Shown piece by piece: positions 1 through 64,000 of a stretch of DNA of 64,000 nucleotides. Within the stretch, counting starts at the first letter, position 1. Each line of letters opens with the position of its first letter. Location: contig JAUIFO010000006.1 in assembly GCA_030430385.1 (NCBI GenBank), forward strand, positions 62,001 to 126,000, in the 5' to 3' direction. Made by a program: the position numbers and the translations under genes. Below the pieces are notes generated by a model, which saw nothing but the letters and a program-made list of their open reading frames with translations, did no database searches and was not told the DNA's origin. This stretch comes from Bacteroidia bacterium. GTDB lineage: Bacteria; Bacteroidota; Bacteroidia; Flavobacteriales; Flavobacteriaceae.

Positions 1-1071
1 CCTGTGGTTTCTGAAATTGAATTTGCTTCAAAGTATACCCAAGCTAAGCTTGTTGGAATTACTGGAAGTAATGGAAAAACCACAACAGCTAGTTTAATGT
101 ATCACATTCTTAAGCAAGAGCTGAATGTTGGATTAGCGGGTAACATTGGAGATAGTTTCGCAAAGCAAGTCATGGAACAAGCATTTCAAAATTATGTTTT
201 AGAGATCAGTAGTTTTCAGTTGGATGACATCGTTGATTTTAAACCAAAAGTTGCGGTCTTACTTAATATTACGCCAGATCATCTAGATCGCTATGACTAT
301 GATTTTGAAAAGTATATCGCATCAAAATTCAGAATTGCTAAAAATCAAACAAAGGATGATTATTTCATCTATGATGCCGACGATGAAGTTATTTCAAGCT
401 GGCTGAAGACACATCCTGTTCAATCCCAATTATTGCCATTTTCACTAAAAAATAAAATTGAAAATGGTGCGTATCTAGAACACGATCATATTAAAATAAC
501 AATAGATAACAATCAAATTATTATGCCAACAGCAAATCTAGCATTAGAAGGGAAACACAACATTAAGAATGCAATGGCTGCATCAACAGTAGCACATTTG
601 CTAAAAATTAGAAAACAAACAATTAGAGAAAGTCTTGAGAATTTTCAAGGTGTTGAACATCGTTTAGAACATGTTCTTAAAATAAATAAAGTCCAATATA
701 TCAACGATTCTAAGGCAACAAATGTGAATGCGACGTATTACGCTTTAGAAAGTATGGATGCACCTACAGTTTGGATTGTTGGTGGTGAAGACAAAGGAAA
801 TGATTATCAGGAATTGTTTCAGTTTGTGAATGAAAAAGTAAAAGCTATTATCTGTTTAGGAGTTGATAATGAGAAGCTGATGAAAAACTTCTCAAGTATG
901 GTTGATGTTATTGTTGAAACTCAATTTATGAGCGAAGCAGTTAAGATTGCTTACAAAATTGCTGAAGCTGGAGATAATGTATTGTTATCACCTGCTTGCG
1001 CTAGTTTTGATCTGTTTGAGAACTATGAAGATAGAGGTCGACAATTTAAAAATGCAGTAAGAAACTTATAG
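1..1071 (+). CDS. murD: UDP-N-acetylmuramoylalanine--D-glutamate ligase, 5' end missing
   Basis: This cytoplasmic Mur ligase adds D-glutamate to UDP-MurNAc-L-Ala in peptidoglycan precursor synthesis. The reading frame is open to the left edge, so the GTG at 4 is internal. About 90 N-terminal residues are missing compared with the usual length near 445. The ATP loop GITGSNGKTTT is at residues 18-28 of the visible part. The MurD-typical NDSKATN follows near 236, and the C-terminal SPACASFDLFENYEDRG near the end distinguishes it from MurC, MurE and MurF. It is the first visible gene of the dcw cluster, and ftsW follows after 58 bp. The family call is secure. Only the start is unseen. Confidence 0.95.
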   Translation, partial: PVVSEIEFASKYTQAKLVGITGSNGKTTTASLMYHILKQELNVGLAGNIGDSFAKQVMEQAFQNYVLEISSFQLDDIVDFKPKVAVLLNITPDHLDRYDYDFEKYIASKFRIAKNQTKDDYFIYDADDEVISSWLKTHPVQSQLLPFSLKNKIENGAYLEHDHIKITIDNNQIIMPTANLALEGKHNIKNAMAASTVAHLLKIRKQTIRESLENFQGVEHRLEHVLKINKVQYINDSKATNVNATYYALESMDAPTVWIVGGEDKGNDYQELFQFVNEKVKAIICLGVDNEKLMKNFSSMVDVIVETQFMSEAVKIAYKIAEAGDNVLLSPACASFDLFENYEDRGRQFKNAVRNL

Positions 1072-1084
1072 ACGAATTTAAACT

Positions 1085-1109
1085 GGTGACAGAGATTTTC
1101 GAAGTCATC
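1085..1109. repeat. REP-like imperfect hairpin (degenerate) between murD and ftsW
   Basis: GGTGAC at 1085-1090 pairs with GTCATC at 1104-1109 with one G-U pair. The interior AGAG...CGAA resembles the interior of the element at 2373-2394. From memory, short hairpins with interior GAGCGCAGTCGAA are scattered between genes in many flavobacteria. This copy looks worn. A role as mRNA stabiliser or boundary is possible, but nothing here shows one. Confidence 0.4.
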
Positions 1110-1129
1110 GTATATAATAAATAACACAA

Positions 1130-2326
1130 GTGCTATTATTTAAAAACATAAAAGGAGACAGGTTAATTTGGGCAATTGTCACGTTATTGGCAATTTTCTC
1201 ATTCCTTCCTGTTTACAGTGCTGCCAGTAATTTGGCATATGTTGGTGGCATTGGAAATACCTTTGGCTTTTTTGTAAAGCACTTTATGCATCTTATGTTG
1301 GGATTTGCCATTATCTATGGTGTGCATAAAATTCCATATCGTTACTTTAGAGGACTTTCTATGGTTATGATCCCAATAGTTTTAGTATTGCTTATCATTA
1401 CCATGCTTCAAGGCACAACTATTGAAGGCGCAAATGCAAGTCGGTGGATTCAAATTCCTTTTGTTGGCATGTCGTTTCAAACGTCCACACTTGCTGCTGT
1501 GGTATTAATGGTGTATGTAGCGCGATATCTTTCAAAGATTCATGATAAAAATGTTACGTTCACAGAAACTCTATTGCCATTATGGGCTCCAGTATTCTTT
1601 GTGTTAATACTTATTCTACCAGCAAATTTTTCAACTACAGCGATTATATTTTTGATGGTGATGATGTTGGCATTCATTGGAGGTTATCCAATCAAATATC
1701 TTGCTGTAATTATCGGAACAGGTATCATCGTATTGTCGCTTTTTATTCTTGTAGCGAAAGCTTTTCCGCAGGCAATGCCTAATCGTATTGATACTTGGAT
1801 GAGTAGAATTGAAAACTTTTCTAATGCAGAAGATACCGAAGCCGATTACCAAATTCAAAAGGCTAAAATAGCGATCGCTTCTGGTGATATTTTTGGAAGA
1901 GGTCCAGGCAAAAGCTTGCAAAAGAACTTCCTGCCACAATCGTCTTCCGATTTTATTTTCGCAATTATTATTGAAGAATATGGTTTGATTGGCGGACTTT
2001 TCTTATTGGTAATGTATTCTTGGTTGCTGTTTAGGATGGTTATTGTATCACAAAAGGCTGATACGGTTTTTGGTAAACTTCTGGTCTTAGGAGTTGGACT
2101 TCCTATTGTGTTTCAAGCCTTGATTAATATGGCTGTAGCAGTAGAATTATTTCCTGTAACAGGACAAACCTTACCATTAATAAGTAGTGGAGGGACTTCA
2201 ATTTGGATGACCTGTTTGGCTATAGGAATTATCTTAAGCGTGAGTGCAAGACGACAAGAATTAAAAGATATTGATGGTATAAATGAATCTGATAATCCTT
2301 TAGAAATTTTAAGTGAAACCATTTGA
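1130..2326 (+). CDS. ftsW: FtsW/RodA/SpoVE-family peptidoglycan glycosyltransferase
   Basis: FtsW is a polytopic inner-membrane SEDS glycosyltransferase that polymerises lipid II at the septum. The 398-residue product has about ten hydrophobic segments. It carries SEDS hallmarks: GRGPGKSLQK near residue 262, SSDFIFAIIIEEYGLIGG near 281, and the C-terminal PLISSGGTSI near 350. The start used is the GTG at 1130. No ATG gives a sensible N-terminus. The position between murD and murG in the dcw cluster identifies it as FtsW, not RodA. The C-terminal tail after the last membrane segment is short and polar. Confidence 0.93.
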   Translation: MLLFKNIKGDRLIWAIVTLLAIFSFLPVYSAASNLAYVGGIGNTFGFFVKHFMHLMLGFAIIYGVHKIPYRYFRGLSMVMIPIVLVLLIITMLQGTTIEGANASRWIQIPFVGMSFQTSTLAAVVLMVYVARYLSKIHDKNVTFTETLLPLWAPVFFVLILILPANFSTTAIIFLMVMMLAFIGGYPIKYLAVIIGTGIIVLSLFILVAKAFPQAMPNRIDTWMSRIENFSNAEDTEADYQIQKAKIAIASGDIFGRGPGKSLQKNFLPQSSSDFIFAIIIEEYGLIGGLFLLVMYSWLLFRMVIVSQKADTVFGKLLVLGVGLPIVFQALINMAVAVELFPVTGQTLPLISSGGTSIWMTCLAIGIILSVSARRQELKDIDGINESDNPLEILSETI

Positions 2327-2372
2327 GTTAAAAAGTATAACGTTAAAAGTAATTAAAATAGAAATTAATGTC

Positions 2373-2394
2373 AGGCTGAGCGCAGTCGAAGCCT
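2373..2394. repeat. REP-like hairpin between ftsW and murG
   Basis: AGGCT at 2373-2377 and AGCCT at 2390-2394 form a perfect 5-bp stem around GAGCGCAGTCGA. I recognise this motif from memory as a recurrent short intergenic element in Flavobacteriaceae genomes. It lies in the 91-bp gap before murG, inside what is presumably a single transcript. Confidence 0.55.
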
Positions 2395-2417
2395 TTAAAG
2401 ATCTGAATTATTAAATT

Positions 2418-3524
2418 TTGAAAGACAGTAAAACATACAAAATCATTCTTTCAGGAGGTGGAACAGGAGGTCATATCTATCCTGCCATTGCCATTGCTAA
2501 TGAATTGAAATCACGCTACCCAAAAGCTGAATTTTTATTTGTTGGTGCTTCAGATCGTATGGAAATGGAAAAAGTTCCTCAAGCAGGTTATTCTATTGAA
2601 GGGTTATGGATTTCTGGACTTCAGCGTAAGCTAACGCTAAAAAATTTAATGTTTCCATTTAAATTAATGTCTAGCATACTTAAATCTCGAAAGATCATAA
2701 AAACATTTAAACCTCATGTGGCTATTGGAACAGGTGGCTTTGCCAGTGGTCCTTTAATTAAGGTAGCTTCATCTAAAGGCATTCCAAGTTTAATTCAAGA
2801 GCAAAATTCTTATCCAGGAATTACAAACAAGTTATTGTCGAAAAACGTAGATAAAATTTGTGTGGCTTATGAAGGTCTAGAGCGATACTTCCCAAAGGAA
2901 AAGATTGTGTTAACAGGTAATCCTATCAGAAAAGACCTATTGGATGTTGATCAAAAACTAATAAAAGGAAAAGATGCGTTTAAGCTCATTCATAGTAAAC
3001 ACACATTGTTGGTTTTAGGTGGAAGCCTAGGTTCTAGACGAATCAATGAACTAATTGAAGATCATCTAGAGTTATTCGAAAAGCTAAACGTTCAGATTAT
3101 CTGGCAATGTGGAAAACTATATTATCAGTATTACAAACAATACAAGAAATTAGATCATGTTCAGGTGCATGCCTTTTTAAATAATATGGATATGGCTTAT
3201 GGTGCTGCAGATATTATCATTTCAAGAGCAGGAGCAAGCTCAGTGTCTGAGTTATGTGTGGTTGGAAAACCTGTGATATTCATTCCTTCTCCTAATGTAG
3301 CTGAAGATCATCAAACTAAAAACGCAAAAGCAATTGCAGATAAGGATGCGGCTATTTTAATCCAAGAGAAGTATTTAGATGAGCAATTTGAACAGCAGTT
3401 TTCAGAACTCTTGCATTCAAATGAAAAACGAGACCAGTTATCAAAGAATATTAAAGGCTTGGCGCTGGTAAATGCCACAAGAGATATTGTAGATCAAGTT
3501 GAAAAACTATTACAAAGTAAATGA
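2418..3524 (+). CDS. murG: UDP-N-acetylglucosamine--N-acetylmuramyl-(pentapeptide) pyrophosphoryl-undecaprenol GlcNAc transferase
   Basis: MurG converts lipid I to lipid II on the cytoplasmic face of the inner membrane (GT28). The N-terminal [11 protein letters not shown] at 13-23, the acceptor-side [14 protein letters not shown] near 130 and [10 protein letters not shown] near 197 are classical. The UDP-GlcNAc site [18 protein letters not shown] near 270 is also present. Length (368) is normal. The start is a TTG at 2418, because no ATG precedes the conserved N-terminus. Its stop overlaps the murC start by 4 bp (ATGA), so the two are translationally coupled. Confidence 0.96.
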
Positions 3525-4873
3525 GTTTTATAAATAAACATAACGTGTATTTTATTGGCATTGGAGGCATTGGCATGAGTGCTTTGGCACGTTATTTTGT
3601 TGCTAAAGGCTGTCGTGTTGCTGGTTATGATAAAACTAGAACTGAAATTACCTCTGGTTTAGAAGGACTTGGTATAAACATTCATTTTGATGATAATATA
3701 GCATTGGTTGATCCTTTGTTTTTAGAGGTGCAAAACACACTTGTGGTATATACACCTGCTATTCCGAAAACGCATAACGAATTACAATTCTTCATAGCTA
3801 ATGGTTTTGAAATAAAGAAGCGTTCTGAAGTTTTAGGGTTGATCACTCAGGAAACATTTTGCTTAGCCGTTGCAGGAACTCATGGAAAAACAACCACGAC
3901 AAGTATTCTTGGTCATTTGCTCAATGCATGTGATGTAAAAGTTACAGCGTTTTTAGGAGGTATTAGTGAGAATTACAATTCAAACTTAATACTCAATGGT
4001 ACTGAGGTTACCGTAGTTGAAGCTGATGAGTTTGATCGTTCGTTTTTGACCTTATCGCCAAATTATGCTTGCATCACTTCAATGGATGCAGATCATTTGG
4101 ATATTTATGGAGATGCTTCCGAATTGCAAAAATCATTTCAGGATTTCACAAAAAAAATAAAACCCAACGGAAAACTATTCGTCCGAAACGGATTGCCTAT
4201 TGAAGGGATTACCTATGGCATTGAGGACGATTCAGATTATTCTGTTCAAAATATAAAAATAGATAATGGTAGTTATGTGTTTGATGTTAAAACACCTACA
4301 ACATTACTTAAAGATTTCAAATTTGACCTACCTGGTAGACATAATCTGTCGAATGCATTAATAGCCTTGGCGATGACTGTAGAATATGGTATCCCTAAAC
4401 CGCAGCTCGCCAAAGCTTTAGCATCTTATAAAGGTGTAAAGCGAAGATTTACCTACCAGATCAAGTCAGATAATTTAGTATTTATTGATGACTATGCGCA
4501 TCATCCAGAGGAGATTAAAGCAGTGCATCAAGCGGTGAGAGAAATGTATCCTCATAAAAAGGTCTTAGCGGTCTTTCAACCACATTTATTTAGCAGAACT
4601 CAGGACTTTGCCAATGAATTTGCAAGAAGCTTAGAGCAATTCGATGAGGTTATATTACTTGATATTTATCCTGCACGTGAAGTCCCAATTGAAGGTGTTA
4701 CATCGCAATGGTTATTGGAAAAAATAAATAATAAATCCAAAAAACTAGTTCTTAAATCAGAATTAATTGAGCATATAAAAGCCTCAACGGCATCAGTTGT
4801 ATTAACTATTGGAGCTGGTGATATTGGAGCAGAAGTGAAACCTATTAAAGAAGCATTAAGTATTGCGAGTTAA
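3521..4873 (+). CDS. murC: UDP-N-acetylmuramate--L-alanine ligase
   Basis: MurC adds L-alanine to UDP-MurNAc, the first peptide-stem step, in the cytoplasm. The N-terminal Rossmann loop [10 protein letters not shown] is at 13-22, the ATP loop AGTHGKTTT at 118-126, and the C-terminal [10 protein letters not shown] near 325. The 450-residue length is typical. The ATG overlaps the end of murG. The end overlaps the TTG start of ftsQ by 11 bp, so murG, murC and ftsQ are read as one tightly packed unit. Confidence 0.96.
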
Positions 4874-5582
4874 TTATAATTACATAAAGGTCGTTTTATT
4901 GCTAGTGTTAGTTGGCTTTATGTATGCGTTTGCTTCTCATCGAAATGCTGTACGACAAGTTGATGAACCTAAGGTGCAATTTGTTGGATCAGACAACTTA
5001 TTTATCACGCAGCAAGCTGTTAGTAAATTGTTAATACAAAATCAAGAGAGTGTTACGAATAAGCCTAAAGATATTATAGATTTGAACGCGTTGGAAGCTG
5101 CCCTAAATTCCAATCCGATGATTAAGGAAGCACAAGTGTTTATGAGTGTTGATGGCTTAATCACTGCTAGTGTTGAACAAAAAAAACCTATCGCTAGAGT
5201 CAGTACAAATGCGTCGTATTACATTGATGATCAAGGGTCGTATATGCCTTTATCAACAAATTATTCAGCGCGTGTACCATTGGTTACAGGTGCTATTGAA
5301 AAAAATAACTTAGCAAATGTATTCACGATCGCTCAAAAAATTAAAAGCGATAAGTTTTTGGAAAAACACGTTGTTGAGATTCATCAAAATACAGATGCGT
5401 CTATTGATTTAAAACTAAGAAATTATGATTTCAAAGTTCATTTAGGAAGTTTGAAGTTGTTAGATAAAAAAATCAATAATCTAAAAGCTTTCTATTTGAA
5501 AGCCATGAAAGATGATGTTTTAGATGATTATAGCATCGTGAATTTAAAGTTTGACAAGCAAGTGATTTGCACCAAAAAGTAA
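4863..5582 (+). CDS. ftsQ: Cell division protein FtsQ/DivIB-like
   Basis: FtsQ is a bitopic divisome scaffold protein with a short cytoplasmic N-terminus and a periplasmic body. The 239-residue product has one membrane segment at about 9-25 and then a POTRA-like region with the segment VQFVGSDNLFITQQAV. Later come NPMIKEAQVFMSVDGLITASVEQKKPIARV-type strands, as in Bacteroidota FtsQ. The TTG start at 4863 lies inside the end of murC. Sequence conservation of this family is low, so the call also rests on position between murC and ftsA. Confidence 0.88.
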   Translation: MRVNYNYIKVVLLLVLVGFMYAFASHRNAVRQVDEPKVQFVGSDNLFITQQAVSKLLIQNQESVTNKPKDIIDLNALEAALNSNPMIKEAQVFMSVDGLITASVEQKKPIARVSTNASYYIDDQGSYMPLSTNYSARVPLVTGAIEKNNLANVFTIAQKIKSDKFLEKHVVEIHQNTDASIDLKLRNYDFKVHLGSLKLLDKKINNLKAFYLKAMKDDVLDDYSIVNLKFDKQVICTKK

Positions 5583-5585
5583 GTA

Positions 5586-6920
5586 ATGGAGAATAATAAA
5601 ATTTCAGTAGGATTAGATATAGGAACCACAAAAATTGTGGCGATGATAGGTCGTAAGAATGAGTACGGGAAAGTAGAAATTTTAGGGATTGGAAAATCTA
5701 AAAGCTTAGGTGTACATCGCGGTGTTGTTAATAATATCACACAAACCATTCAGTCTATTCAACAAGCTGTTCAGGAAGCTGAAGCCGAAGCTGGTTTGAA
5801 AATTGAGGATGTTACTGTTGGGATTGCAGGACAGCACATAAGAAGTTTACAACATAGTGATTACATAACTAGAGCAAATTCTGAATTGGTCATTGATGAA
5901 GACGATATTGATCGCCTCATCAATCAAGTGCATAAGCTGGTAATGCTTCCAGGAGAAGAGATCATTCATGTACTTCCTCAAGAGTATAAAGTAGATGGTC
6001 AGGCTGAGATCAAAGAACCAATTGGAATGTATGGAGGTCGACTTGAAGCTAACTTCCACGTTGTGGTTGGTCAAGTATCTTCGATTAGAAATATCGGACG
6101 ATGTGTAAAGAGCTCTGGTTTAGAATTAGAAGGCATTACACTCGAGCCATTAGCTTCTGCAAATGCAGTGTTAAGTCAGGAAGAAAAAGAAGCAGGTGTT
6201 GCTTTGATTGATATAGGTGGTGGAACAACAGATTTAGCAGTATTTAAAGATGGTATTATAAGACATACAGCTGTAATTCCTTTTGGTGGAAATGTGGTTA
6301 CTGAAGATATTAAAGAAGGTTGTTCTATCATTGAAAAGCAAGCCGAACTTTTAAAAATAAAATTTGGTTCAGCATGGCCAGGCGAAAATAAAGACAATGA
6401 AATTGTGTCGATTCCTGGATTAAGAGGCAGGGAACCTAAAGAGATCACCTTAAAGAATTTGTCTAAGATCATTCACGCTCGCGTAGTTGAGATCATTGAG
6501 CAAGTGTATGTGGAAATCAAAAATTATGGCCACGAAGAACAAAAGAAAAAATTAATCGCTGGTATTGTGTTAACAGGTGGTGGAAGCCAGTTAAAGCATT
6601 TAAAGCAATTAGTTGAATACATCACAGGAATGGATACTAGAATTGGATATCCTAACGAGCACTTGGCTGGCGATAGTGATGATGATGTTACAAGTCCGTT
6701 GTTTGCAACAGCAGTCGGATTGGTAATGGATGGACTAAAACGTCAAGAGCGTAAACGTGTTGAAAAAGAAGTTCAAGAAGCTGAAACAGTAATAGCTGAA
6801 GAAGCCGCTGAAGAACCAACGCCTCAACAAGAGGTTATGAATGAACGTCATAAGGAACGTAGATCCTTTTTAGATAAACTAACAGAGCGTGTCAAAGATT
6901 TTCTTGACAACGCCGAATAA
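5586..6920 (+). CDS. ftsA: Cell division protein FtsA
   Basis: FtsA is the actin-like ATPase that tethers FtsZ to the inner membrane. The 444-residue protein has the phosphate-1 loop GLDIGTTKIVAMIG at 9-22, phosphate-2 DIGGGTTDLAVF near 209 and the adenosine motif GIVLTGGGSQLK near 328. The C-terminus after about 395 is rich in Glu and Lys and ends in a basic and hydrophobic stretch (FLDKLTERVKDFLDNAE). That stretch could be the amphipathic membrane-targeting helix. It starts 3 bp after ftsQ. Confidence 0.95.
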   Translation: MENNKISVGLDIGTTKIVAMIGRKNEYGKVEILGIGKSKSLGVHRGVVNNITQTIQSIQQAVQEAEAEAGLKIEDVTVGIAGQHIRSLQHSDYITRANSELVIDEDDIDRLINQVHKLVMLPGEEIIHVLPQEYKVDGQAEIKEPIGMYGGRLEANFHVVVGQVSSIRNIGRCVKSSGLELEGITLEPLASANAVLSQEEKEAGVALIDIGGGTTDLAVFKDGIIRHTAVIPFGGNVVTEDIKEGCSIIEKQAELLKIKFGSAWPGENKDNEIVSIPGLRGREPKEITLKNLSKIIHARVVEIIEQVYVEIKNYGHEEQKKKLIAGIVLTGGGSQLKHLKQLVEYITGMDTRIGYPNEHLAGDSDDDVTSPLFATAVGLVMDGLKRQERKRVEKEVQEAETVIAEEAAEEPTPQQEVMNERHKERRSFLDKLTERVKDFLDNAE

Positions 6921-6974
6921 ATAACTAATCCAAAGAACTAAAACAAAGTACAACAACCAGTAAAAGACTATTTT

Positions 6975-8912
6975 ATGAGCAACAACATTGAATTAGGCGA
7001 TATTGCATTTGACCTACCAAAAAACCAATCTAATGTCATCAAAGTGATTGGTGTTGGTGGTGGTGGAAGCAATGCCATTAATCACATGTTTCAACAAGGG
7101 ATTAAAGGTGTTGATTTCGTTATTTGTAATACAGATGCCCAAGCACTGCAAAATAGTGGTGTCCCAAACAAGATCCAATTAGGAGTTAATTTAACCGAAG
7201 GTTTAGGCGCAGGAGCAAACCCTGAAGTAGGAGAGCAAGCTGCAGTTGAAAGTTTAGAAGACTTAAGACGTATGCTTGATTCTAACACAAAAATGGTATT
7301 CATTACTGCTGGAATGGGAGGAGGTACAGGAACTGGAGCTGCACCAATTATAGCCAAACTAGCTAAGGAGATGGATATCTTAACTGTTGGTATTGTTACA
7401 ATACCTTTTCAGTTTGAAGGTAAAACACGAATCGAACAAGCCAAACTAGGCGTAGAAAAATTGCGCTCTCATGTAGATTCATTGATTGTTATTAATAATA
7501 ACAAGCTTCGTGAAGTGTATGGTAACTTAGGATTTAAAGCTGGGTTCTCTAAAGCAGATGAAGTGCTGTCAACCGCTTCCAAAGGAATCGCTGAAGTAAT
7601 TACACATCACTATACACAAAATATCGATTTACGTGACGCTAAAACAGTGTTGAGTAATAGCGGAACAGCAATTATGGGATCTGCTACTGCTTCTGGAAAA
7701 ACCAGAGCACAAGATGCTATTATGAAAGCTTTAGATTCTCCATTACTTAATGATAATAAAATTACTGGAGCTAAAAACGTATTGTTGCTTATCGTTTCTG
7801 GTTCTCAGGAAATCACGATAGATGAGATTGGTGAAATAAACGATCACATTCAAGTTGAGGCTGGTCATGGTGCTAATATTATTATGGGTGTTGGTGAAGA
7901 TGATACTCTTGAAGAATCAATTTCTGTTACCATCATTGCTACAGGTTTTGATATTGACCAACAATATGAGATTTCTAATACAGAACAAAAGAAAGTCGTT
8001 CATGCTTTAGAAGAGGATAAAAATGATGATGTTACTGTTAAGGAAAGCGATCCTGCAATAATAACACCAGACATTGTTCTTGAAGACGATACAAAAACAC
8101 CTGATGTGGTTGTACATACGTTGATGGAAGAAGATGATGATCTAGAGATGGTGACTAAAAGTTCTGAAACAGATTTGATTCCAACTTCAGATATCATTAA
8201 AAATATCAATGTCGTTTATGAAGAAGTCTTAGATCATAACGTTGAAAATGATGATTTTGTAATAACGCCAATTCAACAAGACACTGAAATAATTGAAGAA
8301 GAGACAGAAGAAGAACAAATTACCTTAACATTTGATTTACCATTATCTTCTAATGACGTTGAAGAAACAACCATAGAAGTTCAAGCTGAAGATAAAACGG
8401 TATTTTCTCTTGACGATGATATCAAAGATATGGACGTTACTGAGCATGTTGAAATTGTACCTGTGACTGAAGCTAATGAAGAAGGCGAAACAAGATATGC
8501 TTTAGATGACTTCATGTCTTATGAGTCTTCTATAAATGAGCCTGAAACCAAAATAAAGGCACAACCTGAAGTTGAAGAAGAAATTGTTTTTGAAAAAAAG
8601 ACGATTGAATCTGAAGTTCAAGAAGAAGATTTGAAAGAAGATATTGATCCAATGAATAGTCCGATATCAGAATTGCTAAAAGAGCGTGCAGATGAGCGCA
8701 GACGCAAGATGAAGGACTTCAACTATAAGTTCAATACAGCTAAAATAGACGATATTGAAAAAGAACCTGCATATAAAAGACAAGGTGTGAATTTAGAAGA
8801 GTCTCAGCACTCTTCAGAAACCAAAGCTTCCAGAACCTCTGTTGCTACTGATGATAACGACGATATTCAATTGCGAAGCAATAATTCATTTTTACACGAC
8901 AACGTAGATTAA
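6975..8912 (+). CDS. ftsZ: Cell division protein FtsZ with long acidic C-terminal linker
   Basis: FtsZ is the tubulin-like GTPase that forms the division ring. The GTP-binding GGGGSNA is at 28-34 and the tubulin signature GGGTGTG at 115-121. NNNKLREVYG and the T7 loop region follow. The globular domain ends near residue 325. The remaining 320 residues are a Glu/Asp-rich linker followed by a conserved tail with YKRQGVNLEE near 600 and IQLRSNNSFLHDNVD at the very end. At 645 residues it is far longer than the roughly 380 of E. coli, but flavobacterial FtsZ proteins are commonly this long. It is the last gene of the dcw cluster here and is followed by a terminator. Confidence 0.97.
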   Translation: MSNNIELGDIAFDLPKNQSNVIKVIGVGGGGSNAINHMFQQGIKGVDFVICNTDAQALQNSGVPNKIQLGVNLTEGLGAGANPEVGEQAAVESLEDLRRMLDSNTKMVFITAGMGGGTGTGAAPIIAKLAKEMDILTVGIVTIPFQFEGKTRIEQAKLGVEKLRSHVDSLIVINNNKLREVYGNLGFKAGFSKADEVLSTASKGIAEVITHHYTQNIDLRDAKTVLSNSGTAIMGSATASGKTRAQDAIMKALDSPLLNDNKITGAKNVLLLIVSGSQEITIDEIGEINDHIQVEAGHGANIIMGVGEDDTLEESISVTIIATGFDIDQQYEISNTEQKKVVHALEEDKNDDVTVKESDPAIITPDIVLEDDTKTPDVVVHTLMEEDDDLEMVTKSSETDLIPTSDIIKNINVVYEEVLDHNVENDDFVITPIQQDTEIIEEETEEEQITLTFDLPLSSNDVEETTIEVQAEDKTVFSLDDDIKDMDVTEHVEIVPVTEANEEGETRYALDDFMSYESSINEPETKIKAQPEVEEEIVFEKKTIESEVQEEDLKEDIDPMNSPISELLKERADERRRKMKDFNYKFNTAKIDDIEKEPAYKRQGVNLEESQHSSETKASRTSVATDDNDDIQLRSNNSFLHDNVD

Positions 8913-8945
8913 TAGCAAATTTAGTTTAGTGTTTCACACTTTGTT

Positions 8946-8980
8946 AAACCCGAAAGGCTGAAAGGTCTTTCGGGTTTTTT
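8946..8980 (+). terminator. Rho-independent terminator after ftsZ
   Basis: A perfect 10-bp stem AACCCGAAAG/CTTTCGGGTT (8947-8956 with 8967-8976) encloses a 10-nt loop and runs into a T tract at 8975-8980. It closes the dcw transcription unit about 35 bp after the ftsZ stop. Confidence 0.92.
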
Positions 8981-9020
8981 GATTTTGGTATTATATCGTT
9001 ATTTCAAAGCATTAGTTTTT

Positions 9021-9028
9021 TATCTTTG
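9021..9028 (+). promoter_or_regulatory. Promoter -7 element for the GatB/YqeY-domain gene
   Basis: TATCTTTG matches the Bacteroidota -7 consensus TAnnTTTG exactly. No good TTG sits at -33. The predicted transcription start falls near 9034. The ATG at 9053 lies 24 bp downstream, and this is why I reject the in-frame TTG at 9026 as a start. Confidence 0.7.
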
Positions 9029-9052
9029 CAACCTGAATTAATTTATAGGTAT

Positions 9053-9499
9053 ATGAGTTTACAAAAGGATATAATGACTGCAATGAAGGCAGCCATGAAA
9101 GATAAAGATCAAATGGCTTTAGCGGCATTAAGAGCTGTAAAGTCTGAGTTGTTATTAGCGCAAACTTCAGGTTCATCTGAAGCCCTTACTGAGGCTGATG
9201 AAATTAAAATTTTATCAAAATTAGTGAAGCAACGCAAGGATAGCGCTGCGATTTTCAATGAGCAAAATAGGAGTGATCTTGCTGAACCTGAATTAGCCCA
9301 AGCTGAGATTATTTCGCAATTTTTACCTGCTCAGTTGAGTGAAGCTGAAATTGAAAAAGAGGTGGTTGCTACCATAGCTCAAGTAGGAGCAGAAGGAATG
9401 AAGGATATGGGAAAAGTTATGGGAATTGTGAGTAAGAAATTAGCAGGTCAAGCTGATGGTAAAACCATATCAACGATTGTAAAAGCAAAATTGCAATAA
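9053..9499 (+). CDS. GatB/YqeY domain-containing protein
   Basis: This is a small cytoplasmic helical protein related to the C-terminal tRNA-binding region of the GatB amidotransferase subunit. Its cellular role is not settled. The 148-residue product starts MSLQKDIMTAMKAAMKDKD. Further family segments are LAALRAVKSELLLAQTS, LSKLVKQRKDSAAIF, a glutamate-rich middle, and MGKVMGIVSKKLAGQADGKTIS at the end. The ATG at 9053 is preferred over the TTG at 9026, which overlaps the promoter -7 box. The gene ends only 6 bp before tRNA-Arg, so the two may share a transcript. The family following ftsZ is a recurrent arrangement in flavobacteria. Confidence 0.9.
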   Translation: MSLQKDIMTAMKAAMKDKDQMALAALRAVKSELLLAQTSGSSEALTEADEIKILSKLVKQRKDSAAIFNEQNRSDLAEPELAQAEIISQFLPAQLSEAEIEKEVVATIAQVGAEGMKDMGKVMGIVSKKLAGQADGKTISTIVKAKLQ

Positions 9500-9505
9500 T
9501 ACACA

Positions 9506-9579
9506 GGCCACGTAGCTCAGCTGAATAGAGCACTGGATTTCGGCTCCAGCGGTCGTAGGTTTGAATCCTACCGTGGTCA
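9506..9579 (+). tRNA. tRNA-Arg, anticodon TCG
   Basis: The cloverleaf is complete. The acceptor stem GGCCACG/CGTGGTC has one G-U pair. The D arm is GCTC/GAGC, the anticodon stem CTGGA/TCCAG encloses loop TTTCGGC, and the T arm is GTAGG/CCTAC with loop TTTGAAT. The anticodon TCG at 9540-9542 reads CGN arginine codons. The discriminator base is A, and CCA is not encoded. The tRNA is 74 nt with no variable-arm extension. Confidence 0.96.
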
Positions 9580-9616
9580 CGAATAAATCAAAGACCTAAG
9601 CGTTAAATCAAGCTTG

Positions 9617-10121
9617 CTTGAATTTATAAGCTTGGGTTTTTGATTTTCAAAGCGGAGCTTTAGAGGAACAACTCGAGAAGCGAGTTAATCCAGAAGAAGT
9701 TTTAATTAGGATGAAGTCTTGAATTTATAAGCTTGGGTTTTTGATTTTCAAAGCGGAGCTTTAGAGGAACAACTCGAGAAGCGAGTTAATCCAGAAGAAG
9801 TTTTAATTAGGATGAAGTCTTGAATTTATAAGCTTGGGTTTTTGATTTTCAAAGCGGAGCTTTAGAGGAACAACTCGAGAAGCGAGTTAATCCAGAAGAA
9901 GTTTTAATTAGGATGAAGTCTTGAATTTATAAGCTTAGGTTTTTGATTTTCAAAGCGGAGCTTTAGAGGAACAACTCGAGAAGCGAGTTAATCCAGAAGA
10001 AGTTTTAATTAGGATGAAGTCTTGAATTTATAAGCTTAGGTTTTTGATTTTCAAAGCGGAGCTTTAGAGGAACAACTCGAGAATCGAGTTAATTCAGAAG
10101 TTAGTTCAATTAAATAGTAAG
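9617..10121. repeat. Five tandem copies of a 101-bp repeat downstream of tRNA-Arg
   Basis: Units begin with CTTGAATTTATAAGCTT at 9617, 9718, 9819, 9920 and 10021, a period of exactly 101 bp. A sixth partial copy starts at 10122 (CTTTGAATTTATAAG). Copies 1-3 have CTTGGG where copies 4-5 have CTTAGG, and the 3' half of copy 5 has diverged. Each unit holds two small hairpins, AAAGC-gga-GCTTT and AACTCG-agaag-CGAGTT. One frame reads SGALEEQLEKRVNPEEVL and ends RMKS-stop, but stops lie between units and 101 is not divisible by three. The array is therefore not a repeat protein. No unique spacers are present, so it is not CRISPR. It fills most of the 580-bp gap from 9580 to 10159. Confidence 0.93.
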
Positions 10122-10159
10122 CTTTGAATTTATAAGTTTAGATTTCTTATATTTCAACA

Positions 10160-11020
10160 ATGATTCAACAAGCCGCAAATACTTCAGAACCACCTTTTAT
10201 TGTTGAGTTGATTCCTTCTTTACTTTTTGTTTTGGTAACTGTGTTCATCGTTTATAAGCTATTTGGGTTTTTTGAAATGGCTTATGTTGAGTATATTAAA
10301 AAACGTTTGTTTTATAATCATTTCTATTTTAAAAAGAAGACCCTTAATAAAGAACAAAGATTTATACTAAGTAAATATATTAAGCTCTATAATGGACTTT
10401 CCTTAGATCATAAAGTTTATTTTGAACATCGTGTAGCCACAATAATGAATACGATGGAGTTTATAGGTAAGGGTATTGAAGTTTCAGAAACAATGAAACT
10501 TATCACTTCTGCTACTTTAGTAAAACTTACATTTGGTTTTAGAGACTATCAAATAAGTTCTGTTGAACGTATTTTAATTTATCCTGAGGAGTTTTATTCA
10601 CAAACTAATAAAACATATCATAAAGGAGAGTTTAATCCAGCATATCGTGCTTTAGTGATGTCTTGGAAAGATGTCCTTTATGGATACGAAATAGATGATG
10701 ATAATTTGAATCTAGCAATTCATGAATTTATTCACGCTATACATTTTTATTACATGAGTGTGCGAAGAAAAAGCACCAGTGCGGCAATTTTTTTGGATTC
10801 ATTTCAAGAATTAGTCACATATTTGGATGCAAATGCAGTACTTAAAACCAATCTAGTGTCTTCAGGTTATTTAAGAGATTATGCTTACACAAATCAGTTT
10901 GAATTTTTATCAGTAATCGTTGAGACGTTTATTGAGACTCCAATCGAGTTCAAAAGCAAATTCCCAAAATTATATAGCAAAGTAAAGCTGATGCTTAATT
11001 ATAATTTTAATGGCTATTAA
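10160..11020 (+). CDS. MtfA-like zinc-dependent peptidase (M90-type), membrane-anchored
   Basis: The 286-residue protein has an N-terminal membrane segment at about 17-35 and then a domain with the metallopeptidase motif HEFIH at 188-192. A downstream region, FEFLSVIVETFIETPIEF near 247-264, carries the third-ligand glutamate and the FFE-P pattern seen in MtfA. In E. coli, MtfA is a peptidase that interacts with the Mlc repressor. The role in Bacteroidota is unknown, and the membrane anchor differs from the soluble E. coli protein. A weak TTTG-N21-TATATTTC promoter ends 4 bp before the ATG, which would give a nearly leaderless mRNA. The gene converges on the next with a 14-bp gap. Confidence 0.8.
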   Translation: MIQQAANTSEPPFIVELIPSLLFVLVTVFIVYKLFGFFEMAYVEYIKKRLFYNHFYFKKKTLNKEQRFILSKYIKLYNGLSLDHKVYFEHRVATIMNTMEFIGKGIEVSETMKLITSATLVKLTFGFRDYQISSVERILIYPEEFYSQTNKTYHKGEFNPAYRALVMSWKDVLYGYEIDDDNLNLAIHEFIHAIHFYYMSVRRKSTSAAIFLDSFQELVTYLDANAVLKTNLVSSGYLRDYAYTNQFEFLSVIVETFIETPIEFKSKFPKLYSKVKLMLNYNFNGY

Positions 11021-11034
11021 AGAAGAAAAGTTGT

Positions 11035-11637
11035 TTATAGCTTAAAAACCAGCTGTAACATATACTGGAAGTGATTGTTATCAAACTGTCTGTCATCAGC
11101 ATTAACAGCAAATTTTCCAACACCTTGTACTCTAGCACCTATTTTTTCAGAAAACCAAACAGTACCACCTAAAGCTAGATTACCAGAACTGTTCAATTCA
11201 TCTACAACAAAAATACCAAAACCAGCACCTGCATAAAGGTCTAGCCATTTTGCATCAAACATTAAGTTGTCAAAATAATATTTTATGTATGTATTGGTTG
11301 AAAAGTAGAAATAGTCTTCTGTTAGAACAGCATTATCAATTCTGTTTTCAGATTCATAACCATTTAAGGTAATATCTTGTTCTAAAGCAAAGTCTTTTGA
11401 CCACTTATGCTCAATAGCTAAAGCTAAAGGTTGTTTAAATTGAAAATCACCCAATTGTGCAAATGGTTGTCTTGTTCCTAAACTTCCAACAGCATTAACA
11501 CCAACACTAAGTTTCCAAGGCGCATCACCATATGAATCATCTTCTTGATTATCATATTTAGTATCAGAGGTAGTTTGGGATTGGGCAGTTAAACTGAATA
11601 GTAGAACTGTAGATAATAAAAAAACTAGCTTTCTCAT
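11035..11637 (-). CDS. Outer-membrane beta-barrel protein
   Basis: The 200-residue protein has a clear signal peptide (MRKLVFLLSTVLLFSLTAQSQ, cut after about residue 20). After it come alternating amphipathic strands such as WKLSVGVNAVGSLGTRQ, LDLYAGAGFGIFVV and NLALGGTVWFSEKIGARVQG. The C-terminal aromatic strand ends LVFKL, as in small OmpA/OmpW-like barrels. No peptidoglycan-binding domain is present. It has its own promoter at 11657-11687, so it is probably not part of the peptide-kinase operon upstream. The substrate or role is unknown. Confidence 0.8.
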   Translation of the reverse strand: MRKLVFLLSTVLLFSLTAQSQTTSDTKYDNQEDDSYGDAPWKLSVGVNAVGSLGTRQPFAQLGDFQFKQPLALAIEHKWSKDFALEQDITLNGYESENRIDNAVLTEDYFYFSTNTYIKYYFDNLMFDAKWLDLYAGAGFGIFVVDELNSSGNLALGGTVWFSEKIGARVQGVGKFAVNADDRQFDNNHFQYMLQLVFKL

Positions 11638-11656
11638 GAGAATAATATATGTAATT

Positions 11657-11687
11657 CAAATATATGCTTTAAGCATCAATTTACAAA
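11657..11687 (-). promoter_or_regulatory. Promoter of the beta-barrel gene
   Basis: On the minus strand TTTG (11687-11684) and TATATTTG (11664-11657) are separated by 19 nt, which matches the Bacteroidota primary-sigma consensus. The start codon is 20 nt downstream of the -7 box. Confidence 0.75.
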
Positions 11688-11731
11688 GAAACACTAAACA
11701 TATTACATTTAAAAATAATGCAAAAGAAATT

Positions 11732-12790
11732 TTATTGTGACAGACCAAGTATCCTTTTGTAATCTTCAAAAAGAGCTTTTCTATAGTTTTTGTTTTTTAT
11801 GAAGGTCCAGATTCTACTCGTAAGAATAGTTTTTAGGAATCGGAGTTTATTTAAAACAAAATCAATAGTGCGCTTTACAAATGGAAACTTTAATTTGAAT
11901 AAAAAGAGGTGTTTAGATATTGAGCTACTTCTCATTTGATCAAAATCTGAAAAGAATTGTTTTGCAACTGCAAAGTAACTCCTAAAAAAACTGTGATTTG
12001 GTATTTGTGAGGCTTCTAAACCTATTTTTCTTTTTAAAATGAGCAAATCATAAATCGATTTAAAACTAATTCTACTGTAGAAATGTCCAGAGTCATTATC
12101 TTGAAAATTTAAAATAGAATGATATATTAAATCATCATTAGATGGTAAATAGTAACCATTAATATATTGCTTTCTAGTTAAAATAGAATTAGGTTCTAAG
12201 ATACCATTTATAGATTTTAATATTAGTTTTTTATGTACTTCAACAGCAGCAAGTCTGACATCTGATTTCAGTCTAGGTAAATGTTTGTGATCAAAAAATC
12301 TTGCACTAATACCTTGAGGCGTTGTAATGTAATTGTAATCAATTAAAATATCGTAGGCTTTTTTTAATTGGTTTTCTTCAACTAATATGTCAATGTCTCC
12401 AATCATACGTTCTCCCAAATCGTCGTAATAATTATACAACAAAAAAGCACTTCCTTTTAGAAACACATAATTGATATTTGAGGCGTTTAAAAGGCTAGCA
12501 ATTTTTGAAATCTCTTCAGTTAATGATAAATTTCGATTTCTATTAATCTTAGTGATTTCTTCAAGATATACTTCTAGGTCCTTTGGGATGAATTGTAAAA
12601 GCTCTTTGCGTTTTAGACTACAATAACAACTCGTTAAGACCAAGTAATCACTGGCAATTATTACAAAATTTTCCCAATCTACAGATTCAGATTTAAGCCG
12701 TTCTTTAAGTCTTACGGTAGAATATTCTAAACTTAAAATATCCGCGATAAGTTGCAGTGATTGTTTATATTTTAGGGATTTTGAAGGCAA
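11732..12790 (-). CDS. Nucleotidyltransferase family protein (NTP_transf_5-like)
   Basis: The 352-residue protein carries the nucleotidyltransferase-fold signature LKGSAFLLYNYY at 111-122 and GDIDILV at 131-137 (GS followed by DxD). The rest is a long helical region typical of the uncharacterised NTP_transf_5 family. Members are found in some lasso peptide clusters, where PsmN of pseudomycoidin modifies a phosphorylated peptide, and in exopolysaccharide or exosortase loci. Here it is the last gene of a three-gene unit: 53-residue peptide, PqqD/HPrK-like protein, this protein. The gap to the upstream gene is 36 bp. The start is a TTG at 12790. A catalytic role is inferred, and the substrate is unknown. 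Confidence 0.8.
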   Translation of the reverse strand: MPSKSLKYKQSLQLIADILSLEYSTVRLKERLKSESVDWENFVIIASDYLVLTSCYCSLKRKELLQFIPKDLEVYLEEITKINRNRNLSLTEEISKIASLLNASNINYVFLKGSAFLLYNYYDDLGERMIGDIDILVEENQLKKAYDILIDYNYITTPQGISARFFDHKHLPRLKSDVRLAAVEVHKKLILKSINGILEPNSILTRKQYINGYYLPSNDDLIYHSILNFQDNDSGHFYSRISFKSIYDLLILKRKIGLEASQIPNHSFFRSYFAVAKQFFSDFDQMRSSSISKHLFLFKLKFPFVKRTIDFVLNKLRFLKTILTSRIWTFIKNKNYRKALFEDYKRILGLSQ

Positions 12791-12826
12791 AGTATTAATT
12801 TAAAAGCTTAAAAGTATGCAAAACTT

Positions 12827-13972
12827 TTAAGGTGTCTTTAATAAGCTATCGAATTTTGAAATCGCAAAGTCGTTATTGTTATAATTTAATTCAAAACAGT
12901 TTACCTCCTTCAACCAATTAATAAATTGAACTGCATGTGTTTCTTTCGGAGATATCCAAGAATCAGGTATCAGCGTTTCAAGAATTTTAGACTTAGATAC
13001 TTTAGAAAAGCTATTGTTTTTGTCACGATTATATTTCACATAAACTATAGTATTACATGGAAAACTAGATTTTTGATTACTGTAGTTTTGTAGAGGAGGA
13101 ACATATTTAATGTTGACCTTTTTAGGACCATTCATTAAGGTGTCAAGCTCATCAATATTAGTTATGTAAGATTTTAAAATACTGAAAGCTCCTTTTTTTA
13201 CTGAAGTTGCAGCAGGATATCGATAAAGTTTGTTGTCTTCTTCGTACAAAGGTGTGAAATCATCACAAAGAATGTCATAACCTTGAGACATTAAAATTAC
13301 AGATAATGTACTTTTACCATTTCCCGAATCGCCAATAATCATAATTGACTCCTTACCATTAGTGATGGTAGAGGCATGAAATGTTGCTACCCATTTATTA
13401 ATATCATTGTTATGTATGCTATTAGTGAGTTCAAGAGCAAATCTACCTTGAAGCAGGTGAAATGACTCTGTTTTATAAGTGCCTACATAAGAGTTGTCTT
13501 TTAATAAATATAAGTCGTCCGAAGATTTATAGATCTCAAAGACTACATCAGCAGTAGCATTAGAATCGTCTAGATGATGTGCGATTTGCGGATGGATTAA
13601 ACTCTTAATTATCTCAGATTCGTAGCGAATTAAGACGGTTGTATTATAGAAATGATATGAATGTGTAAGCCAATTATTAGGTTTAGTAGGAAGTTTCTTT
13701 TCTGCTTTAGATTCAGCAGTGTCTTGAATTGTTTTCAAGAACTCTGAAACATCATCGTAAATAGCATTGGCTTGATGTAATTGAAGTTCAAGAGAGCTTG
13801 AAATATAAGAAACAAACGAATCCCGATCGTAATCGGGATTCGTATATAGTTGAATAATTTTACTATTTATTTCTGTTGAAACAACGTATTTATTTGGTTT
13901 ATCAAACCAAAGAATTACGTTCTCTCCATCTATATTTTGAATTAACTTAGGTTTTACCTTAGTTGTCGTCAA
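12827..13972 (-). CDS. PqqD-like domain fused to HPr-kinase-like P-loop domain
   Basis: Residues 15-85 resemble a PqqD-type peptide-binding (RRE-like) winged fold (KYVVSTEINSKIIQLYT, then helices). Residues 105-381 look like an HPr kinase/phosphorylase C-domain. The putative catalytic region is FHAS with His199, the Walker A is GDSGNGKST at 214-222, and an acidic motif CDDF is at 236-239. Real HprK acts on HPr Ser46. Related kinases phosphorylate lasso peptides (paeninodin), and HprK-related kinases also occur with PqqD-like proteins in exosortase/EPS loci. The TTG start lies 15 bp after the peptide gene. Codons 44-52 are made from a perfect palindrome at 13816-13843. A role in modifying the upstream peptide is inferred, not shown. 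Confidence 0.72.
   Translation of the reverse strand: MTTTKVKPKLIQNIDGENVILWFDKPNKYVVSTEINSKIIQLYTNPDYDRDSFVSYISSSLELQLHQANAIYDDVSEFLKTIQDTAESKAEKKLPTKPNNWLTHSYHFYNTTVLIRYESEIIKSLIHPQIAHHLDDSNATADVVFEIYKSSDDLYLLKDNSYVGTYKTESFHLLQGRFALELTNSIHNNDINKWVATFHASTITNGKESIMIIGDSGNGKSTLSVILMSQGYDILCDDFTPLYEEDNKLYRYPAATSVKKGAFSILKSYITNIDELDTLMNGPKKVNIKYVPPLQNYSNQKSSFPCNTIVYVKYNRDKNNSFSKVSKSKILETLIPDSWISPKETHAVQFINWLKEVNCFELNYNNNDFAISKFDSLLKTP
13816..13843. repeat. Perfect 12-bp inverted repeat of REP type inside the kinase-like gene
   Basis: ACGAATCCCGAT (13816-13827), a CGTA loop, then ATCGGGATTCGT (13832-13843). Palindromes of the form ATCCCGAT...ATCGGGAT are common intergenic elements in flavobacteria as I remember them. 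This one lies within coding sequence and encodes TNPDYDRDS (residues 44-52) of the PqqD-like domain without breaking the frame. Confidence 0.7.
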
Positions 13973-13987
13973 AACACTAATGTATTT

Positions 13988-14149
13988 TTAGTCAAAAGGA
14001 TTTCCTCCTGGATCTGGTGGAGAAGATGCTTGAGCTTGTTTAGGGTTTAAAATGATAAACGTACCTACAGCAGTCAAAGCAGCATACTTACCCATTTTCT
14101 TGATGGCTTCCTTACGACTTATTTGGTCTTGTGAATTAATTTTTTTCAT
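13988..14149 (-). CDS. 53-residue exported-peptide-like protein, copy 1 (putative precursor)
   Basis: The product starts MKKINSQDQ and then has RKEAIKKMGKYAALTAVG, a hydrophobic TFIILN, and NPKQAQA. It ends in ASSPPDPGGNPFD. The layout looks like a basic n-region, h-region and AQA cleavage site, which would release a 12-residue peptide. The RKEAIKKMG block also resembles Bacteroidota Tat signals (RREALKKxG) with RK in place of RR. From R12 to the end it matches copy 2 (25919-26080) at 41 of 42 residues, while 23 of 42 codons differ synonymously. A TAnnTTTG box lies at 14170-14177, and the kinase-like gene follows 15 bp downstream. No homologue with known function is recognised. Confidence 0.85.
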   Translation of the reverse strand: MKKINSQDQISRKEAIKKMGKYAALTAVGTFIILNPKQAQASSPPDPGGNPFD

Positions 14150-14169
14150 TTTTTATAATATATAAAGGT

Positions 14170-14177
14170 CAAATATA
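14170..14177 (-). promoter_or_regulatory. Promoter -7 element for the peptide-kinase-nucleotidyltransferase operon
   Basis: TATATTTG on the minus strand is an exact TAnnTTTG match, 20 nt before the peptide ATG. The -33 position reads TTAG and is weak. The element lies just downstream of the terminator at 14201-14236, so the operon can be transcribed independently of the T9SS gene before it. Confidence 0.65.
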
Positions 14178-14200
14178 ATATAATTTATTCAATAGTCTAA

Positions 14201-14236
14201 AATAATCTAGGTTATTTTTGAATAACCTAGATTATT
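14201..14236 (-). terminator. Terminator of the 2237-residue T9SS protein gene
   Basis: A perfect 16-bp inverted repeat AATAATCTAGGTTATT (14201-14216) pairs with 14221-14236 around a 4-nt loop. On the minus strand it is followed by TTTTA. It begins 13 bp after the stop codon of the large gene. Confidence 0.85.
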
Positions 14237-14249
14237 TTTAGAATGATTA

Positions 14250-17200
14250 CTATTCAATAATTACTTTCTTAGTTACTTCTTGACTGTTGTTTTGTACGAT
14301 TACTACATACACACCAGCATTCAAGTTAGCGACATTAATTCTATTTTGAATTAACGCATCATCAAGTTTAGCAGTTAATACTTTTCTACCTTGAATATCG
14401 TATAGATCTAAAGTAGTGTTTTCGAATAACTGACCGTTTACAACTAGCTCATCAGTATCTTTAAGTGATAAGATCTTAATGTTATCTAGGTTGTTTTCAA
14501 CAGTTGATAATGCATCTTCTTCGTATCTTAAGAAGAAACGTCCAATTCCATCTTGATCACTATTTAAAGTAATAACATAATCACCATTATTTAATAACGT
14601 AGTCGTGTTAGTAAGTGTATCATCTAAGTATACGCTTACAGATTCTGGCAATGTAGATTCAGCAATGCTGAAAGTTACTTGTTGACCTTGACTCGCTTTC
14701 ACACCTAATGGTATTGATACGTTATTTAAATCTGTAGAATTAAGTGCTTGAAGCACGATTTCATCACCAGCATCTTCTTGAATTAATCTAGAGTATAATG
14801 CAAAATCAGGTGTAGTATCTCCCCAATGCGCAGCATCATAACCATGATCAAAACCAGTACTTGCGTTAGGGTTGAAGTAGAAATCAGTTCTTGCAGTATC
14901 AGTACCAGAACTTAAGTTCAATTTCAAATACACTAACTCAGCGTTACGACCAGGAATGAAATCATCGCCAGTTCCAGTTCTTCTCATATCTGGAGTAAAC
15001 TGTACATCATGACCAGCAGTTTTTGTAACATCAGCACTTACAAAGAACCCTTGACCAGGTGCAATAAGTGTAGAACCAGTTACTGTAGCTAAGTTATAGA
15101 TTGTCCAGCTTTCAAAACTTCCATCATAACCCCAAACAGCAGCAGTAGGAGGATCGAATAATGTGATATTGATCTCACCACCACCAGCATCAGCAGTTAA
15201 GAAGTCTAAAGCACTCATATAAGAAGGATATGGGTTACCGATAAGGTTCCATTCTTCATTGTTAGGTCCAGAGTTTTGGATATCGTTAGAGATATTACCA
15301 TTCTCTGCGGTACCAGTAAATGTAAATACACTATTATCTTCAGAAGCAGCTCTATAACCTACACTTGCAGCAAGTGGAGCAGTTTCAGCAGTAGTATAAA
15401 TTTGGAATGTACCTAGAGTCTTACTGAAAGGTCCAAATAGAACTTGAGTAGGATCACTAGGGTTCGCATAAATATTTGGATTGGCTGCAGCGAATTGATC
15501 AAATGGCTGACCAGTAAGAGGTGCAGAGATTAAATCGTTAGCACCTGTTGTGCTACCAGCTCCAGCATTAATATTTACGTGACGATCGTAATCTATTTGA
15601 CCACCACCAATTGTTCCATCAAGTATTAAACTTGAGTAATTAGTTGATGTAGATTCTAATAAGAATGAAGTCGCAGTTGTAACTGATGCACCAGAAGGGA
15701 TAGTTACACCACCACCAGGTCTTACAGTAAATGAATTACAATCTGTATCACCAGTCATCATAGCATTACCAGCAGCAATATAGATATCACCTGGAGTTGT
15801 AGTACCTGTTGGATCACTTGGAGTCCAAGTTCCATCATTATATACAAAGGCTTCTGTACCTGTACATGTTACAGACATTTCAAATGCTCCTGTATCTCCA
15901 GAGTTGTATCCTTCAACAGAGATCCAATACATAATTCCTGCTTCTGCGGTGAAAGTAGTTTGCGCCTTGTATCCATCAGCAAATCCACATTCATCATAAG
16001 CATCATCAATAAGTGTTAAGTTACCAGATGTACCAGTGAAAATTAAAATTTCAGTATCAAAATCCGTGTTTAATGGAGCACAAGTGTCTAAGAAGACATC
16101 TTGACCTGTTCCTAAGAAAGAATACCAAACATTTGGTGAATCTGTATCAGCAGGTGAATCAGCTTCAACTGTTGCTGTATCAGGTGCATCATCTTCATCT
16201 AATGTTGCATTTGTAGTATCACCACTTACAGTATCACCACAATTAATAGCAAATGCATTAGCAAAATCATCATTTGCAGGCGCACAAGCGCTAGTGAACG
16301 TTCCTAAGGCAACATTACAGTCTGAGTTTACAGTATCAACTACAGTTAATGTAGCACCCATACCTGGCGTAAACGGACCAACAGTGTTAGTTCCTAATGC
16401 TAAAGGATAAGTATTTGTACCATCAGAGAATTCAGAATTATCATCTCCTAAATCATCAATGACTACTTCAACAAAGAATTGAGTATTTGGACAGTCATCA
16501 ACAACTGTTGAACTTACAACATTTACAGGAGTACATAAAGGAGGGTATGATAGACATAAGTCGTATGCACCACTACTGAATGTTTCATTCCATACTTGTA
16601 ATACATAACTTGTAGATGGTGTTAATCCTGTAATTGTATTTAATCCAGCAGATAAACCAGCCACACAAGCAACTTCAGTTCCTCCACAAGCATCGTATAT
16701 TGCAACTTCAACACTTCCAGGAGTACCTGATGTTACTTCAATGTTTATTGCATCAGAAGCAGCATCTGTTGCGAAAGTAAACCATACATCTAGTTCACCA
16801 CCAGCAGAGCCTTCACAACTTCCTACACTTCCACTGTTAGTTGCAGAAACTGTATCGAAGCTAGTAATAGCTGAACAATCTCCAAATGGATTAACGGTAG
16901 CAGCAATTGCATTTACACAATCATCATTTGCAGGAGGAGGAGGTGTTGACCCAATACATACATCAAAAGTTGTAGTTTGACCTGCAGTTCCAGTCCAAGT
17001 ATACACTCTTAATGTATAAGTGTTACCAATAGTTAAACCAGTAGCAGTACTACTATTAGGATCACTACATAATAAGTTTACTAAAGAACCACAAGTACCT
17101 TCCCATAAAGAGTGGTATAAATCTGTAGTACCATTAGCAACGTTAATTAAATCAATAGTATGTTCTGTTTGAGTTGCAACAAAAGTGAACCAAACATCAT

Positions 17201-20200
17201 CATCTTCTGTACCACCACAAGCCGTATCACTTTCTCCAGAAGCAGTAGCACTTTCTATTGTAGCAGAAGTTACTGTTCCACAGTTAAAATCAGGGTTAAC
17301 TGTTAATGCAATAGCATCAACACACTCATCATTTGCAGGAGGTGCAGGAGGTGTACCAATACATACATCAAAAGTTGTAGTTTGACCTGGAGTTGAAGTC
17401 CAAGAATACACTCTTAATGTATACGTGTTACCAATAGTTAAGCCAGATGCTACACTACTGTTAGGATCGCTACATAATAAGTTCACTAAAGAACCACAAG
17501 TACCTTCCCATAGAGAGTGGTATAAATCTGTAGTACCATTAGCAACATTAATTAAGTCAATTGTATGTGTTTCGCTAGTTGCAACGAAAGTGTACCAAAC
17601 ATCATCATCTTCAGTACCACTACAAGAAGCTTCACTTTCACCATCAGCGGTAGCGCTTTCAATTGTACCAGAAGTTGTAGCTGTACAACTGTCGTCTGCG
17701 TTAACTGTTAAAGCAATAGCATTCGCGCAATCATCATTTGCAGGAGGAGAAGGAGGCGTACCAATACATACGTCAAAAGTTGTAGTTTGACCTGGAGTTG
17801 AAGTCCAAGAATATACTCTTAATGTATACGTGTTACCAATAGTTAAGCCAGTTGCTAAACTACTGTTTGGATCACTACATAATAAATTTACTAAAGAACC
17901 ACAAGTACCTTCCCATAGAGAGTGGTATAAATCTGTAGTACCATTAGCAACATTAATTAGGTCAATTGTATGTGTTTCGCTAGTTGCAACGAAAGTATAC
18001 CAAACATCATCATCTTCAGTACCAAAACAAGCTGTATCACTTTCACCAGAGCCAGTAGCTCCATTGATCGTTCCTGAAGTAACAGCAGCACAGCTGTCAT
18101 CAGCATTTACAGTTAAAGCAACAGCATCAGCACACTCATCATTTGCAGGAGGACATACATCTAATTCAAACGTTCCTATGTCAAAATCACAAGTAACATC
18201 AGAGTGCTCAACCGTTAAAGTAACAGGGCCACTTCCAACAGCATAAGACGCTGTTGTATAAGTTCCAGGTCCACCAGAAATATCTATAGTATTTGTACCA
18301 TCAGTGATTTGAGTAGCACTTCCTATATCTGTAATAACAATTTCAACATTCCATGTGTCTGTTCCACCACAATCGTCAAGTAATGTAGCAGTTGTATACG
18401 TAGCAGGAGTACATGATAAACACTCAACATCCCAATCCCAACTAGTTCTTGATCCATCGTCACAATCTACTGAACCGTCAGAATCAACACCAACGTAGAT
18501 GATATCACCAGATGAATTAAATTCTAAACCAGCTAAATCTCCACCATTGGCACCTCTGTAAATTTCAGTAACACCATCAGAGTCATAAATCACTAACTCA
18601 TCACAACAAGATTCAATTGTTCCAGAGTTAAACGTTACTTTCAACTGAGAAAGGTCTGAACTTTGGTATCCAAATAACGTTGTATCATTACTGTCATAAC
18701 AGTAAGTTTGGTTAAGAGGAGTTCCTAAAGAACAGTCGATAGAAACTGGACAAGCATCATAATTAAATACTCCTAAATCGAAGTCACAACTTGCAGTTCC
18801 ACCATGTACTACTGTTAATGTAGGAGTGTCAACTCCAGTTGGATAAGGACCAGCTACAGCAGTTGTACCAGTAAAGTTATAGGTATTTGTACCATCAGTT
18901 ACAGCAGTCGCATCATTAACATCCGTTAAATCAACTTGAACGCTAAATTGGCTGTTACCACAATCTGTAACAATAGAAGTCGTATCTAAAACACCAGGTA
19001 CACATTCAACATCTGAAAGACAAATTTCAAATGCTCCTGAGTTAAACGTTTCTGTCCAAACTTGTAACCAATATGTAGTTGAAGCAGTTAAGCCATAAAT
19101 TCCATTTAATCCAACATCTAGTCCAGTAGCGTCACAATATACTTCTGTACCACCACATGCATCGTAAATAGCAATTTCAAGATCACCTGGATCACCAGAA
19201 AGCACTTCTAAGTTGATACCAGTAGTTGCATTTGTTGTAAATGAATACCAAACATCTTGTTCGTCATCACCCATAAAACCTTCACAACTTCCTATAGTAC
19301 CACTGTAAATTGCGCTACTAGTATTGAAGCTAGATGTTCCTGTGCAATCTCCAAAGGCGTTTACTGTAGCAACTTCAGCTCCAGCACAATCATTGTTAGC
19401 AGGAGGAGAACCAATACACACATCAAATGTAGTATCTTGACCTGCAGTTGCAGTGTAAGTGTTAACTCTAAGTGTATACGTGTTACCAATAGTAAGACCT
19501 GTAGCAACACTACTATTAGGATCACTACATAATATATTGGTTAAAGAACCACAAGCTCCTTCCCATAATGAATGGTATAGGTCTGTTGTACTTCCAGCAA
19601 CATTTAATAAATCAATTGTATGAGCAGTACCAGTAGCAACGAAAGTATACCATACGTCGTCATCTTCAGTACCACTACAAGTTCCATCACTTTCTCCATC
19701 TCCAGTTGCACCACGAACAGTTCCAGAAGTTACCGCTCCACAATTACCATCTGGATTAACAGTTAAGGCAATTGCATCAGCACATAAATCGTTTGCTGGA
19801 GGACAGTTGTCTACATAAGTACTTGAACTAAAGTCACAAACAAAACTTGAGTGTGATACAGAGAAAGAAGAACTAACTCCTTGGGTGAAACCACTTAAAG
19901 TATATGTGAATGTACCAGGTACAATTGGTTGAAAGTCAAAAGGTGCTACATCTGCAACAACAAAAGCCGCATCACCTAGGTCACTAAATGTGATTTCTAA
20001 ATCGTAAGTTCCACCTACACAATTTTCTACTACGTTTACTGTATCAACTACAGCAGGTGTACAAGCTAAACATTCAACATTGTAATCCCAAGTTGTTTGT
20101 GATGCATCACCACCACAACTCACAGACCCATCAGAGTCAACACCAACATAAATGGTATCTCCACTTGAAGTGAATTGTAGACCTGCTAAATCACCAGCAG

Positions 20201-20963
20201 TACCAGAACCATTATATAATTCTGTAACACCATCTGAATCAAGAATAATTAAGTCATCACAACAATCTTCAATTGTTCCAGAATTGAATGTAACTCTCAA
20301 TCTTGAACCGTCACTACTTTCGTATTTTAGACTTGTTGCATCATTGTCACCATAACAATAGGTTTCATTAAACAAACCTGCAGGACAGGTTACATTTGGC
20401 GGAGGAGGAGCTTGAGATGTTAAGGTTGCCGTAGAAATACAAAAACCCCAACCGAAAACAGAAGAAGCATCATAATAGAAACGGTATCTAAACCCACTTA
20501 ATTGTCCTGGGTCAAATCCACTAACATCTAGTATGCCAGAGGCTGTAGTACCAGCAATAGCAGCACACCAACCAGAGGTAGTACCACTGTTGTCATCAAC
20601 GGTGTCCCATAATTGCCAGACACCTGCAGTGTCATCCCAGTACTCTAAATTAAACACACTACCAAAGTTGTAGTTGTAATCGTAATTTAGAATTAACTCG
20701 GTTTCTCCAGCACCTGCAGCAGCAGTTAAACTAATTACCGGAGACTCTACAAAGATAATATCTGTAGATCCACTACCAGCATTGTCATCGTCGTAAGAGA
20801 AATTAGCATCAACGGTTGGATCTCCTAGTAATGAACCAGCGTCGTAAGCGCCATCAATAGCCCAAGCGGCATTTGGCCAGTTAGTCGGTTCATTAACAGT
20901 TTGCGCGTATGATTGCCAACACAAGGCGACCATAGCAAAAAGAAATAATGTAACTTTTTTCAT
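14250..20963 (-). CDS. Giant multidomain surface protein with T9SS type A sorting domain (2237 aa)
   Basis: This is a secreted surface protein. A signal peptide covers residues 1-20 (ending SYAQ), followed by an N-terminal beta-sandwich to about 185. Two CUB-like domains lie at about 191-302 and 741-849, with paired Cys and segments like CCDDLIILDSDGVTELY. PPAND-type beta-sandwich (PPC-like) domains lie at about 386-516 and in three tandem copies at 938-1344. Divergent versions are near 520-654, 1344-1474 and 1564-1703, and short Cys-containing Ig-like linkers separate blocks. From about 1704 comes the C-terminal module shared with the four genes to its right. It ends in a type A sorting domain (LYDIQGRKVL...GVYVVIVQN...KKVIIE). 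An adhesin or matrix role is likely. A good promoter lies at 21087-21116. No catalytic motif was seen. Confidence 0.9.
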   Translation of the reverse strand: MKKVTLFLFAMVALCWQSYAQTVNEPTNWPNAAWAIDGAYDAGSLLGDPTVDANFSYDDDNAGSGSTDIIFVESPVISLTAAAGAGETELILNYDYNYNFGSVFNLEYWDDTAGVWQLWDTVDDNSGTTSGWCAAIAGTTASGILDVSGFDPGQLSGFRYRFYYDASSVFGWGFCISTATLTSQAPPPPNVTCPAGLFNETYCYGDNDATSLKYESSDGSRLRVTFNSGTIEDCCDDLIILDSDGVTELYNGSGTAGDLAGLQFTSSGDTIYVGVDSDGSVSCGGDASQTTWDYNVECLACTPAVVDTVNVVENCVGGTYDLEITFSDLGDAAFVVADVAPFDFQPIVPGTFTYTLSGFTQGVSSSFSVSHSSFVCDFSSSTYVDNCPPANDLCADAIALTVNPDGNCGAVTSGTVRGATGDGESDGTCSGTEDDDVWYTFVATGTAHTIDLLNVAGSTTDLYHSLWEGACGSLTNILCSDPNSSVATGLTIGNTYTLRVNTYTATAGQDTTFDVCIGSPPANNDCAGAEVATVNAFGDCTGTSSFNTSSAIYSGTIGSCEGFMGDDEQDVWYSFTTNATTGINLEVLSGDPGDLEIAIYDACGGTEVYCDATGLDVGLNGIYGLTASTTYWLQVWTETFNSGAFEICLSDVECVPGVLDTTSIVTDCGNSQFSVQVDLTDVNDATAVTDGTNTYNFTGTTAVAGPYPTGVDTPTLTVVHGGTASCDFDLGVFNYDACPVSIDCSLGTPLNQTYCYDSNDTTLFGYQSSDLSQLKVTFNSGTIESCCDELVIYDSDGVTEIYRGANGGDLAGLEFNSSGDIIYVGVDSDGSVDCDDGSRTSWDWDVECLSCTPATYTTATLLDDCGGTDTWNVEIVITDIGSATQITDGTNTIDISGGPGTYTTASYAVGSGPVTLTVEHSDVTCDFDIGTFELDVCPPANDECADAVALTVNADDSCAAVTSGTINGATGSGESDTACFGTEDDDVWYTFVATSETHTIDLINVANGTTDLYHSLWEGTCGSLVNLLCSDPNSSLATGLTIGNTYTLRVYSWTSTPGQTTTFDVCIGTPPSPPANDDCANAIALTVNADDSCTATTSGTIESATADGESEASCSGTEDDDVWYTFVATSETHTIDLINVANGTTDLYHSLWEGTCGSLVNLLCSDPNSSVASGLTIGNTYTLRVYSWTSTPGQTTTFDVCIGTPPAPPANDECVDAIALTVNPDFNCGTVTSATIESATASGESDTACGGTEDDDVWFTFVATQTEHTIDLINVANGTTDLYHSLWEGTCGSLVNLLCSDPNSSTATGLTIGNTYTLRVYTWTGTAGQTTTFDVCIGSTPPPPANDDCVNAIAATVNPFGDCSAITSFDTVSATNSGSVGSCEGSAGGELDVWFTFATDAASDAINIEVTSGTPGSVEVAIYDACGGTEVACVAGLSAGLNTITGLTPSTSYVLQVWNETFSSGAYDLCLSYPPLCTPVNVVSSTVVDDCPNTQFFVEVVIDDLGDDNSEFSDGTNTYPLALGTNTVGPFTPGMGATLTVVDTVNSDCNVALGTFTSACAPANDDFANAFAINCGDTVSGDTTNATLDEDDAPDTATVEADSPADTDSPNVWYSFLGTGQDVFLDTCAPLNTDFDTEILIFTGTSGNLTLIDDAYDECGFADGYKAQTTFTAEAGIMYWISVEGYNSGDTGAFEMSVTCTGTEAFVYNDGTWTPSDPTGTTTPGDIYIAAGNAMMTGDTDCNSFTVRPGGGVTIPSGASVTTATSFLLESTSTNYSSLILDGTIGGGQIDYDRHVNINAGAGSTTGANDLISAPLTGQPFDQFAAANPNIYANPSDPTQVLFGPFSKTLGTFQIYTTAETAPLAASVGYRAASEDNSVFTFTGTAENGNISNDIQNSGPNNEEWNLIGNPYPSYMSALDFLTADAGGGEINITLFDPPTAAVWGYDGSFESWTIYNLATVTGSTLIAPGQGFFVSADVTKTAGHDVQFTPDMRRTGTGDDFIPGRNAELVYLKLNLSSGTDTARTDFYFNPNASTGFDHGYDAAHWGDTTPDFALYSRLIQEDAGDEIVLQALNSTDLNNVSIPLGVKASQGQQVTFSIAESTLPESVSVYLDDTLTNTTTLLNNGDYVITLNSDQDGIGRFFLRYEEDALSTVENNLDNIKILSLKDTDELVVNGQLFENTTLDLYDIQGRKVLTAKLDDALIQNRINVANLNAGVYVVIVQNNSQEVTKKVIIE
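16940..18152 (-). repeat. Three tandem ~405-bp coding repeats (PPAND-type domains)
   Basis: Units start with PPAND codons at about 18152, 17747 and 17342. Each encodes about 135 residues with DDDVWYTFVAT or DDDVWFTFVAT, TTDLYHSLWEG, LLCSDPNSS and GLTIGNTYTLRVY in the same places. Long DNA stretches are nearly identical between units. This indicates recent duplication or ongoing homogenisation and possible copy-number variation. Confidence 0.88.
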
Positions 20964-21086
20964 AATATTAGTTATTGTTAATAGTCAGTGAAAACACTTT
21001 GTTTACACCATGAGTAGAGTAAGTTTAATTGTCGGTTTGGAGGACTTAACAAAAGATAAATATTAAATTTTTGTTAAGATGAAAAA

Positions 21087-21116
21087 CAAATATAACAAAA
21101 GTTAATAATTATCAAA
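21087..21116 (-). promoter_or_regulatory. Promoter of the 2237-residue T9SS gene
   Basis: On the minus strand TTTG (21116-21113), an 18-nt spacer and TATATTTG (21094-21087). Fourteen of the 18 spacer positions match the promoter at 25810-25839. The predicted leader is about 115 nt. Confidence 0.78.
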
Positions 21117-21190
21117 CTTTTTGTTAATAAAAGATAAAATAAATTCTATTAAGTGCAATTTTTTAGGATTTTGTGAATGTCTTTAAACCA

Positions 21191-21222
21191 AAAAAAAGCA
21201 CACTTTATCTAAAGTGCGCTTT
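21191..21222 (-). terminator. Terminator of the 750-residue T9SS gene
   Basis: AAAGCACACTTTA (21195-21207) pairs with TAAAGTGCGCTTT (21210-21222) with one mismatch. The minus strand continues into a run of T. It starts 24 bp after the stop codon at 21247. Confidence 0.85.
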
Positions 21223-21246
21223 TTGTAATTAAAAACATAAAAGGTA

Positions 21247-23499
21247 TTATTTAATAATAACTTTTTTAGTGGTTGTATTTGTATTGTTGTGAACATTCAC
21301 AATGTATACTCCAGTACCAATAGAAGCAACATTTATTTTATTGTAAGTTGTAGTACTGTCAAGTGAGGTTGATAATACTTTTTTACCTAAAATATCATAA
21401 AGATCGAGTACTGTGTTTTCAAGAATGTTTCCACTAACTAAAATCTCTTTGGATTTACTTAATGCTGTTATAGATAAGTCTTGATCTATTTCGTTTTCTG
21501 GATTAGAAAGGAAAGAGTCATCAACAAATCTTAAGAAGAAGCGACCAGTACCTGAGATGTCAGCTGAAGGTGTCACAGTATAATCACCAGAATTTAGAAG
21601 TGTAGTCACACTAGCTTCAGTGTCGTCTAAAAACACTTCAGTTGTTGGTGGTAATTCGTTAGTCGAAATAGTAAACGTTAATTGCTGACCTTGTGGCGCA
21701 TTTAATCCAAGAGGAACAGTCGTGTTTGCTAATGCACCAACATTGAGTGCTTGCAAAGCAATAGGTTCACCAATGTTGTCTTCAACAAGAAGTGAATACA
21801 ATGCAAAACTTGGTACTGAGAAAAGTTCAGCATCAAAACCAAGGTCAAAACCTAAACTTGCATTCGGATTAAAATATACATCAGTATTATAAGATTGTGA
21901 TGAAGTGCTCGCATTTAAAGTTAAATATACAAGACCACCTTGTCGTCCAGCAATGAAATCATCACCAGAACCAGAAGCTTGCATAGCTGTTGTGAATTCC
22001 ATATCATGTAATCCAGCATTTGTTGCATCAGCACTTACAAAAAACCCTTGTCCAGGCGTAATAACTGTTGAAGGCGTTGTAGTTGCCATATTATAAATAG
22101 CCCATCCATCTGTAGCGTCACCATCGTAGCCATATATCGCAGCAGTTGGCGCATCAAATAATTGAAGGTTAGATACACCAGGACTCACTTCATGCGTCAA
22201 GAAATCTTGGACATTTAAGTAAGATGGGTAAGGATTACCAACTAAGTTCCACTGTGCAAATTCAGGTCCAGAGTTTTGAATATCAACACTCACTGTACCT
22301 GTTTGAACAGTTCCAGTAAAAGCTAGAGTTTCACCTGAATCTGTTGCGGCTCTATATCCTGTGCCACTTGTTAGGGTTGCTGACGTTGCTCCATCATAAT
22401 TTGTGTAACTTCCTGTAACTTTATCAAAAGGAGCAAAGGCATAAGTTGCGGTTGGGATGTCACCATTATCTAATAAGGCTGTAGCATTAACAGGATCTAA
22501 GAAATCAGACCATGTTTGTCCACCAACAGGAGGAGAAATAAGATCATTACCTAAAATATTTGAATTTACGAATCTATTGTATGTGACATCTCCGGTAGAT
22601 GATCCATTAACAATTAAACTTCCATAAGTTGTACTTGTTGAAGCAATTGTTACACTACCAGTATTGTCAAAATCTCCAGTAACGGTTACCACATTTCCAG
22701 CAGCAATATTAAGTTCGTTATTGGTTCTAACATCTAAATAAGGAACAGTTGTGTCAGCAGTAACATCTACAATTAAGTTACTATCAATGGTGTACATACT
22801 TCCAAATTCTAAAGAGTTTACAAATAGATTTCTTGCACCTCCACCATCGTTATTAGTTCCAGCACTTACGTTATAGAATCTAACGTTTTCAATCGTTCCT
22901 GGTGAAATACTTCCAATGGTTCCACTTTGAGTTCCAGATTGTCCTCCAGATCTAACGATTGTCCAAGATACATCACTAGCATTTTGAGTAAATGTACAGG
23001 TAAAAACTGTGTTTGAGTCGTAACTATTTGAAAAGAGTCCAGGCGTACCAGTTAAGTTGTACTGGTCGCTACCAACATTAAGATTGATGATTGTACTATT
23101 AGAGGCATCTCTTAAATCAAATCCTTTATTACCATCTCTAAAGTTTACACCAATTGATACCGTAAAAGAATCACCTTCTTTCATCGCTTGCGGCATTGTG
23201 GTTGTAGCTCCAGATACTGCTCCGTTTCCACTATTGGCAAACATACCAAAGGAATTCCCACCAACATCTAAGGCCGCTGAAAATGATGCTATAAAGCGAC
23301 CAGCAAAACCGCCATTAGGTGTTGCTGTATCAAATACCCAATCACTAAACCCAGTTCCTTGATTGGTGGTTGTCCATGAGCCTCCATAATTATTAGAATT
23401 GTCATTTCCTAAAGCAAAGGTGTCAACTCCTAAAGTTTGTGCTTTTAAGCCAAAACTTATTGTTAGGCATATTAATAATAAAGCGTATAATTTTTTCAT
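21247..23499 (-). CDS. T9SS-exported surface protein with jelly-roll-like N-terminal domain (750 aa)
   Basis: A signal peptide covers residues 1-21 (LKAQ). Residues 22-230 form a beta-rich domain with SWTTTNQGTGFSDWVF, an FTVSIGVNFRDGNKGFDLRD block and an ARNLFVNSLEFGS end, as in lectin or jelly-roll folds. This assignment is tentative. From about 240 the protein has the shared C-terminal module (VTYNRFVN, GNPYPSYLN, TPGQGFFVSADA, DDFIAGR, GRFFLRF). It ends in a type A sorting domain (LYDILGKKVL...KKVIIK). A palindromic operator-like site lies 75-90 bp upstream of the start. It is probably cell-surface anchored or released by T9SS. No catalytic site was seen. Confidence 0.86.
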   Translation of the reverse strand: MKKLYALLLICLTISFGLKAQTLGVDTFALGNDNSNNYGGSWTTTNQGTGFSDWVFDTATPNGGFAGRFIASFSAALDVGGNSFGMFANSGNGAVSGATTTMPQAMKEGDSFTVSIGVNFRDGNKGFDLRDASNSTIINLNVGSDQYNLTGTPGLFSNSYDSNTVFTCTFTQNASDVSWTIVRSGGQSGTQSGTIGSISPGTIENVRFYNVSAGTNNDGGGARNLFVNSLEFGSMYTIDSNLIVDVTADTTVPYLDVRTNNELNIAAGNVVTVTGDFDNTGSVTIASTSTTYGSLIVNGSSTGDVTYNRFVNSNILGNDLISPPVGGQTWSDFLDPVNATALLDNGDIPTATYAFAPFDKVTGSYTNYDGATSATLTSGTGYRAATDSGETLAFTGTVQTGTVSVDIQNSGPEFAQWNLVGNPYPSYLNVQDFLTHEVSPGVSNLQLFDAPTAAIYGYDGDATDGWAIYNMATTTPSTVITPGQGFFVSADATNAGLHDMEFTTAMQASGSGDDFIAGRQGGLVYLTLNASTSSQSYNTDVYFNPNASLGFDLGFDAELFSVPSFALYSLLVEDNIGEPIALQALNVGALANTTVPLGLNAPQGQQLTFTISTNELPPTTEVFLDDTEASVTTLLNSGDYTVTPSADISGTGRFFLRFVDDSFLSNPENEIDQDLSITALSKSKEILVSGNILENTVLDLYDILGKKVLSTSLDSTTTYNKINVASIGTGVYIVNVHNNTNTTTKKVIIK

Positions 23500-23542
23500 A
23501 AGCTATTGTGTTTATTCTTTATTAGAGATTATTGCAATGTGC

Positions 23543-23550
23543 TAAATATA
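23543..23550 (-). promoter_or_regulatory. Possible -7 element for the 750-residue T9SS gene
   Basis: TATATTTA on the minus strand matches TAnnTTTG at seven of eight positions, 43 nt before the start codon. The -33 region is a poor match and abuts the palindrome at 23574-23589. Confidence 0.45.
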
Positions 23551-23573
23551 AGGGCTTTTTTGCAGTTTGTAAA

Positions 23574-23589
23574 ACGAAAACGTTTTCGT
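23574..23589. promoter_or_regulatory. LacI-family-like operator palindrome
   Basis: ACGAAAACGTTTTCGT is a perfect 16-bp palindrome with the central CG and flanking A/T runs typical of LacI/PurR-type operators. It sits just upstream of the weak promoter of the 750-residue gene. It has no T-rich flank and is unlikely to be a terminator. The cognate regulator is not in this window. Confidence 0.55.
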
Positions 23590-23647
23590 GTTGATAAATT
23601 CAATAAAATTTAAAACTTTAATTTATAATTCTGTATATGTAGTTGAA

Positions 23648-25190
23648 TTATTCAATAACAACTTTATGCGTTAATTCTTGAGTCTTGTTTTTGATAGTCA
23701 CGATGTAAACACCAGTATTGAAGTTAGCGACATTAATTCTGTTTTGAATTAGGCTTTCATCAAGTTTGGTGCTCAATACCTTTCTACCTTGAATATCGTA
23801 AAGGTCTAATGTTGTGTTTTCGAATAACTGACCATTTACAATGAGCTCATCAGTATCTTTAAGTGATACGATCTTAATGTTATCAAGATTGTTTTCAATG
23901 GTTGATAATGCATCTTCTTCGTATCTTAAGAAGAAACGCCCAATTCCGTTTTGATCACTATTTAAAGTAATAACATAGTCACTATCATTTAATAATGTTG
24001 ATGTATTGGAAAGCGTATCATCTAAGTAAACATTTACAGATTCAGGGATGGTTGATTCAGCAATAGAGAATGTTACTTGTTCGCCTTGACTAGCTTTCAT
24101 TCCTAATGGAATGGTAACATTAGAAAGGTCAGAAGAGTTAAGCGCTTGTAATACGATCTCATCACCAGCCAATTCATCTTGAACCAAGATAGAATACAAC
24201 GCAAAATCAGGTAAAGCATCTCCCCAATGCGCAGCATCATAACCAACATCAAATCCTAAGCTAGCATTTGGGTTGAAGTAGAAGTCTGTTCTACTAGTAT
24301 TGGTACCAGCACTTAGTCTAAGTTTTAAGAATATAAGTTCAGCGTTACGACCAGGAATGAAATCATCACCAGAACCGGTTCGTCTCATATCAGGAGTAAA
24401 CTCTACATCAAATCCAGCAGTTTTGGTAACATCAGCACTGACAAAGAATCCTTGACCAGGTGCTATAAGCGTAGAAGGAGTTGCGGTAGCTAAGTTGTAG
24501 ATTGTCCAGCTTTCAAAACTTCCATCATAACCCCAAACGGCAGCCGTAGGCGGATCGAATAAAGTGATATTGATCTCACCACCACCAACATCTTCCGATA
24601 AGAAATCTAAAGCGCTTAAGTAAGAAGGGTATGGGTTACCGATAAGGTTCCATTCTTCATTGTTAGGACCAGAGTTTTGGATGTCATTAGTAATGATACC
24701 ATTTTGAATTGACCCAGTAAATGTAAAAGCACTATTGTCATTAGAAGCAGCTCTGTACCCAACACCAGGATCAAGTGTAGCGGTTTCATCCGTCGTATAA
24801 ATTTGGAATGTACCTAGAGTCTTACTGAAAGGTCCAAATAGAACTTGCGTAGGGTCACTAGGGTTGGCATAGATGTTTGGATTAGCAGCAGCAAATTGAT
24901 CAAACGACTGACCAGTAAGAGGTGCAGCGATCAAATCGTTAGCACCAGTTGTTGTACCAGCACCAGCATTAATGTTAACATGACGCTCATAAGTTACAGG
25001 ACCAGAAACAGTACCATTGTTAATTAAACTCGAATAGTTTGTTGAAGAAGACTGTAATAGTACACCACCAGAAGCAGCAAGTGTGATAGCAGCATCAACA
25101 GTAAGACCAGCACCAGGATTAACAGTTACACTGTTACAATTGGTATCTGCATTAATCACTGCATCTCCAGATTCAACAACAATATCGTCA
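23648..25190 (-). repeat. Segmental duplication, copy A (T9SS C-terminal module)
   Basis: This segment encodes about 510 residues that differ from copy B (29762-31305) at seven positions by my reading. DNA is near-identical throughout. The shared block begins at the codons for IVVESGDAVIN and runs to the stop codon. Upstream of it the two genes are unrelated. Confidence 0.9.
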
Positions 25191-25759
25191 AAACCTGTTG
25201 CGATACCATTTGGGTCACTTGGTGACCAAGCGTTGTTATACGTGAATGTAGTGATTAAATTATCATCTGTTATTCTCAAGAAAAATCGTCCGTCACCAGA
25301 CAAAGCTGTAGCAGGAGTAAACACGTAATCGGTATCATTCAGAAGGGTAGATGTGCCAGCTTCATTATCTTCAAGATATATTTCAGTAGTGTCAGGTAAT
25401 TGATTAACATTGATGCTAAACGTTAATTGTTGACCTTGATTTGCATTAACACCAAGCGGTATTGTAACATCTAACAAGTCTAATGTATTTAATGCTTGCA
25501 AGGTGTAAGGATCTCCAACATTACCTTCAACGAGTAACGAATACACAGCAAATGAAGGCACATTACCAAAGAAAAACTGTGCGTCAAATCCAAAATCGAA
25601 ACTAGTACTGGCATTATCATTAAAGTAAATGTCAGTATCATATGTGTTGCCTGGCGCACTGATGTTTAGTCTCAAAAACACCAATTCCGGGTTTGTAGGT
25701 TGTCCAAAGCTTAAAAAGGATATGATTAGGGCAAGAGTTAAAAATAGTGTCTTTTTCAT
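23648..25759 (-). CDS. T9SS-exported protein made of one and a half C-terminal modules (703 aa)
   Basis: A signal peptide covers residues 1-19 (LSFGQ). Directly after it comes a partial copy of the module that usually sits at the C-terminus of these proteins: ELVFLRLNIS, FNDNASTSFDFGFDA, VTIPLGVNANQGQQLTFSI and GRFFLRI up to about 175. A complete module with type A sorting domain follows at about 178-703. No separate passenger domain is present, unlike its neighbours. This suggests origin by deletion or by fusion of two genes. The second module is almost identical to that of the gene at 29762-33766. The promoter is at 25810-25839. Confidence 0.85.
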   Translation of the reverse strand: MKKTLFLTLALIISFLSFGQPTNPELVFLRLNISAPGNTYDTDIYFNDNASTSFDFGFDAQFFFGNVPSFAVYSLLVEGNVGDPYTLQALNTLDLLDVTIPLGVNANQGQQLTFSINVNQLPDTTEIYLEDNEAGTSTLLNDTDYVFTPATALSGDGRFFLRITDDNLITTFTYNNAWSPSDPNGIATGFDDIVVESGDAVINADTNCNSVTVNPGAGLTVDAAITLAASGGVLLQSSSTNYSSLINNGTVSGPVTYERHVNINAGAGTTTGANDLIAAPLTGQSFDQFAAANPNIYANPSDPTQVLFGPFSKTLGTFQIYTTDETATLDPGVGYRAASNDNSAFTFTGSIQNGIITNDIQNSGPNNEEWNLIGNPYPSYLSALDFLSEDVGGGEINITLFDPPTAAVWGYDGSFESWTIYNLATATPSTLIAPGQGFFVSADVTKTAGFDVEFTPDMRRTGSGDDFIPGRNAELIFLKLRLSAGTNTSRTDFYFNPNASLGFDVGYDAAHWGDALPDFALYSILVQDELAGDEIVLQALNSSDLSNVTIPLGMKASQGEQVTFSIAESTIPESVNVYLDDTLSNTSTLLNDSDYVITLNSDQNGIGRFFLRYEEDALSTIENNLDNIKIVSLKDTDELIVNGQLFENTTLDLYDIQGRKVLSTKLDESLIQNRINVANFNTGVYIVTIKNKTQELTHKVVIE

Positions 25760-25809
25760 ATCAATATATTTCTCACTGTCTTAGTATTAAACCAAAAGCA
25801 GACAGATAG

Positions 25810-25839
25810 CAAATATAATGAAAGTTGCTAATTATCAAA
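25810..25839 (-). promoter_or_regulatory. Promoter of the 703-residue T9SS gene
   Basis: On the minus strand TTTG (25839-25836), an 18-nt spacer and TATATTTG (25817-25810). The spacer and both boxes resemble the promoter of the 2237-residue gene, so the two are probably co-regulated. Confidence 0.78.
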
Positions 25840-25870
25840 TTATTGGTTTTAGCTTAAGGAATAAAACAAC

Positions 25871-25899
25871 AAAGCGCATTCAATTTTGAATGCGCTTTT
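25871..25899 (-). terminator. Terminator after the second 53-residue peptide gene
   Basis: A perfect 12-bp stem AAAGCGCATTCA/TGAATGCGCTTT (25871-25882 with 25887-25898) with a 4-nt loop, followed on the minus strand by GTTGTTTTAT. It closes the unit formed by the 1131-residue gene and the peptide gene. Confidence 0.82.
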
Positions 25900-25918
25900 A
25901 AAATATTTGTGTTTAATA

Positions 25919-26080
25919 TTAATCGAAAGGATTTCCTCCTGGATCAGGAGGTGAAGAAGCTTGAGCTTGCTTTGGATTCAATACGATGAAAGTTCCAACA
26001 GCTGTCAAAGCTGCATATTTCCCCATCTTTTTAATGGCTTCTTTTCGAGTAATATGATTTTGATTGTTTTTCGTCTTCAT
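25919..26080 (-). CDS. 53-residue exported-peptide-like protein, copy 2
   Basis: This is a paralogue of the peptide at 13988-14149 and the same length. The N-terminus differs (MKTKNNQNHIT), but from R12 the sequences are identical except I33 to V. The hydrophobic segment, AQA site and final ASSPPDPGGNPFD are all preserved. The ATG is 7 bp after the stop of the 1131-residue T9SS gene, so it is almost certainly translated from the same mRNA. A perfect terminator follows it. No kinase-like gene adjoins this copy. It could be a second substrate of the enzymes at 11732-13972, or an accessory of the surface proteins. Confidence 0.85.
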   Translation of the reverse strand: MKTKNNQNHITRKEAIKKMGKYAALTAVGTFIVLNPKQAQASSPPDPGGNPFD

Positions 26081-26087
26081 AATAATC

Positions 26088-29000
26088 TTATTTTAAAACT
26101 ACTTTTTTAGTGATGCTTTGGTTGTTGTTAGAAACAGTAACCAAATACACACCAGTAGTAAGGTTAGATGTATCAATTCGATTCTCGATTTGAGAATTAT
26201 CCAACTGGATATTCAAAACTTTTCTAGCCTGAATATCATAAACCTCAAGCATTGTGATATCTTGTAATTGTCCGCTTACTACAAGTTCTTTTGAAGTGTT
26301 TAAAGCGAAAACATTTAAGTTGTCAAGATTGTTTTCAATGGTAGATAGAGCATCTTCTGAAGTTCTTAAAAAGAAACGACCTGTTCCAGATACATCCGAA
26401 GATGGTGTGATAACATAGTCTCCAGTATTAAGTAGAGTAGAAGTATTCGCAATTACATCATCAAGATATACATTCACAGTATTTGATAAAGTTGATTCAG
26501 AAATCGTAAAACGCAATTGCTCACCTTGATTTGCAACAACACCTAATGGAATTGAAACATCAGCAAGGCTAGAAGCGTTCATAGTTTGAAGTGCAATTTG
26601 TTGTCCTTCATTGTTTTGAACTAAATGCGAGTAAACTCCAAAGTCAGAAATAGATCCTCCCCAGACAGCAGCATCATAACCAAAATCAAATCCTTCCGAA
26701 GTATTAGCATTAAAGTAAAATTCAGTTTTTGAAACCTTATCGTCAGAATTCAAATTAAGTGTAAAATGAATTAATTCAGCATTACGACCAGGAATAAAAT
26801 CATCTGAAGATCCCGTAGAGCGCATTGTTGGATCAAACTCTACATCATATCCAGCTACCTGAGTTGCATCAGCACTTACAAAGAATCCTTGTCCAGGAGC
26901 AATTAATGAAGTCGGTGTAGTAGTTGCTAAATTGTAAATCTGGTAGCCATCAGTAGCATCACCATCATAGCCATATACCGCAGCAGTAGGTGCGTCAAAT
27001 AATTCTAAATTAGTTGTGCCATCTCCTAAGTCATGCAATAAGAAATCTTGAAGATTTATGTACGACGGATAAGGGTTTCCAATTAAATTCCATTCAGCAT
27101 ATTCAGGTCCAGTATTTTCAATGTTATAAGTTATGATACCATTGTTAGCAGTTCCTGTAAATGTAAATGAACCATTATCGTTAGAGGCAGCTCTGTATCC
27201 AATACCTGGATCTAAAGTTGCTGTTTCACTATCTGCATATACAACATAAGTTGCCGTTGACTTGTCAAAAGGACCAAACAAATGGAATGAAGGCGTCGCT
27301 TCGTTATCACTTAGGATGTTTGGGTTGGCATCTTCAAATACGTTAAAGGCTTGTCCAGTAAGAGGTGCAGAAATCAAATCATTATTTCCCGTTGAACCAG
27401 ATCCATTAATATTAACATGACGTTCGTAGCTTAATGTTCCAGTCACAGAACCATCTAATATTAAACTAGAGTAACTTGTAGCTGTAGATTCTAATGTTAA
27501 TCCATTAGATGTTGTAAGTGTGATTGAAGTATTTACTGTTAGTCCAGCACCTGGATTTATAGTAACACTATTACATGTTGTATTAGAGCTTATCACAGCA
27601 TCACCAGAAGTGATTACAATGTCGTCACCTGCTGTTGCAGTTCCATTAGGGTCACTAGGAGACCAAGTGCCATTAAAGGTGTAGGTTACACTAAACCCTG
27701 TTCCAGGAGTACCTCCATCAATATCAGAAGCAACCCAACTTGCTGCTAATGCATTATCACTTGTAACATCTGCTAATTCTAAAGAAGGACCATTTCCATC
27801 AGGAGTTGTAGGCCAAGGAGAACCATCATCATAAGTTACAGTGTCAATAGTTGTATTAGCACCACTTGGATCATAGATGATAGCAATGGTTGCCGTACTG
27901 TTAACTAAATTATTGCTATCATTTATTGAAGCTGCAGGAGTTCCGATAGTACTAATGTCTGGTGTAAATGGGTTGTCGTTATTATAAGTACCATCTCCAT
28001 TAGAACCTAATGCAATTGTTAGGTAGCTACCATCAGAAAATACAGTTCCAGTGAAGTCAAAAGTACTTCCATCATAAGATAATCTCCAATCAGAATTTAG
28101 AGTAATATCAGCTCCAGATGCATTATAAATTTCAATCCATTCGTCATCAGTTCCAGAAGAGTTATACATAATTTCAGAAATTACAATATCGCCTTCTGAT
28201 GGAGCAGTGTTAGGTGTAGCAGAGTCTGAAACTCCAGTGCTCCAGGATGTGCCTTTACGTGCAAATACAGTGAAAAAATATTCTGTTCCGTTAGTAAGAG
28301 CAGTAACCGTTTCAGAAGTACCAGTTCCTTTGTAAACAGCATATTCACCTGTTCCTAAATCAGTACCAGAGCCAAAAGTTGCATTAGCAGTATAAGCAGA
28401 ACCATCTCCAGAAGGTGTAACGCTTACAGCAGACGCTGCTCTTGCTACAACTAAAATCTCATCAAAGCAACTACCGTTTGTCCAGCTTAAATCAATTGTT
28501 GTGTTTCCTGCAGTAGCAGAAAATGCAGAAGCGTCACTAGGTACTGAACAATCTGTTGTAAAATTACCAGTTAATGCTGGTGTTAAATAACATGTGTCTA
28601 ATGTATTGTATTCGTAAACAGCAACATGATAAGTTGTTGCAGGGTTTAATCCTGTTACACTAACCGAACTTGAAGTAGAACCAGATTGAACCACATAGTT
28701 GCCAGTTCCGATTTCATCACCAGAAGTAAATACGGTATTCGCTGTGTAAGCTGTACCATTTGTTGGATCAGTGTCAACAGCAGTACCTTCCTTAACGACA
28801 ACTAAAACTTCATCACCATCACCTGATGTCCAGTTTAAAGTAGCAGAAGATGTTCCGATAGATGTAGTATTGTAAGCCGAAGCTTGAGTTGTCGGAGCTG
28901 TACATCCAGAACTACCAGGAGCAATTCCAAATCCTTCATCACCATTCGCTCCTGCAGGGTTTGTGTTAACAGTACTAAAACGTGTACTTGGATCTGTCCA

Positions 29001-29483
29001 ACCATCAGTATCACCTGTTGTAATACCTGAATTAAGTTCAATGTTTTGGTTTCTTGTGTCAACTCCACTTCCTGTCCAGCTTGATCCAGGATCTGAACCA
29101 GCCGTACCAAACATATCTGTTATCGTTCCTCCATATCTAACAACTAGTGCATCATCTCCATTGTAAGTAAATGCCTTCAGAAAAAAGGTGCTTCCATTGG
29201 CTAAAGTAACCGTTTCCATATCAGAAGTACCAATCACTATAACATCTCCAGCAGCTAATGTTCCTGTTGAGATAGTGAAATCTGTACTTGGAGTTCCTCC
29301 GTTAGTACCTTTTTCAATGACTAAGTTATTCGTAGAAAAATCTAAAGTACTTCCGGTGTTATTCCAAATCTCGATTCCTTTGGGTGTTGTCCCGGAATTA
29401 GTTTCAACATACTGGCTGATAATTTGCGCATACCCTAAACCAGTAATTAGTAGGGTAAAAAATAATGTGTAAATTTTTTTCAT
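26088..29483 (-). CDS. T9SS-exported protein with two lamin-tail and two Fn3-like domains (1131 aa)
   Basis: A signal peptide covers residues 1-19 (GLGYAQ). A lamin-tail-like domain lies at about 21-188 (ISQYVETNSGTTPKGIEIWN). Two fibronectin-III-like domains lie at about 191-423, with segments such as SSATLNWTSGDGDEVLVVV and TTIDLSWTNGSCFDEILVVA. A second lamin-tail domain lies at about 428-598 (GDIVISEIMYNSSGTDDEWI). The shared C-terminal module and a type A sorting domain follow (VYDIQARKVL...KKVVLK). Such domain sets are typical of flavobacterial surface proteins, and no catalytic site is visible. A TATATTTG box is at 29557-29564. The second 53-residue peptide gene follows after 7 bp in the same unit. 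Confidence 0.88.
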   Translation of the reverse strand: MKKIYTLFFTLLITGLGYAQIISQYVETNSGTTPKGIEIWNNTGSTLDFSTNNLVIEKGTNGGTPSTDFTISTGTLAAGDVIVIGTSDMETVTLANGSTFFLKAFTYNGDDALVVRYGGTITDMFGTAGSDPGSSWTGSGVDTRNQNIELNSGITTGDTDGWTDPSTRFSTVNTNPAGANGDEGFGIAPGSSGCTAPTTQASAYNTTSIGTSSATLNWTSGDGDEVLVVVKEGTAVDTDPTNGTAYTANTVFTSGDEIGTGNYVVQSGSTSSSVSVTGLNPATTYHVAVYEYNTLDTCYLTPALTGNFTTDCSVPSDASAFSATAGNTTIDLSWTNGSCFDEILVVARAASAVSVTPSGDGSAYTANATFGSGTDLGTGEYAVYKGTGTSETVTALTNGTEYFFTVFARKGTSWSTGVSDSATPNTAPSEGDIVISEIMYNSSGTDDEWIEIYNASGADITLNSDWRLSYDGSTFDFTGTVFSDGSYLTIALGSNGDGTYNNDNPFTPDISTIGTPAASINDSNNLVNSTATIAIIYDPSGANTTIDTVTYDDGSPWPTTPDGNGPSLELADVTSDNALAASWVASDIDGGTPGTGFSVTYTFNGTWSPSDPNGTATAGDDIVITSGDAVISSNTTCNSVTINPGAGLTVNTSITLTTSNGLTLESTATSYSSLILDGSVTGTLSYERHVNINGSGSTGNNDLISAPLTGQAFNVFEDANPNILSDNEATPSFHLFGPFDKSTATYVVYADSETATLDPGIGYRAASNDNGSFTFTGTANNGIITYNIENTGPEYAEWNLIGNPYPSYINLQDFLLHDLGDGTTNLELFDAPTAAVYGYDGDATDGYQIYNLATTTPTSLIAPGQGFFVSADATQVAGYDVEFDPTMRSTGSSDDFIPGRNAELIHFTLNLNSDDKVSKTEFYFNANTSEGFDFGYDAAVWGGSISDFGVYSHLVQNNEGQQIALQTMNASSLADVSIPLGVVANQGEQLRFTISESTLSNTVNVYLDDVIANTSTLLNTGDYVITPSSDVSGTGRFFLRTSEDALSTIENNLDNLNVFALNTSKELVVSGQLQDITMLEVYDIQARKVLNIQLDNSQIENRIDTSNLTTGVYLVTVSNNNQSITKKVVLK

Positions 29484-29556
29484 AATTCAATTTAAAATGT
29501 TTCAAAAAACTATAATACCTTAGTTTTGAGATAATTTGTAGATATAATAGCAATTG

Positions 29557-29564
29557 CAAATATA
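29557..29564 (-). promoter_or_regulatory. Promoter -7 element of the 1131-residue T9SS gene
   Basis: TATATTTG on the minus strand is an exact -7 match, 73 nt before the start codon. No convincing -33 TTTG sits at the right distance. Confidence 0.55.
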
Positions 29565-29704
29565 GTGTAAACTTATATGCTTTTATGCATCAAGATATTA
29601 ACAATAAGTTATTTATGATGATGTTAACAACTTGATAACACAATTTTATGACACAAAATTTTTCACAAAGTCACTTTATAAGGATGTTTATAAATGAGAT
29701 CAAT

Positions 29705-29737
29705 AAAAAAGGCATATCCAATGAATATGCCTTTTTT
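29705..29737 (-). terminator. Terminator of the 1334-residue T9SS gene
   Basis: AAAAAAGGCATAT and ATATGCCTTTTTT form a 13-bp stem around a 7-nt loop, with T-rich flanks. It starts 24 bp past the stop codon at 29762. Confidence 0.9.
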
Positions 29738-29761
29738 GTTATTTTATAGTAGTTACACTAT

Positions 29762-31305
29762 TTAATCAATCATAACTTTATGTGTTAATTCTTGAGTATT
29801 ATTTTTGATAGTTACGATGTAAACACCAGTATTGAAGTTAGCGACATTAATTCTGTTTTGAATTAGGCTTTCATCAAGTTTGGTACTCAATACTTTTCTA
29901 CCTTGAATATCGTAAAGGTCTAATGTTGTGTTTACGAATAACTGACCATTTACAATAAGTTCATCAGTATCTTTAAGTGATACGATCTTAATGTTATCAA
30001 GATTGTTTTCAATAGTTGATAATGCATCTTCTTCATATCTTAAGAAGAAACGCCCAATTCCGTTTTGATCACTATTTAAAGTAATAACATAGTCACTATC
30101 ATTTAATAATGTTGATGTATTGGTAAGCGTATCATCTAAGTAAACATTTACAGATTCAGGGATGGTTGATTCAGCAATAGAGAATGTTACTTGTTCGCCT
30201 TGACTAGCTTTCATTCCTAATGGAATGATAACATTAGAAAGGTCAGAAGAGTTAAGCGCTTGTAATACGATCTCATCACCAGCCAATTCATCTTGAACCA
30301 AGATAGAATACAACGCAAAATCAGGTAAAGCATCTCCCCAATGCGCAGCATCATAACCAACATCAAATCCTAAGCTAGCATTTGGGTTGAAGTAGAAGTC
30401 TGTTCTACTAGTATTGGTACCAGCACTTAGTCTAAGTTTTAAGAATATAAGTTCAGCGTTACGACCAGGAATGAAATCATCACCAGAACCAGTTCGTCTC
30501 ATATCAGGAGTAAACTCTACATCAAATCCAGCAGTTTTGGTAACATCAGCACTCACAAAGAATCCTTGACCAGGCGCAATAAGCGTAGAAGGAGTTGCAG
30601 TAGCTAAGTTGTAGATTGTCCAGCTTTCAAAACTTCCATCATAACCCCAAACGGCAGCCGTAGGCGGATCGAATAAAGTGATATTGATCTCACCACCACC
30701 AACATCTTCTGATAAGAAATCTAAAGCGCTTAAATAAGAAGGGTATGGGTTACCAATAAGATTCCATTCTTCATTATTAGGACCAGAGTTTTGGATGTCA
30801 TTAGTAATGATACCATTTTCAATTGATCCAGTAAAGGTAAAAGCACTATTGTCATTTGAAGCAGCTCTGTACCCAACACCAGGATCAAGTGTAGCGGTTT
30901 CATCCGTCGTATAAATTTGGAATGTACCTAGAGTCTTGCTGAAAGGACCAAATAGAACTTGCGTAGGGTCACTAGGATTGGCATAGATGTTTGGATTAGC
31001 AGCAGCAAATTGATCAAACGACTGACCTGTAAGAGGAGCAGCGATCAAATCGTTAGCACCAGTTGTTGTACCAGCACCAGCATTAATATTAACGTGACGC
31101 TCATAAGTTACAGGGCCAGAAACAGTACCATTGTTAATTAAACTAGAATAGTTTGTTGAAGAAGACTGTAAGAGTACACCACCAGAAGCAGCAAGAGTGA
31201 TAGCAGCATCAACAGTAAGACCAGCACCAGGGTTAACCGTCACACTATTACAATTGGTATCTGCATTAATCACTGCATCTCCAGATTCAACAACAATATT
31301 GTCAA
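29762..31305 (-). repeat. Segmental duplication, copy B (T9SS C-terminal module)
   Basis: This is the partner of 23648-25190. The seven residue differences I see are Q/E, T/I, S/T, E/V, K/N, V/M and E/D. Four of them fall in the last 80 residues, where T9SS sorting occurs. Confidence 0.9.
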
Positions 31306-33766
31306 TAGAGAAAGTCGCTCCATTAGGATCACTTGGAGACCAAGTTCCGTTAAATGTATAGGTTGTAGGGCCAACATATTCAGAACCTGGAGTACCACCA
31401 TCGTAGTCGTCAGAAGCTGTCCAATTTTCACCTAATGCATTATCTAAACTAACATCGGTTAATTCTAATGAAGGACCATCACCATCAGCATCATTATCCC
31501 ATGGTAATGCATCATCATAAGTCACAGTGTCAATCGTAATATTTGCACCAGTTGGTTGGAAGACAATAGCAATAGTCGCTGTAGAATTTGATAAATTATT
31601 AGTGTCATTAATACTTGCAGCAGGTGTGCCAATTGTGCTAATGTCTGGAGTAAACGGATTGTCGTTATTATAAGTGCCATCACCATTACTACCAAGCGCT
31701 ATTGTTACATAATCTCCAGCTGTAATTACAGTGCCATCAAAGTCAAACGTATCAGAGCCATAGCTTAATTGCCAACTTGAGTTCAAAGTAATATCAGAAC
31801 CGGAAGCATTGTAAATTTCAATCCATTCATCATCAAATGATGGTGTGTTATACATAATCTCAGAAATTACAATATCACCTTCAGCAGGAACAGCACCATC
31901 GTTATCTTGAATGGTCAAATCAAATGTGCTATTTGCACCTACTGCAGCTGCATTGCCACCAGTAACATTTTGAATTTCAAACGTGAATGTTTCGTCAGAT
32001 TCTTCAATAGCATCATCAGTAATTGTAATAGTTACAATTTGGTTTGTAGCATCACCAGCAGCAAAATTTACAACTTGAGTTGTGTACGAATCAATATCTG
32101 CAGCATCACCAACAGTTAATACCACTTCAAAAGTTGTAGCATTAGAAGCATCTTCATTAGTAATTGCGAATTCTAAGTCGTACGAAACAGCGTTTTCATT
32201 TACAGTTGCAGATACAGATGTAAATTCAACACTTGTTGGTAAAGCGCCATCTTGAATGAGGATATCAGTAATATTCCATTCTTCAGGACCAGATCCAGCA
32301 GAGTCGTCATAGAAGAAAGCTAAATAAGCTGTTCCTGTGATACCTGAGGCATCTACAGTGGTTGTGTCATCAGCAGAAGCTCCAAAACCTGTAGAGGTAT
32401 TATTAGGATCATAAGTTAGTGTCGTCCAAGTAGCTGTTGTTGGGTCACCAAAACCTGCGTAATCTGTAGAATATCTAATTTCAAATTCACCTAGATCATT
32501 GATGTCATCACCAAATTGTTCAGACGTAGTAATAGCAATAATTTCGTTACTCAACACGTCAAAATCAATACTAAAATTAGAGATCAACCAATCTACATCA
32601 CTTGTTCCTCCAAATCCATTCATTGTGTATTGTCCACCAGCACAAATCCAAACATCATCACCTGTTTGATCAAAAGGATTCCACTGTACAGTACCACAAT
32701 CAGAAAAGTCTTCAGAATAAGGTAAGCCTATAGTTGGAGGTGCATCATTGTTTGTAATGGTAAGATCAAAAGAATCATTTAAAGAGGCACTTGCATTAAG
32801 GCCACCCATAACATTTTGTATTTGAAATGTTAGTGTTTCGTCAGCCTCAAAAATAGCATCATCTGTAATAGTAATCTCTAAAGTTTGATCAGCAAATGAT
32901 CCAGCAGGAAACGTAACTGTTTGTGTTGTGTAGCTATTAATATCAGCAGCATCACCAACAGTTAACACAACATCAAAAGTTGTAGCGTTTGAAGCATCTT
33001 CATTGATAATAGTAAACTCTAATTCAAAAGTTCCATCACCTTCAGAAACAGAAGCCGAAGCACCAATAAATTCTACTTCAGTATCATTGACACCACCTGA
33101 AGTTGTAAAAGCAGTAGTTGAATAAGGTAATAAAGCTTCTCCATCACTAGTATTTACGGTCCAATTTGAATTGTCACCAAGTAAAGCTAAGTAATCAGAA
33201 AAAATAGCTTCAGAATCTCTTGGGCCACTGTAGACACCTCCATCTGGGTTCCCTGAAGTATAGAAGTTGATGAACGTTGTTCCAAATGTTAACCCAGTAT
33301 TTACAAATCCAGCACCTTCGTTGTTGGCTTCGTTTTGAATTCCAGCAAGCCAAACCGTAACCGTATCTTCATCTGTTCCGTGATAGGCATAGAGCGCATC
33401 TCCACCAGCAGCTAAATTCATACCAGTATCAATACCAACATTCAGTGTTCCAGTGGAAGCTCCAAATCCAGCATTCCCACCAGAATCAGTATCAGAAAAT
33501 ATGATTATTGTACCAGCAGTAATAATTGAAGCACCAGTGTCCCAAACTAATTTCCCTTCACCAGTTGTAAGTGTTGTAGCAGTGTCTGGTTCGTTGTCTG
33601 TAAAATAAATAATGGTGTTAGCTGGAATATCAGCTAAGGCAACAATAGCAAAATCGTCATCGCCATCTGCATTAAATGCTGTGAAAGCAATGTCACCTTG
33701 GTTCAATTGCGCAAAGCCTAAACTTGAAAAAACTAAGGCTAAAAGTAAAGTGTAAAAATGTTTCAT
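29762..33766 (-). CDS. T9SS-exported protein with Calx-beta, choice-of-anchor-like and lamin-tail domains (1334 aa)
   Basis: A signal peptide covers residues 1-19 (LGFAQ). Residues 21-222 form a beta-rich domain starting GDIAFTAFNADGDDDFAIV. Two Calx-beta domains lie at about 225-340 and 512-620, with acidic endings such as ITDDAIFEADETLTFQIQNV. Between them is a cleaved-adhesin or anchor-J-like domain (342-509; YSEDFSDCGTVQW, DVDWLISNFSIDF). A lamin-tail domain lies at 624-794. The shared module then ends in a type A sorting domain. Calx-beta domains usually bind calcium, which supports a surface-adhesion role. A -7 box TATATTTG is at 33832-33839. Confidence 0.88.
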   Translation of the reverse strand: MKHFYTLLLALVFSSLGFAQLNQGDIAFTAFNADGDDDFAIVALADIPANTIIYFTDNEPDTATTLTTGEGKLVWDTGASIITAGTIIIFSDTDSGGNAGFGASTGTLNVGIDTGMNLAAGGDALYAYHGTDEDTVTVWLAGIQNEANNEGAGFVNTGLTFGTTFINFYTSGNPDGGVYSGPRDSEAIFSDYLALLGDNSNWTVNTSDGEALLPYSTTAFTTSGGVNDTEVEFIGASASVSEGDGTFELEFTIINEDASNATTFDVVLTVGDAADINSYTTQTVTFPAGSFADQTLEITITDDAIFEADETLTFQIQNVMGGLNASASLNDSFDLTITNNDAPPTIGLPYSEDFSDCGTVQWNPFDQTGDDVWICAGGQYTMNGFGGTSDVDWLISNFSIDFDVLSNEIIAITTSEQFGDDINDLGEFEIRYSTDYAGFGDPTTATWTTLTYDPNNTSTGFGASADDTTTVDASGITGTAYLAFFYDDSAGSGPEEWNITDILIQDGALPTSVEFTSVSATVNENAVSYDLEFAITNEDASNATTFEVVLTVGDAADIDSYTTQVVNFAAGDATNQIVTITITDDAIEESDETFTFEIQNVTGGNAAAVGANSTFDLTIQDNDGAVPAEGDIVISEIMYNTPSFDDEWIEIYNASGSDITLNSSWQLSYGSDTFDFDGTVITAGDYVTIALGSNGDGTYNNDNPFTPDISTIGTPAASINDTNNLSNSTATIAIVFQPTGANITIDTVTYDDALPWDNDADGDGPSLELTDVSLDNALGENWTASDDYDGGTPGSEYVGPTTYTFNGTWSPSDPNGATFSIDNIVVESGDAVINADTNCNSVTVNPGAGLTVDAAITLAASGGVLLQSSSTNYSSLINNGTVSGPVTYERHVNINAGAGTTTGANDLIAAPLTGQSFDQFAAANPNIYANPSDPTQVLFGPFSKTLGTFQIYTTDETATLDPGVGYRAASNDNSAFTFTGSIENGIITNDIQNSGPNNEEWNLIGNPYPSYLSALDFLSEDVGGGEINITLFDPPTAAVWGYDGSFESWTIYNLATATPSTLIAPGQGFFVSADVTKTAGFDVEFTPDMRRTGSGDDFIPGRNAELIFLKLRLSAGTNTSRTDFYFNPNASLGFDVGYDAAHWGDALPDFALYSILVQDELAGDEIVLQALNSSDLSNVIIPLGMKASQGEQVTFSIAESTIPESVNVYLDDTLTNTSTLLNDSDYVITLNSDQNGIGRFFLRYEEDALSTIENNLDNIKIVSLKDTDELIVNGQLFVNTTLDLYDIQGRKVLSTKLDESLIQNRINVANFNTGVYIVTIKNNTQELTHKVMID

Positions 33767-34098
33767 AATAAAATTAAATTGTCTAAAAAAATATACCTGT
33801 CTGTAGAGAAATAGTAGATTATTGATCTTTACAAATATAACTCAAACTTGAGGATTCTTAAATTATTAATATTAACAAATGATTAATTTACGTTTAAAAC
33901 TTTACACGTGTTGCTGTATTAGTATGATAATATCCTAATATTTATCTGATTAGGCTTAGTTAATAATTAATTGATGATTTATTGGTTACGGCTTTATTGA
34001 ATTCAATATTTTTACATTTCATTAAAATAATCGTAAACCTATTTTTAGATACGTGAATTTCTCCGTATTATTGAAGTTTGGTCGACTAACCGCTAAAC
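33767..34098. other. Divergent intergenic region between the T9SS array and the polysaccharide locus (332 bp)
   Basis: This AT-rich region holds outward promoters in both directions. On the minus strand TATATTTG (33839-33832) serves the 1334-residue gene, with a weak -33. On the plus strand only TACATTTC at 34013-34020 resembles a -7 box, 78 bp before the aminotransferase ATG. No ORF, hairpin or clear operator was found in the rest. Confidence 0.5.
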
Positions 34099-35178
34099 AT
34101 GATTACCGTAACAAAGACTTTTTTTCCACCTCGTGAAGAATATGAGGCTCAAATTAAGCGAATTTGGGATAATGAATGGCTTACCAATAGAGGTAAACTT
34201 GTTTTAGAATTAGAAGAAAAGATACAAGCGTATTTAGGTGTTAACAAGGTCATAGCAATGACTAATGGTACTTTACCAATACAAATTGCATTGAATGCAC
34301 TTGCTAATGAAGGAGAGGTTATAACAACTCCGTTTTCTTATGTCGCAACAGTATCAAGTATTGTTTGGGAAAAATGCACACCTGTTTTTGTAGATATTCA
34401 TCCAGATTATTTAACGATTGATGAAACAAAGATTGAAGAAGCTATAACAGAAAAAACTACTGCCATATTAGCTACACATGTTTATGGAAATCCGTGTGAT
34501 GTTGAAGCCATAGCTGCAATAGCTAAAAAACACAATTTAAAGGTGATCTATGATGCCGCTCATAGTTTTGGTGTTACGTATAAAGGAGAGTCTATGTTTA
34601 ATTATGGCGATGTAAGTACCTGCAGTTTTCATGCTACAAAACTATTTCATACAGGAGAAGGTGGCGCTTTGTTTTGTAATGATGAGGTTATTTATGACGA
34701 AATGTTTTCGAGGCATAAATTTGGTCATGATGGTCCACTGAAATTTCATGGTATTGGAATTAATGCTAAGATTAGTGAACTACAAGCTGCGATGGGATTG
34801 ACGGTTTTGCCTTACATTGAACGTATACTGGCAGATAGAAAACGTGTTTATGATTTATACTGCAATTCTTTAGATTTGAATAAGGTTAGACTCTTAAAAA
34901 TTAGACCTGAAACGGAATGGAATTACAGTTATTTTCCAATTATTTTGCCATCTGAAAACGATTTGTTAAATGTTGAAAGTCTTCTTTTGGAGCATGAGAT
35001 CGTTCCTAGACGCTATTTTTACCCGAGTTTATCCTCATTACCATACATAGATAATTCTAATGATGTAAGTATCTGTGATACTATTGCGCCTCGTATCTTA
35101 TGTCTTCCATTATATTATGGTTTGGAAACAGAAAATATATTAAAAATTTCAAACCTTATTTCAAGTGCTATTTCCTAA
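34099..35178 (+). CDS. DegT/DnrJ/EryC1/StrS-family sugar aminotransferase
   Basis: This is a PLP-dependent aminotransferase that converts a nucleotide keto-sugar to an amino sugar in the cytoplasm. The 359-residue length is typical. The Schiff-base lysine is in SFHATK (Lys181). YDAAHSFG (151-158) carries the PLP-ring Asp/His region, and TNGTLPIQIAL is the substrate and phosphate loop. It is the first gene of the polysaccharide locus, so its start sets the locus boundary. The product could be an FdtB- or VioA-like 3- or 4-amino sugar. Substrate cannot be read from sequence, and no dehydratase partner is in the window. Confidence 0.88.
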   Translation: MITVTKTFFPPREEYEAQIKRIWDNEWLTNRGKLVLELEEKIQAYLGVNKVIAMTNGTLPIQIALNALANEGEVITTPFSYVATVSSIVWEKCTPVFVDIHPDYLTIDETKIEEAITEKTTAILATHVYGNPCDVEAIAAIAKKHNLKVIYDAAHSFGVTYKGESMFNYGDVSTCSFHATKLFHTGEGGALFCNDEVIYDEMFSRHKFGHDGPLKFHGIGINAKISELQAAMGLTVLPYIERILADRKRVYDLYCNSLDLNKVRLLKIRPETEWNYSYFPIILPSENDLLNVESLLLEHEIVPRRYFYPSLSSLPYIDNSNDVSICDTIAPRILCLPLYYGLETENILKISNLISSAIS

Positions 35179-35202
35179 TTTTGCTTCTTATACTTTGTAA
35201 TA

Positions 35203-36069
35203 ATGACTTGTCAAAATGCTTTTATAATTGGTAATCCGCGATCAGGAACCTCAATGTTTAGAATGATGATGAGTAGCCATTCATCTGTTATTGTGCCTCC
35301 TGAATGTGGTTTTATTCAATGGTGGTATGATACTTATAAAGATTGGAATGTTGAAAATTCTTCTTCTACTGAAGCCGTAGACGCTTATATATCTGATTTA
35401 AAAACATCAAAAAAAATTGAAACTTGGCAATTGGATTTTGTTGCTTTAAAAGAGTTGATACAATCAAAATCACCAAAAAATTACAGCGAACTTTCTTCTT
35501 TGGTTATCTTTCAATATGGTATTCAAAATAATAAAACAGCCAGTATTCTTGGAGATAAAAACAACTATTACATTCATCATCTTGAACGCATAAATACCAT
35601 TTATCCAGAGGCAAAATACTTAGTGATAGTTCGAGATTGTAGAGATGTTGTTTGTAGCTATTTGAAAGTTAATTCGTTAGATACAACTTCTAAGTATAAG
35701 CCTAAATTTCCTGAAACTATAAAAGAAATGAGCCTTGATTGGGTTAAAAAAAATGAAACTATTCTGAAGTTCTTAGAAGGTATTCATCCTGATAAATACA
35801 CTTTAATTAAATATGAAGATTTACTGAAACAGCCTGAACTTGAATTAAAAAAATGTACTAATGTTCTAGGGATCTCGTATCAAGATCAAATGCTGGAATA
35901 CTACAAAAATAAGATGGAGCCATCAGAGCTTTTAGAATGGAAAAAGAAAACAAACGAATCAATTGATAAGAATAATACTAAAAATTATTTAAACCAATTG
36001 ACTCCAGCCCAAATCGATGAGATCATGTCTGTTTCTGGATCGTTAATGAGTAAGTTGGGTTATATCTAA
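35203..36069 (+). CDS. Sulfotransferase family protein (288 aa)
   Basis: This protein should transfer sulfate from PAPS to a sugar acceptor. The 5'-phosphosulfate loop GNPRSGTSMFR is at 10-20, and the 3'-phosphate region is VIVRDCRDVVCSYL near 145. The C-terminal YEDLLKQPELELKK also matches the family. It begins 24 bp after the aminotransferase gene. Its location in a glycan cluster suggests sulfation of the exported polysaccharide. No PAPS-synthesis genes lie in the window, so donor supply is encoded elsewhere. Confidence 0.82.
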   Translation: MTCQNAFIIGNPRSGTSMFRMMMSSHSSVIVPPECGFIQWWYDTYKDWNVENSSSTEAVDAYISDLKTSKKIETWQLDFVALKELIQSKSPKNYSELSSLVIFQYGIQNNKTASILGDKNNYYIHHLERINTIYPEAKYLVIVRDCRDVVCSYLKVNSLDTTSKYKPKFPETIKEMSLDWVKKNETILKFLEGIHPDKYTLIKYEDLLKQPELELKKCTNVLGISYQDQMLEYYKNKMEPSELLEWKKKTNESIDKNNTKNYLNQLTPAQIDEIMSVSGSLMSKLGYI

Positions 36070-36080
36070 ATTTAGTTTTA

Positions 36081-37268
36081 ATGGGTAATTCTAAGATTCA
36101 AAAGTTATTTTATATTTCACCCAGAGATATGAGAAAGAACAGGGCAGATGCTGTACATATTATGTATAGCTGTGCTGGTTTTTCAAATGAAGGTTTAGAT
36201 GTCACGCTTATAACACCAAAGGTTTCTCGTGAAAACTTCAAGGTAGAATTCAAGGATATTTTTAGTCTATATGATGTTCCAGAAAACTTTAAAATTGTAG
36301 AACTCAATACTAAAATAAAAGAGTTTAATAATAAGTCATCAGTTTTATCTCTTCTTGTTAACCGATTTATCTTTAATCTTTTTTATCTCATTCAGCACCT
36401 TTCTGTATTTAGATCCAAAGATGTTGTGGTGTATAGCAAATGTTATACATCTGTTATTCCTTACATTTTGTTCAAGTTTTTTGGAATCATTAGATGTAAG
36501 CTTGTTTTTGAAACACCATTTTTGCAAGATAATCGTTACCATAAATTCATAATGAAACGTATGGATGCTATTGTGGTTATGACTTCATATGTGCAAGAAT
36601 TCCTTATTAATAAGTTTAAAATTGCAACGAATAAGGTAATAAAATGTCCAATACGCTTTCAGTCGGATTATCACCAAAAATCAGAGGTTAACAAAACCAA
36701 GATCAGAGAAGAGTTAAATTGGGATGAAAACTTCAAATATGTTGTTTACGCTGGAAAAGCAGGAAAGAAATCGACTCGAATTCAAAATTTTGTAGACGCT
36801 TCCAATCTTTTTGATGATTTAAAATTTGTGATTGTAGGTGCTACTGAAGCCATTCAAAAGGCTTATGGAGATGGTTCTAACAAAAATTTAATTTTATATC
36901 CATTTCAAACTTATCCTCAGTACTTGAATATGGTTTATGCTGCTGATATTTTAGTGTCTACTTATGAAGATAATTTATACAACAGATATACTTTAAGTCC
37001 AGGTAAAGGTGGTGCTTATTTGCAGAGCGAAAATCCGGTTATTTTTTCTGATCTTCCTTGCTTGAGAGAACGGTTTCCAAATGAATTAGTATCTTTTGTT
37101 AAACCAAATGACTTAGATGACTTAGTGTTAAAGATCAAAGAGATTCTTCAACAATACCCGAAATTTAAGGTGTCAGCTCAAAAAGCTGCAGACTTTGCAT
37201 CTCAACGTACATTTACAGATGCGTCTAAAGCAATTATAGATAAATTAAATACTTTGTTTTTTAATTGA
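36081..37268 (+). CDS. Glycosyltransferase, GT4-like (395 aa)
   Basis: A two-domain GT-B protein. The N-terminal half opens with KLFYISPRDMRKNRADAVH, so it lacks the usual G-G start. The C-terminal half has VVYAGKAGKKSTRIQNF and ends with a nucleotide-sugar region around LSPGKGGAYLQSENPVIFSD. The family match is weaker than for the other transferases of the locus. No membrane segment is obvious. It overlaps the flippase gene start by 4 bp. Donor and acceptor are unknown. Confidence 0.7.
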   Translation: MGNSKIQKLFYISPRDMRKNRADAVHIMYSCAGFSNEGLDVTLITPKVSRENFKVEFKDIFSLYDVPENFKIVELNTKIKEFNNKSSVLSLLVNRFIFNLFYLIQHLSVFRSKDVVVYSKCYTSVIPYILFKFFGIIRCKLVFETPFLQDNRYHKFIMKRMDAIVVMTSYVQEFLINKFKIATNKVIKCPIRFQSDYHQKSEVNKTKIREELNWDENFKYVVYAGKAGKKSTRIQNFVDASNLFDDLKFVIVGATEAIQKAYGDGSNKNLILYPFQTYPQYLNMVYAADILVSTYEDNLYNRYTLSPGKGGAYLQSENPVIFSDLPCLRERFPNELVSFVKPNDLDDLVLKIKEILQQYPKFKVSAQKAADFASQRTFTDASKAIIDKLNTLFFN

Positions 37269-38692
37269 ACAAAACCAAGATCATAAAAGGCGGTTTTTAC
37301 CTAACCATAGTTAACACATTGTCTCAAATATTGGCTATTGTGGTTAATATTGTCTTGGCTAGACTATTACTTCCTGAAGACTTTGGTCTGGTTGCATTAA
37401 CAATGACTTACATTGGTTTTATTACCTTGTTTACCAATATGGGTTTTGGCTCATCTGTGATTCATGAAGGAAGCTCTACTCAGAAACAATTATCATCCAT
37501 TTACTGGTTAAACTATGGACTATCTATTTTTTCATTTTTGATCATTATTTTGACAGCGCATTTAGCTGCTGAATTTTACGATGAACCTAAACTGACAAAA
37601 ATTGTTTATGTCGCTGCAATCAATATTTTATTGAACCCTTTTTATGGTATTCAATTTAAACTTCTTGAAAGGGATTTAGAATTCAAATCAATAAGTAAAA
37701 TAAATTTGTCAGGAACGCTAATAGGATCATTAGCAGCAATAGTAGGAGCTTATCTAGGTTTAGGTGTTTATGCCCTCGTTTTACAATCTTTAGTCTCTTC
37801 ATTTATAAGACTAATTTTAGTGCTGGTCTATAGAAATTGGTGGCCCAATTTTCACTTCAATTTTACCGAAATCAAGCATATGGTTTGGTACTCTATGAGG
37901 TTTAAAGCCACGCAAATGTCTATGTATTTTGAGAGAAATATAGATTATCTCATCTTAGGAAAGTTTTTTACTAGTGCGATTCTTGGTTATTATGCATTTG
38001 CATATAATATCATGTACACTCCAGTAAAACGGATTTCCTACATCTTTAGTGAGGTGCTTTTTCCTTCATTCTCATCATTTAAAAATGATAAGCAGAAAAT
38101 AATCAAAGGTTACTTCAAGTCGGTGAATTTGATAGCTTTAGTTTCTGTACCTGCAATGACAATCTTGGCGTTTAATGCAGATTTAATCATCAATTTAGTT
38201 TTTGGTCAAAAATGGGATGCTGCCATCCCAATTGTTAGGATTTTGTGTTTTGCTGGTGCTATTCAATCTATAAGTCAGTTTGGAGGTGTGATTTTTTCTA
38301 GTATTGGCAAACCAGAAGTTGCTATGTATGTCTCAGTTGGACGAACTATTTTAACAGCTTTAGCTATTGTGGTTGGTGTACAATATGGCGTACTTTGGGT
38401 TGCATACTTTTTGGTTATTTCTAAGATTTTATCTTATATATTGTTTTTGTTTGTACTTAATCGCTTTATCCCAATTTCTATTTTGCAGTTGTTTAAAAGT
38501 GTTAAAGGTCCCATGATATCACTAATTAGTTTAAGTACAGTTTATGTGTTACACAGATTAGGATATTTGAATATAAACGACTGGACTATGTTGATTTTAA
38601 TGTTGAGTATGGCTTTTGTGATATTGTATGTGTTTGATAAAAAAGTCGTTTTGAGTGTGTTGAAAGTAATCAAGGAAAAAAGTAATGGATAA
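37265..38692 (+). CDS. Polysaccharide flippase, WzxC/MviN-like
   Basis: This is an inner-membrane protein with about 12-14 hydrophobic segments over 475 residues. It starts with the family pattern KGGFYLTIVNTLSQILAIVVN, followed by ARLLLPEDFGLVALTMTYIGF. These fit lipopolysaccharide flippases of the WzxC/polysacc_synt type that move undecaprenyl-linked repeat units across the membrane. The TTG start at 37265 overlaps the previous stop. With the polymerase at 45133 it marks the locus as Wzx/Wzy-dependent. Confidence 0.88.
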   Translation: MNKTKIIKGGFYLTIVNTLSQILAIVVNIVLARLLLPEDFGLVALTMTYIGFITLFTNMGFGSSVIHEGSSTQKQLSSIYWLNYGLSIFSFLIIILTAHLAAEFYDEPKLTKIVYVAAINILLNPFYGIQFKLLERDLEFKSISKINLSGTLIGSLAAIVGAYLGLGVYALVLQSLVSSFIRLILVLVYRNWWPNFHFNFTEIKHMVWYSMRFKATQMSMYFERNIDYLILGKFFTSAILGYYAFAYNIMYTPVKRISYIFSEVLFPSFSSFKNDKQKIIKGYFKSVNLIALVSVPAMTILAFNADLIINLVFGQKWDAAIPIVRILCFAGAIQSISQFGGVIFSSIGKPEVAMYVSVGRTILTALAIVVGVQYGVLWVAYFLVISKILSYILFLFVLNRFIPISILQLFKSVKGPMISLISLSTVYVLHRLGYLNINDWTMLILMLSMAFVILYVFDKKVVLSVLKVIKEKSNG

Positions 38693-39527
38693 CTTTAAAG
38701 AGCATAAGGTAAATATTCAAGCTTACGACGGAAATTTAAAACTGATTTCTAAATTGAAATCACTTATTTCTGAAAAGTATGCTGAGTTGTTCTATGCTGT
38801 AATTGTTCATGGAAGCGTGGCAACCAATGAAGTGATTCCCTACAGTGATTTTGATGGATTGATCATAGTAAAAGATGATTTTGTTAATTCAATTCAACTT
38901 CAAAAATTTAAACGAGATTCAATGAATTTAATATTGAATTTTGACCCTTTACAGCATCATGGTTGGTTTCAAATAAAAGAGAGTGACCTCAAAAACTATC
39001 CAGAATCTTACCTTCCAACTGCTGTTTTAGAGTATTCCAAGGTTGTTTATCCCATTGGACAAAACATTGATTTTATGTTTTTGAAGTCTGAGACAGTAGA
39101 TTACAAATCAGCTCTTATAGGAATGATGAACCAATTTGAAACTAGGCTTAACAACCAATGGAGACCCAGAAATATGTATGAATTAAAGAGCATGCTAAGC
39201 CAGATTATGCTCATTCCATCTATGTATTATTCAGCTGTATATCATAAAGGTATTTTTAAAGCCAACAGTTTTGATGCAGTAAAACCAGAATTTACAGAAG
39301 AAGAATGGATGCCAATTAAAGTTTCAACTTTCATAAGAGAGAATTGGAGTGTTGATGTTAATGCTTTTCAAAAGTTGGTTTTGAAAATAAATATTCCAAT
39401 CTTCCAAAAATTAAGGAAAAAGTTTTTTATGCCTAGCATTGATAAACAAACACAAAATTTGTTAGATAATGATTTTTATCATAATCTTAGGCAATTAATT
39501 AAAAAAGTCAAGACAAAAGTAAAATGA
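38685..39527 (+). CDS. Nucleotidyltransferase-fold protein (280 aa)
   Basis: The N-terminal region has the minimal nucleotidyltransferase signature: VHGSVATNEVIPYSDFDGLIIV, with GS at 43-44 and SDFDG at 54-58. About 200 helical residues follow with no family I recognise. The gene overlaps the flippase end by 8 bp and the following sulfotransferase start by 4 bp. A nucleotidyl-transfer reaction is inferred only from the active-site pattern. Nothing shows whether the target is a sugar, a protein or an antibiotic-like small molecule. Confidence 0.65.
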   Translation: MDNFKEHKVNIQAYDGNLKLISKLKSLISEKYAELFYAVIVHGSVATNEVIPYSDFDGLIIVKDDFVNSIQLQKFKRDSMNLILNFDPLQHHGWFQIKESDLKNYPESYLPTAVLEYSKVVYPIGQNIDFMFLKSETVDYKSALIGMMNQFETRLNNQWRPRNMYELKSMLSQIMLIPSMYYSAVYHKGIFKANSFDAVKPEFTEEEWMPIKVSTFIRENWSVDVNAFQKLVLKINIPIFQKLRKKFFMPSIDKQTQNLLDNDFYHNLRQLIKKVKTKVK

Positions 39528-40267
39528 AATATGCATTCGTTACAGGTATGGGAAGATCAGGTACTAAATTCTTAGGGTCCTTATTAAAACTAGATCCTAA
39601 AGTTTACGCTACACACGAATACCTTGGAAACAGAGAGTTTTGGTTAGTATCTTGGTATTTAGGGAGAACTTATGCTGAGGTAATTCTTAAAAAAGGAAAG
39701 CAGAAAATAGATGCCGAAATTGACAAAGAAATTTTTGTAGATGTTAATGGTTACCTAGCAGATAGCACCAAAAGTTTAAATTCGGTATTTAATCAACCTA
39801 AAATTTTTCATTTGGTAAGAAATCCTAAAAAAGTGGTACCTTCTCTAATGATTAGACGTGATGATAAAGGGATTCATAAGATTCCAAAAACACAAAATGA
39901 AATAGAATCATGGGTAGACATGAGCAAATTAGAGCAGGTCTGTGTAAATTGGGTGCAAACCACTGAGGATCTACTTAAAACAGATGCAGAGTTATTACTC
40001 TTTGAAAAGTTGACTAAGGATTATGAGTACATATCTGAGAAACTCCTTCAGCCTCTTGGTATAAATATCTCTAAGGAAGCTTATGACAATTTTAAAACAA
40101 AAAAGGTAAACAAAACGCGAGGCTTTTTGTACAGATTCTTGTATGCTAAGTACAAAGGGAAACAAAATATTGAAAAGACCATTCTTTTTGATGATCTCAC
40201 AGAAAATCAGAAAGCTCGTTTTAATGCTATTTGTGGACCAACTATGAAAAAATTAGGGTATAAGTAA
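39524..40267 (+). CDS. Sulfotransferase family protein (247 aa)
   Basis: The P-loop GMGRSGTKFLGSLL is at 8-21 and HLVRNPKKVVPSLM lies near 98, together the PAPS-binding signature. The C-terminal half has LFEKLTKDYEYISEKLL, the usual end-of-family helix. It is not closely similar to the sulfotransferase at 35203-36069, so a different acceptor position is likely. It lies between two nucleotidyltransferase-fold genes with overlapping or nearly touching ends, which implies a joint function. Confidence 0.8.
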   Translation: MKYAFVTGMGRSGTKFLGSLLKLDPKVYATHEYLGNREFWLVSWYLGRTYAEVILKKGKQKIDAEIDKEIFVDVNGYLADSTKSLNSVFNQPKIFHLVRNPKKVVPSLMIRRDDKGIHKIPKTQNEIESWVDMSKLEQVCVNWVQTTEDLLKTDAELLLFEKLTKDYEYISEKLLQPLGINISKEAYDNFKTKKVNKTRGFLYRFLYAKYKGKQNIEKTILFDDLTENQKARFNAICGPTMKKLGYK

Positions 40268-40268
40268 T

Positions 40269-41231
40269 ATGGCATCTTTAAGATTTATTGACCATCCAGT
40301 TTCCATCTCTGTTAATCAATATGATGCATTAAAAGAAAAGTTAACTGCCCAGCTACTTGAAGACGAAGCTGTTTTAAGCGTCTATCAAATGGGTTCTGTC
40401 AAGCATCCTGGGATTTCTGATCTAGACCTAATATGTGTATTTAAGAATGGTTCTAATTGTACACGAAATTACAGAACAGCTTTAACGCCTAGTGAGAAGG
40501 ATATATTAACCCACGGTATCTTTGGGATTTCAGAGGAACACCTCCAAAAAAGTATGGAATATACACTCATTTCCAACTTAAAACATCTTGGTGGTAAGGC
40601 ATTACAATTGAATGAAAACTTTGAAGTCAGTAAGGCATTAAAGCAACAGATAGCACTTGAGTATCTCGTGAAAATGCTGGTGACTATTGACATGCAAATA
40701 ACTTTCAAGGTGGTTAAGCTAAGAGCATTTTTGTTATTGGCTAAAGCGGTTCAATTTGATTTAGAATTGTTAGGTATAAAAAGAGGAGAGTTATTCGATT
40801 TGGTTCAGAAGGTTATTGATTACAGATCAATTTGGTACAAAAATCAACCCTCAAAAAAAGACGTCGAAAAGTTGATAATTGAGTTTCATAAAGCCCTAAA
40901 ATTATTTCTTGAGAATGAATTTAAACAATCAAAACTCTATTTTCCTGAGAGGAGTTTCAAGTTTCCTGGAAATTTTACGATATCCAAATCTGAAACATTT
41001 TCAACTAGCCATAATGGTATTTTAATACCAAGTTTGCTCAGTTTTATAGGAAGGAAATATATTAATCTTCAGCATCGATTGAATAGTTTTTCTTATCAAA
41101 TTCCTTTTGAATTACCGATGCCTAACTCTGAACAGTACAACCGATTTGAGTTTAGCAAAAAAATGGTGATGATTAATCGAAATAACTACCCTAGTTTTAT
41201 TCCATTAACAACGAGTTTATCTATCTATTAA
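40269..41231 (+). CDS. Nucleotidyltransferase-fold protein (320 aa)
   Basis: An active-site-like pattern lies at 41-54: MGSVKHPGISDLDL, with GS and DLDL in the nucleotidyltransferase arrangement. The rest is helical without recognised domains. It starts 1 bp after the sulfotransferase gene. It differs from the 280-residue protein at 38685 outside the signature. A hairpin with T tract follows at 41250-41287. Function is unknown. Confidence 0.6.
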   Translation: MASLRFIDHPVSISVNQYDALKEKLTAQLLEDEAVLSVYQMGSVKHPGISDLDLICVFKNGSNCTRNYRTALTPSEKDILTHGIFGISEEHLQKSMEYTLISNLKHLGGKALQLNENFEVSKALKQQIALEYLVKMLVTIDMQITFKVVKLRAFLLLAKAVQFDLELLGIKRGELFDLVQKVIDYRSIWYKNQPSKKDVEKLIIEFHKALKLFLENEFKQSKLYFPERSFKFPGNFTISKSETFSTSHNGILIPSLLSFIGRKYINLQHRLNSFSYQIPFELPMPNSEQYNRFEFSKKMVMINRNNYPSFIPLTTSLSIY

Positions 41232-41249
41232 TTTTTTTGATTAGAAGCC

Positions 41250-41287
41250 AATTATTATAGCTATTTTTACGGCTATTATAATTTTTT
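41250..41287 (+). terminator. Hairpin with T tract inside the polysaccharide operon (possible attenuator)
   Basis: AATTATTATAGC (41250-41261) pairs at 11 of 12 positions with GCTATTATAATT (41272-41283). It is followed by TTTT, and the next gene's TTG start at 41286 lies in that tract. This has the form of an intrinsic terminator in mid-locus, so it may reduce expression of the downstream genes. Confidence 0.6.
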
Positions 41288-42365
41288 GAAAGTAATTCAT
41301 TACATAGGGCAATTGAGTTTTGGAGGTATCGAACGGTTGGTTCATGATCTAGTTTCCAAACAAAAAGAACGCGATGACATTCAAGCTACAATTGGTGTTG
41401 GAAATTTTAAAGGTGAATTTAAAGATCAGTTTGAAAATTTAGGCGTTACAATAGAAAATTTTAGATTAAAATCTGGTTATGATTTTAATCTAAAAAAAAT
41501 CAACACCATTTCCAGAATATTTAAAGCGCATGATGTTGTTCATCTTCACGGATTTCATCTCAGTGTAGCCTTGGCTGCCATAAAATCCAGAACAAAGGTC
41601 ATTTATACAGAGCATGGTAATTTTGCTTTTGGGAGAAAGATCCGACTTTCTGATACATTGAGTTTTATTCTAAGAAAATGGTTCTTTAAGTATCCTAAAG
41701 TCGTCATTTGTTGTAATTCCAAGTTTACAAAAGCCTATGCTGCCAAGCATTTTTATGATGGTAAGCGACTTAAACTTCTCTATAATGGCGCAGAGTCTAA
41801 TGCAACTGTAAATTCAGCATTACAATCAAAGCTTCAAGAAAAATACCAAGGTTACTTTGTAATTGGCACGTCCTCAAGATTAGCTGGATTTAAAAAAGTT
41901 AACCGATTGATTGATGTGTTTTCAAAGTATTTGAAATTGAATTCTAAAGCCTTATTGGTTATAGTTGGAGACGGAATTGAAAGAGAAGCTTTAGAAGCTC
42001 AAGTCTTAGAACTCAATATCAAAGAAAATGTTATTTTTGAGGGTTTTCAAAAAGAAGTAGCAACCTATCAATCTGTTTTTGATGTTAGCGTATTTCCGTC
42101 TCAAAATGAACCATTTGGTTTGGTAGCTGTAGAATGTTACAATAGACAAAAACCTGTACTTGTGTTTAACGATGGTGGTGGAATTACAGAAATAGTTAAT
42201 CGGTTTGTTCCGGAGGATGTGTGTAATGATGCTCAAGTTATGATTGAGCGTTTAACATTCTACAATAAGCATCCATTTGTATGGCAAGAACGTTATCATA
42301 AACAATTGGAGTTTTTTGGTTTGGAAAGAATGGAAAAGGATTATTATGAAGAGTACATCATTTGA
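41286..42365 (+). CDS. Glycosyltransferase family 4 (359 aa)
   Basis: A classical GT4 GT-B protein. It opens MKVIHYIGQLSFGGIERLVH, with HLHGFHLSVALAA and TEHGN in the acceptor domain. The donor domain has SRLAGFKKVNRLID, IVGDGIEREALE, and the EX7E-type FPSQNEPFGLVAVECY. The TTG start falls in the T tract of the preceding hairpin. Because the N-terminus matches the family exactly at this start, I keep it. Donor sugar is unknown. Confidence 0.88.
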   Translation: MKVIHYIGQLSFGGIERLVHDLVSKQKERDDIQATIGVGNFKGEFKDQFENLGVTIENFRLKSGYDFNLKKINTISRIFKAHDVVHLHGFHLSVALAAIKSRTKVIYTEHGNFAFGRKIRLSDTLSFILRKWFFKYPKVVICCNSKFTKAYAAKHFYDGKRLKLLYNGAESNATVNSALQSKLQEKYQGYFVIGTSSRLAGFKKVNRLIDVFSKYLKLNSKALLVIVGDGIEREALEAQVLELNIKENVIFEGFQKEVATYQSVFDVSVFPSQNEPFGLVAVECYNRQKPVLVFNDGGGITEIVNRFVPEDVCNDAQVMIERLTFYNKHPFVWQERYHKQLEFFGLERMEKDYYEEYII

Positions 42366-42392
42366 AATGACATATTATAAATTTAAAAAACG

Positions 42393-43127
42393 ATGCTAGG
42401 CTTAAGTCATAGAAACGGAAAATACTATTATTCAATTTTTCTACATCCTGTTTCAAGGGTTATGAAATCTGAACGTTTTATAAAGAACTTCAATTTAATT
42501 GATAACCGAACATCCGTTTTGGATTATGGCTCAGGAGATGGACCATACAAGCATATGCTCAAAACCTATTTTGACAACTATGTTTCAGCAGATTTTGAAG
42601 TAACAAATGCGCATCATAGTGTGAGGCCAGATATTTATATCAATGATGATCAAACTATTAATGTAGAGGATGAAAGTTATTCATGTGTTGTTATTTCTGA
42701 AGTTTTAGAACATGTTTACAAGCCTCATGTGGCACTCAATGAAATTAATAGAGTACTGGTTTCTGGAGGTTATGTTGTTGGAACAGTTCCCTTCTTTATG
42801 TGGGAGCATGAAAAACCTTATGATTTTCATCGTTACACCTATTTCGGATTAAAACGAATGTTTGAAGAAAACGGATTTGAAATTGTTAAGCTAGATTATG
42901 TTGGAGATATCGTAGGTGTCTCAACATACTGCTTTAGTAAGCTTTGTAGTGTTTTTTTAAAACCCTTTAGATTAATAAAACCTTTACATTTCATTCTAAA
43001 AACTATAGTTCGTATTCCTTCAATTCTGTATTATGCTCTTGTTAAAATTTCATTTGTTAAATCCTTTTTAAGGAAATACTTTGGAGAATATCCATTCGGT
43101 TTTGTATTTGTTCTTAAAAAAAACTAA
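42393..43127 (+). CDS. SAM-dependent methyltransferase (244 aa)
   Basis: A class I methyltransferase. Motif I is VLDYGSGDGPYK (42-53), ISEVLEHVYKPHVALNEINRVL is the Methyltransf_11 region, and GGYVVGTVPFF follows. The C-terminal 60 residues are hydrophobic and basic and may bind the membrane. It is transcribed with the glycan genes, so O-methylation of a sugar is likely. It could also be an N- or C-methyltransferase. Confidence 0.83.
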   Translation: MLGLSHRNGKYYYSIFLHPVSRVMKSERFIKNFNLIDNRTSVLDYGSGDGPYKHMLKTYFDNYVSADFEVTNAHHSVRPDIYINDDQTINVEDESYSCVVISEVLEHVYKPHVALNEINRVLVSGGYVVGTVPFFMWEHEKPYDFHRYTYFGLKRMFEENGFEIVKLDYVGDIVGVSTYCFSKLCSVFLKPFRLIKPLHFILKTIVRIPSILYYALVKISFVKSFLRKYFGEYPFGFVFVLKKN

Positions 43128-43161
43128 TCTATGCACATTAAATTTTAACTTAGCAAATTGC

Positions 43162-43193
43162 TTTGCAGTCTTAATTTTATGAATTTATATTTA
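43162..43193 (+). promoter_or_regulatory. Possible internal promoter before asnB
   Basis: TTTG at 43162-43165, a 20-nt spacer and TATATTTA at 43186-43193 (seven of eight -7 positions). The 94-bp gap before asnB is one of the larger gaps in the locus, which makes a local promoter plausible. Confidence 0.4.
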
Positions 43194-43221
43194 CAAATAA
43201 TCCCAACTAAATAGTCTTCCA

Positions 43222-45120
43222 ATGTGTGGTATTAATGGTATTTTTCAATTATCATCTTCAAGTGCTGACCTGAAAAACTGCATTTCCAATATGAATGTAG
43301 AGCTTGCACATCGTGGACCAGATGATAAAGGATACATGATTGATGAAAAAATGGGTTTGGCTTTGGGACAAACAAGGTTAAGTATTATTGACCTATCAAG
43401 TGCTGGACACCAACCTATGATCGATCCAGTTGGAGAAAATACGATTATATACAATGGTGAGGTTTATAATTTTAAGCTTTTAAATGATAAATTTCTTAAA
43501 GATGAGGTGTTTAGCTCTCATTCAGATACCGAAACCATTTTAAAACTCTACAGAAAGCTTGGTTTGGATATGCTTAAGGAACTCAATGGTATGTTCGCTT
43601 TTGCACTTTGGGATTCAAAAAAAGAAGAGTTGTTGATCGCAAGAGATCGTTCTGGAAAAAAACCACTCTATTTTTCTGAAATGGGAAACACTTTTTCCTT
43701 TTCATCTGAGCTTAAAGCGCTTTTTAAATTACCTTGGATTTCTAAAAATATTGACGAAAAAGTCCTCTACGATTTTCTTACGTTCAATACAGTAATGACT
43801 CCAAATACGATGTTTAAAGGTATCCAAAAGTTTAAACCAGGTCATTATATGATTGTAAACAAATCAGGTATCAAAACTTATGAGTCGTATAATGATCTTA
43901 AATTCAGAAAGCTTAATTTTTCGTCTGAAGCCGAATTGGCAGATATGGTATTTGACAAGTTAGACGAATCTGTAAGAATGCGTATGATTTCAGATGTTCC
44001 TGTTGGAGCTTTTTTGAGTGGTGGCGTAGATTCTTCAGCTATTGTCGCATTGATGCGAAACAATACACAAGAGGATATTAAAACCTTTACCATCGGATTT
44101 GAAGGACAGCCTAATTATAATGAATTAGATTACGCTGAGAAAATTTCAAAGCGATACAATACCAACCATTTTGTAAAAACGGTTACGCCAAATGATTTAT
44201 TAGAGTTCATTCCCAAGATTACTGATATTTACGATGAACCTCAAGCTGATACCACGGCAATCCCAATTTATTTTATTTCTCAATTGGCAAAGGAGGAAAA
44301 TATTAAAGTAGTTTTAAATGGTGATGGACCAGATGAGCTGTTTTCAGGATACAAAAACTATGAACGTTACGTAAAAACGTATCAGTATTTTAAAGCAGCT
44401 TCTAAATCTCCAAAATTTGTAAAACGTATTGCTAATTCTGTTACTACAATACTTAAACCAGGAAAGCCTATCTCTGAATTTACAAACCGTTTGTATCACA
44501 ATCAGGATTTTTATTGGCCAGGTTCGGGTGGCATGAAAGAAAATGTAAAAAATGATATAATTTCAAAATCTTTTAAGCAAAGAATTAATGGACATTCATC
44601 TTACACGTATGTAGAACAACTCAAGAGCGAATATTTAGATTTCCTGAACGGGAATGCGTTTGATTATATAAATTGGTTATGTTTTTCTGGGTATAAACAT
44701 GCTGTCATAGAGCGATTTTTGTTCAGGTCTGATCGTTTAGGAATGGCACATTCTATTGAGGGAAGGACTCCTTTTATGAATCATGAGATGGTTGAATTGG
44801 CATTGTCAATTCCTGGTGAGTATAAAATAAAGAATGGGGTGAATAAATACATTTTAAAAAAATCTTTAGAACGTATATTGCCAGACGAAATTTTGTACAG
44901 AAAGAAAATGGGTTTCAATTTGCCAATTCGTGAATGGGCAAGTGATACCATTTATAATGGCGTTAAAGACAACATAGAACAATTTAATAAGGATACGGAT
45001 TTATTTAGTTTAGAAGAAGTTTACAAAATACTTGAATTATTAAAAAGTGGAAATATTCAATATACCAACACAGTTTGGACCATTTATTTTTTAATTAATT
45101 GGTATAAAAAGTGGTTTTAG
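43222..45120 (+). CDS. asnB: Asparagine synthetase (glutamine-hydrolysing) family protein
   Basis: The N-terminal class II glutamine amidotransferase has catalytic Cys2 (MCGINGIF) and LAHRGPDD near 29-35. The synthetase domain carries the ATP pyrophosphatase loop SGGVDSS at 266-272 and NGDGPDELFSGYKNY near 370. Length 632 is normal. In polysaccharide loci such genes often amidate uronic or amino acid residues of the glycan instead of making free asparagine. The neighbourhood supports that reading but does not prove it. Confidence 0.88.
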   Translation: MCGINGIFQLSSSSADLKNCISNMNVELAHRGPDDKGYMIDEKMGLALGQTRLSIIDLSSAGHQPMIDPVGENTIIYNGEVYNFKLLNDKFLKDEVFSSHSDTETILKLYRKLGLDMLKELNGMFAFALWDSKKEELLIARDRSGKKPLYFSEMGNTFSFSSELKALFKLPWISKNIDEKVLYDFLTFNTVMTPNTMFKGIQKFKPGHYMIVNKSGIKTYESYNDLKFRKLNFSSEAELADMVFDKLDESVRMRMISDVPVGAFLSGGVDSSAIVALMRNNTQEDIKTFTIGFEGQPNYNELDYAEKISKRYNTNHFVKTVTPNDLLEFIPKITDIYDEPQADTTAIPIYFISQLAKEENIKVVLNGDGPDELFSGYKNYERYVKTYQYFKAASKSPKFVKRIANSVTTILKPGKPISEFTNRLYHNQDFYWPGSGGMKENVKNDIISKSFKQRINGHSSYTYVEQLKSEYLDFLNGNAFDYINWLCFSGYKHAVIERFLFRSDRLGMAHSIEGRTPFMNHEMVELALSIPGEYKIKNGVNKYILKKSLERILPDEILYRKKMGFNLPIREWASDTIYNGVKDNIEQFNKDTDLFSLEEVYKILELLKSGNIQYTNTVWTIYFLINWYKKWF

Positions 45121-45132
45121 ATATAATTAGAA

Positions 45133-46416
45133 ATGGCTACAGGTGCTATAAGTAATATCATTTGGGATTGGAAACTGTATAAACAGTGGTTTAGAACCAG
45201 AAATAATGGTTTTAAGTGGATGCTTATTGTCATTTTGGCGTTTCCTTTTTTTGCTTCTACATGGGAGATGAAAGAAACTACTGGATTCTCACCGCTTCAA
45301 GTATTAGGACTGCTCGTGTTTATTTTTGGATTCCTTTCATTTGTGAGAAAAGGAAGTACAAGAACAGGTACTATAACGTTTACATTTTACATATTCCTAT
45401 TTTTATTTATCTTAAATCATCTTATGGTTTTTGGGTATGAACAATCCTTTTCCCAATTCGGAAACTCAGTTCGAGCCGTTCTCCCCTTTGTCTTATTCTT
45501 CTACTTCAGAAAATATCTAAATACTATTGTAGATATAGAAGGCTTCTTAATTACATTTCTCGTTGCATCAGTGTTTCCTATAGCGACACTCTATTACGAA
45601 ATTCTATTTGATCCAATTAAAGAGGTTTACAATACTGAATCAAGAGGAGGAGGACTTCGTTTGAGTGGGTTTTATGCCGATTTGTTTGGGTATATGAGTC
45701 ATTTGATATGTGGTTTTGTTTGTTATTGTTACTTCTACATTAAAAATGGGAGTAGAAAAACAAAGCATTGGATATTTGGAAACTTTGGATTCTTAGTGGT
45801 GCTCCTCATTTTTTTAATTGGTGTATATAATTTAAGACATCAAGCCTCTTGGGCTGTTGCAATATGTTTGCTTATTGTGTTTGTATCTTTTATTAGAAAA
45901 AAAGTATCACTTTTACAGCTTGTTGTTTTCTTCGTAATAATGGTAGGAGTTGGGATTTACTTTTACTTTGAAGTCTTTGAAGTGCTTTATGCAAAAGATA
46001 TCAATGTGGTTGAAGGAAAAGCCGATGATACAAGAGCACTCAATGGTAGGGTTTGGATTTGGAAGCGGTATTTTGCCTATTGGGAAGACTTTAGCGTAAT
46101 TTCTCAACTTATGGGTTCTGGTTTCGCTCAACATCCCAAATCTAGAATCATGATGGGTGGCGGTATGCATAACGATTATGTTAGGTTTTTCTTTTCTACA
46201 GGTATTGTTGGAATATTATGCTACATCTATTTTTTGATTACGGTATTGAGAGATTCCTTTAAGCCCGTATTAATCGAATTTAAATTTTTATTGTTAGCAA
46301 CGTTTATTATTGTTGTGATGTATAGTATTAGTTCACTTCCTCTTCTTGCTTCAGGAGCAATGATGTACTTTATTACAGCAATTTTTGCTCAAACTAAAAA
46401 GAGAGGAATATGGTAA
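45133..46416 (+). CDS. O-antigen polymerase/ligase-like membrane protein (Wzy candidate)
   Basis: An inner-membrane protein of 427 residues with about ten hydrophobic segments and a large loop around 280-330. That loop contains ARALNGRVWIWKRYFAYW and GGGMHNDYVRFFFSTGIVG. The second segment matches the O-antigen polymerase/WaaL-type signature (HNxYxxxxxxxGxxG). In a locus with a flippase it is best read as the repeat-unit polymerase. Wzy proteins share little sequence, so the call rests on topology and context. It overlaps the next gene by 7 bp. Confidence 0.78.
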   Translation: MATGAISNIIWDWKLYKQWFRTRNNGFKWMLIVILAFPFFASTWEMKETTGFSPLQVLGLLVFIFGFLSFVRKGSTRTGTITFTFYIFLFLFILNHLMVFGYEQSFSQFGNSVRAVLPFVLFFYFRKYLNTIVDIEGFLITFLVASVFPIATLYYEILFDPIKEVYNTESRGGGLRLSGFYADLFGYMSHLICGFVCYCYFYIKNGSRKTKHWIFGNFGFLVVLLIFLIGVYNLRHQASWAVAICLLIVFVSFIRKKVSLLQLVVFFVIMVGVGIYFYFEVFEVLYAKDINVVEGKADDTRALNGRVWIWKRYFAYWEDFSVISQLMGSGFAQHPKSRIMMGGGMHNDYVRFFFSTGIVGILCYIYFLITVLRDSFKPVLIEFKFLLLATFIIVVMYSISSLPLLASGAMMYFITAIFAQTKKRGIW

Positions 46417-47507
46417 AGGTATTGTGGCTTGCACCTGCATTAAATCACTATAAGGCAAGATTCCTGAATCATTTAGCTAATGATGAACATATTCAATTGC
46501 ATATCTTGTCAGGAACAGGTCGCAATAAAATGGGAGACCACGATATAGATGATCAAGATTGGGCCTTTAATCACGATCGATTAAATGTTCCTAAATCAAA
46601 ATTTGGATACGCTAAATCTGTTAAAGCATTTTTAAAGAATAATGCCCATAAGTTTGATTGGATTATGATTCCTGCTGAAAAAAAGAACGTGGTCCTATTT
46701 ATATTTCTTGTGCGATATTGTAAAACGCTACAAAACACTAAAACATTTTCATACAACCATCCCGTTTTAAAAACAAAAAATAAAAACTTAAAACTCTTAG
46801 ATACTTGGCTAACTAAATTTTTCTTTAAACGCTTAGATCGTGTTGTGTTCTATACTAAAGAAAGTATGGAACTTGCTGTACGTCAAAACTTGATTGAAAC
46901 AAAGAAGTCGTTTTGGGTAAATAATACAATAGATACCATAGAGGTTAAAAAGTATTATGATTATAATGATCCTCCATTAAATGAAAAACGAATGCTCTTT
47001 ATTGGTCGATTGATCAAATCAAAACAAATCGATAAACTATTCAAATATTTTATTGAATTACAAAAATCAGTACAGGGTCTTAAACTTGAAATCATTGGAG
47101 ATGGACCAATGGCTTTTGAAGTCGAAAATGCTTTAAAAAGTAATGACAATATAATTTGGCATAAATCCATTGTAGATGAAGAGAAAATTGCACCAATAAT
47201 GACGCGGTCAAGTTTGGTATTTGTTCCTGGTCATTCGGGCTTGTCAATAAATCATGCTTTTGCCTATGGACGACCATATATTACATTAGAAGCAGATAAA
47301 CATGGTCCTGAAATCAACTATTTAAATCCTAATGAAAACGGTTTTATCTTAGGGTCCGATTTTAAAACGAATGTTGATGTAATAGCTGATTTGCTATTAG
47401 ATGACGAAAAATTACTTAAGTTCTGTAGAAACGCAAATAAAAAAGGCGAGGAGTTATCAGTTGAAAACTGGGTAAAACTTATGAAGATAAATCTGTTAGA
47501 TGCCTAA
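46410..47507 (+). CDS. Glycosyltransferase, GT4-like (365 aa)
   Basis: A GT-B protein. The N-terminal WLAPALNHYKARFLNHLA is followed by SYNHP and an FFKRLDRVVFYTKESMELA region. The donor domain has MLFIGRLIKSKQIDKLFKYF, LEIIGDGPMAFEVE and FVPGHSGLSINHAFAYGRPY. It overlaps the genes on both sides. Specificity is unknown. Confidence 0.82.
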   Translation: MVKVLWLAPALNHYKARFLNHLANDEHIQLHILSGTGRNKMGDHDIDDQDWAFNHDRLNVPKSKFGYAKSVKAFLKNNAHKFDWIMIPAEKKNVVLFIFLVRYCKTLQNTKTFSYNHPVLKTKNKNLKLLDTWLTKFFFKRLDRVVFYTKESMELAVRQNLIETKKSFWVNNTIDTIEVKKYYDYNDPPLNEKRMLFIGRLIKSKQIDKLFKYFIELQKSVQGLKLEIIGDGPMAFEVENALKSNDNIIWHKSIVDEEKIAPIMTRSSLVFVPGHSGLSINHAFAYGRPYITLEADKHGPEINYLNPNENGFILGSDFKTNVDVIADLLLDDEKLLKFCRNANKKGEELSVENWVKLMKINLLDA

Positions 47508-48666
47508 AAGGAAACCAAAAATATTATTTATCGGTCCAACACCACCTCCATATTCTGGTCCAGAGTTGAGTATGCAACAATTTCTGGAATCTCAAACATT
47601 AAATGAAGCTTTTGATATAAAGTTTTTAAAAACCAACTTCAGAACCGATAACACTAAAAAAGGGAAGTTAGATGCTTCTATGCTCACTAATTTTTTCATT
47701 TTCTTTTCTAAACTTTTAAAACTGTTAATCACTCATAAAATAAAATGTGTCTATTATCCAATTACGCCAACTCAAGTAGGATGGGTTGGTCGCGATTCTT
47801 GGACTATTTTATTGAGCAAACTTTTTGGCGCAAAAGTGATTATTCATTTAAGAGGAAGCCACTTTAAGCTCAATTTTCAAGGCTTCAATGGGATGGTCAA
47901 AAAGTTAATTGGCTTCAGTTTAAAAAAAGTTGACACAGCCATTGTGCAAGCGCAATACCTTGACGATCAGTTTTTACCGTATGTACCAAAATCTAAAATA
48001 CGTGTGTTGTATCAAGCAATGGATATTAATGAGTTTTCAGATAAACATGATATTGAAGTCATTGACGGAAAGATATTGGTTATGGGTCATATGACAAAGG
48101 CTAAGGGTTATACCGATATTTTAAAAATAATTCCTGACATTTGTGAAGAATTTCCTCATGTGAAATTTTATTTTGCAGGAAACATTAGGAAAGGAGAACG
48201 CGGTGTGTTTTATAATCAATATACTGGAGAAAAAATTGAATATGAAGACCCTTTTGAAGCCGAGAATAGCATTTTGAATTCTAAATACAAAGACCATTAT
48301 GTGAACCTCGGAATAATAAGTGGTGATGATAAAATGAAACATTTAAAGTCTACAAACATATTTTTAACAGCATCTTACTCTGAAGGATTTTCGCGTTCGC
48401 TTCTTGAGGCTATGTCCTTAGGCAAACCTGTTGTGTTTACACCTGTTGGTGCTCATCGTGAAGTGTTTGAAGATGGGACTCATGGGTTTTCATTTATTCC
48501 AGGGCAACTTGAAGATTTAAAAGTTGCGCTTAAAAAGTTGATTTCAGATAAAAGCAAAAGAGTTGAAATTGGAATTAACAACAGAAAAAATGTTGTTGAG
48601 AATTTTTCAATCGAGAAGATCGCAGCTGATTTTAAAACCATAATTCAAAATACGTTGACGTCATGA
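47500..48666 (+). CDS. Glycosyltransferase family 4 (388 aa)
   Basis: A GT-B protein starting KILFIGPTPPPYSGPELSM, the usual glycine- and proline-rich opening. IIHLRGSHFK lies in the acceptor domain. In the donor domain are VMGHMTKAKGYTDILKII, FYFAGNIRKGE, and the EX7E motif ASYSEGFSRSLLEAMSLGKP. It overlaps the acetyltransferase gene by 4 bp. The four GT4-type genes of the locus suggest a repeat unit of several sugars. Confidence 0.87.
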   Translation: MPKRKPKILFIGPTPPPYSGPELSMQQFLESQTLNEAFDIKFLKTNFRTDNTKKGKLDASMLTNFFIFFSKLLKLLITHKIKCVYYPITPTQVGWVGRDSWTILLSKLFGAKVIIHLRGSHFKLNFQGFNGMVKKLIGFSLKKVDTAIVQAQYLDDQFLPYVPKSKIRVLYQAMDINEFSDKHDIEVIDGKILVMGHMTKAKGYTDILKIIPDICEEFPHVKFYFAGNIRKGERGVFYNQYTGEKIEYEDPFEAENSILNSKYKDHYVNLGIISGDDKMKHLKSTNIFLTASYSEGFSRSLLEAMSLGKPVVFTPVGAHREVFEDGTHGFSFIPGQLEDLKVALKKLISDKSKRVEIGINNRKNVVENFSIEKIAADFKTIIQNTLTS

Positions 48667-49121
48667 AAACACTAATAAGAAAAATGGTGCACCACCTTGG
48701 CAACTTGTTAAGGTTTTTTCAGATGTCTTTCTTAAGAGCTTCTGGAGCTAAGATTGGAAAGAATACAATGATCAGTTTAGGAGCTAAAATTGATGTAAGA
48801 CGCGGTAAAGTAACTATTGGTGATCATTGTTTAATAACACATGGCTGTTACATCTTATCTCATGATGGTGCAGCACACATAATAAACCCTGAAGATAATG
48901 GAACAGGTTATGTGACTATTGGAGATCATGTGTTTATTGGTGTGAATACTGTAGTTTTGCGAAATGTGACTATTGGAAGTCATTCTATTATTGGAGCAGG
49001 TTCCGTAGTCAATAAAGATATTCCTGAAGGCGTCGTAGCTGCAGGAAACCCAATTAAGATTTTAAAAGAATTAGATAAACCTTATAGACCATTACCTAAG
49101 GTTCATAAAAATGTAGATTAA
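48663..49121 (+). CDS. Left-handed beta-helix acyltransferase (WcaF/serine acetyltransferase-like)
   Basis: A 152-residue hexapeptide-repeat protein. Repeats of the LxxGxxI type run through IGKNTMISLGAKI, VTIGDHCLI, VTIGDHVFIGVNTVVL and VTIGSHSIIGAGSVV. It ends in GVVAAGNPIKIL, typical of sugar O- or N-acetyltransferases using acetyl-CoA. The catalytic-type histidine is present (ITHGCYILSHDG). It probably acetylates a sugar of the exported glycan. The next gene follows with no gap. Confidence 0.86.
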   Translation: MKTLIRKMVHHLGNLLRFFQMSFLRASGAKIGKNTMISLGAKIDVRRGKVTIGDHCLITHGCYILSHDGAAHIINPEDNGTGYVTIGDHVFIGVNTVVLRNVTIGSHSIIGAGSVVNKDIPEGVVAAGNPIKILKELDKPYRPLPKVHKNVD

Positions 49122-51260
49122 ATGCAACAACTTACGCAAAAGCTTGGTTCAGGTGATATGATTATTCAAGAAGTTCCTTATCCGCAACTTGGAAAAGGAA
49201 TGGTGATCGTGAAAAATCATTATTCTATTATCAGTGCAGGTACTGAAGGATCCACTGTTGTAGCGGCTAGAAAAAGTTTAATAGGTAAAGCTAAAGAGCG
49301 TCCGCAACAAGTGAAACAAGTTATCGATACGCTAAAAAAACAAGGTCCTGTACAAACGTACAGAGCTGTAATGAAAAAATTAGATGCGTATTCGCCTTTG
49401 GGTTATAGTTGTGCTGGTGAAGTGATTGAGGTTGGAGAAGGTGTTACCGAATTTGAAGTTGGTGATAAAGTTGCTTGTGCTGGAGCTGGATATGCTAATC
49501 ATGCCGAAATTGTTTCAGTGCCAATTAACCTTTGTGTAAAATTAGATGCGAATACCAATCTAAAGGATGCAGCTTACAATACCTTAGGCGCTATTTCAAT
49601 GCAAGGTGTGCGCCAAGCCGATCTGCGATTAGGTGAATCTTGTGTGGTTATCGGACTAGGATTACTGGGTCAGTTAGCAGCATTGATTTTAAAAGCATCT
49701 GGTGTTACTGTAATTGGAGTTGATGTGTCTGAAGCAGCTGTCAATCAAGCTGTCAAAAACAATGTGGTCGATCTTGGATTAACCCGAAATGCAGCTGGTG
49801 CAGAAGAACAGATTCTTAATGCTACAAATGGTTATGGTGCAGATGCAGTTATTATTGCTGCAGCAACATCAAGTCTCGATCCAATTAATTTTGCTGGCGC
49901 TATTGCACGAAAAAAAGGAAAAGTTGTTGTTTTAGGTGCTGTTCCAACAGGATTTGATCGTGATCCATTCTGGTATCGCAAAGAACTGGAACTTAAAATG
50001 GCTTGTTCTTATGGTCCTGGACGCTACGATTTAAATTACGAAGAAAAAGGAATCGATTATCCGTTGCCTTATGTGCGATGGACTGAAAAACGCAATATGG
50101 AAGCGTTTCAAAATCTTATTGCAACCAAGCGAATAGATATTGCTTACCTCACCACACATGAGTTTGAGTTCGATAATGCAAAAGCAGCTTTCGATCTTGT
50201 CGTTTCAAAATCTGAACCTTTCACAGGAATTGCTCTAAAGTATGATGTAGATAGAGCGATTTCTAAAGCTAAAATCGAAACATCTGATAATAGTTCTTTA
50301 GGAAAAGTAAACATCTCATTTATTGGAGCAGGTAGTTATGCGCAAGGAAACTTGCTGCCTAATATTCCTGAATCATCAGATATAGGTAGAGTAGGTGTAT
50401 TAACAAATACAGGAACAACGTCTAAACGCGTTGCTGAAAAATTCAAATTTCAATTCTGTGCTACTGAAGAATCTGATGTATTAGATGATAAGACAAATAC
50501 TGTTTTTGTAGCAACACGTCATGATTCTCATGGACCATTTGTGCTTAAAAGTCTACAAGCCAACAAAAATGTTTTTGTTGAGAAACCTTTATGCTTGTTA
50601 GAGTCAGAATTAGATGAGATCATAAGTGCACAGTCTAAAGCCAAGACTTCTGTTATGGTTGGTTTTAATAGACGTTTTTCGCCTTTAACCGCCAAGCTTA
50701 AAAAAGCCTTAGGGAATAACCCAATGACCATGATCTACAGAATCAATGCTGGTGCGATCCCAAAAGATACATGGATTCAAGATGCTGAAATTGGAGGCGG
50801 AAGAGTTCTAGGCGAAGTATGTCACTTTATTGATTATCTCACTTATCTCAATGGAAGTTTACCAACAAAAATATCGGCTTCTGCACTACCTGATGCCAAT
50901 CAGTTAAATGATACATTAAATATTTTGATCCAATTTGAAAACGGATCTTCTGGAGTGGTTGGTTATTATGCTAATGGTTCAAAATCTATGACCAAAGAAT
51001 ATGTTGAGGTATTTTCGGCAGGAATGTCTGCAACACTAAACGATTTTAAAGAGCTCAAGATTTATGGCAAAGGCAAACCAAAACGAGATAAGCTTTTAAA
51101 TCAGAATAAAGGTCAGAAAGAAATGGTTACGGCTTTTGTTGATGGTCTGCTTAGTCAAGGTCAAGCGCCAATTCCATTTGAAGAAATTGTTGCAGTCACA
51201 AAGGCATCTTTTAAAGTTTTAGAATCAATAAAACGTGGAGGAGAACAGGTTGATATATAA
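49122..51260 (+). CDS. Bi-domain oxidoreductase: zinc-type alcohol dehydrogenase fused to Gfo/Idh/MocA domain
   Basis: Residues 1-360 are a medium-chain dehydrogenase. SAGTEGSTV is near 38, GYSCAGEVIEVG at 94-105, and the Rossmann loop GLGLLGQ at 178-184. The structural zinc cysteines are not obvious. From about 388 a second Rossmann fold begins (VNISFIGAGSYAQGNLLP), with the Gfo/Idh/MocA motif EKPL near 480 and GGGRVLGEVCHFIDYL. At 712 residues it matches a known fusion found in Bacteroidota and archaeal glycan loci, often beside heparinase-like genes. It probably oxidises or epimerises an activated sugar, possibly with an internal transfer between the two NAD(P) sites. Confidence 0.85.
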   Translation: MQQLTQKLGSGDMIIQEVPYPQLGKGMVIVKNHYSIISAGTEGSTVVAARKSLIGKAKERPQQVKQVIDTLKKQGPVQTYRAVMKKLDAYSPLGYSCAGEVIEVGEGVTEFEVGDKVACAGAGYANHAEIVSVPINLCVKLDANTNLKDAAYNTLGAISMQGVRQADLRLGESCVVIGLGLLGQLAALILKASGVTVIGVDVSEAAVNQAVKNNVVDLGLTRNAAGAEEQILNATNGYGADAVIIAAATSSLDPINFAGAIARKKGKVVVLGAVPTGFDRDPFWYRKELELKMACSYGPGRYDLNYEEKGIDYPLPYVRWTEKRNMEAFQNLIATKRIDIAYLTTHEFEFDNAKAAFDLVVSKSEPFTGIALKYDVDRAISKAKIETSDNSSLGKVNISFIGAGSYAQGNLLPNIPESSDIGRVGVLTNTGTTSKRVAEKFKFQFCATEESDVLDDKTNTVFVATRHDSHGPFVLKSLQANKNVFVEKPLCLLESELDEIISAQSKAKTSVMVGFNRRFSPLTAKLKKALGNNPMTMIYRINAGAIPKDTWIQDAEIGGGRVLGEVCHFIDYLTYLNGSLPTKISASALPDANQLNDTLNILIQFENGSSGVVGYYANGSKSMTKEYVEVFSAGMSATLNDFKELKIYGKGKPKRDKLLNQNKGQKEMVTAFVDGLLSQGQAPIPFEEIVAVTKASFKVLESIKRGGEQVDI

Positions 51261-52446
51261 AGTTTCAGAGAGTTTTTCCAAACTTAAAGCATATTGTGAA
51301 GCTGAAAAATATAAAGGTTGGGATCCTTATGATGGTTTGAATTCTAAAGTCTTTCAAGCCCTTCCTTTTAAGCATTGGGATTTGGCAAGATTGGCTTGGA
51401 TTCAAGGCTTTAAGAGAAGTCCGATTAATTTTAGAAAACTATTACTGGTTCCAAAAGAATACAATGCCAAAGGTGTAGCCTTGTTTCTTCTAGGCTATTG
51501 TAGGTTATATAAATTAGCTGAAAGCGGTTGCGAAGATTTCGGAACTAAAGCCGAGTTGTTACAACACATAAAAGAAATCACACAATTACTTTTAGATTTA
51601 AGAAGTAAAGGGTATTCAGGATCAGCTTGGGGTTATAATTTCGATTGGCAAGCTAGACGACTATTCTTGTTTCAAAAGCATACACCTACAGTTGTGGCAA
51701 CTTGTTTTTGTGTTGAAGCCTTAATTGAAAGTTATGAAATTACTAAAGATGAAACCGTTTTAAACGAAACCTTATCTGCTGCAGAGTTTGTGTTAAACGA
51801 TTTGTCGAGAACACCTCATGGCGAAGGACTTATTTTTTCATATAGTATCAAAGACGGAAACAATACGGTGATCAATGCATCGTTATTAGGTGCTAAAATT
51901 TTGAGTTATTCTTATAAATATAAGCAGAATCAAGAGCACGCTGCATTAGCAAAAAAGGCTGTTTTGGCTGCATGTGATTTACAAGAAGAAGATGGTTCTT
52001 GGATTTATGGTTTGTTGCCAATTCAATCTTGGAAAGATAGTTTTCATACAGGGTTTAATCTAGATGCTATAGAAACCTATCAGCAAAACACCAAAGATTA
52101 TAGTTTTCAAAAGTACATTGACAAAGGCGTGCGTTTTTATGTCAATGAGTTTTTTGAAAGTAATGGCATGCCTAAATATTATCACGATAGAACTTACCCT
52201 ATAGATATTCATTGCCCAGCTCAGGTAATTGTAACGTTATCTAAATTAAAGGTTTTTCAAAATCATCATGATCTATTGTCAAAAGTTTTAGATTGGACGA
52301 TTGATAATATGCAGGACAAAAAAGGGTATTTTTACTACCAATTAAAAAAAGGAATAAGCTCTAAAATTTCATACATGCGTTGGAGTAATGCCTTTATGTT
52401 CAATGCTATGGCGCATTATTTGCTTGAAATCAAAACAGCTAATTAA
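51250..52446 (+). CDS. Alpha/alpha-toroid-like protein of glycan loci, function unknown
   Basis: A roughly 400-residue helical protein beginning LIYKVSESFSKLKAYCEAEKY. Aromatic-rich motifs include WDPYDGLNSKVFQ, SAWGYNFDWQARR, LQEEDGSWIYG and SFHTGFNLDAI, and the pattern suggests an (alpha/alpha)6 barrel. Related proteins are often mislabelled as delta-aminolevulinic acid dehydratase, and no such motif is present. The upstream GTG at 51235 is in frame. I prefer the TTG at 51250 because GGAGGA lies 7 nt before it. The gene overlaps the bi-domain oxidoreductase and the WecG-like gene, so it acts in the same glycan pathway. A lyase, epimerase or hydrolase role is possible. Confidence 0.7.
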   Translation: MIYKVSESFSKLKAYCEAEKYKGWDPYDGLNSKVFQALPFKHWDLARLAWIQGFKRSPINFRKLLLVPKEYNAKGVALFLLGYCRLYKLAESGCEDFGTKAELLQHIKEITQLLLDLRSKGYSGSAWGYNFDWQARRLFLFQKHTPTVVATCFCVEALIESYEITKDETVLNETLSAAEFVLNDLSRTPHGEGLIFSYSIKDGNNTVINASLLGAKILSYSYKYKQNQEHAALAKKAVLAACDLQEEDGSWIYGLLPIQSWKDSFHTGFNLDAIETYQQNTKDYSFQKYIDKGVRFYVNEFFESNGMPKYYHDRTYPIDIHCPAQVIVTLSKLKVFQNHHDLLSKVLDWTIDNMQDKKGYFYYQLKKGISSKISYMRWSNAFMFNAMAHYLLEIKTAN

Positions 52447-53144
52447 TGGAATCTAAATCTTTAAATGGAGTCATCACTTTTGCGCCTTCTTCAAGAAAGG
52501 AATTAATGCAATATGCTTTTGATCATAAAAAGATCATGGTTGCTGTCAACGCTGAAAAAATTCTTCATGCAACAGATGATAGTCGTGCATTAATAAATAG
52601 AAATTTAGGTTATCCAGATGGTATTGGAGCTGTTTGGGCACTTCAGAAAAAAGGAATAAAAGATGTCGTTAAAATACCAGGTTGTGAACTTTGGTTAGAT
52701 GTCGTTGCAAACTATTACAAAACGAAGTCGTTCTATTTGGTTGGAGGGAAACAAGAGGTTATTGATGAAACAGTTGATAAATTAAAAGCTGAATTTCCAG
52801 GGATTACAATTTGTAACTACAGAAATGGTTATATAAAAACTTCCGAAGAAGAAATAGCTTTAATAAAAGATATAAAAATGCATCAGCCTGATGTCGTGTT
52901 CATTGCAATGGGATCTCCTAAGCAAGAATTGCTCATGGAAAAAATTCAACTAGAGCATCAAGCAGTATATCAAGGTTTAGGAGGAAGTTTTGATGTTTAC
53001 ACAGGCAACGTCAAGCGCGCACCAGAATGGTGGGTAAAAAACAACATGGAATGGACTTACAGATTGTTGAAACAACCATCAAGAATTAAAAGACAAATCC
53101 ATTTAGTGCGATTTTTTGTTAATTTGCATCTCAATCGTTATTAA
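52446..53144 (+). CDS. WecG/TagA/CpsF-family glycosyltransferase (GT26)
   Basis: A 232-residue protein with the whole family set: NLGYPDGIGAVW near 53-64, MGSPKQELLM near 157-166, GGSFDVYTGNVKRAPEWW near 180-197 and MEWTYRLL after it. Members transfer ManNAc or ManNAcA to the lipid-linked first sugar. The next gene encodes WecB, which makes UDP-ManNAc, so the donor is probably UDP-ManNAc or a derivative. The ATG overlaps the previous stop by one base (TAATG). Confidence 0.9.
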   Translation: MESKSLNGVITFAPSSRKELMQYAFDHKKIMVAVNAEKILHATDDSRALINRNLGYPDGIGAVWALQKKGIKDVVKIPGCELWLDVVANYYKTKSFYLVGGKQEVIDETVDKLKAEFPGITICNYRNGYIKTSEEEIALIKDIKMHQPDVVFIAMGSPKQELLMEKIQLEHQAVYQGLGGSFDVYTGNVKRAPEWWVKNNMEWTYRLLKQPSRIKRQIHLVRFFVNLHLNRY

Positions 53145-53164
53145 TTCAATTTCATATACAGTTT

Positions 53165-54265
53165 ATGTATAACATTACTATAATTGCAGGAGCGCGACCT
53201 AATTTCATGAAAATAGCTCCTATAATCCATGCAATTCAAAAGGCTAAATCTGAAGGGTTTGCTATGGATTTTCGCTTAGTGCATACAGGTCAACATTATG
53301 ATAAAAATATGTCAGGAAGCTTTTTTGATCAGCTTCAAATTCCTGAACCACATGTTAATTTAGAGTGTAGTGGTGGAAGCCATGCTGAACAAACCGCAAA
53401 TATAATGGTGAGTTTTGAGCAAGAGTTATTAGCTAATCCTGCAAATTTAGTGCTTGTAGTTGGTGATGTAACCTCTACAATGGCATGTGCGTTGGTGGCT
53501 CAAAAATTGCACACAAAGGTAGCTCATGTTGAAGGCGGAATTCGCTCTGATGACTGGACAATGCCTGAAGAAATTAATAGGTTGGTTACAGATAGTATAA
53601 CCAATTACTTTTTTACAACTTCAGATACAGCAAACAAAAATTTAAGAGAAAGTGGTGTTAATGACGATCAGATTTTTTTCGTTGGAAATACAATGATTGA
53701 TACACTTTTTAAACAACGACCAAACTTTATTAAGCCTCAAGTGTGGACTGATTTAGGGCTTTCTGAAAAGGCTTACATTGTAATGACGCTCCATAGACCT
53801 GCCAATGTAGATGAAGAAGCTCAGTTGAAGCATATGATTGATGAAATTATTGCAAATACCAACAATTTGCCATTAGTGTTTCCTGTGCATCCAAGAACAG
53901 CTAAAATCTTAAAAGGTTTGAATATTTCTCATCCTAGGCTGCATATGGTGGAGCCTTTGAGTTATTTAGAGTTTAATTATTTGGTAGAACGTGCGAAAGC
54001 TGTTATTACAGATTCGGGAGGTATTACAGAAGAAGCTTCAATGCTTAGAGTGCCTTGTTTAACGCTACGTGATAATACTGAGCGCCCTGAAACCATTACC
54101 TTAGGAACTAATGAGTTAGTAGGTACTAATCCAAAAAACATCAAACCTTACTTGAATAAATTATTCGAAGGGAATTGGAAAAGTGGAAATGAGATACCGC
54201 TTTGGGATGGTCATACAGCTGAACGCATCGTAGATGTTTTAAAAAGGTTCATCCCTAATTGTTAA
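53165..54265 (+). CDS. wecB: UDP-N-acetylglucosamine 2-epimerase (non-hydrolysing)
   Basis: This cytoplasmic enzyme interconverts UDP-GlcNAc and UDP-ManNAc. Features in order are AGARPNFMKIAPI (8-20), VHTGQHYDKNMSG, VVGDVTSTMACAL, HVEGGIRS, PEEINRLVTD and MTLHRPANVD. The end has DSGGITEEASMLRVP and LRDNTERPET. The length of 366 is normal. It probably supplies the donor for the GT26 enzyme just upstream. Confidence 0.95.
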   Translation: MYNITIIAGARPNFMKIAPIIHAIQKAKSEGFAMDFRLVHTGQHYDKNMSGSFFDQLQIPEPHVNLECSGGSHAEQTANIMVSFEQELLANPANLVLVVGDVTSTMACALVAQKLHTKVAHVEGGIRSDDWTMPEEINRLVTDSITNYFFTTSDTANKNLRESGVNDDQIFFVGNTMIDTLFKQRPNFIKPQVWTDLGLSEKAYIVMTLHRPANVDEEAQLKHMIDEIIANTNNLPLVFPVHPRTAKILKGLNISHPRLHMVEPLSYLEFNYLVERAKAVITDSGGITEEASMLRVPCLTLRDNTERPETITLGTNELVGTNPKNIKPYLNKLFEGNWKSGNEIPLWDGHTAERIVDVLKRFIPNC

Positions 54266-54331
54266 TGGTCTGAATTTATGTAGTATTATCGAGATTTTAT
54301 ACTGTATTTACTGCACTTATTCAGAAATTTG

Positions 54332-54339
54332 TATCTTGC
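54332..54339 (+). promoter_or_regulatory. Weak promoter-like element before the WecA/MraY-type gene
   Basis: TATCTTGC is close to the -7 consensus but lacks one T of the TTTG. It lies in the 126-bp gap at 54266-54391, the longest gap inside the polysaccharide locus. Nothing else was found in this gap. Confidence 0.3.
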
Positions 54340-54391
54340 GCAATGCTATTAATCAGAGACGCGAAGAGATTCATGTCTTATAGTTGACCTT

Positions 54392-55504
54392 ATGATTAAA
54401 ACATTACTTGAAAATTTCAACCCTGAAGTTAATCCAGTTATTTGGCTGTTATGTGCCTTTGTTTTAGCATTTGTAATAGCATATCATACCTTTCCTACGA
54501 TATTATATGTCGCAAAAGAAAAGCATCTTATGGATGAGCCTGATAGCAGGAGTATGCATTCTAACAAAACACCTACGCTTGGAGGAATTGGGATTTTTTT
54601 AAGCCTTGTTGTCGTGATGACCATTGTTGGTGCCTGGCTAAATACAAAAGTTTTGCTTTTAGTGATGGGAGCATTGACAATTCTGTTCTTTCTTGGTCTG
54701 AAAGATGATTTAACTGTACTCTCTGCACGAAAAAAGTTTATCGGACAGCTGTTAGCAGCATTGTTATTAATTATATTCACAGATACAAGGATTGTTGGGT
54801 TTTCTAAAATATTAGATGTCGATATTCTACCGTATTGGGTGTCTATTGGGTTTACCTTATTTGTTTATATCCTGATTATTAATGCTTACAATTTAATCGA
54901 TGGTGTTGATGGATTAGCAGGTAGTATTGCGTTGCTAATAGGCGCTATTTTTAGTGTGTTGTTTTATAGTTCTGGAGCGTTGAGTTTAGCGACTATATCT
55001 GTTGCTTTAATGGGTGCGTTAATAGCCTTTTTGCGATTGAACTTTTCTTCCAAAAACAAAATCTTTATGGGAGATACAGGCTCAATGATTGTTGGTTTTC
55101 TATTAGCGTTTTTTACAATAAGTTTTATTTCGCAATCTCAAACAAATGTAGATTCTCAATATTTTAGAGATTCACCTGCATTAGCATTTGCAATGTTGTT
55201 TTTTCCATTAATAGACACACTTCGTATATTCTTTATACGAGTAGTCATATTAAAGAAAAGTCCGTTTAAGGCGGATAAGAATCATATTCATCATAGATTT
55301 ATTCAGGCAGGATATTCGCATGTACAAACTACATTTACTATTGTTTTTATAAATCTAATAATTGTATTTATTGCATTTAATATGCTTCATCTCAATTTGA
55401 ATACCCAAATAGGACTGCTTTTAATATATGGCTCACTACTTTATTGTGCTCCTTTTGTGCTTAAACGTGTCTTTAGTAAGAAGGGTAAAAGTGTTAAGGT
55501 CTAA
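54392..55504 (+). CDS. MraY/WecA-like undecaprenyl-phosphate sugar-1-phosphate transferase
   Basis: An inner-membrane protein of 370 residues with about ten hydrophobic segments. It has the family motifs LGLKDDLTVLS (DD pair), NAYNLIDGVDGLAGS, KIFMGDTGSMIVGF and the histidine loop NHIHHRFI. It loads the first sugar phosphate, probably GlcNAc-1-P, on undecaprenyl phosphate to begin repeat-unit synthesis. It is distinct from MraY because the neighbouring genes are glycan genes rather than the mur genes. A C-terminal basic tail ends the protein. Confidence 0.9.
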   Translation: MIKTLLENFNPEVNPVIWLLCAFVLAFVIAYHTFPTILYVAKEKHLMDEPDSRSMHSNKTPTLGGIGIFLSLVVVMTIVGAWLNTKVLLLVMGALTILFFLGLKDDLTVLSARKKFIGQLLAALLLIIFTDTRIVGFSKILDVDILPYWVSIGFTLFVYILIINAYNLIDGVDGLAGSIALLIGAIFSVLFYSSGALSLATISVALMGALIAFLRLNFSSKNKIFMGDTGSMIVGFLLAFFTISFISQSQTNVDSQYFRDSPALAFAMLFFPLIDTLRIFFIRVVILKKSPFKADKNHIHHRFIQAGYSHVQTTFTIVFINLIIVFIAFNMLHLNLNTQIGLLLIYGSLLYCAPFVLKRVFSKKGKSVKV

Positions 55505-55522
55505 CGACTTTAGACTTTCCTC

Positions 55523-55552
55523 TTTGAGATTACTTGAAATAGATTATATTTG
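55523..55552 (+). promoter_or_regulatory. Promoter of the export gene pair (wza/wzc-like)
   Basis: TTTG at 55523-55526, an 18-nt spacer and TATATTTG at 55545-55552 are a full consensus match. The predicted start is near 55559, 19 nt before the ATG at 55578. The export genes can therefore be expressed apart from the upstream biosynthesis genes. Confidence 0.85.
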
Positions 55553-55577
55553 CTTCCTCTAATAATTTACTAAGCAT

Positions 55578-56342
55578 ATGAAATCAAAGTTCTGGATATT
55601 ATTATTTATTTCTGTGTTAACATCCTGTGCTTCAAAAAAGGACCTGTTATATGTTCAGGATGCCGTTGAAAATAGTACAGCTGAAATCAATTACCAAACA
55701 ATTACAATTCAACCTAATGATATTTTAAAGATTGATGTTGAAACTTTGATACCTGAAGCTTCACGAGCTTACAATCAAGGTAGTGTTGGTCAAAATGGAT
55801 TAATACCTAACCTGCTGATTCTTCAACTTGAAGGGTATTTGGTAACTAATGAAGGAACTATTAATTTCCCTTCTTTAGGAGAGATATCTGTAATTAATTT
55901 AACCATTCACGAGGTAAGAGAGAAAATCAAAGATGAGCTTATAAAAGGAGGTCATTTAAAAAACCCAAGAGTTTTTGTTAGAATTGTCAACACAAAGATT
56001 ACGGTTTTAGGAGAAGTTACTAATCCTGGAACGTTTGCTTACACAGAACAGAATCTGAATTTTTTTCAAGCACTTGGTTATGCAGGAGATTTAACCATTA
56101 AAGGAAAGAGAGATGATATTATTTTAATGCGTGAAGTAGATGGTTCTCGACAAATAACTCATGTTGATATTACCAATACAGATTTTATGCAATCTGAATT
56201 TTATTTTCTTAAACCTAATGATGTCATTATTGTAAATCCTAATAAACCTAGAGTTACAAGTTCGGGCTATATTAGCGACATAGCAGTGTTACTTTCTGTA
56301 GCTTCTGTAGTTTTAAGTTCAATTATATTATTATCAAGATAG
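55578..56342 (+). CDS. Polysaccharide export outer-membrane lipoprotein (Wza-like)
   Basis: A lipoprotein signal with lipobox LTSC (Cys17) is followed by a Poly_export region (IQPNDILKIDVE, NEGTINFPSLGEISV) and an SLBB-like part (ITVLGEVTNPGTFAYTEQNLNFFQALGYAGDL). A C-terminal hydrophobic helix at about 235-252 could be the amphipathic pore helix. At 254 residues it is shorter than E. coli Wza, as usual in Bacteroidota. It has its own promoter, and the Wzc-like gene starts 9 bp later. Confidence 0.92.
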   Translation: MKSKFWILLFISVLTSCASKKDLLYVQDAVENSTAEINYQTITIQPNDILKIDVETLIPEASRAYNQGSVGQNGLIPNLLILQLEGYLVTNEGTINFPSLGEISVINLTIHEVREKIKDELIKGGHLKNPRVFVRIVNTKITVLGEVTNPGTFAYTEQNLNFFQALGYAGDLTIKGKRDDIILMREVDGSRQITHVDITNTDFMQSEFYFLKPNDVIIVNPNKPRVTSSGYISDIAVLLSVASVVLSSIILLSR

Positions 56343-56351
56343 ATTTTATAG

Positions 56352-58718
56352 ATGGAAGCTCAACAAGTAAATAACAATAATGCAGCATTTACTATTCTCG
56401 AGGATGATAATGCAAACTTAAAACAAGAATTTAATAGGTATCTGAGATACTGGCCTTGGTTTATCTTGGCTCTAGTAGTAGCTTTAGCAGGTGCTTATGT
56501 TTATGTGAGATATGCACCCAGAATATATGAAACCTCTGCTAAGATCAAAATATTAGATGAGTCAGAAGGTTTAGAGTTACCGACTTCAGCATTTATATTT
56601 AAACGAAAAAATATTAACTTAGAGAATGAAATGGAGATCATAACTTCGTATCTCCTTCTCGAAAAAGTTGCTAAAAGATTAAAGTTAAATACCTATTTCT
56701 ATGAAGAAGGGACCATTCAAACAGCTCAAATTGCTGAACTCCCCTTTGAATTTTATCAACGTGTAGCCCCAGACAGTATTGAAAAGGTAAGTTCCTACTC
56801 TATAGATGTAGAGGAAGACAAATTTAAGGTTACTAACTTGAAGAGTAACGATGTGTATACTTTACCACATGATGTTCTTACAAATACAGATAGTATACTA
56901 CCTTTTGAAATTGGTATTTATACAGAAGAATCTTATAAAGAAAGTGTAGGGAAGAGCTTTAAAGTGTTTATGGGACCTTTAAAAACTGCTGCCTTAGCAT
57001 TGCGGTCTCAAATTGGAGTTGAAGCTATTGGAGACCAGAGTGACTTACTTAATTTATCTATTAAAGGAGAAAGTAGATTACGTTCAGAGAGAATTTTAGA
57101 TACACTTCTTACCATTTTTGATAATGATGGTATAAAAGATAGACAATTAGTGTCTCAAAGAACAATTGATTTTATTGATGATAGATTCATTTTTCTAGCT
57201 GAAGAATTAGATTCTATTGAAATTGATAGAAAGGAGTTCAAAGAGCGTAATAATCTAGTTGATTTGGAAGCTGATGCTCAAATAGGTCTTGATATGAGAG
57301 CTAGGTCTGAAGATGAAGTTTACAAGATTGAGAATCAAATGGCAATAGTAGGTATTCTAAATGAAGCAGTGAGACCTACTGAGGAAGGAAAATTGATTCC
57401 TGAAAATATTGGTCTTCAAAATGAAAATATAACATCTCTAATTGCACAATATAATCAAGCTGTTCTTGATAAAGATAGACTTAATAATAGTGGAGGTGAA
57501 AATAATCCAACGGTAATAATCACTAAGGCAAAGATCAGTGATTTGAGACGAAATATTACTAAATCCTTAAATGGTTATAACAGACAGTTAGAAATGTCTG
57601 AAAAGCAATTGAGAAAAAGAAAAAATAAAGTCTCGGGTACTGTAGCTCAAATTCCTGAAAAAGAAAAGTTGTTAAGAGCTATTGAACGCCAACAAATGAT
57701 TAAGGAGAGCTTATATCTTCTTTTACTTCAAAAGCGTGAAGAAGCTGCAATTAACCTTGCTATTACCGAGCCTTCAATTAAGGTGGTTGATTACGCCTTA
57801 TCATCTTCAACTCCAAAGACTCCAAAACCTAATGTCATTTATGCCGCTGCCATTTTAGCTGGTTTTTTAGTGCCATTTGGAATCTTGTTTATTGTTTTTA
57901 TGTTTGACACTAAGATTCATGAAAAAGAAGATATTCTTAGAATAAACAATAAGATACCTATTATTGCTGAGGTTCCAGACATAAGCAAAAAGGACAGGTC
58001 TATTTTTGATGACCCAAATGATAGATCTACACTAGCTGAGTCCTTCAGAATATTGAGTTCTAATGTAAATTATATGTTGCCCTTAACTGATGATAATGAA
58101 ACAGGTAAAGTTATTTATTGTACCTCTACAATTAAAGGTGAAGGAAAAACATTTATAAGTATAAACTTATCCCTGGCACTCTCTAGTATGGGTAAAAGAG
58201 TCTTGTTAATAGGAGCCGATTTAAGAAACCCTCAAATTCATTCACATACTAAATTTGATAAAACGACTCCAGGTCTTTCAGATTATTTAAATGATTCTAG
58301 TGTTGATTGGCAATCGCTTCTCATAAAAGGATTTGATAAGCATGAGAATCACGATATTTTGTTGTCTGGTAATATTCCTCCTAACCCAACTAGTTTATTG
58401 ACCAATTGGAGATTTGAAGATTTAATTAAGCATGCCACAGGGTTGTATGACTATGTAATCGTAGATACAGCGCCAACTGTTCTAGTAACAGATACAATGC
58501 TAATTTCTAAATTTGCAGACGTAACAGTTTATATTGCAAGAGCTAACTTTACTGATAAAAAGATATTAGGCTTCTCTGAAGACTTATATCTAACAGGAAA
58601 ACTAAAGAATATGGCTTATGTAATTAATGGTGTTGGAGCAAGCAAATCTTATGGATATGGCTATAACTACGGTTATGGTTATGGCTATGGTTATACAGGC
58701 AATAAAAAGAAAAAATAA
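56352..58718 (+). CDS. Polysaccharide co-polymerase / BY-kinase (Wzc-like)
   Basis: An inner-membrane chain-length regulator and tyrosine autokinase of 788 residues. Wzz-type membrane segments lie at about 34-52 and 496-518, flanking a long periplasmic coiled-coil region. The cytoplasmic kinase has Walker A STIKGEGKT near 593, Walker A' VLLIGADLRNP near 616 and Walker B YVIVDTAPT near 698. The tail contains a tyrosine cluster (YGYGYNYGYGYGYGY) and then GNKKKK, the expected autophosphorylation site. It works with the Wza-like pore. The 8-bp gap to convergent rpe holds no terminator. Confidence 0.94.
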   Translation: MEAQQVNNNNAAFTILEDDNANLKQEFNRYLRYWPWFILALVVALAGAYVYVRYAPRIYETSAKIKILDESEGLELPTSAFIFKRKNINLENEMEIITSYLLLEKVAKRLKLNTYFYEEGTIQTAQIAELPFEFYQRVAPDSIEKVSSYSIDVEEDKFKVTNLKSNDVYTLPHDVLTNTDSILPFEIGIYTEESYKESVGKSFKVFMGPLKTAALALRSQIGVEAIGDQSDLLNLSIKGESRLRSERILDTLLTIFDNDGIKDRQLVSQRTIDFIDDRFIFLAEELDSIEIDRKEFKERNNLVDLEADAQIGLDMRARSEDEVYKIENQMAIVGILNEAVRPTEEGKLIPENIGLQNENITSLIAQYNQAVLDKDRLNNSGGENNPTVIITKAKISDLRRNITKSLNGYNRQLEMSEKQLRKRKNKVSGTVAQIPEKEKLLRAIERQQMIKESLYLLLLQKREEAAINLAITEPSIKVVDYALSSSTPKTPKPNVIYAAAILAGFLVPFGILFIVFMFDTKIHEKEDILRINNKIPIIAEVPDISKKDRSIFDDPNDRSTLAESFRILSSNVNYMLPLTDDNETGKVIYCTSTIKGEGKTFISINLSLALSSMGKRVLLIGADLRNPQIHSHTKFDKTTPGLSDYLNDSSVDWQSLLIKGFDKHENHDILLSGNIPPNPTSLLTNWRFEDLIKHATGLYDYVIVDTAPTVLVTDTMLISKFADVTVYIARANFTDKKILGFSEDLYLTGKLKNMAYVINGVGASKSYGYGYNYGYGYGYGYTGNKKKK

Positions 58719-58726
58719 GCTCTTTT

Positions 58727-59389
58727 TTAACTATTAGCTAATGTTCTTAAGTGACTTACAGTGGCTTGAGGGTTCTCACTTCTGAATACAAAGCTGCCTG
58801 CTACTAGTACATCTGCGCCTGCATCAACAAGCTGTTTTACATTTTTATCAGTGACTCCACCATCAATTTCAATGAGTGTTGAAGCGCCTTTAGCAGTAAT
58901 TAAAGATTTTAATTGCTTGACTTTAGAATAGGTGTTTTCTATAAAACTCTGACCACCAAAACCTGGATTTACACTCATTAAACAAACGAGATCTAAATCT
59001 GAAATAATGTCTTCTAAAGAAGCAATTGGTGTATGTGGATTCAAAGCAACTCCTGCTTTCATACCTTCTGCTTTGATAGCCTGAACTGTCCTGTGAAGAT
59101 GCGTACAGGCTTCATAATGAACCGTTAGGTTATCACTTCCAAGTTCAGCAAAAGTCTTAATGTATCTATCAGGATCAACAATCATTAAGTGAACATCAAT
59201 GGTCTTTTTAGCATGCGTAGTGATGGCTTTCAATACAGGCATTCCAAAAGAAATATTTGGAACAAAAACACCATCCATAATATCAATATGAAACCAATCG
59301 GCATCACTATCATTTACAAGTTCAATATCTCTCTGAAGGTTAGCAAAATCTGCTGCTAAAATTGATGGAGCAATACGTTTTACAGACAT
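58727..59389 (-). CDS. rpe: Ribulose-phosphate 3-epimerase
   Basis: This pentose-phosphate enzyme interconverts ribulose-5-P and xylulose-5-P. The motifs are APSILAADFANLQ (near 7-19), HIDIMDGVFVPNISFG, VHLMI, and MSVNPGFGGQSFI, with GADVLVAGSFVF at the end. The start is taken at the ATG at 59389, giving 221 residues. The longer frame to 59458 would run through the hairpin terminator of rpoD and adds an unrelated 23-residue sequence, so I reject it. Confidence 0.95.
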   Translation of the reverse strand: MSVKRIAPSILAADFANLQRDIELVNDSDADWFHIDIMDGVFVPNISFGMPVLKAITTHAKKTIDVHLMIVDPDRYIKTFAELGSDNLTVHYEACTHLHRTVQAIKAEGMKAGVALNPHTPIASLEDIISDLDLVCLMSVNPGFGGQSFIENTYSKVKQLKSLITAKGASTLIEIDGGVTDKNVKQLVDAGADVLVAGSFVFRSENPQATVSHLRTLANS

Positions 59390-59411
59390 AATTAGTTTTT
59401 TGTAAAAATAG

Positions 59412-59448
59412 AACAAAAAAACAAACCCACGGTAATCAGCCGTGGGTT
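59412..59448 (-). terminator. Terminator of the rpoD gene
   Basis: AACCCACGG (59424-59432) pairs perfectly with CCGTGGGTT (59440-59448) around a 7-nt loop. On the minus strand it is followed by TGTTTTTTTGTTC. It lies between rpoD and rpe. Confidence 0.88.
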
Positions 59449-59542
59449 CTTTCATCAATCAAAAAACGAACAGTTATGAGATACTCAATTGCTTGAGTGT
59501 AACTGTTTGTTACTGTTATTAGGTCGTAAAAAAAGGTGTTTA

Positions 59543-60406
59543 CTAACCTAAATAGGTCTTTAATATTTTACTTCTAGACGTATGCTTTAAACGTCTAATT
59601 GCTTTTTCTTTAATTTGTCTTACACGCTCACGTGTTAAATCGAATGTTTCTCCAATCTCTTCTAGCGTCATTGGATGCTGATTACCTAATCCAAAATACA
59701 AACGAATTACATCTGCTTCTCTTGGTGTTAAGGTTTCTAAAGCACGCTCAATTTCAGTTCTTAAAGACTCATGTAATAAATCTTTATCAGGATTAGGAGA
59801 CTCTCCACTTCGTAAAACATCGTATAAGTTAGAGTCTTCACCTTCAACTAAAGGTGCATCCATAGATACGTGACGACCAGAGTTTTTCATAGACTCTTTT
59901 ACGTCATTGATGGTCATATCTAATTCTTTAGCTATTTCTTCAGCACTTGGCGGACGTTCATGACTTTGCTCTAAAAAGGCAAAGGTCTTATTGATCTTGT
60001 TGATAGAACCAATCTTGTTCAAAGGTAAGCGAACAATTCGAGATTGTTCAGCTAAAGCTTGTAAAATCGACTGACGAATCCACCATACTGCATAAGAGAT
60101 GAACTTAAAACCACGCGTTTCATCAAAACGTTGCGCAGCTTTAATGAGACCTAAATTTCCTTCATTAATCAAATCTGGAAGTGTAAGTCCTTGATTTTGA
60201 TATTGCTTAGCAACAGAAACCACAAAACGTAAATTGGCTTTGGTTAATTTTTCTAAAGCAACTTGATCACCTGCTTTAATACGTTGCGCTAATTCTACTT
60301 CTTCATCAGCAGTAATTAAGTCAACTTTACCAATCTCTTGTAAGTATTTATCTAACGAAGCTGTTTCCCTGTTGGTAACCTGTTTCGTAATTTTGAGTTG
60401 TCTCAT
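59543..60406 (-). CDS. rpoD: Primary RNA polymerase sigma factor (RpoD/SigA type)
   Basis: A sigma-70 factor of 287 residues, the compact form used as housekeeping sigma in Bacteroidota. Region 1.2 is [16 protein letters not shown] and region 2 is [18 protein letters not shown]...[17 protein letters not shown]. Region 2.4 contains [17 protein letters not shown]. Region 4 ends [29 protein letters not shown]. It should read the TAnnTTTG promoters seen throughout the window. A 6-bp inverted repeat (GTAACA/TGTTAC, 60456-60461 with 60473-60478) lies about 50-70 bp upstream and may be a control site. Confidence 0.95.
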
Positions 60407-60495
60407 TTATTTGCGTTTAAAATTTGGGTAAATGATTTGTACTATTAGATTATACGTAACAAGTGCTAAAAATGTTACAAAAAATTAAAAATAAT

Positions 60496-60870
60496 TTAAA
60501 TCTTGATCAATTTTTTGTTAGGAAGGTTAATATCCTCTAGCATTTCTCTTGTGAATTTGAAATGACCTCGCGTTGTTATTAGTTTGAAATGTCTTGATTT
60601 AGCAGAACTTATGGCGTTTAAAAATAACCACTTCGATTTTAATAATCTTGGTTTTTTACTTTTGATACTAATATCAAAATAATGTGTCCTACCATTTTTT
60701 TCGGCTACGATATCTGGCGTTATTGATATGGAACTTCCTTTTTTAAGGAAGGATTTAGGAGTTTCATAACCTTCAGTGTCTGCCTTGATATTTTCAAAAC
60801 CATGCTGTTCTAAATATTCAACCGAATTTTCTAAAATGTCTTTGTTTGTTTCTTTATCTACTTGTGTCAT
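60496..60870 (-). CDS. Small protein with possible PD-(D/E)xK nuclease-like core (124 aa)
   Basis: No named family is recognised. Residues 50-72 read SITPDIVAEK then THYFDISIKSKK, which fits the PD...(D/E)xK spacing of the restriction-nuclease-like fold. The N-terminus is acidic and the C-terminus basic. Length is near the minimum for that fold. It may be a degenerate or non-catalytic member. It is a single gene upstream of rpoD with an 89-bp gap. Confidence 0.55.
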   Translation of the reverse strand: MTQVDKETNKDILENSVEYLEQHGFENIKADTEGYETPKSFLKKGSSISITPDIVAEKNGRTHYFDISIKSKKPRLLKSKWLFLNAISSAKSRHFKLITTRGHFKFTREMLEDINLPNKKLIKI

Positions 60871-60978
60871 AACTTATAACATAAGAAAAATATATGGGAA
60901 AGACAAATCATTTTATGTTGTTAATAGTTTCTTAACAGAAATAGGTACAAAAGAAACCATCATAATAAATGCGCAAAG

Positions 60979-62310
60979 TCAAAAGCGATAAATTATCCCA
61001 AAGTTTACCGATAGTATAAAAGGATTCAAATTATCTTCCTTTCGAAATGGTCGAAGCTGATAAGCAAAACTAGGCTCAAGATTAAATAATAGGCTTTCAG
61101 ATAATTTGTATTCTAGACCAATGCCTGCGTTTATTGATACTGCAGATACGTATTCGGGATTGTTTTCATTGTTTGTGGTAGCATCTTGTAATGAAAAATA
61201 ACTGATGCCACCAGTGAAATAAGGACTTAAGTTATTTTCGTTTGTGTTGTACTTGATTTCTAATGGGAACTCCAAATATTTCACTTGGTTTTTAAAACGT
61301 AATGAGTCTTGACTAAAAGTATGATTCAGGTTCAAGCTTTTGATTCCTGTTCTAAGATATAATCTGTCTTTTAATTTATAACTAACTAATATTCCGTAGT
61401 TAAAAGAAGTATTATCCGAAGTTTTTTCACCAAAGGCTCCGTAATAAGATAGGGTTCCAACTGGTGAAATAGACCATTTAGATCTTTCATTCTGATTTAG
61501 AGAATCTTTGGTTTTGTTTTCATCTAGAAGCAATTCTGAAACAGAATCCTTTTCAACAGCAGTATCTAATTGTTCACTAGTAATTTGCAAACTGTCTTTT
61601 TTAGTAGCAATAGAATTGTCTTTACGTTCTTCATAATTTGTTAAAAGCTTCGAGCGCTCTTGTAATGTTTCTTTCGGATTACTTTTTGTAGATGTCAGCT
61701 TTTTATTTTTGGTGAGACTAGCTTCACTGTATTCTTTTTCAAAAGAAGTTGCATTAGGATCTTTAATTAGAACTTTATCTTTTAAGACGTTTTCATTTGT
61801 TTTTTGTTTGTTTGAATTTTTTGATGACGTATAAGATATTCTATTTTTAGAATGAATTCTTAATGAATCAGATCCCTTTGAATTTTGACTTTGCGAATTT
61901 TTATCAGCTCTAATATTTTGTTTGTCTTGTTGCGTTGATAAGGAGTTTTTAGAAGTTTCATATTGAGAAACGTTAAGGGCATCTTTAATGCTTTCAGAAG
62001 TATTATTTTTATCTGAATTCAATTGATCTTTTTGATTATTAGTTTCAGAATTTACGGTTTGATTTATGACTTCTTTTTCAATGGTATTGTAATCTTGAAT
62101 TTCTGATGTATTGGAGTTGTTCAAATAAATGAAAATTGAGAATGCTGTAATACCCAAACCTATACTGAATAACCAGAATATTAAACGTCTTTTCTTCTTT
62201 TTCTTCAATAGGCTATGCTCTACTTGCATCCAAACTAAATCATTTGGGCTATCATTAAAGGACTCTAGCCTATCTTTTAAAGCTGTTCCAATGTCTTTTT
62301 TAGTTTCCAT
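60979..62310 (-). CDS. Membrane-anchored protein with C-terminal outer-membrane-barrel-like domain, cotranscribed with ECF sigma factor
   Basis: The 443-residue protein has a cytoplasmic N-terminus (METKKDIGTALKDRLESFND, then basic KKKKKRR) and a membrane segment at about 43-62. A 200-residue Ser/Asn/Lys-rich linker follows with no domain. The last 165 residues form amphipathic strands like those of 8-stranded outer-membrane barrels (LSYYGAFGEK, YLRTGIKSLNLNHTF, FGIIYRF). It overlaps the ECF sigma gene upstream by 11 bp. An anti-sigma or envelope-sensor role is inferred from that position. No known anti-sigma domain is seen. Confidence 0.72.
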   Translation of the reverse strand: METKKDIGTALKDRLESFNDSPNDLVWMQVEHSLLKKKKKRRLIFWLFSIGLGITAFSIFIYLNNSNTSEIQDYNTIEKEVINQTVNSETNNQKDQLNSDKNNTSESIKDALNVSQYETSKNSLSTQQDKQNIRADKNSQSQNSKGSDSLRIHSKNRISYTSSKNSNKQKTNENVLKDKVLIKDPNATSFEKEYSEASLTKNKKLTSTKSNPKETLQERSKLLTNYEERKDNSIATKKDSLQITSEQLDTAVEKDSVSELLLDENKTKDSLNQNERSKWSISPVGTLSYYGAFGEKTSDNTSFNYGILVSYKLKDRLYLRTGIKSLNLNHTFSQDSLRFKNQVKYLEFPLEIKYNTNENNLSPYFTGGISYFSLQDATTNNENNPEYVSAVSINAGIGLEYKLSESLLFNLEPSFAYQLRPFRKEDNLNPFILSVNFGIIYRF

Positions 62311-62866
62311 TAGATGTTAGTTTTTGTTGTGACACAAGTGAATGGTGGTTTTGCATCTTGGTTTTTAATATACATTTTGCCCTGTGTAAATTAGATTTTG
62401 AAGTACCAATACTAATATCAAGAAGCTTAGATATCTCTTTATGACTGTAATTATCGAGTTCATAAAGGTTAAATACTAATCTGTATTGTGATGGTAATTC
62501 TTGAATGCTTTTTAAAATATCATTTAGAGGTATGTTATCTACCAATGAGACGCTTATATTAGTGTCTTCAAGAATATCATTATTAATTTCTATGGCAACG
62601 TGTTTCTTTCTTTTGTACTTGTCAATAGCTTTATTTATGGTAATTCTTTTCATCCAACCTTCAAAAGATCCGCTTGCATTATAAGACTTTATCTTACTAA
62701 AAATATCAACAAAAGCATCTTGCAAGTTGTCTTGAGCTTCTTCTTTATTTTTACAATACTTTAAACTTAAAATATATAGACTATCCTTATAAAGCTCATA
62801 GAGTTTGCTCTGAGCTTTAATGTCGTTTTTTTTACAAGATTTTATAAGGTTATCTAGTTGACTCAA
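62300..62866 (-). CDS. ECF RNA polymerase sigma factor
   Basis: A 188-residue ECF-type sigma. Region 2 is in KYCKNKEEAQDNLQDAFVDIFSKI and SFEGWMKRITINKAIDKYKRK. Region 4 is in LPSQYRLVFNLYELDNYSHKEISKLL...IGTSKSNLHRAKCILK. The start is a TTG at 62866, since no ATG precedes region 2. It overlaps the membrane protein gene that follows, which is the usual sigma/regulator pairing. Its target promoter was not found. Confidence 0.9.
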   Translation of the reverse strand: MSQLDNLIKSCKKNDIKAQSKLYELYKDSLYILSLKYCKNKEEAQDNLQDAFVDIFSKIKSYNASGSFEGWMKRITINKAIDKYKRKKHVAIEINNDILEDTNISVSLVDNIPLNDILKSIQELPSQYRLVFNLYELDNYSHKEISKLLDISIGTSKSNLHRAKCILKTKMQNHHSLVSQQKLTSNGN

Positions 62867-62910
62867 TTTAGGTTTAATCAGATTTATTTCAATACCTAGC
62901 GAAGGTATTT

Positions 62911-63633
62911 CTATTCATAAAAATAGGCTCTTTCTTTGGTAAACCCTCCACAATCATTGTAAGTAGAGCTCACAGGTAAATTTAGGTCATTATAATCATA
63001 GACTGTGGTTCGGTTACAATCTTCTCTATAGATCATATTATTATTTGATATCCTCTTTATTTTGTTATACGCAGAAGGAAATAAAGTGCTAAAAGGGTTT
63101 ATCATAGTGTCATAGTCATAACTTTCAAATATTTCAGATGTTGCATCATTTATTAAGTTTATGATATTCCCATTAGAATCATAAGTTAATGATATTGAGC
63201 CATTGTTTTGAGGGTTGTTAGGATAGTTGAAGAGCATTTGAGATACCAGATTATTTGTGTAAATAAATTCTACATAGCTGTCATCTTCATAGGTTTCCAT
63301 AGTAATTAATCCGTTCTCATATATGTAGTTGATTGTATAAGAAACACCATTCTCATTATTATAAGTTTCACTAGTAACTTGATTGTTTGAATTATATGTA
63401 AATTCTTTTGCATAACCTCCTGAAGCTGTTAACACAGAAACATAGTTATTAGGATTGTATTGGTATGTAACATTACTTTCTGGACCAAAGTCAGTTAATT
63501 CACCATTTTGTGTGATTAATTCTGTTACCATTATCAGCTTTGGTTGGTTTTCATTTTCACTTTCATTGCTTTCGTTATTAGAGCAAGAAAAAAAGACAGT
63601 AGCTAACAGTAATAAAATGACATTAATTTTCAT
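62911..63633 (-). CDS. YD-repeat-like lipoprotein (240 aa)
   Basis: A lipoprotein with signal ending FFSC (Cys17), followed by an acidic linker (NNESNESENENQ). The body is made of beta-hairpin repeats of the YD/RHS-like kind: FTYNSNNQVTSETYNNENG, YIYENGLITMETY, FIYTNNLVSQM and LTYDSNGNIINL. It ends GGFTKERAYFYE. Bacteroidota have many such short cell-surface lipoproteins of unknown role. The C-terminal end resembles the fragment at 63952-64000. Confidence 0.75.
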   Translation of the reverse strand: MKINVILLLLATVFFSCSNNESNESENENQPKLIMVTELITQNGELTDFGPESNVTYQYNPNNYVSVLTASGGYAKEFTYNSNNQVTSETYNNENGVSYTINYIYENGLITMETYEDDSYVEFIYTNNLVSQMLFNYPNNPQNNGSISLTYDSNGNIINLINDATSEIFESYDYDTMINPFSTLFPSAYNKIKRISNNNMIYREDCNRTTVYDYNDLNLPVSSTYNDCGGFTKERAYFYE

Positions 63634-63951
63634 GGTTCATGTTTTATTGTTTTACCTATAGTCTTGAAATGTATACAAAGGTTGCGTCTATATAAAAAAA
63701 ACCTTACATATAGTATGTAAGGTTTTTAAATAAGTAGATAAATTATTTCTAATTCTATTGGGTGTCTTAAAAGCTAACCTTCTGGTTGAGTTAAAATAGC
63801 ATTATAAGATAATTTCCTTTATGTATTCTTATGAGCTTTAATATGTTTTTTTATTATTACTAATTATTTTGATCTTAGCTTTTTACTCGAGTTACTATGC
63901 TTATTTTTAAGTTTGATAGTGACATTTTATTATGTGAAATTAAAATAAAAA
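63634..63951. other. AT-rich intergenic region with one terminator
   Basis: Apart from the hairpin at 63697-63727 I see no gene or clear promoter in these 318 bp. A weak TACATTTC box lies on the minus strand near 63665, upstream of the lipoprotein gene. Confidence 0.4.
63697..63727 (-). terminator. Terminator between the two right-edge lipoprotein-like genes
   Basis: AAAAACCTTACATA (63697-63710) pairs perfectly with 63714-63727 around TAG. On the minus strand a run of eight T follows. It probably ends the gene reading in from the right edge. Confidence 0.85.
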
Positions 63952-64000
63952 CTATTCAACGTAGTATTCTCTGGTTTCCTTACTGAAATAATTCCCAGCT
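63952..64000 (-). CDS. Possible 3' end of a gene at the right edge
   Basis: The minus strand reads AGNYFSKETREYYVE then stop. It resembles the end of the neighbouring lipoprotein (GGFTKERAYFYE), so a paralogous gene may begin outside the window. Only 15 codons are visible, so the call is tentative. The terminator at 63697-63727 would belong to it. Confidence 0.35.
   Translation of the reverse strand, partial: AGNYFSKETREYYVE

Follow-up and report, generated by a model that had tools for sequence, protein, structure and literature searches.

What does a kinase and nucleotidyltransferase gene pair do behind a 53-residue peptide gene in a flavobacterium, and on what would the two enzymes act? 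The pair lies on the minus strand of the window, the whole 64,000-nucleotide stretch of DNA that was analysed. An ORF check placed three adjoining minus-strand genes exactly where the original prediction had put them, with gaps of 15 and 36 nt, and the 12-residue peptide tail, the Walker A motif GDSGNGKST and His199 that it had described are all present in the window sequence. The operon and its immediate surroundings comprise the following features.

11035..11637, minus strand: outer-membrane beta-barrel-like protein, 200 aa, the downstream gene of the cluster
11732..12790, minus strand: PF14907 nucleotidyltransferase, 352 aa, TTG start, with invariant K112 G113, D132, D134, E184 and H186
12827..13972, minus strand: PqqD-like/HprK-like fusion kinase, 381 aa, TTG start, with invariant H199, K220, D237 and D238
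13988..14149, minus strand: peptide 1, 53 aa, by ORF reading a leader-like R12-P36 segment followed by the tail SSPPDPGGNPFD
14021..14023, minus strand: codon of Ser43, the proposed phosphorylation site, 7 residues past the invariant Pro36
14170..14177, minus strand: TAnnTTTG box (TATATTTG), beginning 28 nt upstream of the start of peptide 1
14201..14236, minus strand: inverted repeat in the spacer between T9SS and peptide genes, a possible terminator spotted by eye

The TAnnTTTG sequence, which we take to be the consensus of the flavobacterial -7-type promoter element, is present within 100 nt upstream of 60/82 peptides, compared with a mean of 7.1 and a maximum of 15 after shuffling. The barrel gene directly follows the nucleotidyltransferase gene in 66/66 loci of what we call the named set, and in 15/30 nucleotidyltransferase loci, the window included, of the family-wide set. 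PF13505 was matched by 9/18 barrel homologues, the window copy not being among them, and a barrel profile found no relative among solved structures. The original prediction of a kinase/nucleotidyltransferase peptide-tailoring operon stood, while its extent of three genes did not: T9SS RemA/RemZ-like surface proteins and often the outer-membrane barrel belong to the unit as well. Peptide 2, the T9SS partner proteins, the barrel gene and the invariant Ser43 had all been missed. Our main reading, to which we assign a probability of about 60%, is that the genes encode a RiPP-like system that tailors a peptide specifically for RemA/RemZ-like T9SS surface proteins.

A search of genome contigs returned 470 stretches matching the peptide. 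Among the 123 distinct called peptides all 123 have Ser at position 43, and the surrounding tail residues vary. It is therefore this single Ser, and not the Pro/Gly/Asp content emphasized earlier, that is the conserved trait of the tail. The count leaves out a frameshifted fragment without anchor (L110) and six copies that gene calling had passed over; the frameshifted L110 piece that has the Ser was included. Two of the uncalled copies (L105, and L117, which is cut by a contig edge) have the Ser in place; the others have Tyr (L108) or a stop (L109) at that position or are otherwise broken (L086, L113), so that deviations from Ser43 were seen in decayed copies only. The window contains a second copy of the peptide gene:

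25919..26080, minus strand: peptide 2, 53 aa, 87% identical to peptide 1 and with an identical tail, separated by 7 nt from the T9SS gene 26088-29483 upstream of it

From R12 onward the two copies differ by 23 synonymous and 1 non-synonymous codon differences, indicative of purifying selection. This selection and the occurrence of peptide and kinase together in 35 genomes show that the arrangement exceeds chance. Ser43 is a well-supported putative modification site.

The peptide matched no protein family, and its profile gave chance matches only among solved structures (best E 0.06). An NCBIfam search with 40 peptides (E<=0.1) matched no PEP-CTERM family. The leader presumably resembles a Bacteroidota Tat signal, and one of the 40 peptides weakly matched a formate-dehydrogenase TAT-target model (E 0.035). 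TatC is present in 35/36 kinase genomes. The residue after the Arg in the Tat-like region is K in 112 peptides, N in 4, Q in 3 and T in 1, and never R (120/123 peptides, the region being missing in 3). Tat export was rejected because the second Arg is missing in 120/120 readable peptides. Signal-peptidase cleavage is uncertain, since only 86/123 peptides have Ala at P36+5, immediately before the expected site.

The original prediction had named unlinked peptide and kinase genes in other flavobacterial genomes as its refuting test. The linkage held: the kinase gene is directly downstream of 26/48 peptide rows in the family-wide set and of 65/82 in the named set (one of the 65 being a decayed kinase piece), and in 61/65 adjacent pairs of the named set the gap is 2-19 nt. 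Of the 397 genomes of the family, 40 have the peptide and 36 the kinase, with 35 having both (Fisher 1.2e-43); the nucleotidyltransferase is confined to kinase genomes and occurs in 33 of them. At genus level (237 genera) peptide and kinase each occur in 25, of which 24 are common to both. A peptide row in G384 (within a 707-aa frame, unlike peptide 1) and weak kinase rows in G141 and G246 (E 2.5e-6 and 2.9e-6) were dropped before these counts. The two genes are unlinked yet both present in some genomes, for example G123, G149 and G320. Five peptide genomes are without kinase: three have broken peptides, among them a copy with Tyr and another with a stop in place of the Ser; G136 and G275 (84% and 82% complete) are kinase-negative with intact Ser peptides. 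In G040 the peptide is intact, but the kinase is split into two pieces and interrupted by a stop; G151 combines a kinase with a broken peptide, and in G048, which has the kinase, no peptide was found. The presence of the kinase in 35/40 peptide genomes, together with the invariant Ser, supports the peptide as the likely kinase substrate, as had been proposed.

Of the predicted PqqD-like/kinase fusion, the kinase half was borne out. Its domain is HprK/PEPCK-like by fold, and sequence scores are below the family cut-offs of Pfam and NCBIfam. Superposition of the kinase model on the HPr kinase/phosphorylase 1ko7 gave Z 12.0 over 131 residues at 3.1 A, and the catalytic residues of HPr kinase/phosphorylase aligned with those of the window kinase. 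The best-scoring family was TIGR04352 (HprK-related kinase A); the kinase is not a member, because its 62 bits are below the curated cut-off of 200. H199, K220, D237 and D238 are invariant in 32/32 aligned kinases, an alignment that omits four partial or split kinases of the 36, and are kept in every row with letters there among all 36. The same residues are invariant in the 64 intact kinases of the named set, where a single decayed kinase (L151) accounts for two of the 66 kinase ORFs. For the N-terminus the model (mean pLDDT 93) predicts the topology b-b-b-a-a-a, and comparison with the PqqD profile gave a weak co-linear match with a probability of 29%, against <=1.0% for three controls. The kinase protein had no PqqD family match at E<=1, and the structure search barely covered its N-terminal domain. 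A PqqD-like N-terminal domain is accordingly plausible, not proven; if present, it distinguishes the protein from HPr kinase/phosphorylase.

The third gene had been called NTP_transf_5-like, and its product scored 109.3 bits against PF14907, well above the gathering cut-off of 31.2. Its profile found no relative among solved structures (one chance match, E 0.29). PsmN, the nucleotidyltransferase-like enzyme that follows the kinase in the pseudomycoidin pathway, is assumed by us to belong to the same family.

Similar enzymes act in lasso-peptide tailoring. PMC9266682 attributes the His-Lys-Asp-Asp set to the lasso kinases (PadeK, ThcoK and PsmK), which act on one conserved Ser in the linear precursor; hexoses are attached to the phosphoserine by PsmN, which carries a nucleotidyltransferase annotation. 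Since this catalytic set and the nucleotidyltransferase recur here, a lasso-type or other macrocyclic RiPP pathway might be considered, with its remaining enzymes encoded at other loci. We regard it as highly improbable. The lasso B2 leader protease family PF13471 was found in 0/25 system genomes, its model matching in 2/14 control genomes, and a lasso peptide was rejected for this reason; the barrel forms the largest of the other gene clusters surrounding the operon (16/56 stretches) and is no enzyme of such a pathway. Moreover, the Ser is located just behind the leader, on the leader side of the tail, and not at the C-terminus as in lasso precursors. Unlike the lasso tailoring kinases, the window kinase would carry its own PqqD-like domain, and its peptide is tied to T9SS surface proteins. 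The enzymes thus resemble lasso tailoring; what appears to be new is the peptide, which is not of lasso type, and its partnership with T9SS proteins. In the open literature we found no description joining type IX secretion with HPr kinase; papers on HPr kinase, PqqD and a peptide, judged by title, dealt with lasso peptides only.

The genes upstream of the peptides encode large surface proteins.

14250..20963, minus strand: T9SS type A surface protein of 2237 aa that carries a RemA/RemZ-like module; peptide 1 is the next gene downstream
21247..23499, minus strand: 750-aa T9SS-tail protein with module, not followed by a peptide
23648..25759, minus strand: 703-aa T9SS-tail protein with module, not followed by a peptide
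26088..29483, minus strand: T9SS-tail surface protein, 1131 aa, module at 26310-27680, paired with peptide 2
29762..33766, minus strand: 1334-aa T9SS-tail protein with module, not followed by a peptide

Beyond them, a gene cluster that by its appearance is of polysaccharide type adjoins from 34099 onward. The type A sorting domain TIGR04183 scored 35.5 bits (cut-off 23) in protein 14250-20963 alone, and the tail of protein 26088-29483 is homologous to the tail of that protein. A module profile (A4) run against PDB sequences matched RemA and RemZ of Flavobacterium johnsoniae with E 7.7e-36 and 2.3e-33 over ∼420 profile positions; as a lone query, protein 26088-29483 gave no match at E<=0.001. 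Compared by sequence, the window proteins therefore have a C-terminal module homologous to that of RemA/RemZ (PDB 8gl6, 8gl8), which are type A T9SS cargo in the descriptions given in PMC10994853 and PMC12618676. A PDB fold search with the module model yielded nothing usable (best Foldseek E 0.14, best Z 4.0), and it may have missed RemZ because only the RemZ CTD is well resolved in the translocon structure, as described in PMC10994853.

The close form of the module, defined by a single-sequence search at E<=1e-25, is present in 38/397 family genomes, 35 of which have the kinase, and its distribution nearly coincides with that of the peptide and enzyme genes. At E<=0.001, weak module matches were obtained in 7 of 50 system-negative control genomes (best 1.3e-12), and G039, a genome without the system, has weak full-length matches. 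The idea that the module is specific to the system was given up on account of these matches and of the distant module in RemA, and our claim about its distribution is limited to the close subfamily because the distant form exists elsewhere.

A T9SS-module protein is directly upstream of the peptide in 39/48 rows of the family-wide set and in 76/82 of the named set. Conversely, only 76/149 module genes in the named loci have a peptide gene behind them. Many genomes have several module genes but a single kinase, an arrangement that would also suit a regulatory circuit. HPr kinases both phosphorylate and dephosphorylate a regulatory Ser, and the peptide could by analogy be a membrane-anchored or periplasmic regulator in which reversible HPr-like phosphorylation of Ser43 controls T9SS adhesin production, with the nucleotidyltransferase as a second switch. 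This we consider very unlikely, as the peptide lacks a family match and has a signal-peptide-like N-terminus. In addition, each of the six peptide copies of G320 is behind its own T9SS gene, and a stoichiometric partner fits this arrangement better than a regulator.

A kinase and a nucleotidyltransferase also make up the classical NDP-sugar route. The pair might thus produce an activated sugar or small molecule that glycosylates T9SS proteins or lipopolysaccharide, the peptide being a separate small secreted protein. The polysaccharide-type cluster next door would be in line with this, as would the glycosylation of SprE, a flavobacterial T9SS component, insofar as it is described in PMC10994853. 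We nevertheless judge it unlikely, though with some chance of being correct: the kinase has an HPr-kinase/PEPCK fold, the peptide gene directly precedes the kinase gene at the short distances given above, and the invariant Ser would be left without a role.

We therefore favour peptide tailoring dedicated to the T9SS surface proteins, for which we infer the following route. The PqqD-like domain would hold the conserved leader R12-P36 in the cytoplasm, and the HprK-like domain would place a phosphate on the invariant Ser43. The nucleotidyltransferase (PF14907) would then add a second group, nucleotidyl or a phospho-linked sugar, onto the phosphoserine. The signal-peptide-like leader would carry the modified peptide across the inner membrane, and there it may act together with the module-bearing T9SS proteins, either as a ligand, as a partner in assembly or as an anchor. 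A single kinase/transferase pair would serve several peptide-surface-protein pairs in trans.

More specifically, though quite unlikely, the phospho-modified peptide could be a dedicated attachment or assembly piece for this class of T9SS adhesins: it would bear a phosphate-linked group built on Ser43 by kinase and transferase, be joined to the RemA-like module or bound by it, and be held by the outer-membrane barrel. In the Porphyromonas system, as far as it is set out in PMC7468200 and PMC13086638, T9SS cargo is likewise anchored through a serine-bearing attachment moiety; there the serine is on an A-LPS sugar made by the Wbp/Vim pathway, whereas here the moiety would be a gene-encoded peptide. 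The parallel between peptide and linking sugar is speculation. If true, the peptide would be a counterpart of the Porphyromonas sugar linker and represent a new mode of surface-protein display.

In summary, the results provide a likely substrate, an exact candidate acceptor residue and a biological context for a kinase/nucleotidyltransferase pair of the kind described in lasso-peptide tailoring, and they would tie peptide tailoring to T9SS surface proteins. The genome pattern points to an undescribed chemical decoration of a small peptide for use at the cell surface of marine flavobacteria.

As the original prediction had it, three adjacent minus-strand genes are separated by gaps of 15 nt (peptide/kinase) and 36 nt (kinase/transferase), in agreement with the ORF coordinates in the window, and the third product is nucleotidyltransferase-like. 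Its score of 109.3 bits (cut-off 31.2) clearly places it in PF14907. The peptide gene is present twice in the source genome, both copies lying inside the window. The relevant features are:

13988-14149, minus strand, peptide 1 (ORF)
12827-13972, minus strand, kinase (ORF, TTG start)
11732-12790, minus strand, nucleotidyltransferase (ORF, TTG start)
11035-11637, outer-membrane barrel-like gene (PF13505 in 9 of 18 homologues)
25919-26080, peptide copy 2, whose start lies 7 nt past the stop codon of a T9SS protein gene (1131 aa)

Genes that we take to be ftsZ-like and GatB/YqeY-like flank the locus (window 6975-11020). An M90 peptidase gene (PF06167) also flanks it within this stretch, and is found at most three genes from the transferase in many of the named loci described below. 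The window peptide has no family match in Pfam or NCBIfam, and 40 of its relatives gave scattered weak matches only.

The peptide, the kinase, the transferase and the module, a RemA/RemZ-like region of T9SS surface proteins, were each searched in the same 397 Flavobacteriaceae genomes. The peptide was found in 41 genomes (40 without one spurious row), the kinase in 38 (36 without two weak rows), the transferase in 33 and the module in 38 (E<=1e-25). Peptide and kinase occur together in 35 genomes, as do module and kinase; transferase and kinase do so in 33, the transferase never being found outside kinase genomes. All four components are present in 31 genomes and at least one in 43, and the Fisher values for pairwise co-occurrence range from 1e-38 to 1e-45. 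Counting by genus takes out part of the relatedness: among 237 genera, peptide and kinase are each found in 25, of which 24 are common to both. Two genera contain one positive and one negative genome (G255 and G028 in g29; G261 and G038 in g39), and the negative genomes are absent from the peptide, kinase and transferase matches and lack a module match even at E<=0.001. The kinase profile matched 4 of 257 genomes in a phylum-wide draw, all four of them Flavobacteriaceae.

The kinase was not found in peptide genomes G136, G275, G283, G295 and G315 (completeness 84%, 82%, 89%, 92% and 92%, respectively). The peptide has decayed in G283 (locus L108), where Tyr occupies the Ser position and the gene caller saw no start codon before the leader, in G295 (L109), where one of several stops falls at the Ser position, and in G315 (L110), where it is frameshifted; those of G136 and G275 are intact. 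Running counter to a co-decay of peptide and kinase are G151 (broken peptide copy, kinase present), G197 (second peptide copy, broken), G040 (intact peptide, kinase split in two pieces with a stop) and G048 (82% complete, 6% contaminated; kinase present, peptide not found). Gelidibacter maritimus carries a duplicated peptide-kinase unit (L151, 8581-11313), in which the first peptide is followed by decayed kinase pieces and the second, with two Cys in its tail that are unusual in this family, by an intact kinase.

A family-wide map was made of 55 fetched stretches, five of them without a called peptide or kinase, and part of the window. A T9SS-module protein lies directly upstream on the same strand in 39 of its 48 peptide rows; of the remaining nine, two follow another peptide row, two border a contig edge and five have another gene upstream (in one of them, L115, that gene also ends T9SS-tail-like as judged by eye). 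The kinase is directly downstream in 26 of the 48. A second set, which shares a few genomes with the first, consists of 79 named loci from Psychroserpens, Winogradskyella, Gelidibacter, Subsaxibacter, Xanthomarina, Mangrovimonas and others; since it was taken from the best 80 of 470 peptide matches, it is skewed toward close relatives. Among these best 80 of 470, the module is upstream of 76 of 82 peptides and a kinase ORF downstream of 65; 64 of 66 kinase ORFs sit between a peptide gene and a transferase gene, and the remaining two belong to one decayed kinase (L151). The named peptides of L127, L131 and L172 are without a same-strand module protein directly upstream. In the named set (best 80 of 470), the barrel-like gene stands behind the transferase at 66/66 loci; in the family-wide set it does so at 15 of the 30 loci that have a transferase.

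The pairing of module and peptide is not one to one, because a peptide follows only 76 of 149 module genes in the named loci (best 80 of 470). Genome G320 has six peptides, each behind its own T9SS gene, and a single kinase and a single transferase located elsewhere. In the small genomes G324 and G055 (L082, L083) a conserved gene of ~295 aa (cluster c37) replaces the transferase after the kinase, and the transferase is encoded elsewhere. A TAnnTTTG box is present within 100 nt upstream of 60 of 82 peptides (shuffles: mean 7.1, maximum 15), mostly 25-32 nt ahead of the start, which indicates that the peptide is often the first gene of its own operon. Window peptide copy 2 has no such box within 100 nt upstream and is probably carried on the T9SS transcript.

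The module is 457 aa long (structure model pLDDT 90.6), and the window copy has no Pfam or NCBIfam match at E<=0.01. A profile of the module aligns with F. johnsoniae RemA and RemZ across ~420 positions (E 7.7e-36 and 2.3e-33), showing that these and the window T9SS proteins contain a homologous module. The smallest complete-looking module proteins (504-526 aa) add little around it (~20-45 residues before, ~75-83 after), and the module is thus the minimal unit. The best single-sequence match in 50 system-negative genomes was 1.3e-12; hence, a close module subfamily tracks the system, and distant relatives exist without it. Within the window array, the last 534 residues of the T9SS proteins at 23648-25759 and 29762-33766 are 97% identical, which suggests recent duplication or gene conversion; other pairs are 42-76% identical over this region. 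In the former protein (703 aa), part of the module recurs incompletely at the N-terminal end (residues 23-170). Window 34099-40267 (plus strand) presumably holds, by its sequence appearance, a polysaccharide-type cluster of a DegT-like aminotransferase, sulfotransferase-like proteins, a glycosyltransferase, a flippase and a small nucleotidyltransferase-like protein.

When 123 distinct called peptides were aligned on the invariant Pro36, position P36+7 (Ser43 in the window peptide) was Ser in all 123. The adjacent positions differ from peptide to peptide (P+6: S 56, Q 30, T 15, A 13; P+8: P 84, T 10, L 10), the tail past P+5 measures 6 to 55 residues (79 in one frameshifted piece), and Ala at -1 of the expected signal-peptidase site (86/123) is less conserved than the Ser. 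From R12 to the end, the two window copies differ by 23 synonymous codons and one non-synonymous codon, the latter outside the tail; the tail is thus under protein-level selection. A Ser-specific tailoring enzyme would be expected to leave just one constant Ser in a tail that is free elsewhere. Shared ancestry could also account for the invariant Ser, though the neighbouring positions had time to change.

The kinase scores below cut-off against HprK-related kinase families (TIGR04352: 62 bits, cut-off 200). Its structure model is confident (mean pLDDT 93, pTM 0.90), residues 88-381 matching PEPCK 1ayl (Z 14.0, 281 residues, 5.3 A) and residues 191-381 HPr kinase 1ko7 (Z 12.0, 131 residues, 3.1 A). 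Residues H199, K220, D237 and D238, around which the sequence is alignable with HPr kinase, are invariant in 32/32 aligned kinases and kept in 64 of 66 kinase ORFs of the named set, the other two being decayed pieces. The N-terminal 83 residues are predicted to form three strands and three helices. This domain aligns co-linearly with a Bacteroidota PqqD profile over 68 columns, and as the probability of the match is only 29% (controls <=1.0%), its PqqD-like nature can be taken as a plausible lead only. The transferase retains D132, D134 and E184, the two Asp and one Glu expected for its superfamily.

According to a review (PMC9266682), the His-Lys-Asp-Asp set seen in the window kinase family is also the set of catalytic residues conserved in lasso kinases, whose target is the conserved Ser of the linear precursor. 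The same review describes PsmN as adding one or two hexoses onto the phosphoserine of a lasso precursor, or alternatively as a possible true nucleotidyltransferase (PMC9266682).

The reading we consider most likely (roughly 60%) is that the putative kinase phosphorylates Ser43 in the cytoplasm, that the putative transferase adds a further group onto this phosphate, and that the signal-like leader (R12-P36) then exports the modified peptide. A canonical Tat signal was rejected, the second Arg being missing in 120/120 readable peptides. Since 35 of the 36 genomes with the kinase encode TatC, the peptide may leave by a non-canonical Tat route.

Within the open-access literature, judged mainly by titles, there was no description of type IX secretion tied to HPr kinase or of HprK/PqqD/exosortase sets, nor one under the family names; work that combines HPr kinase with PqqD and a peptide concerned lasso peptides by title, and so did that on RRE with HPr kinase in Bacteroidetes. 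The enzyme chemistry itself is of a known kind. What is new is apparently the substrate class, which appears to be linear and is coupled to T9SS adhesin-like proteins, for which the exported product may serve as ligand, assembly partner or anchor.
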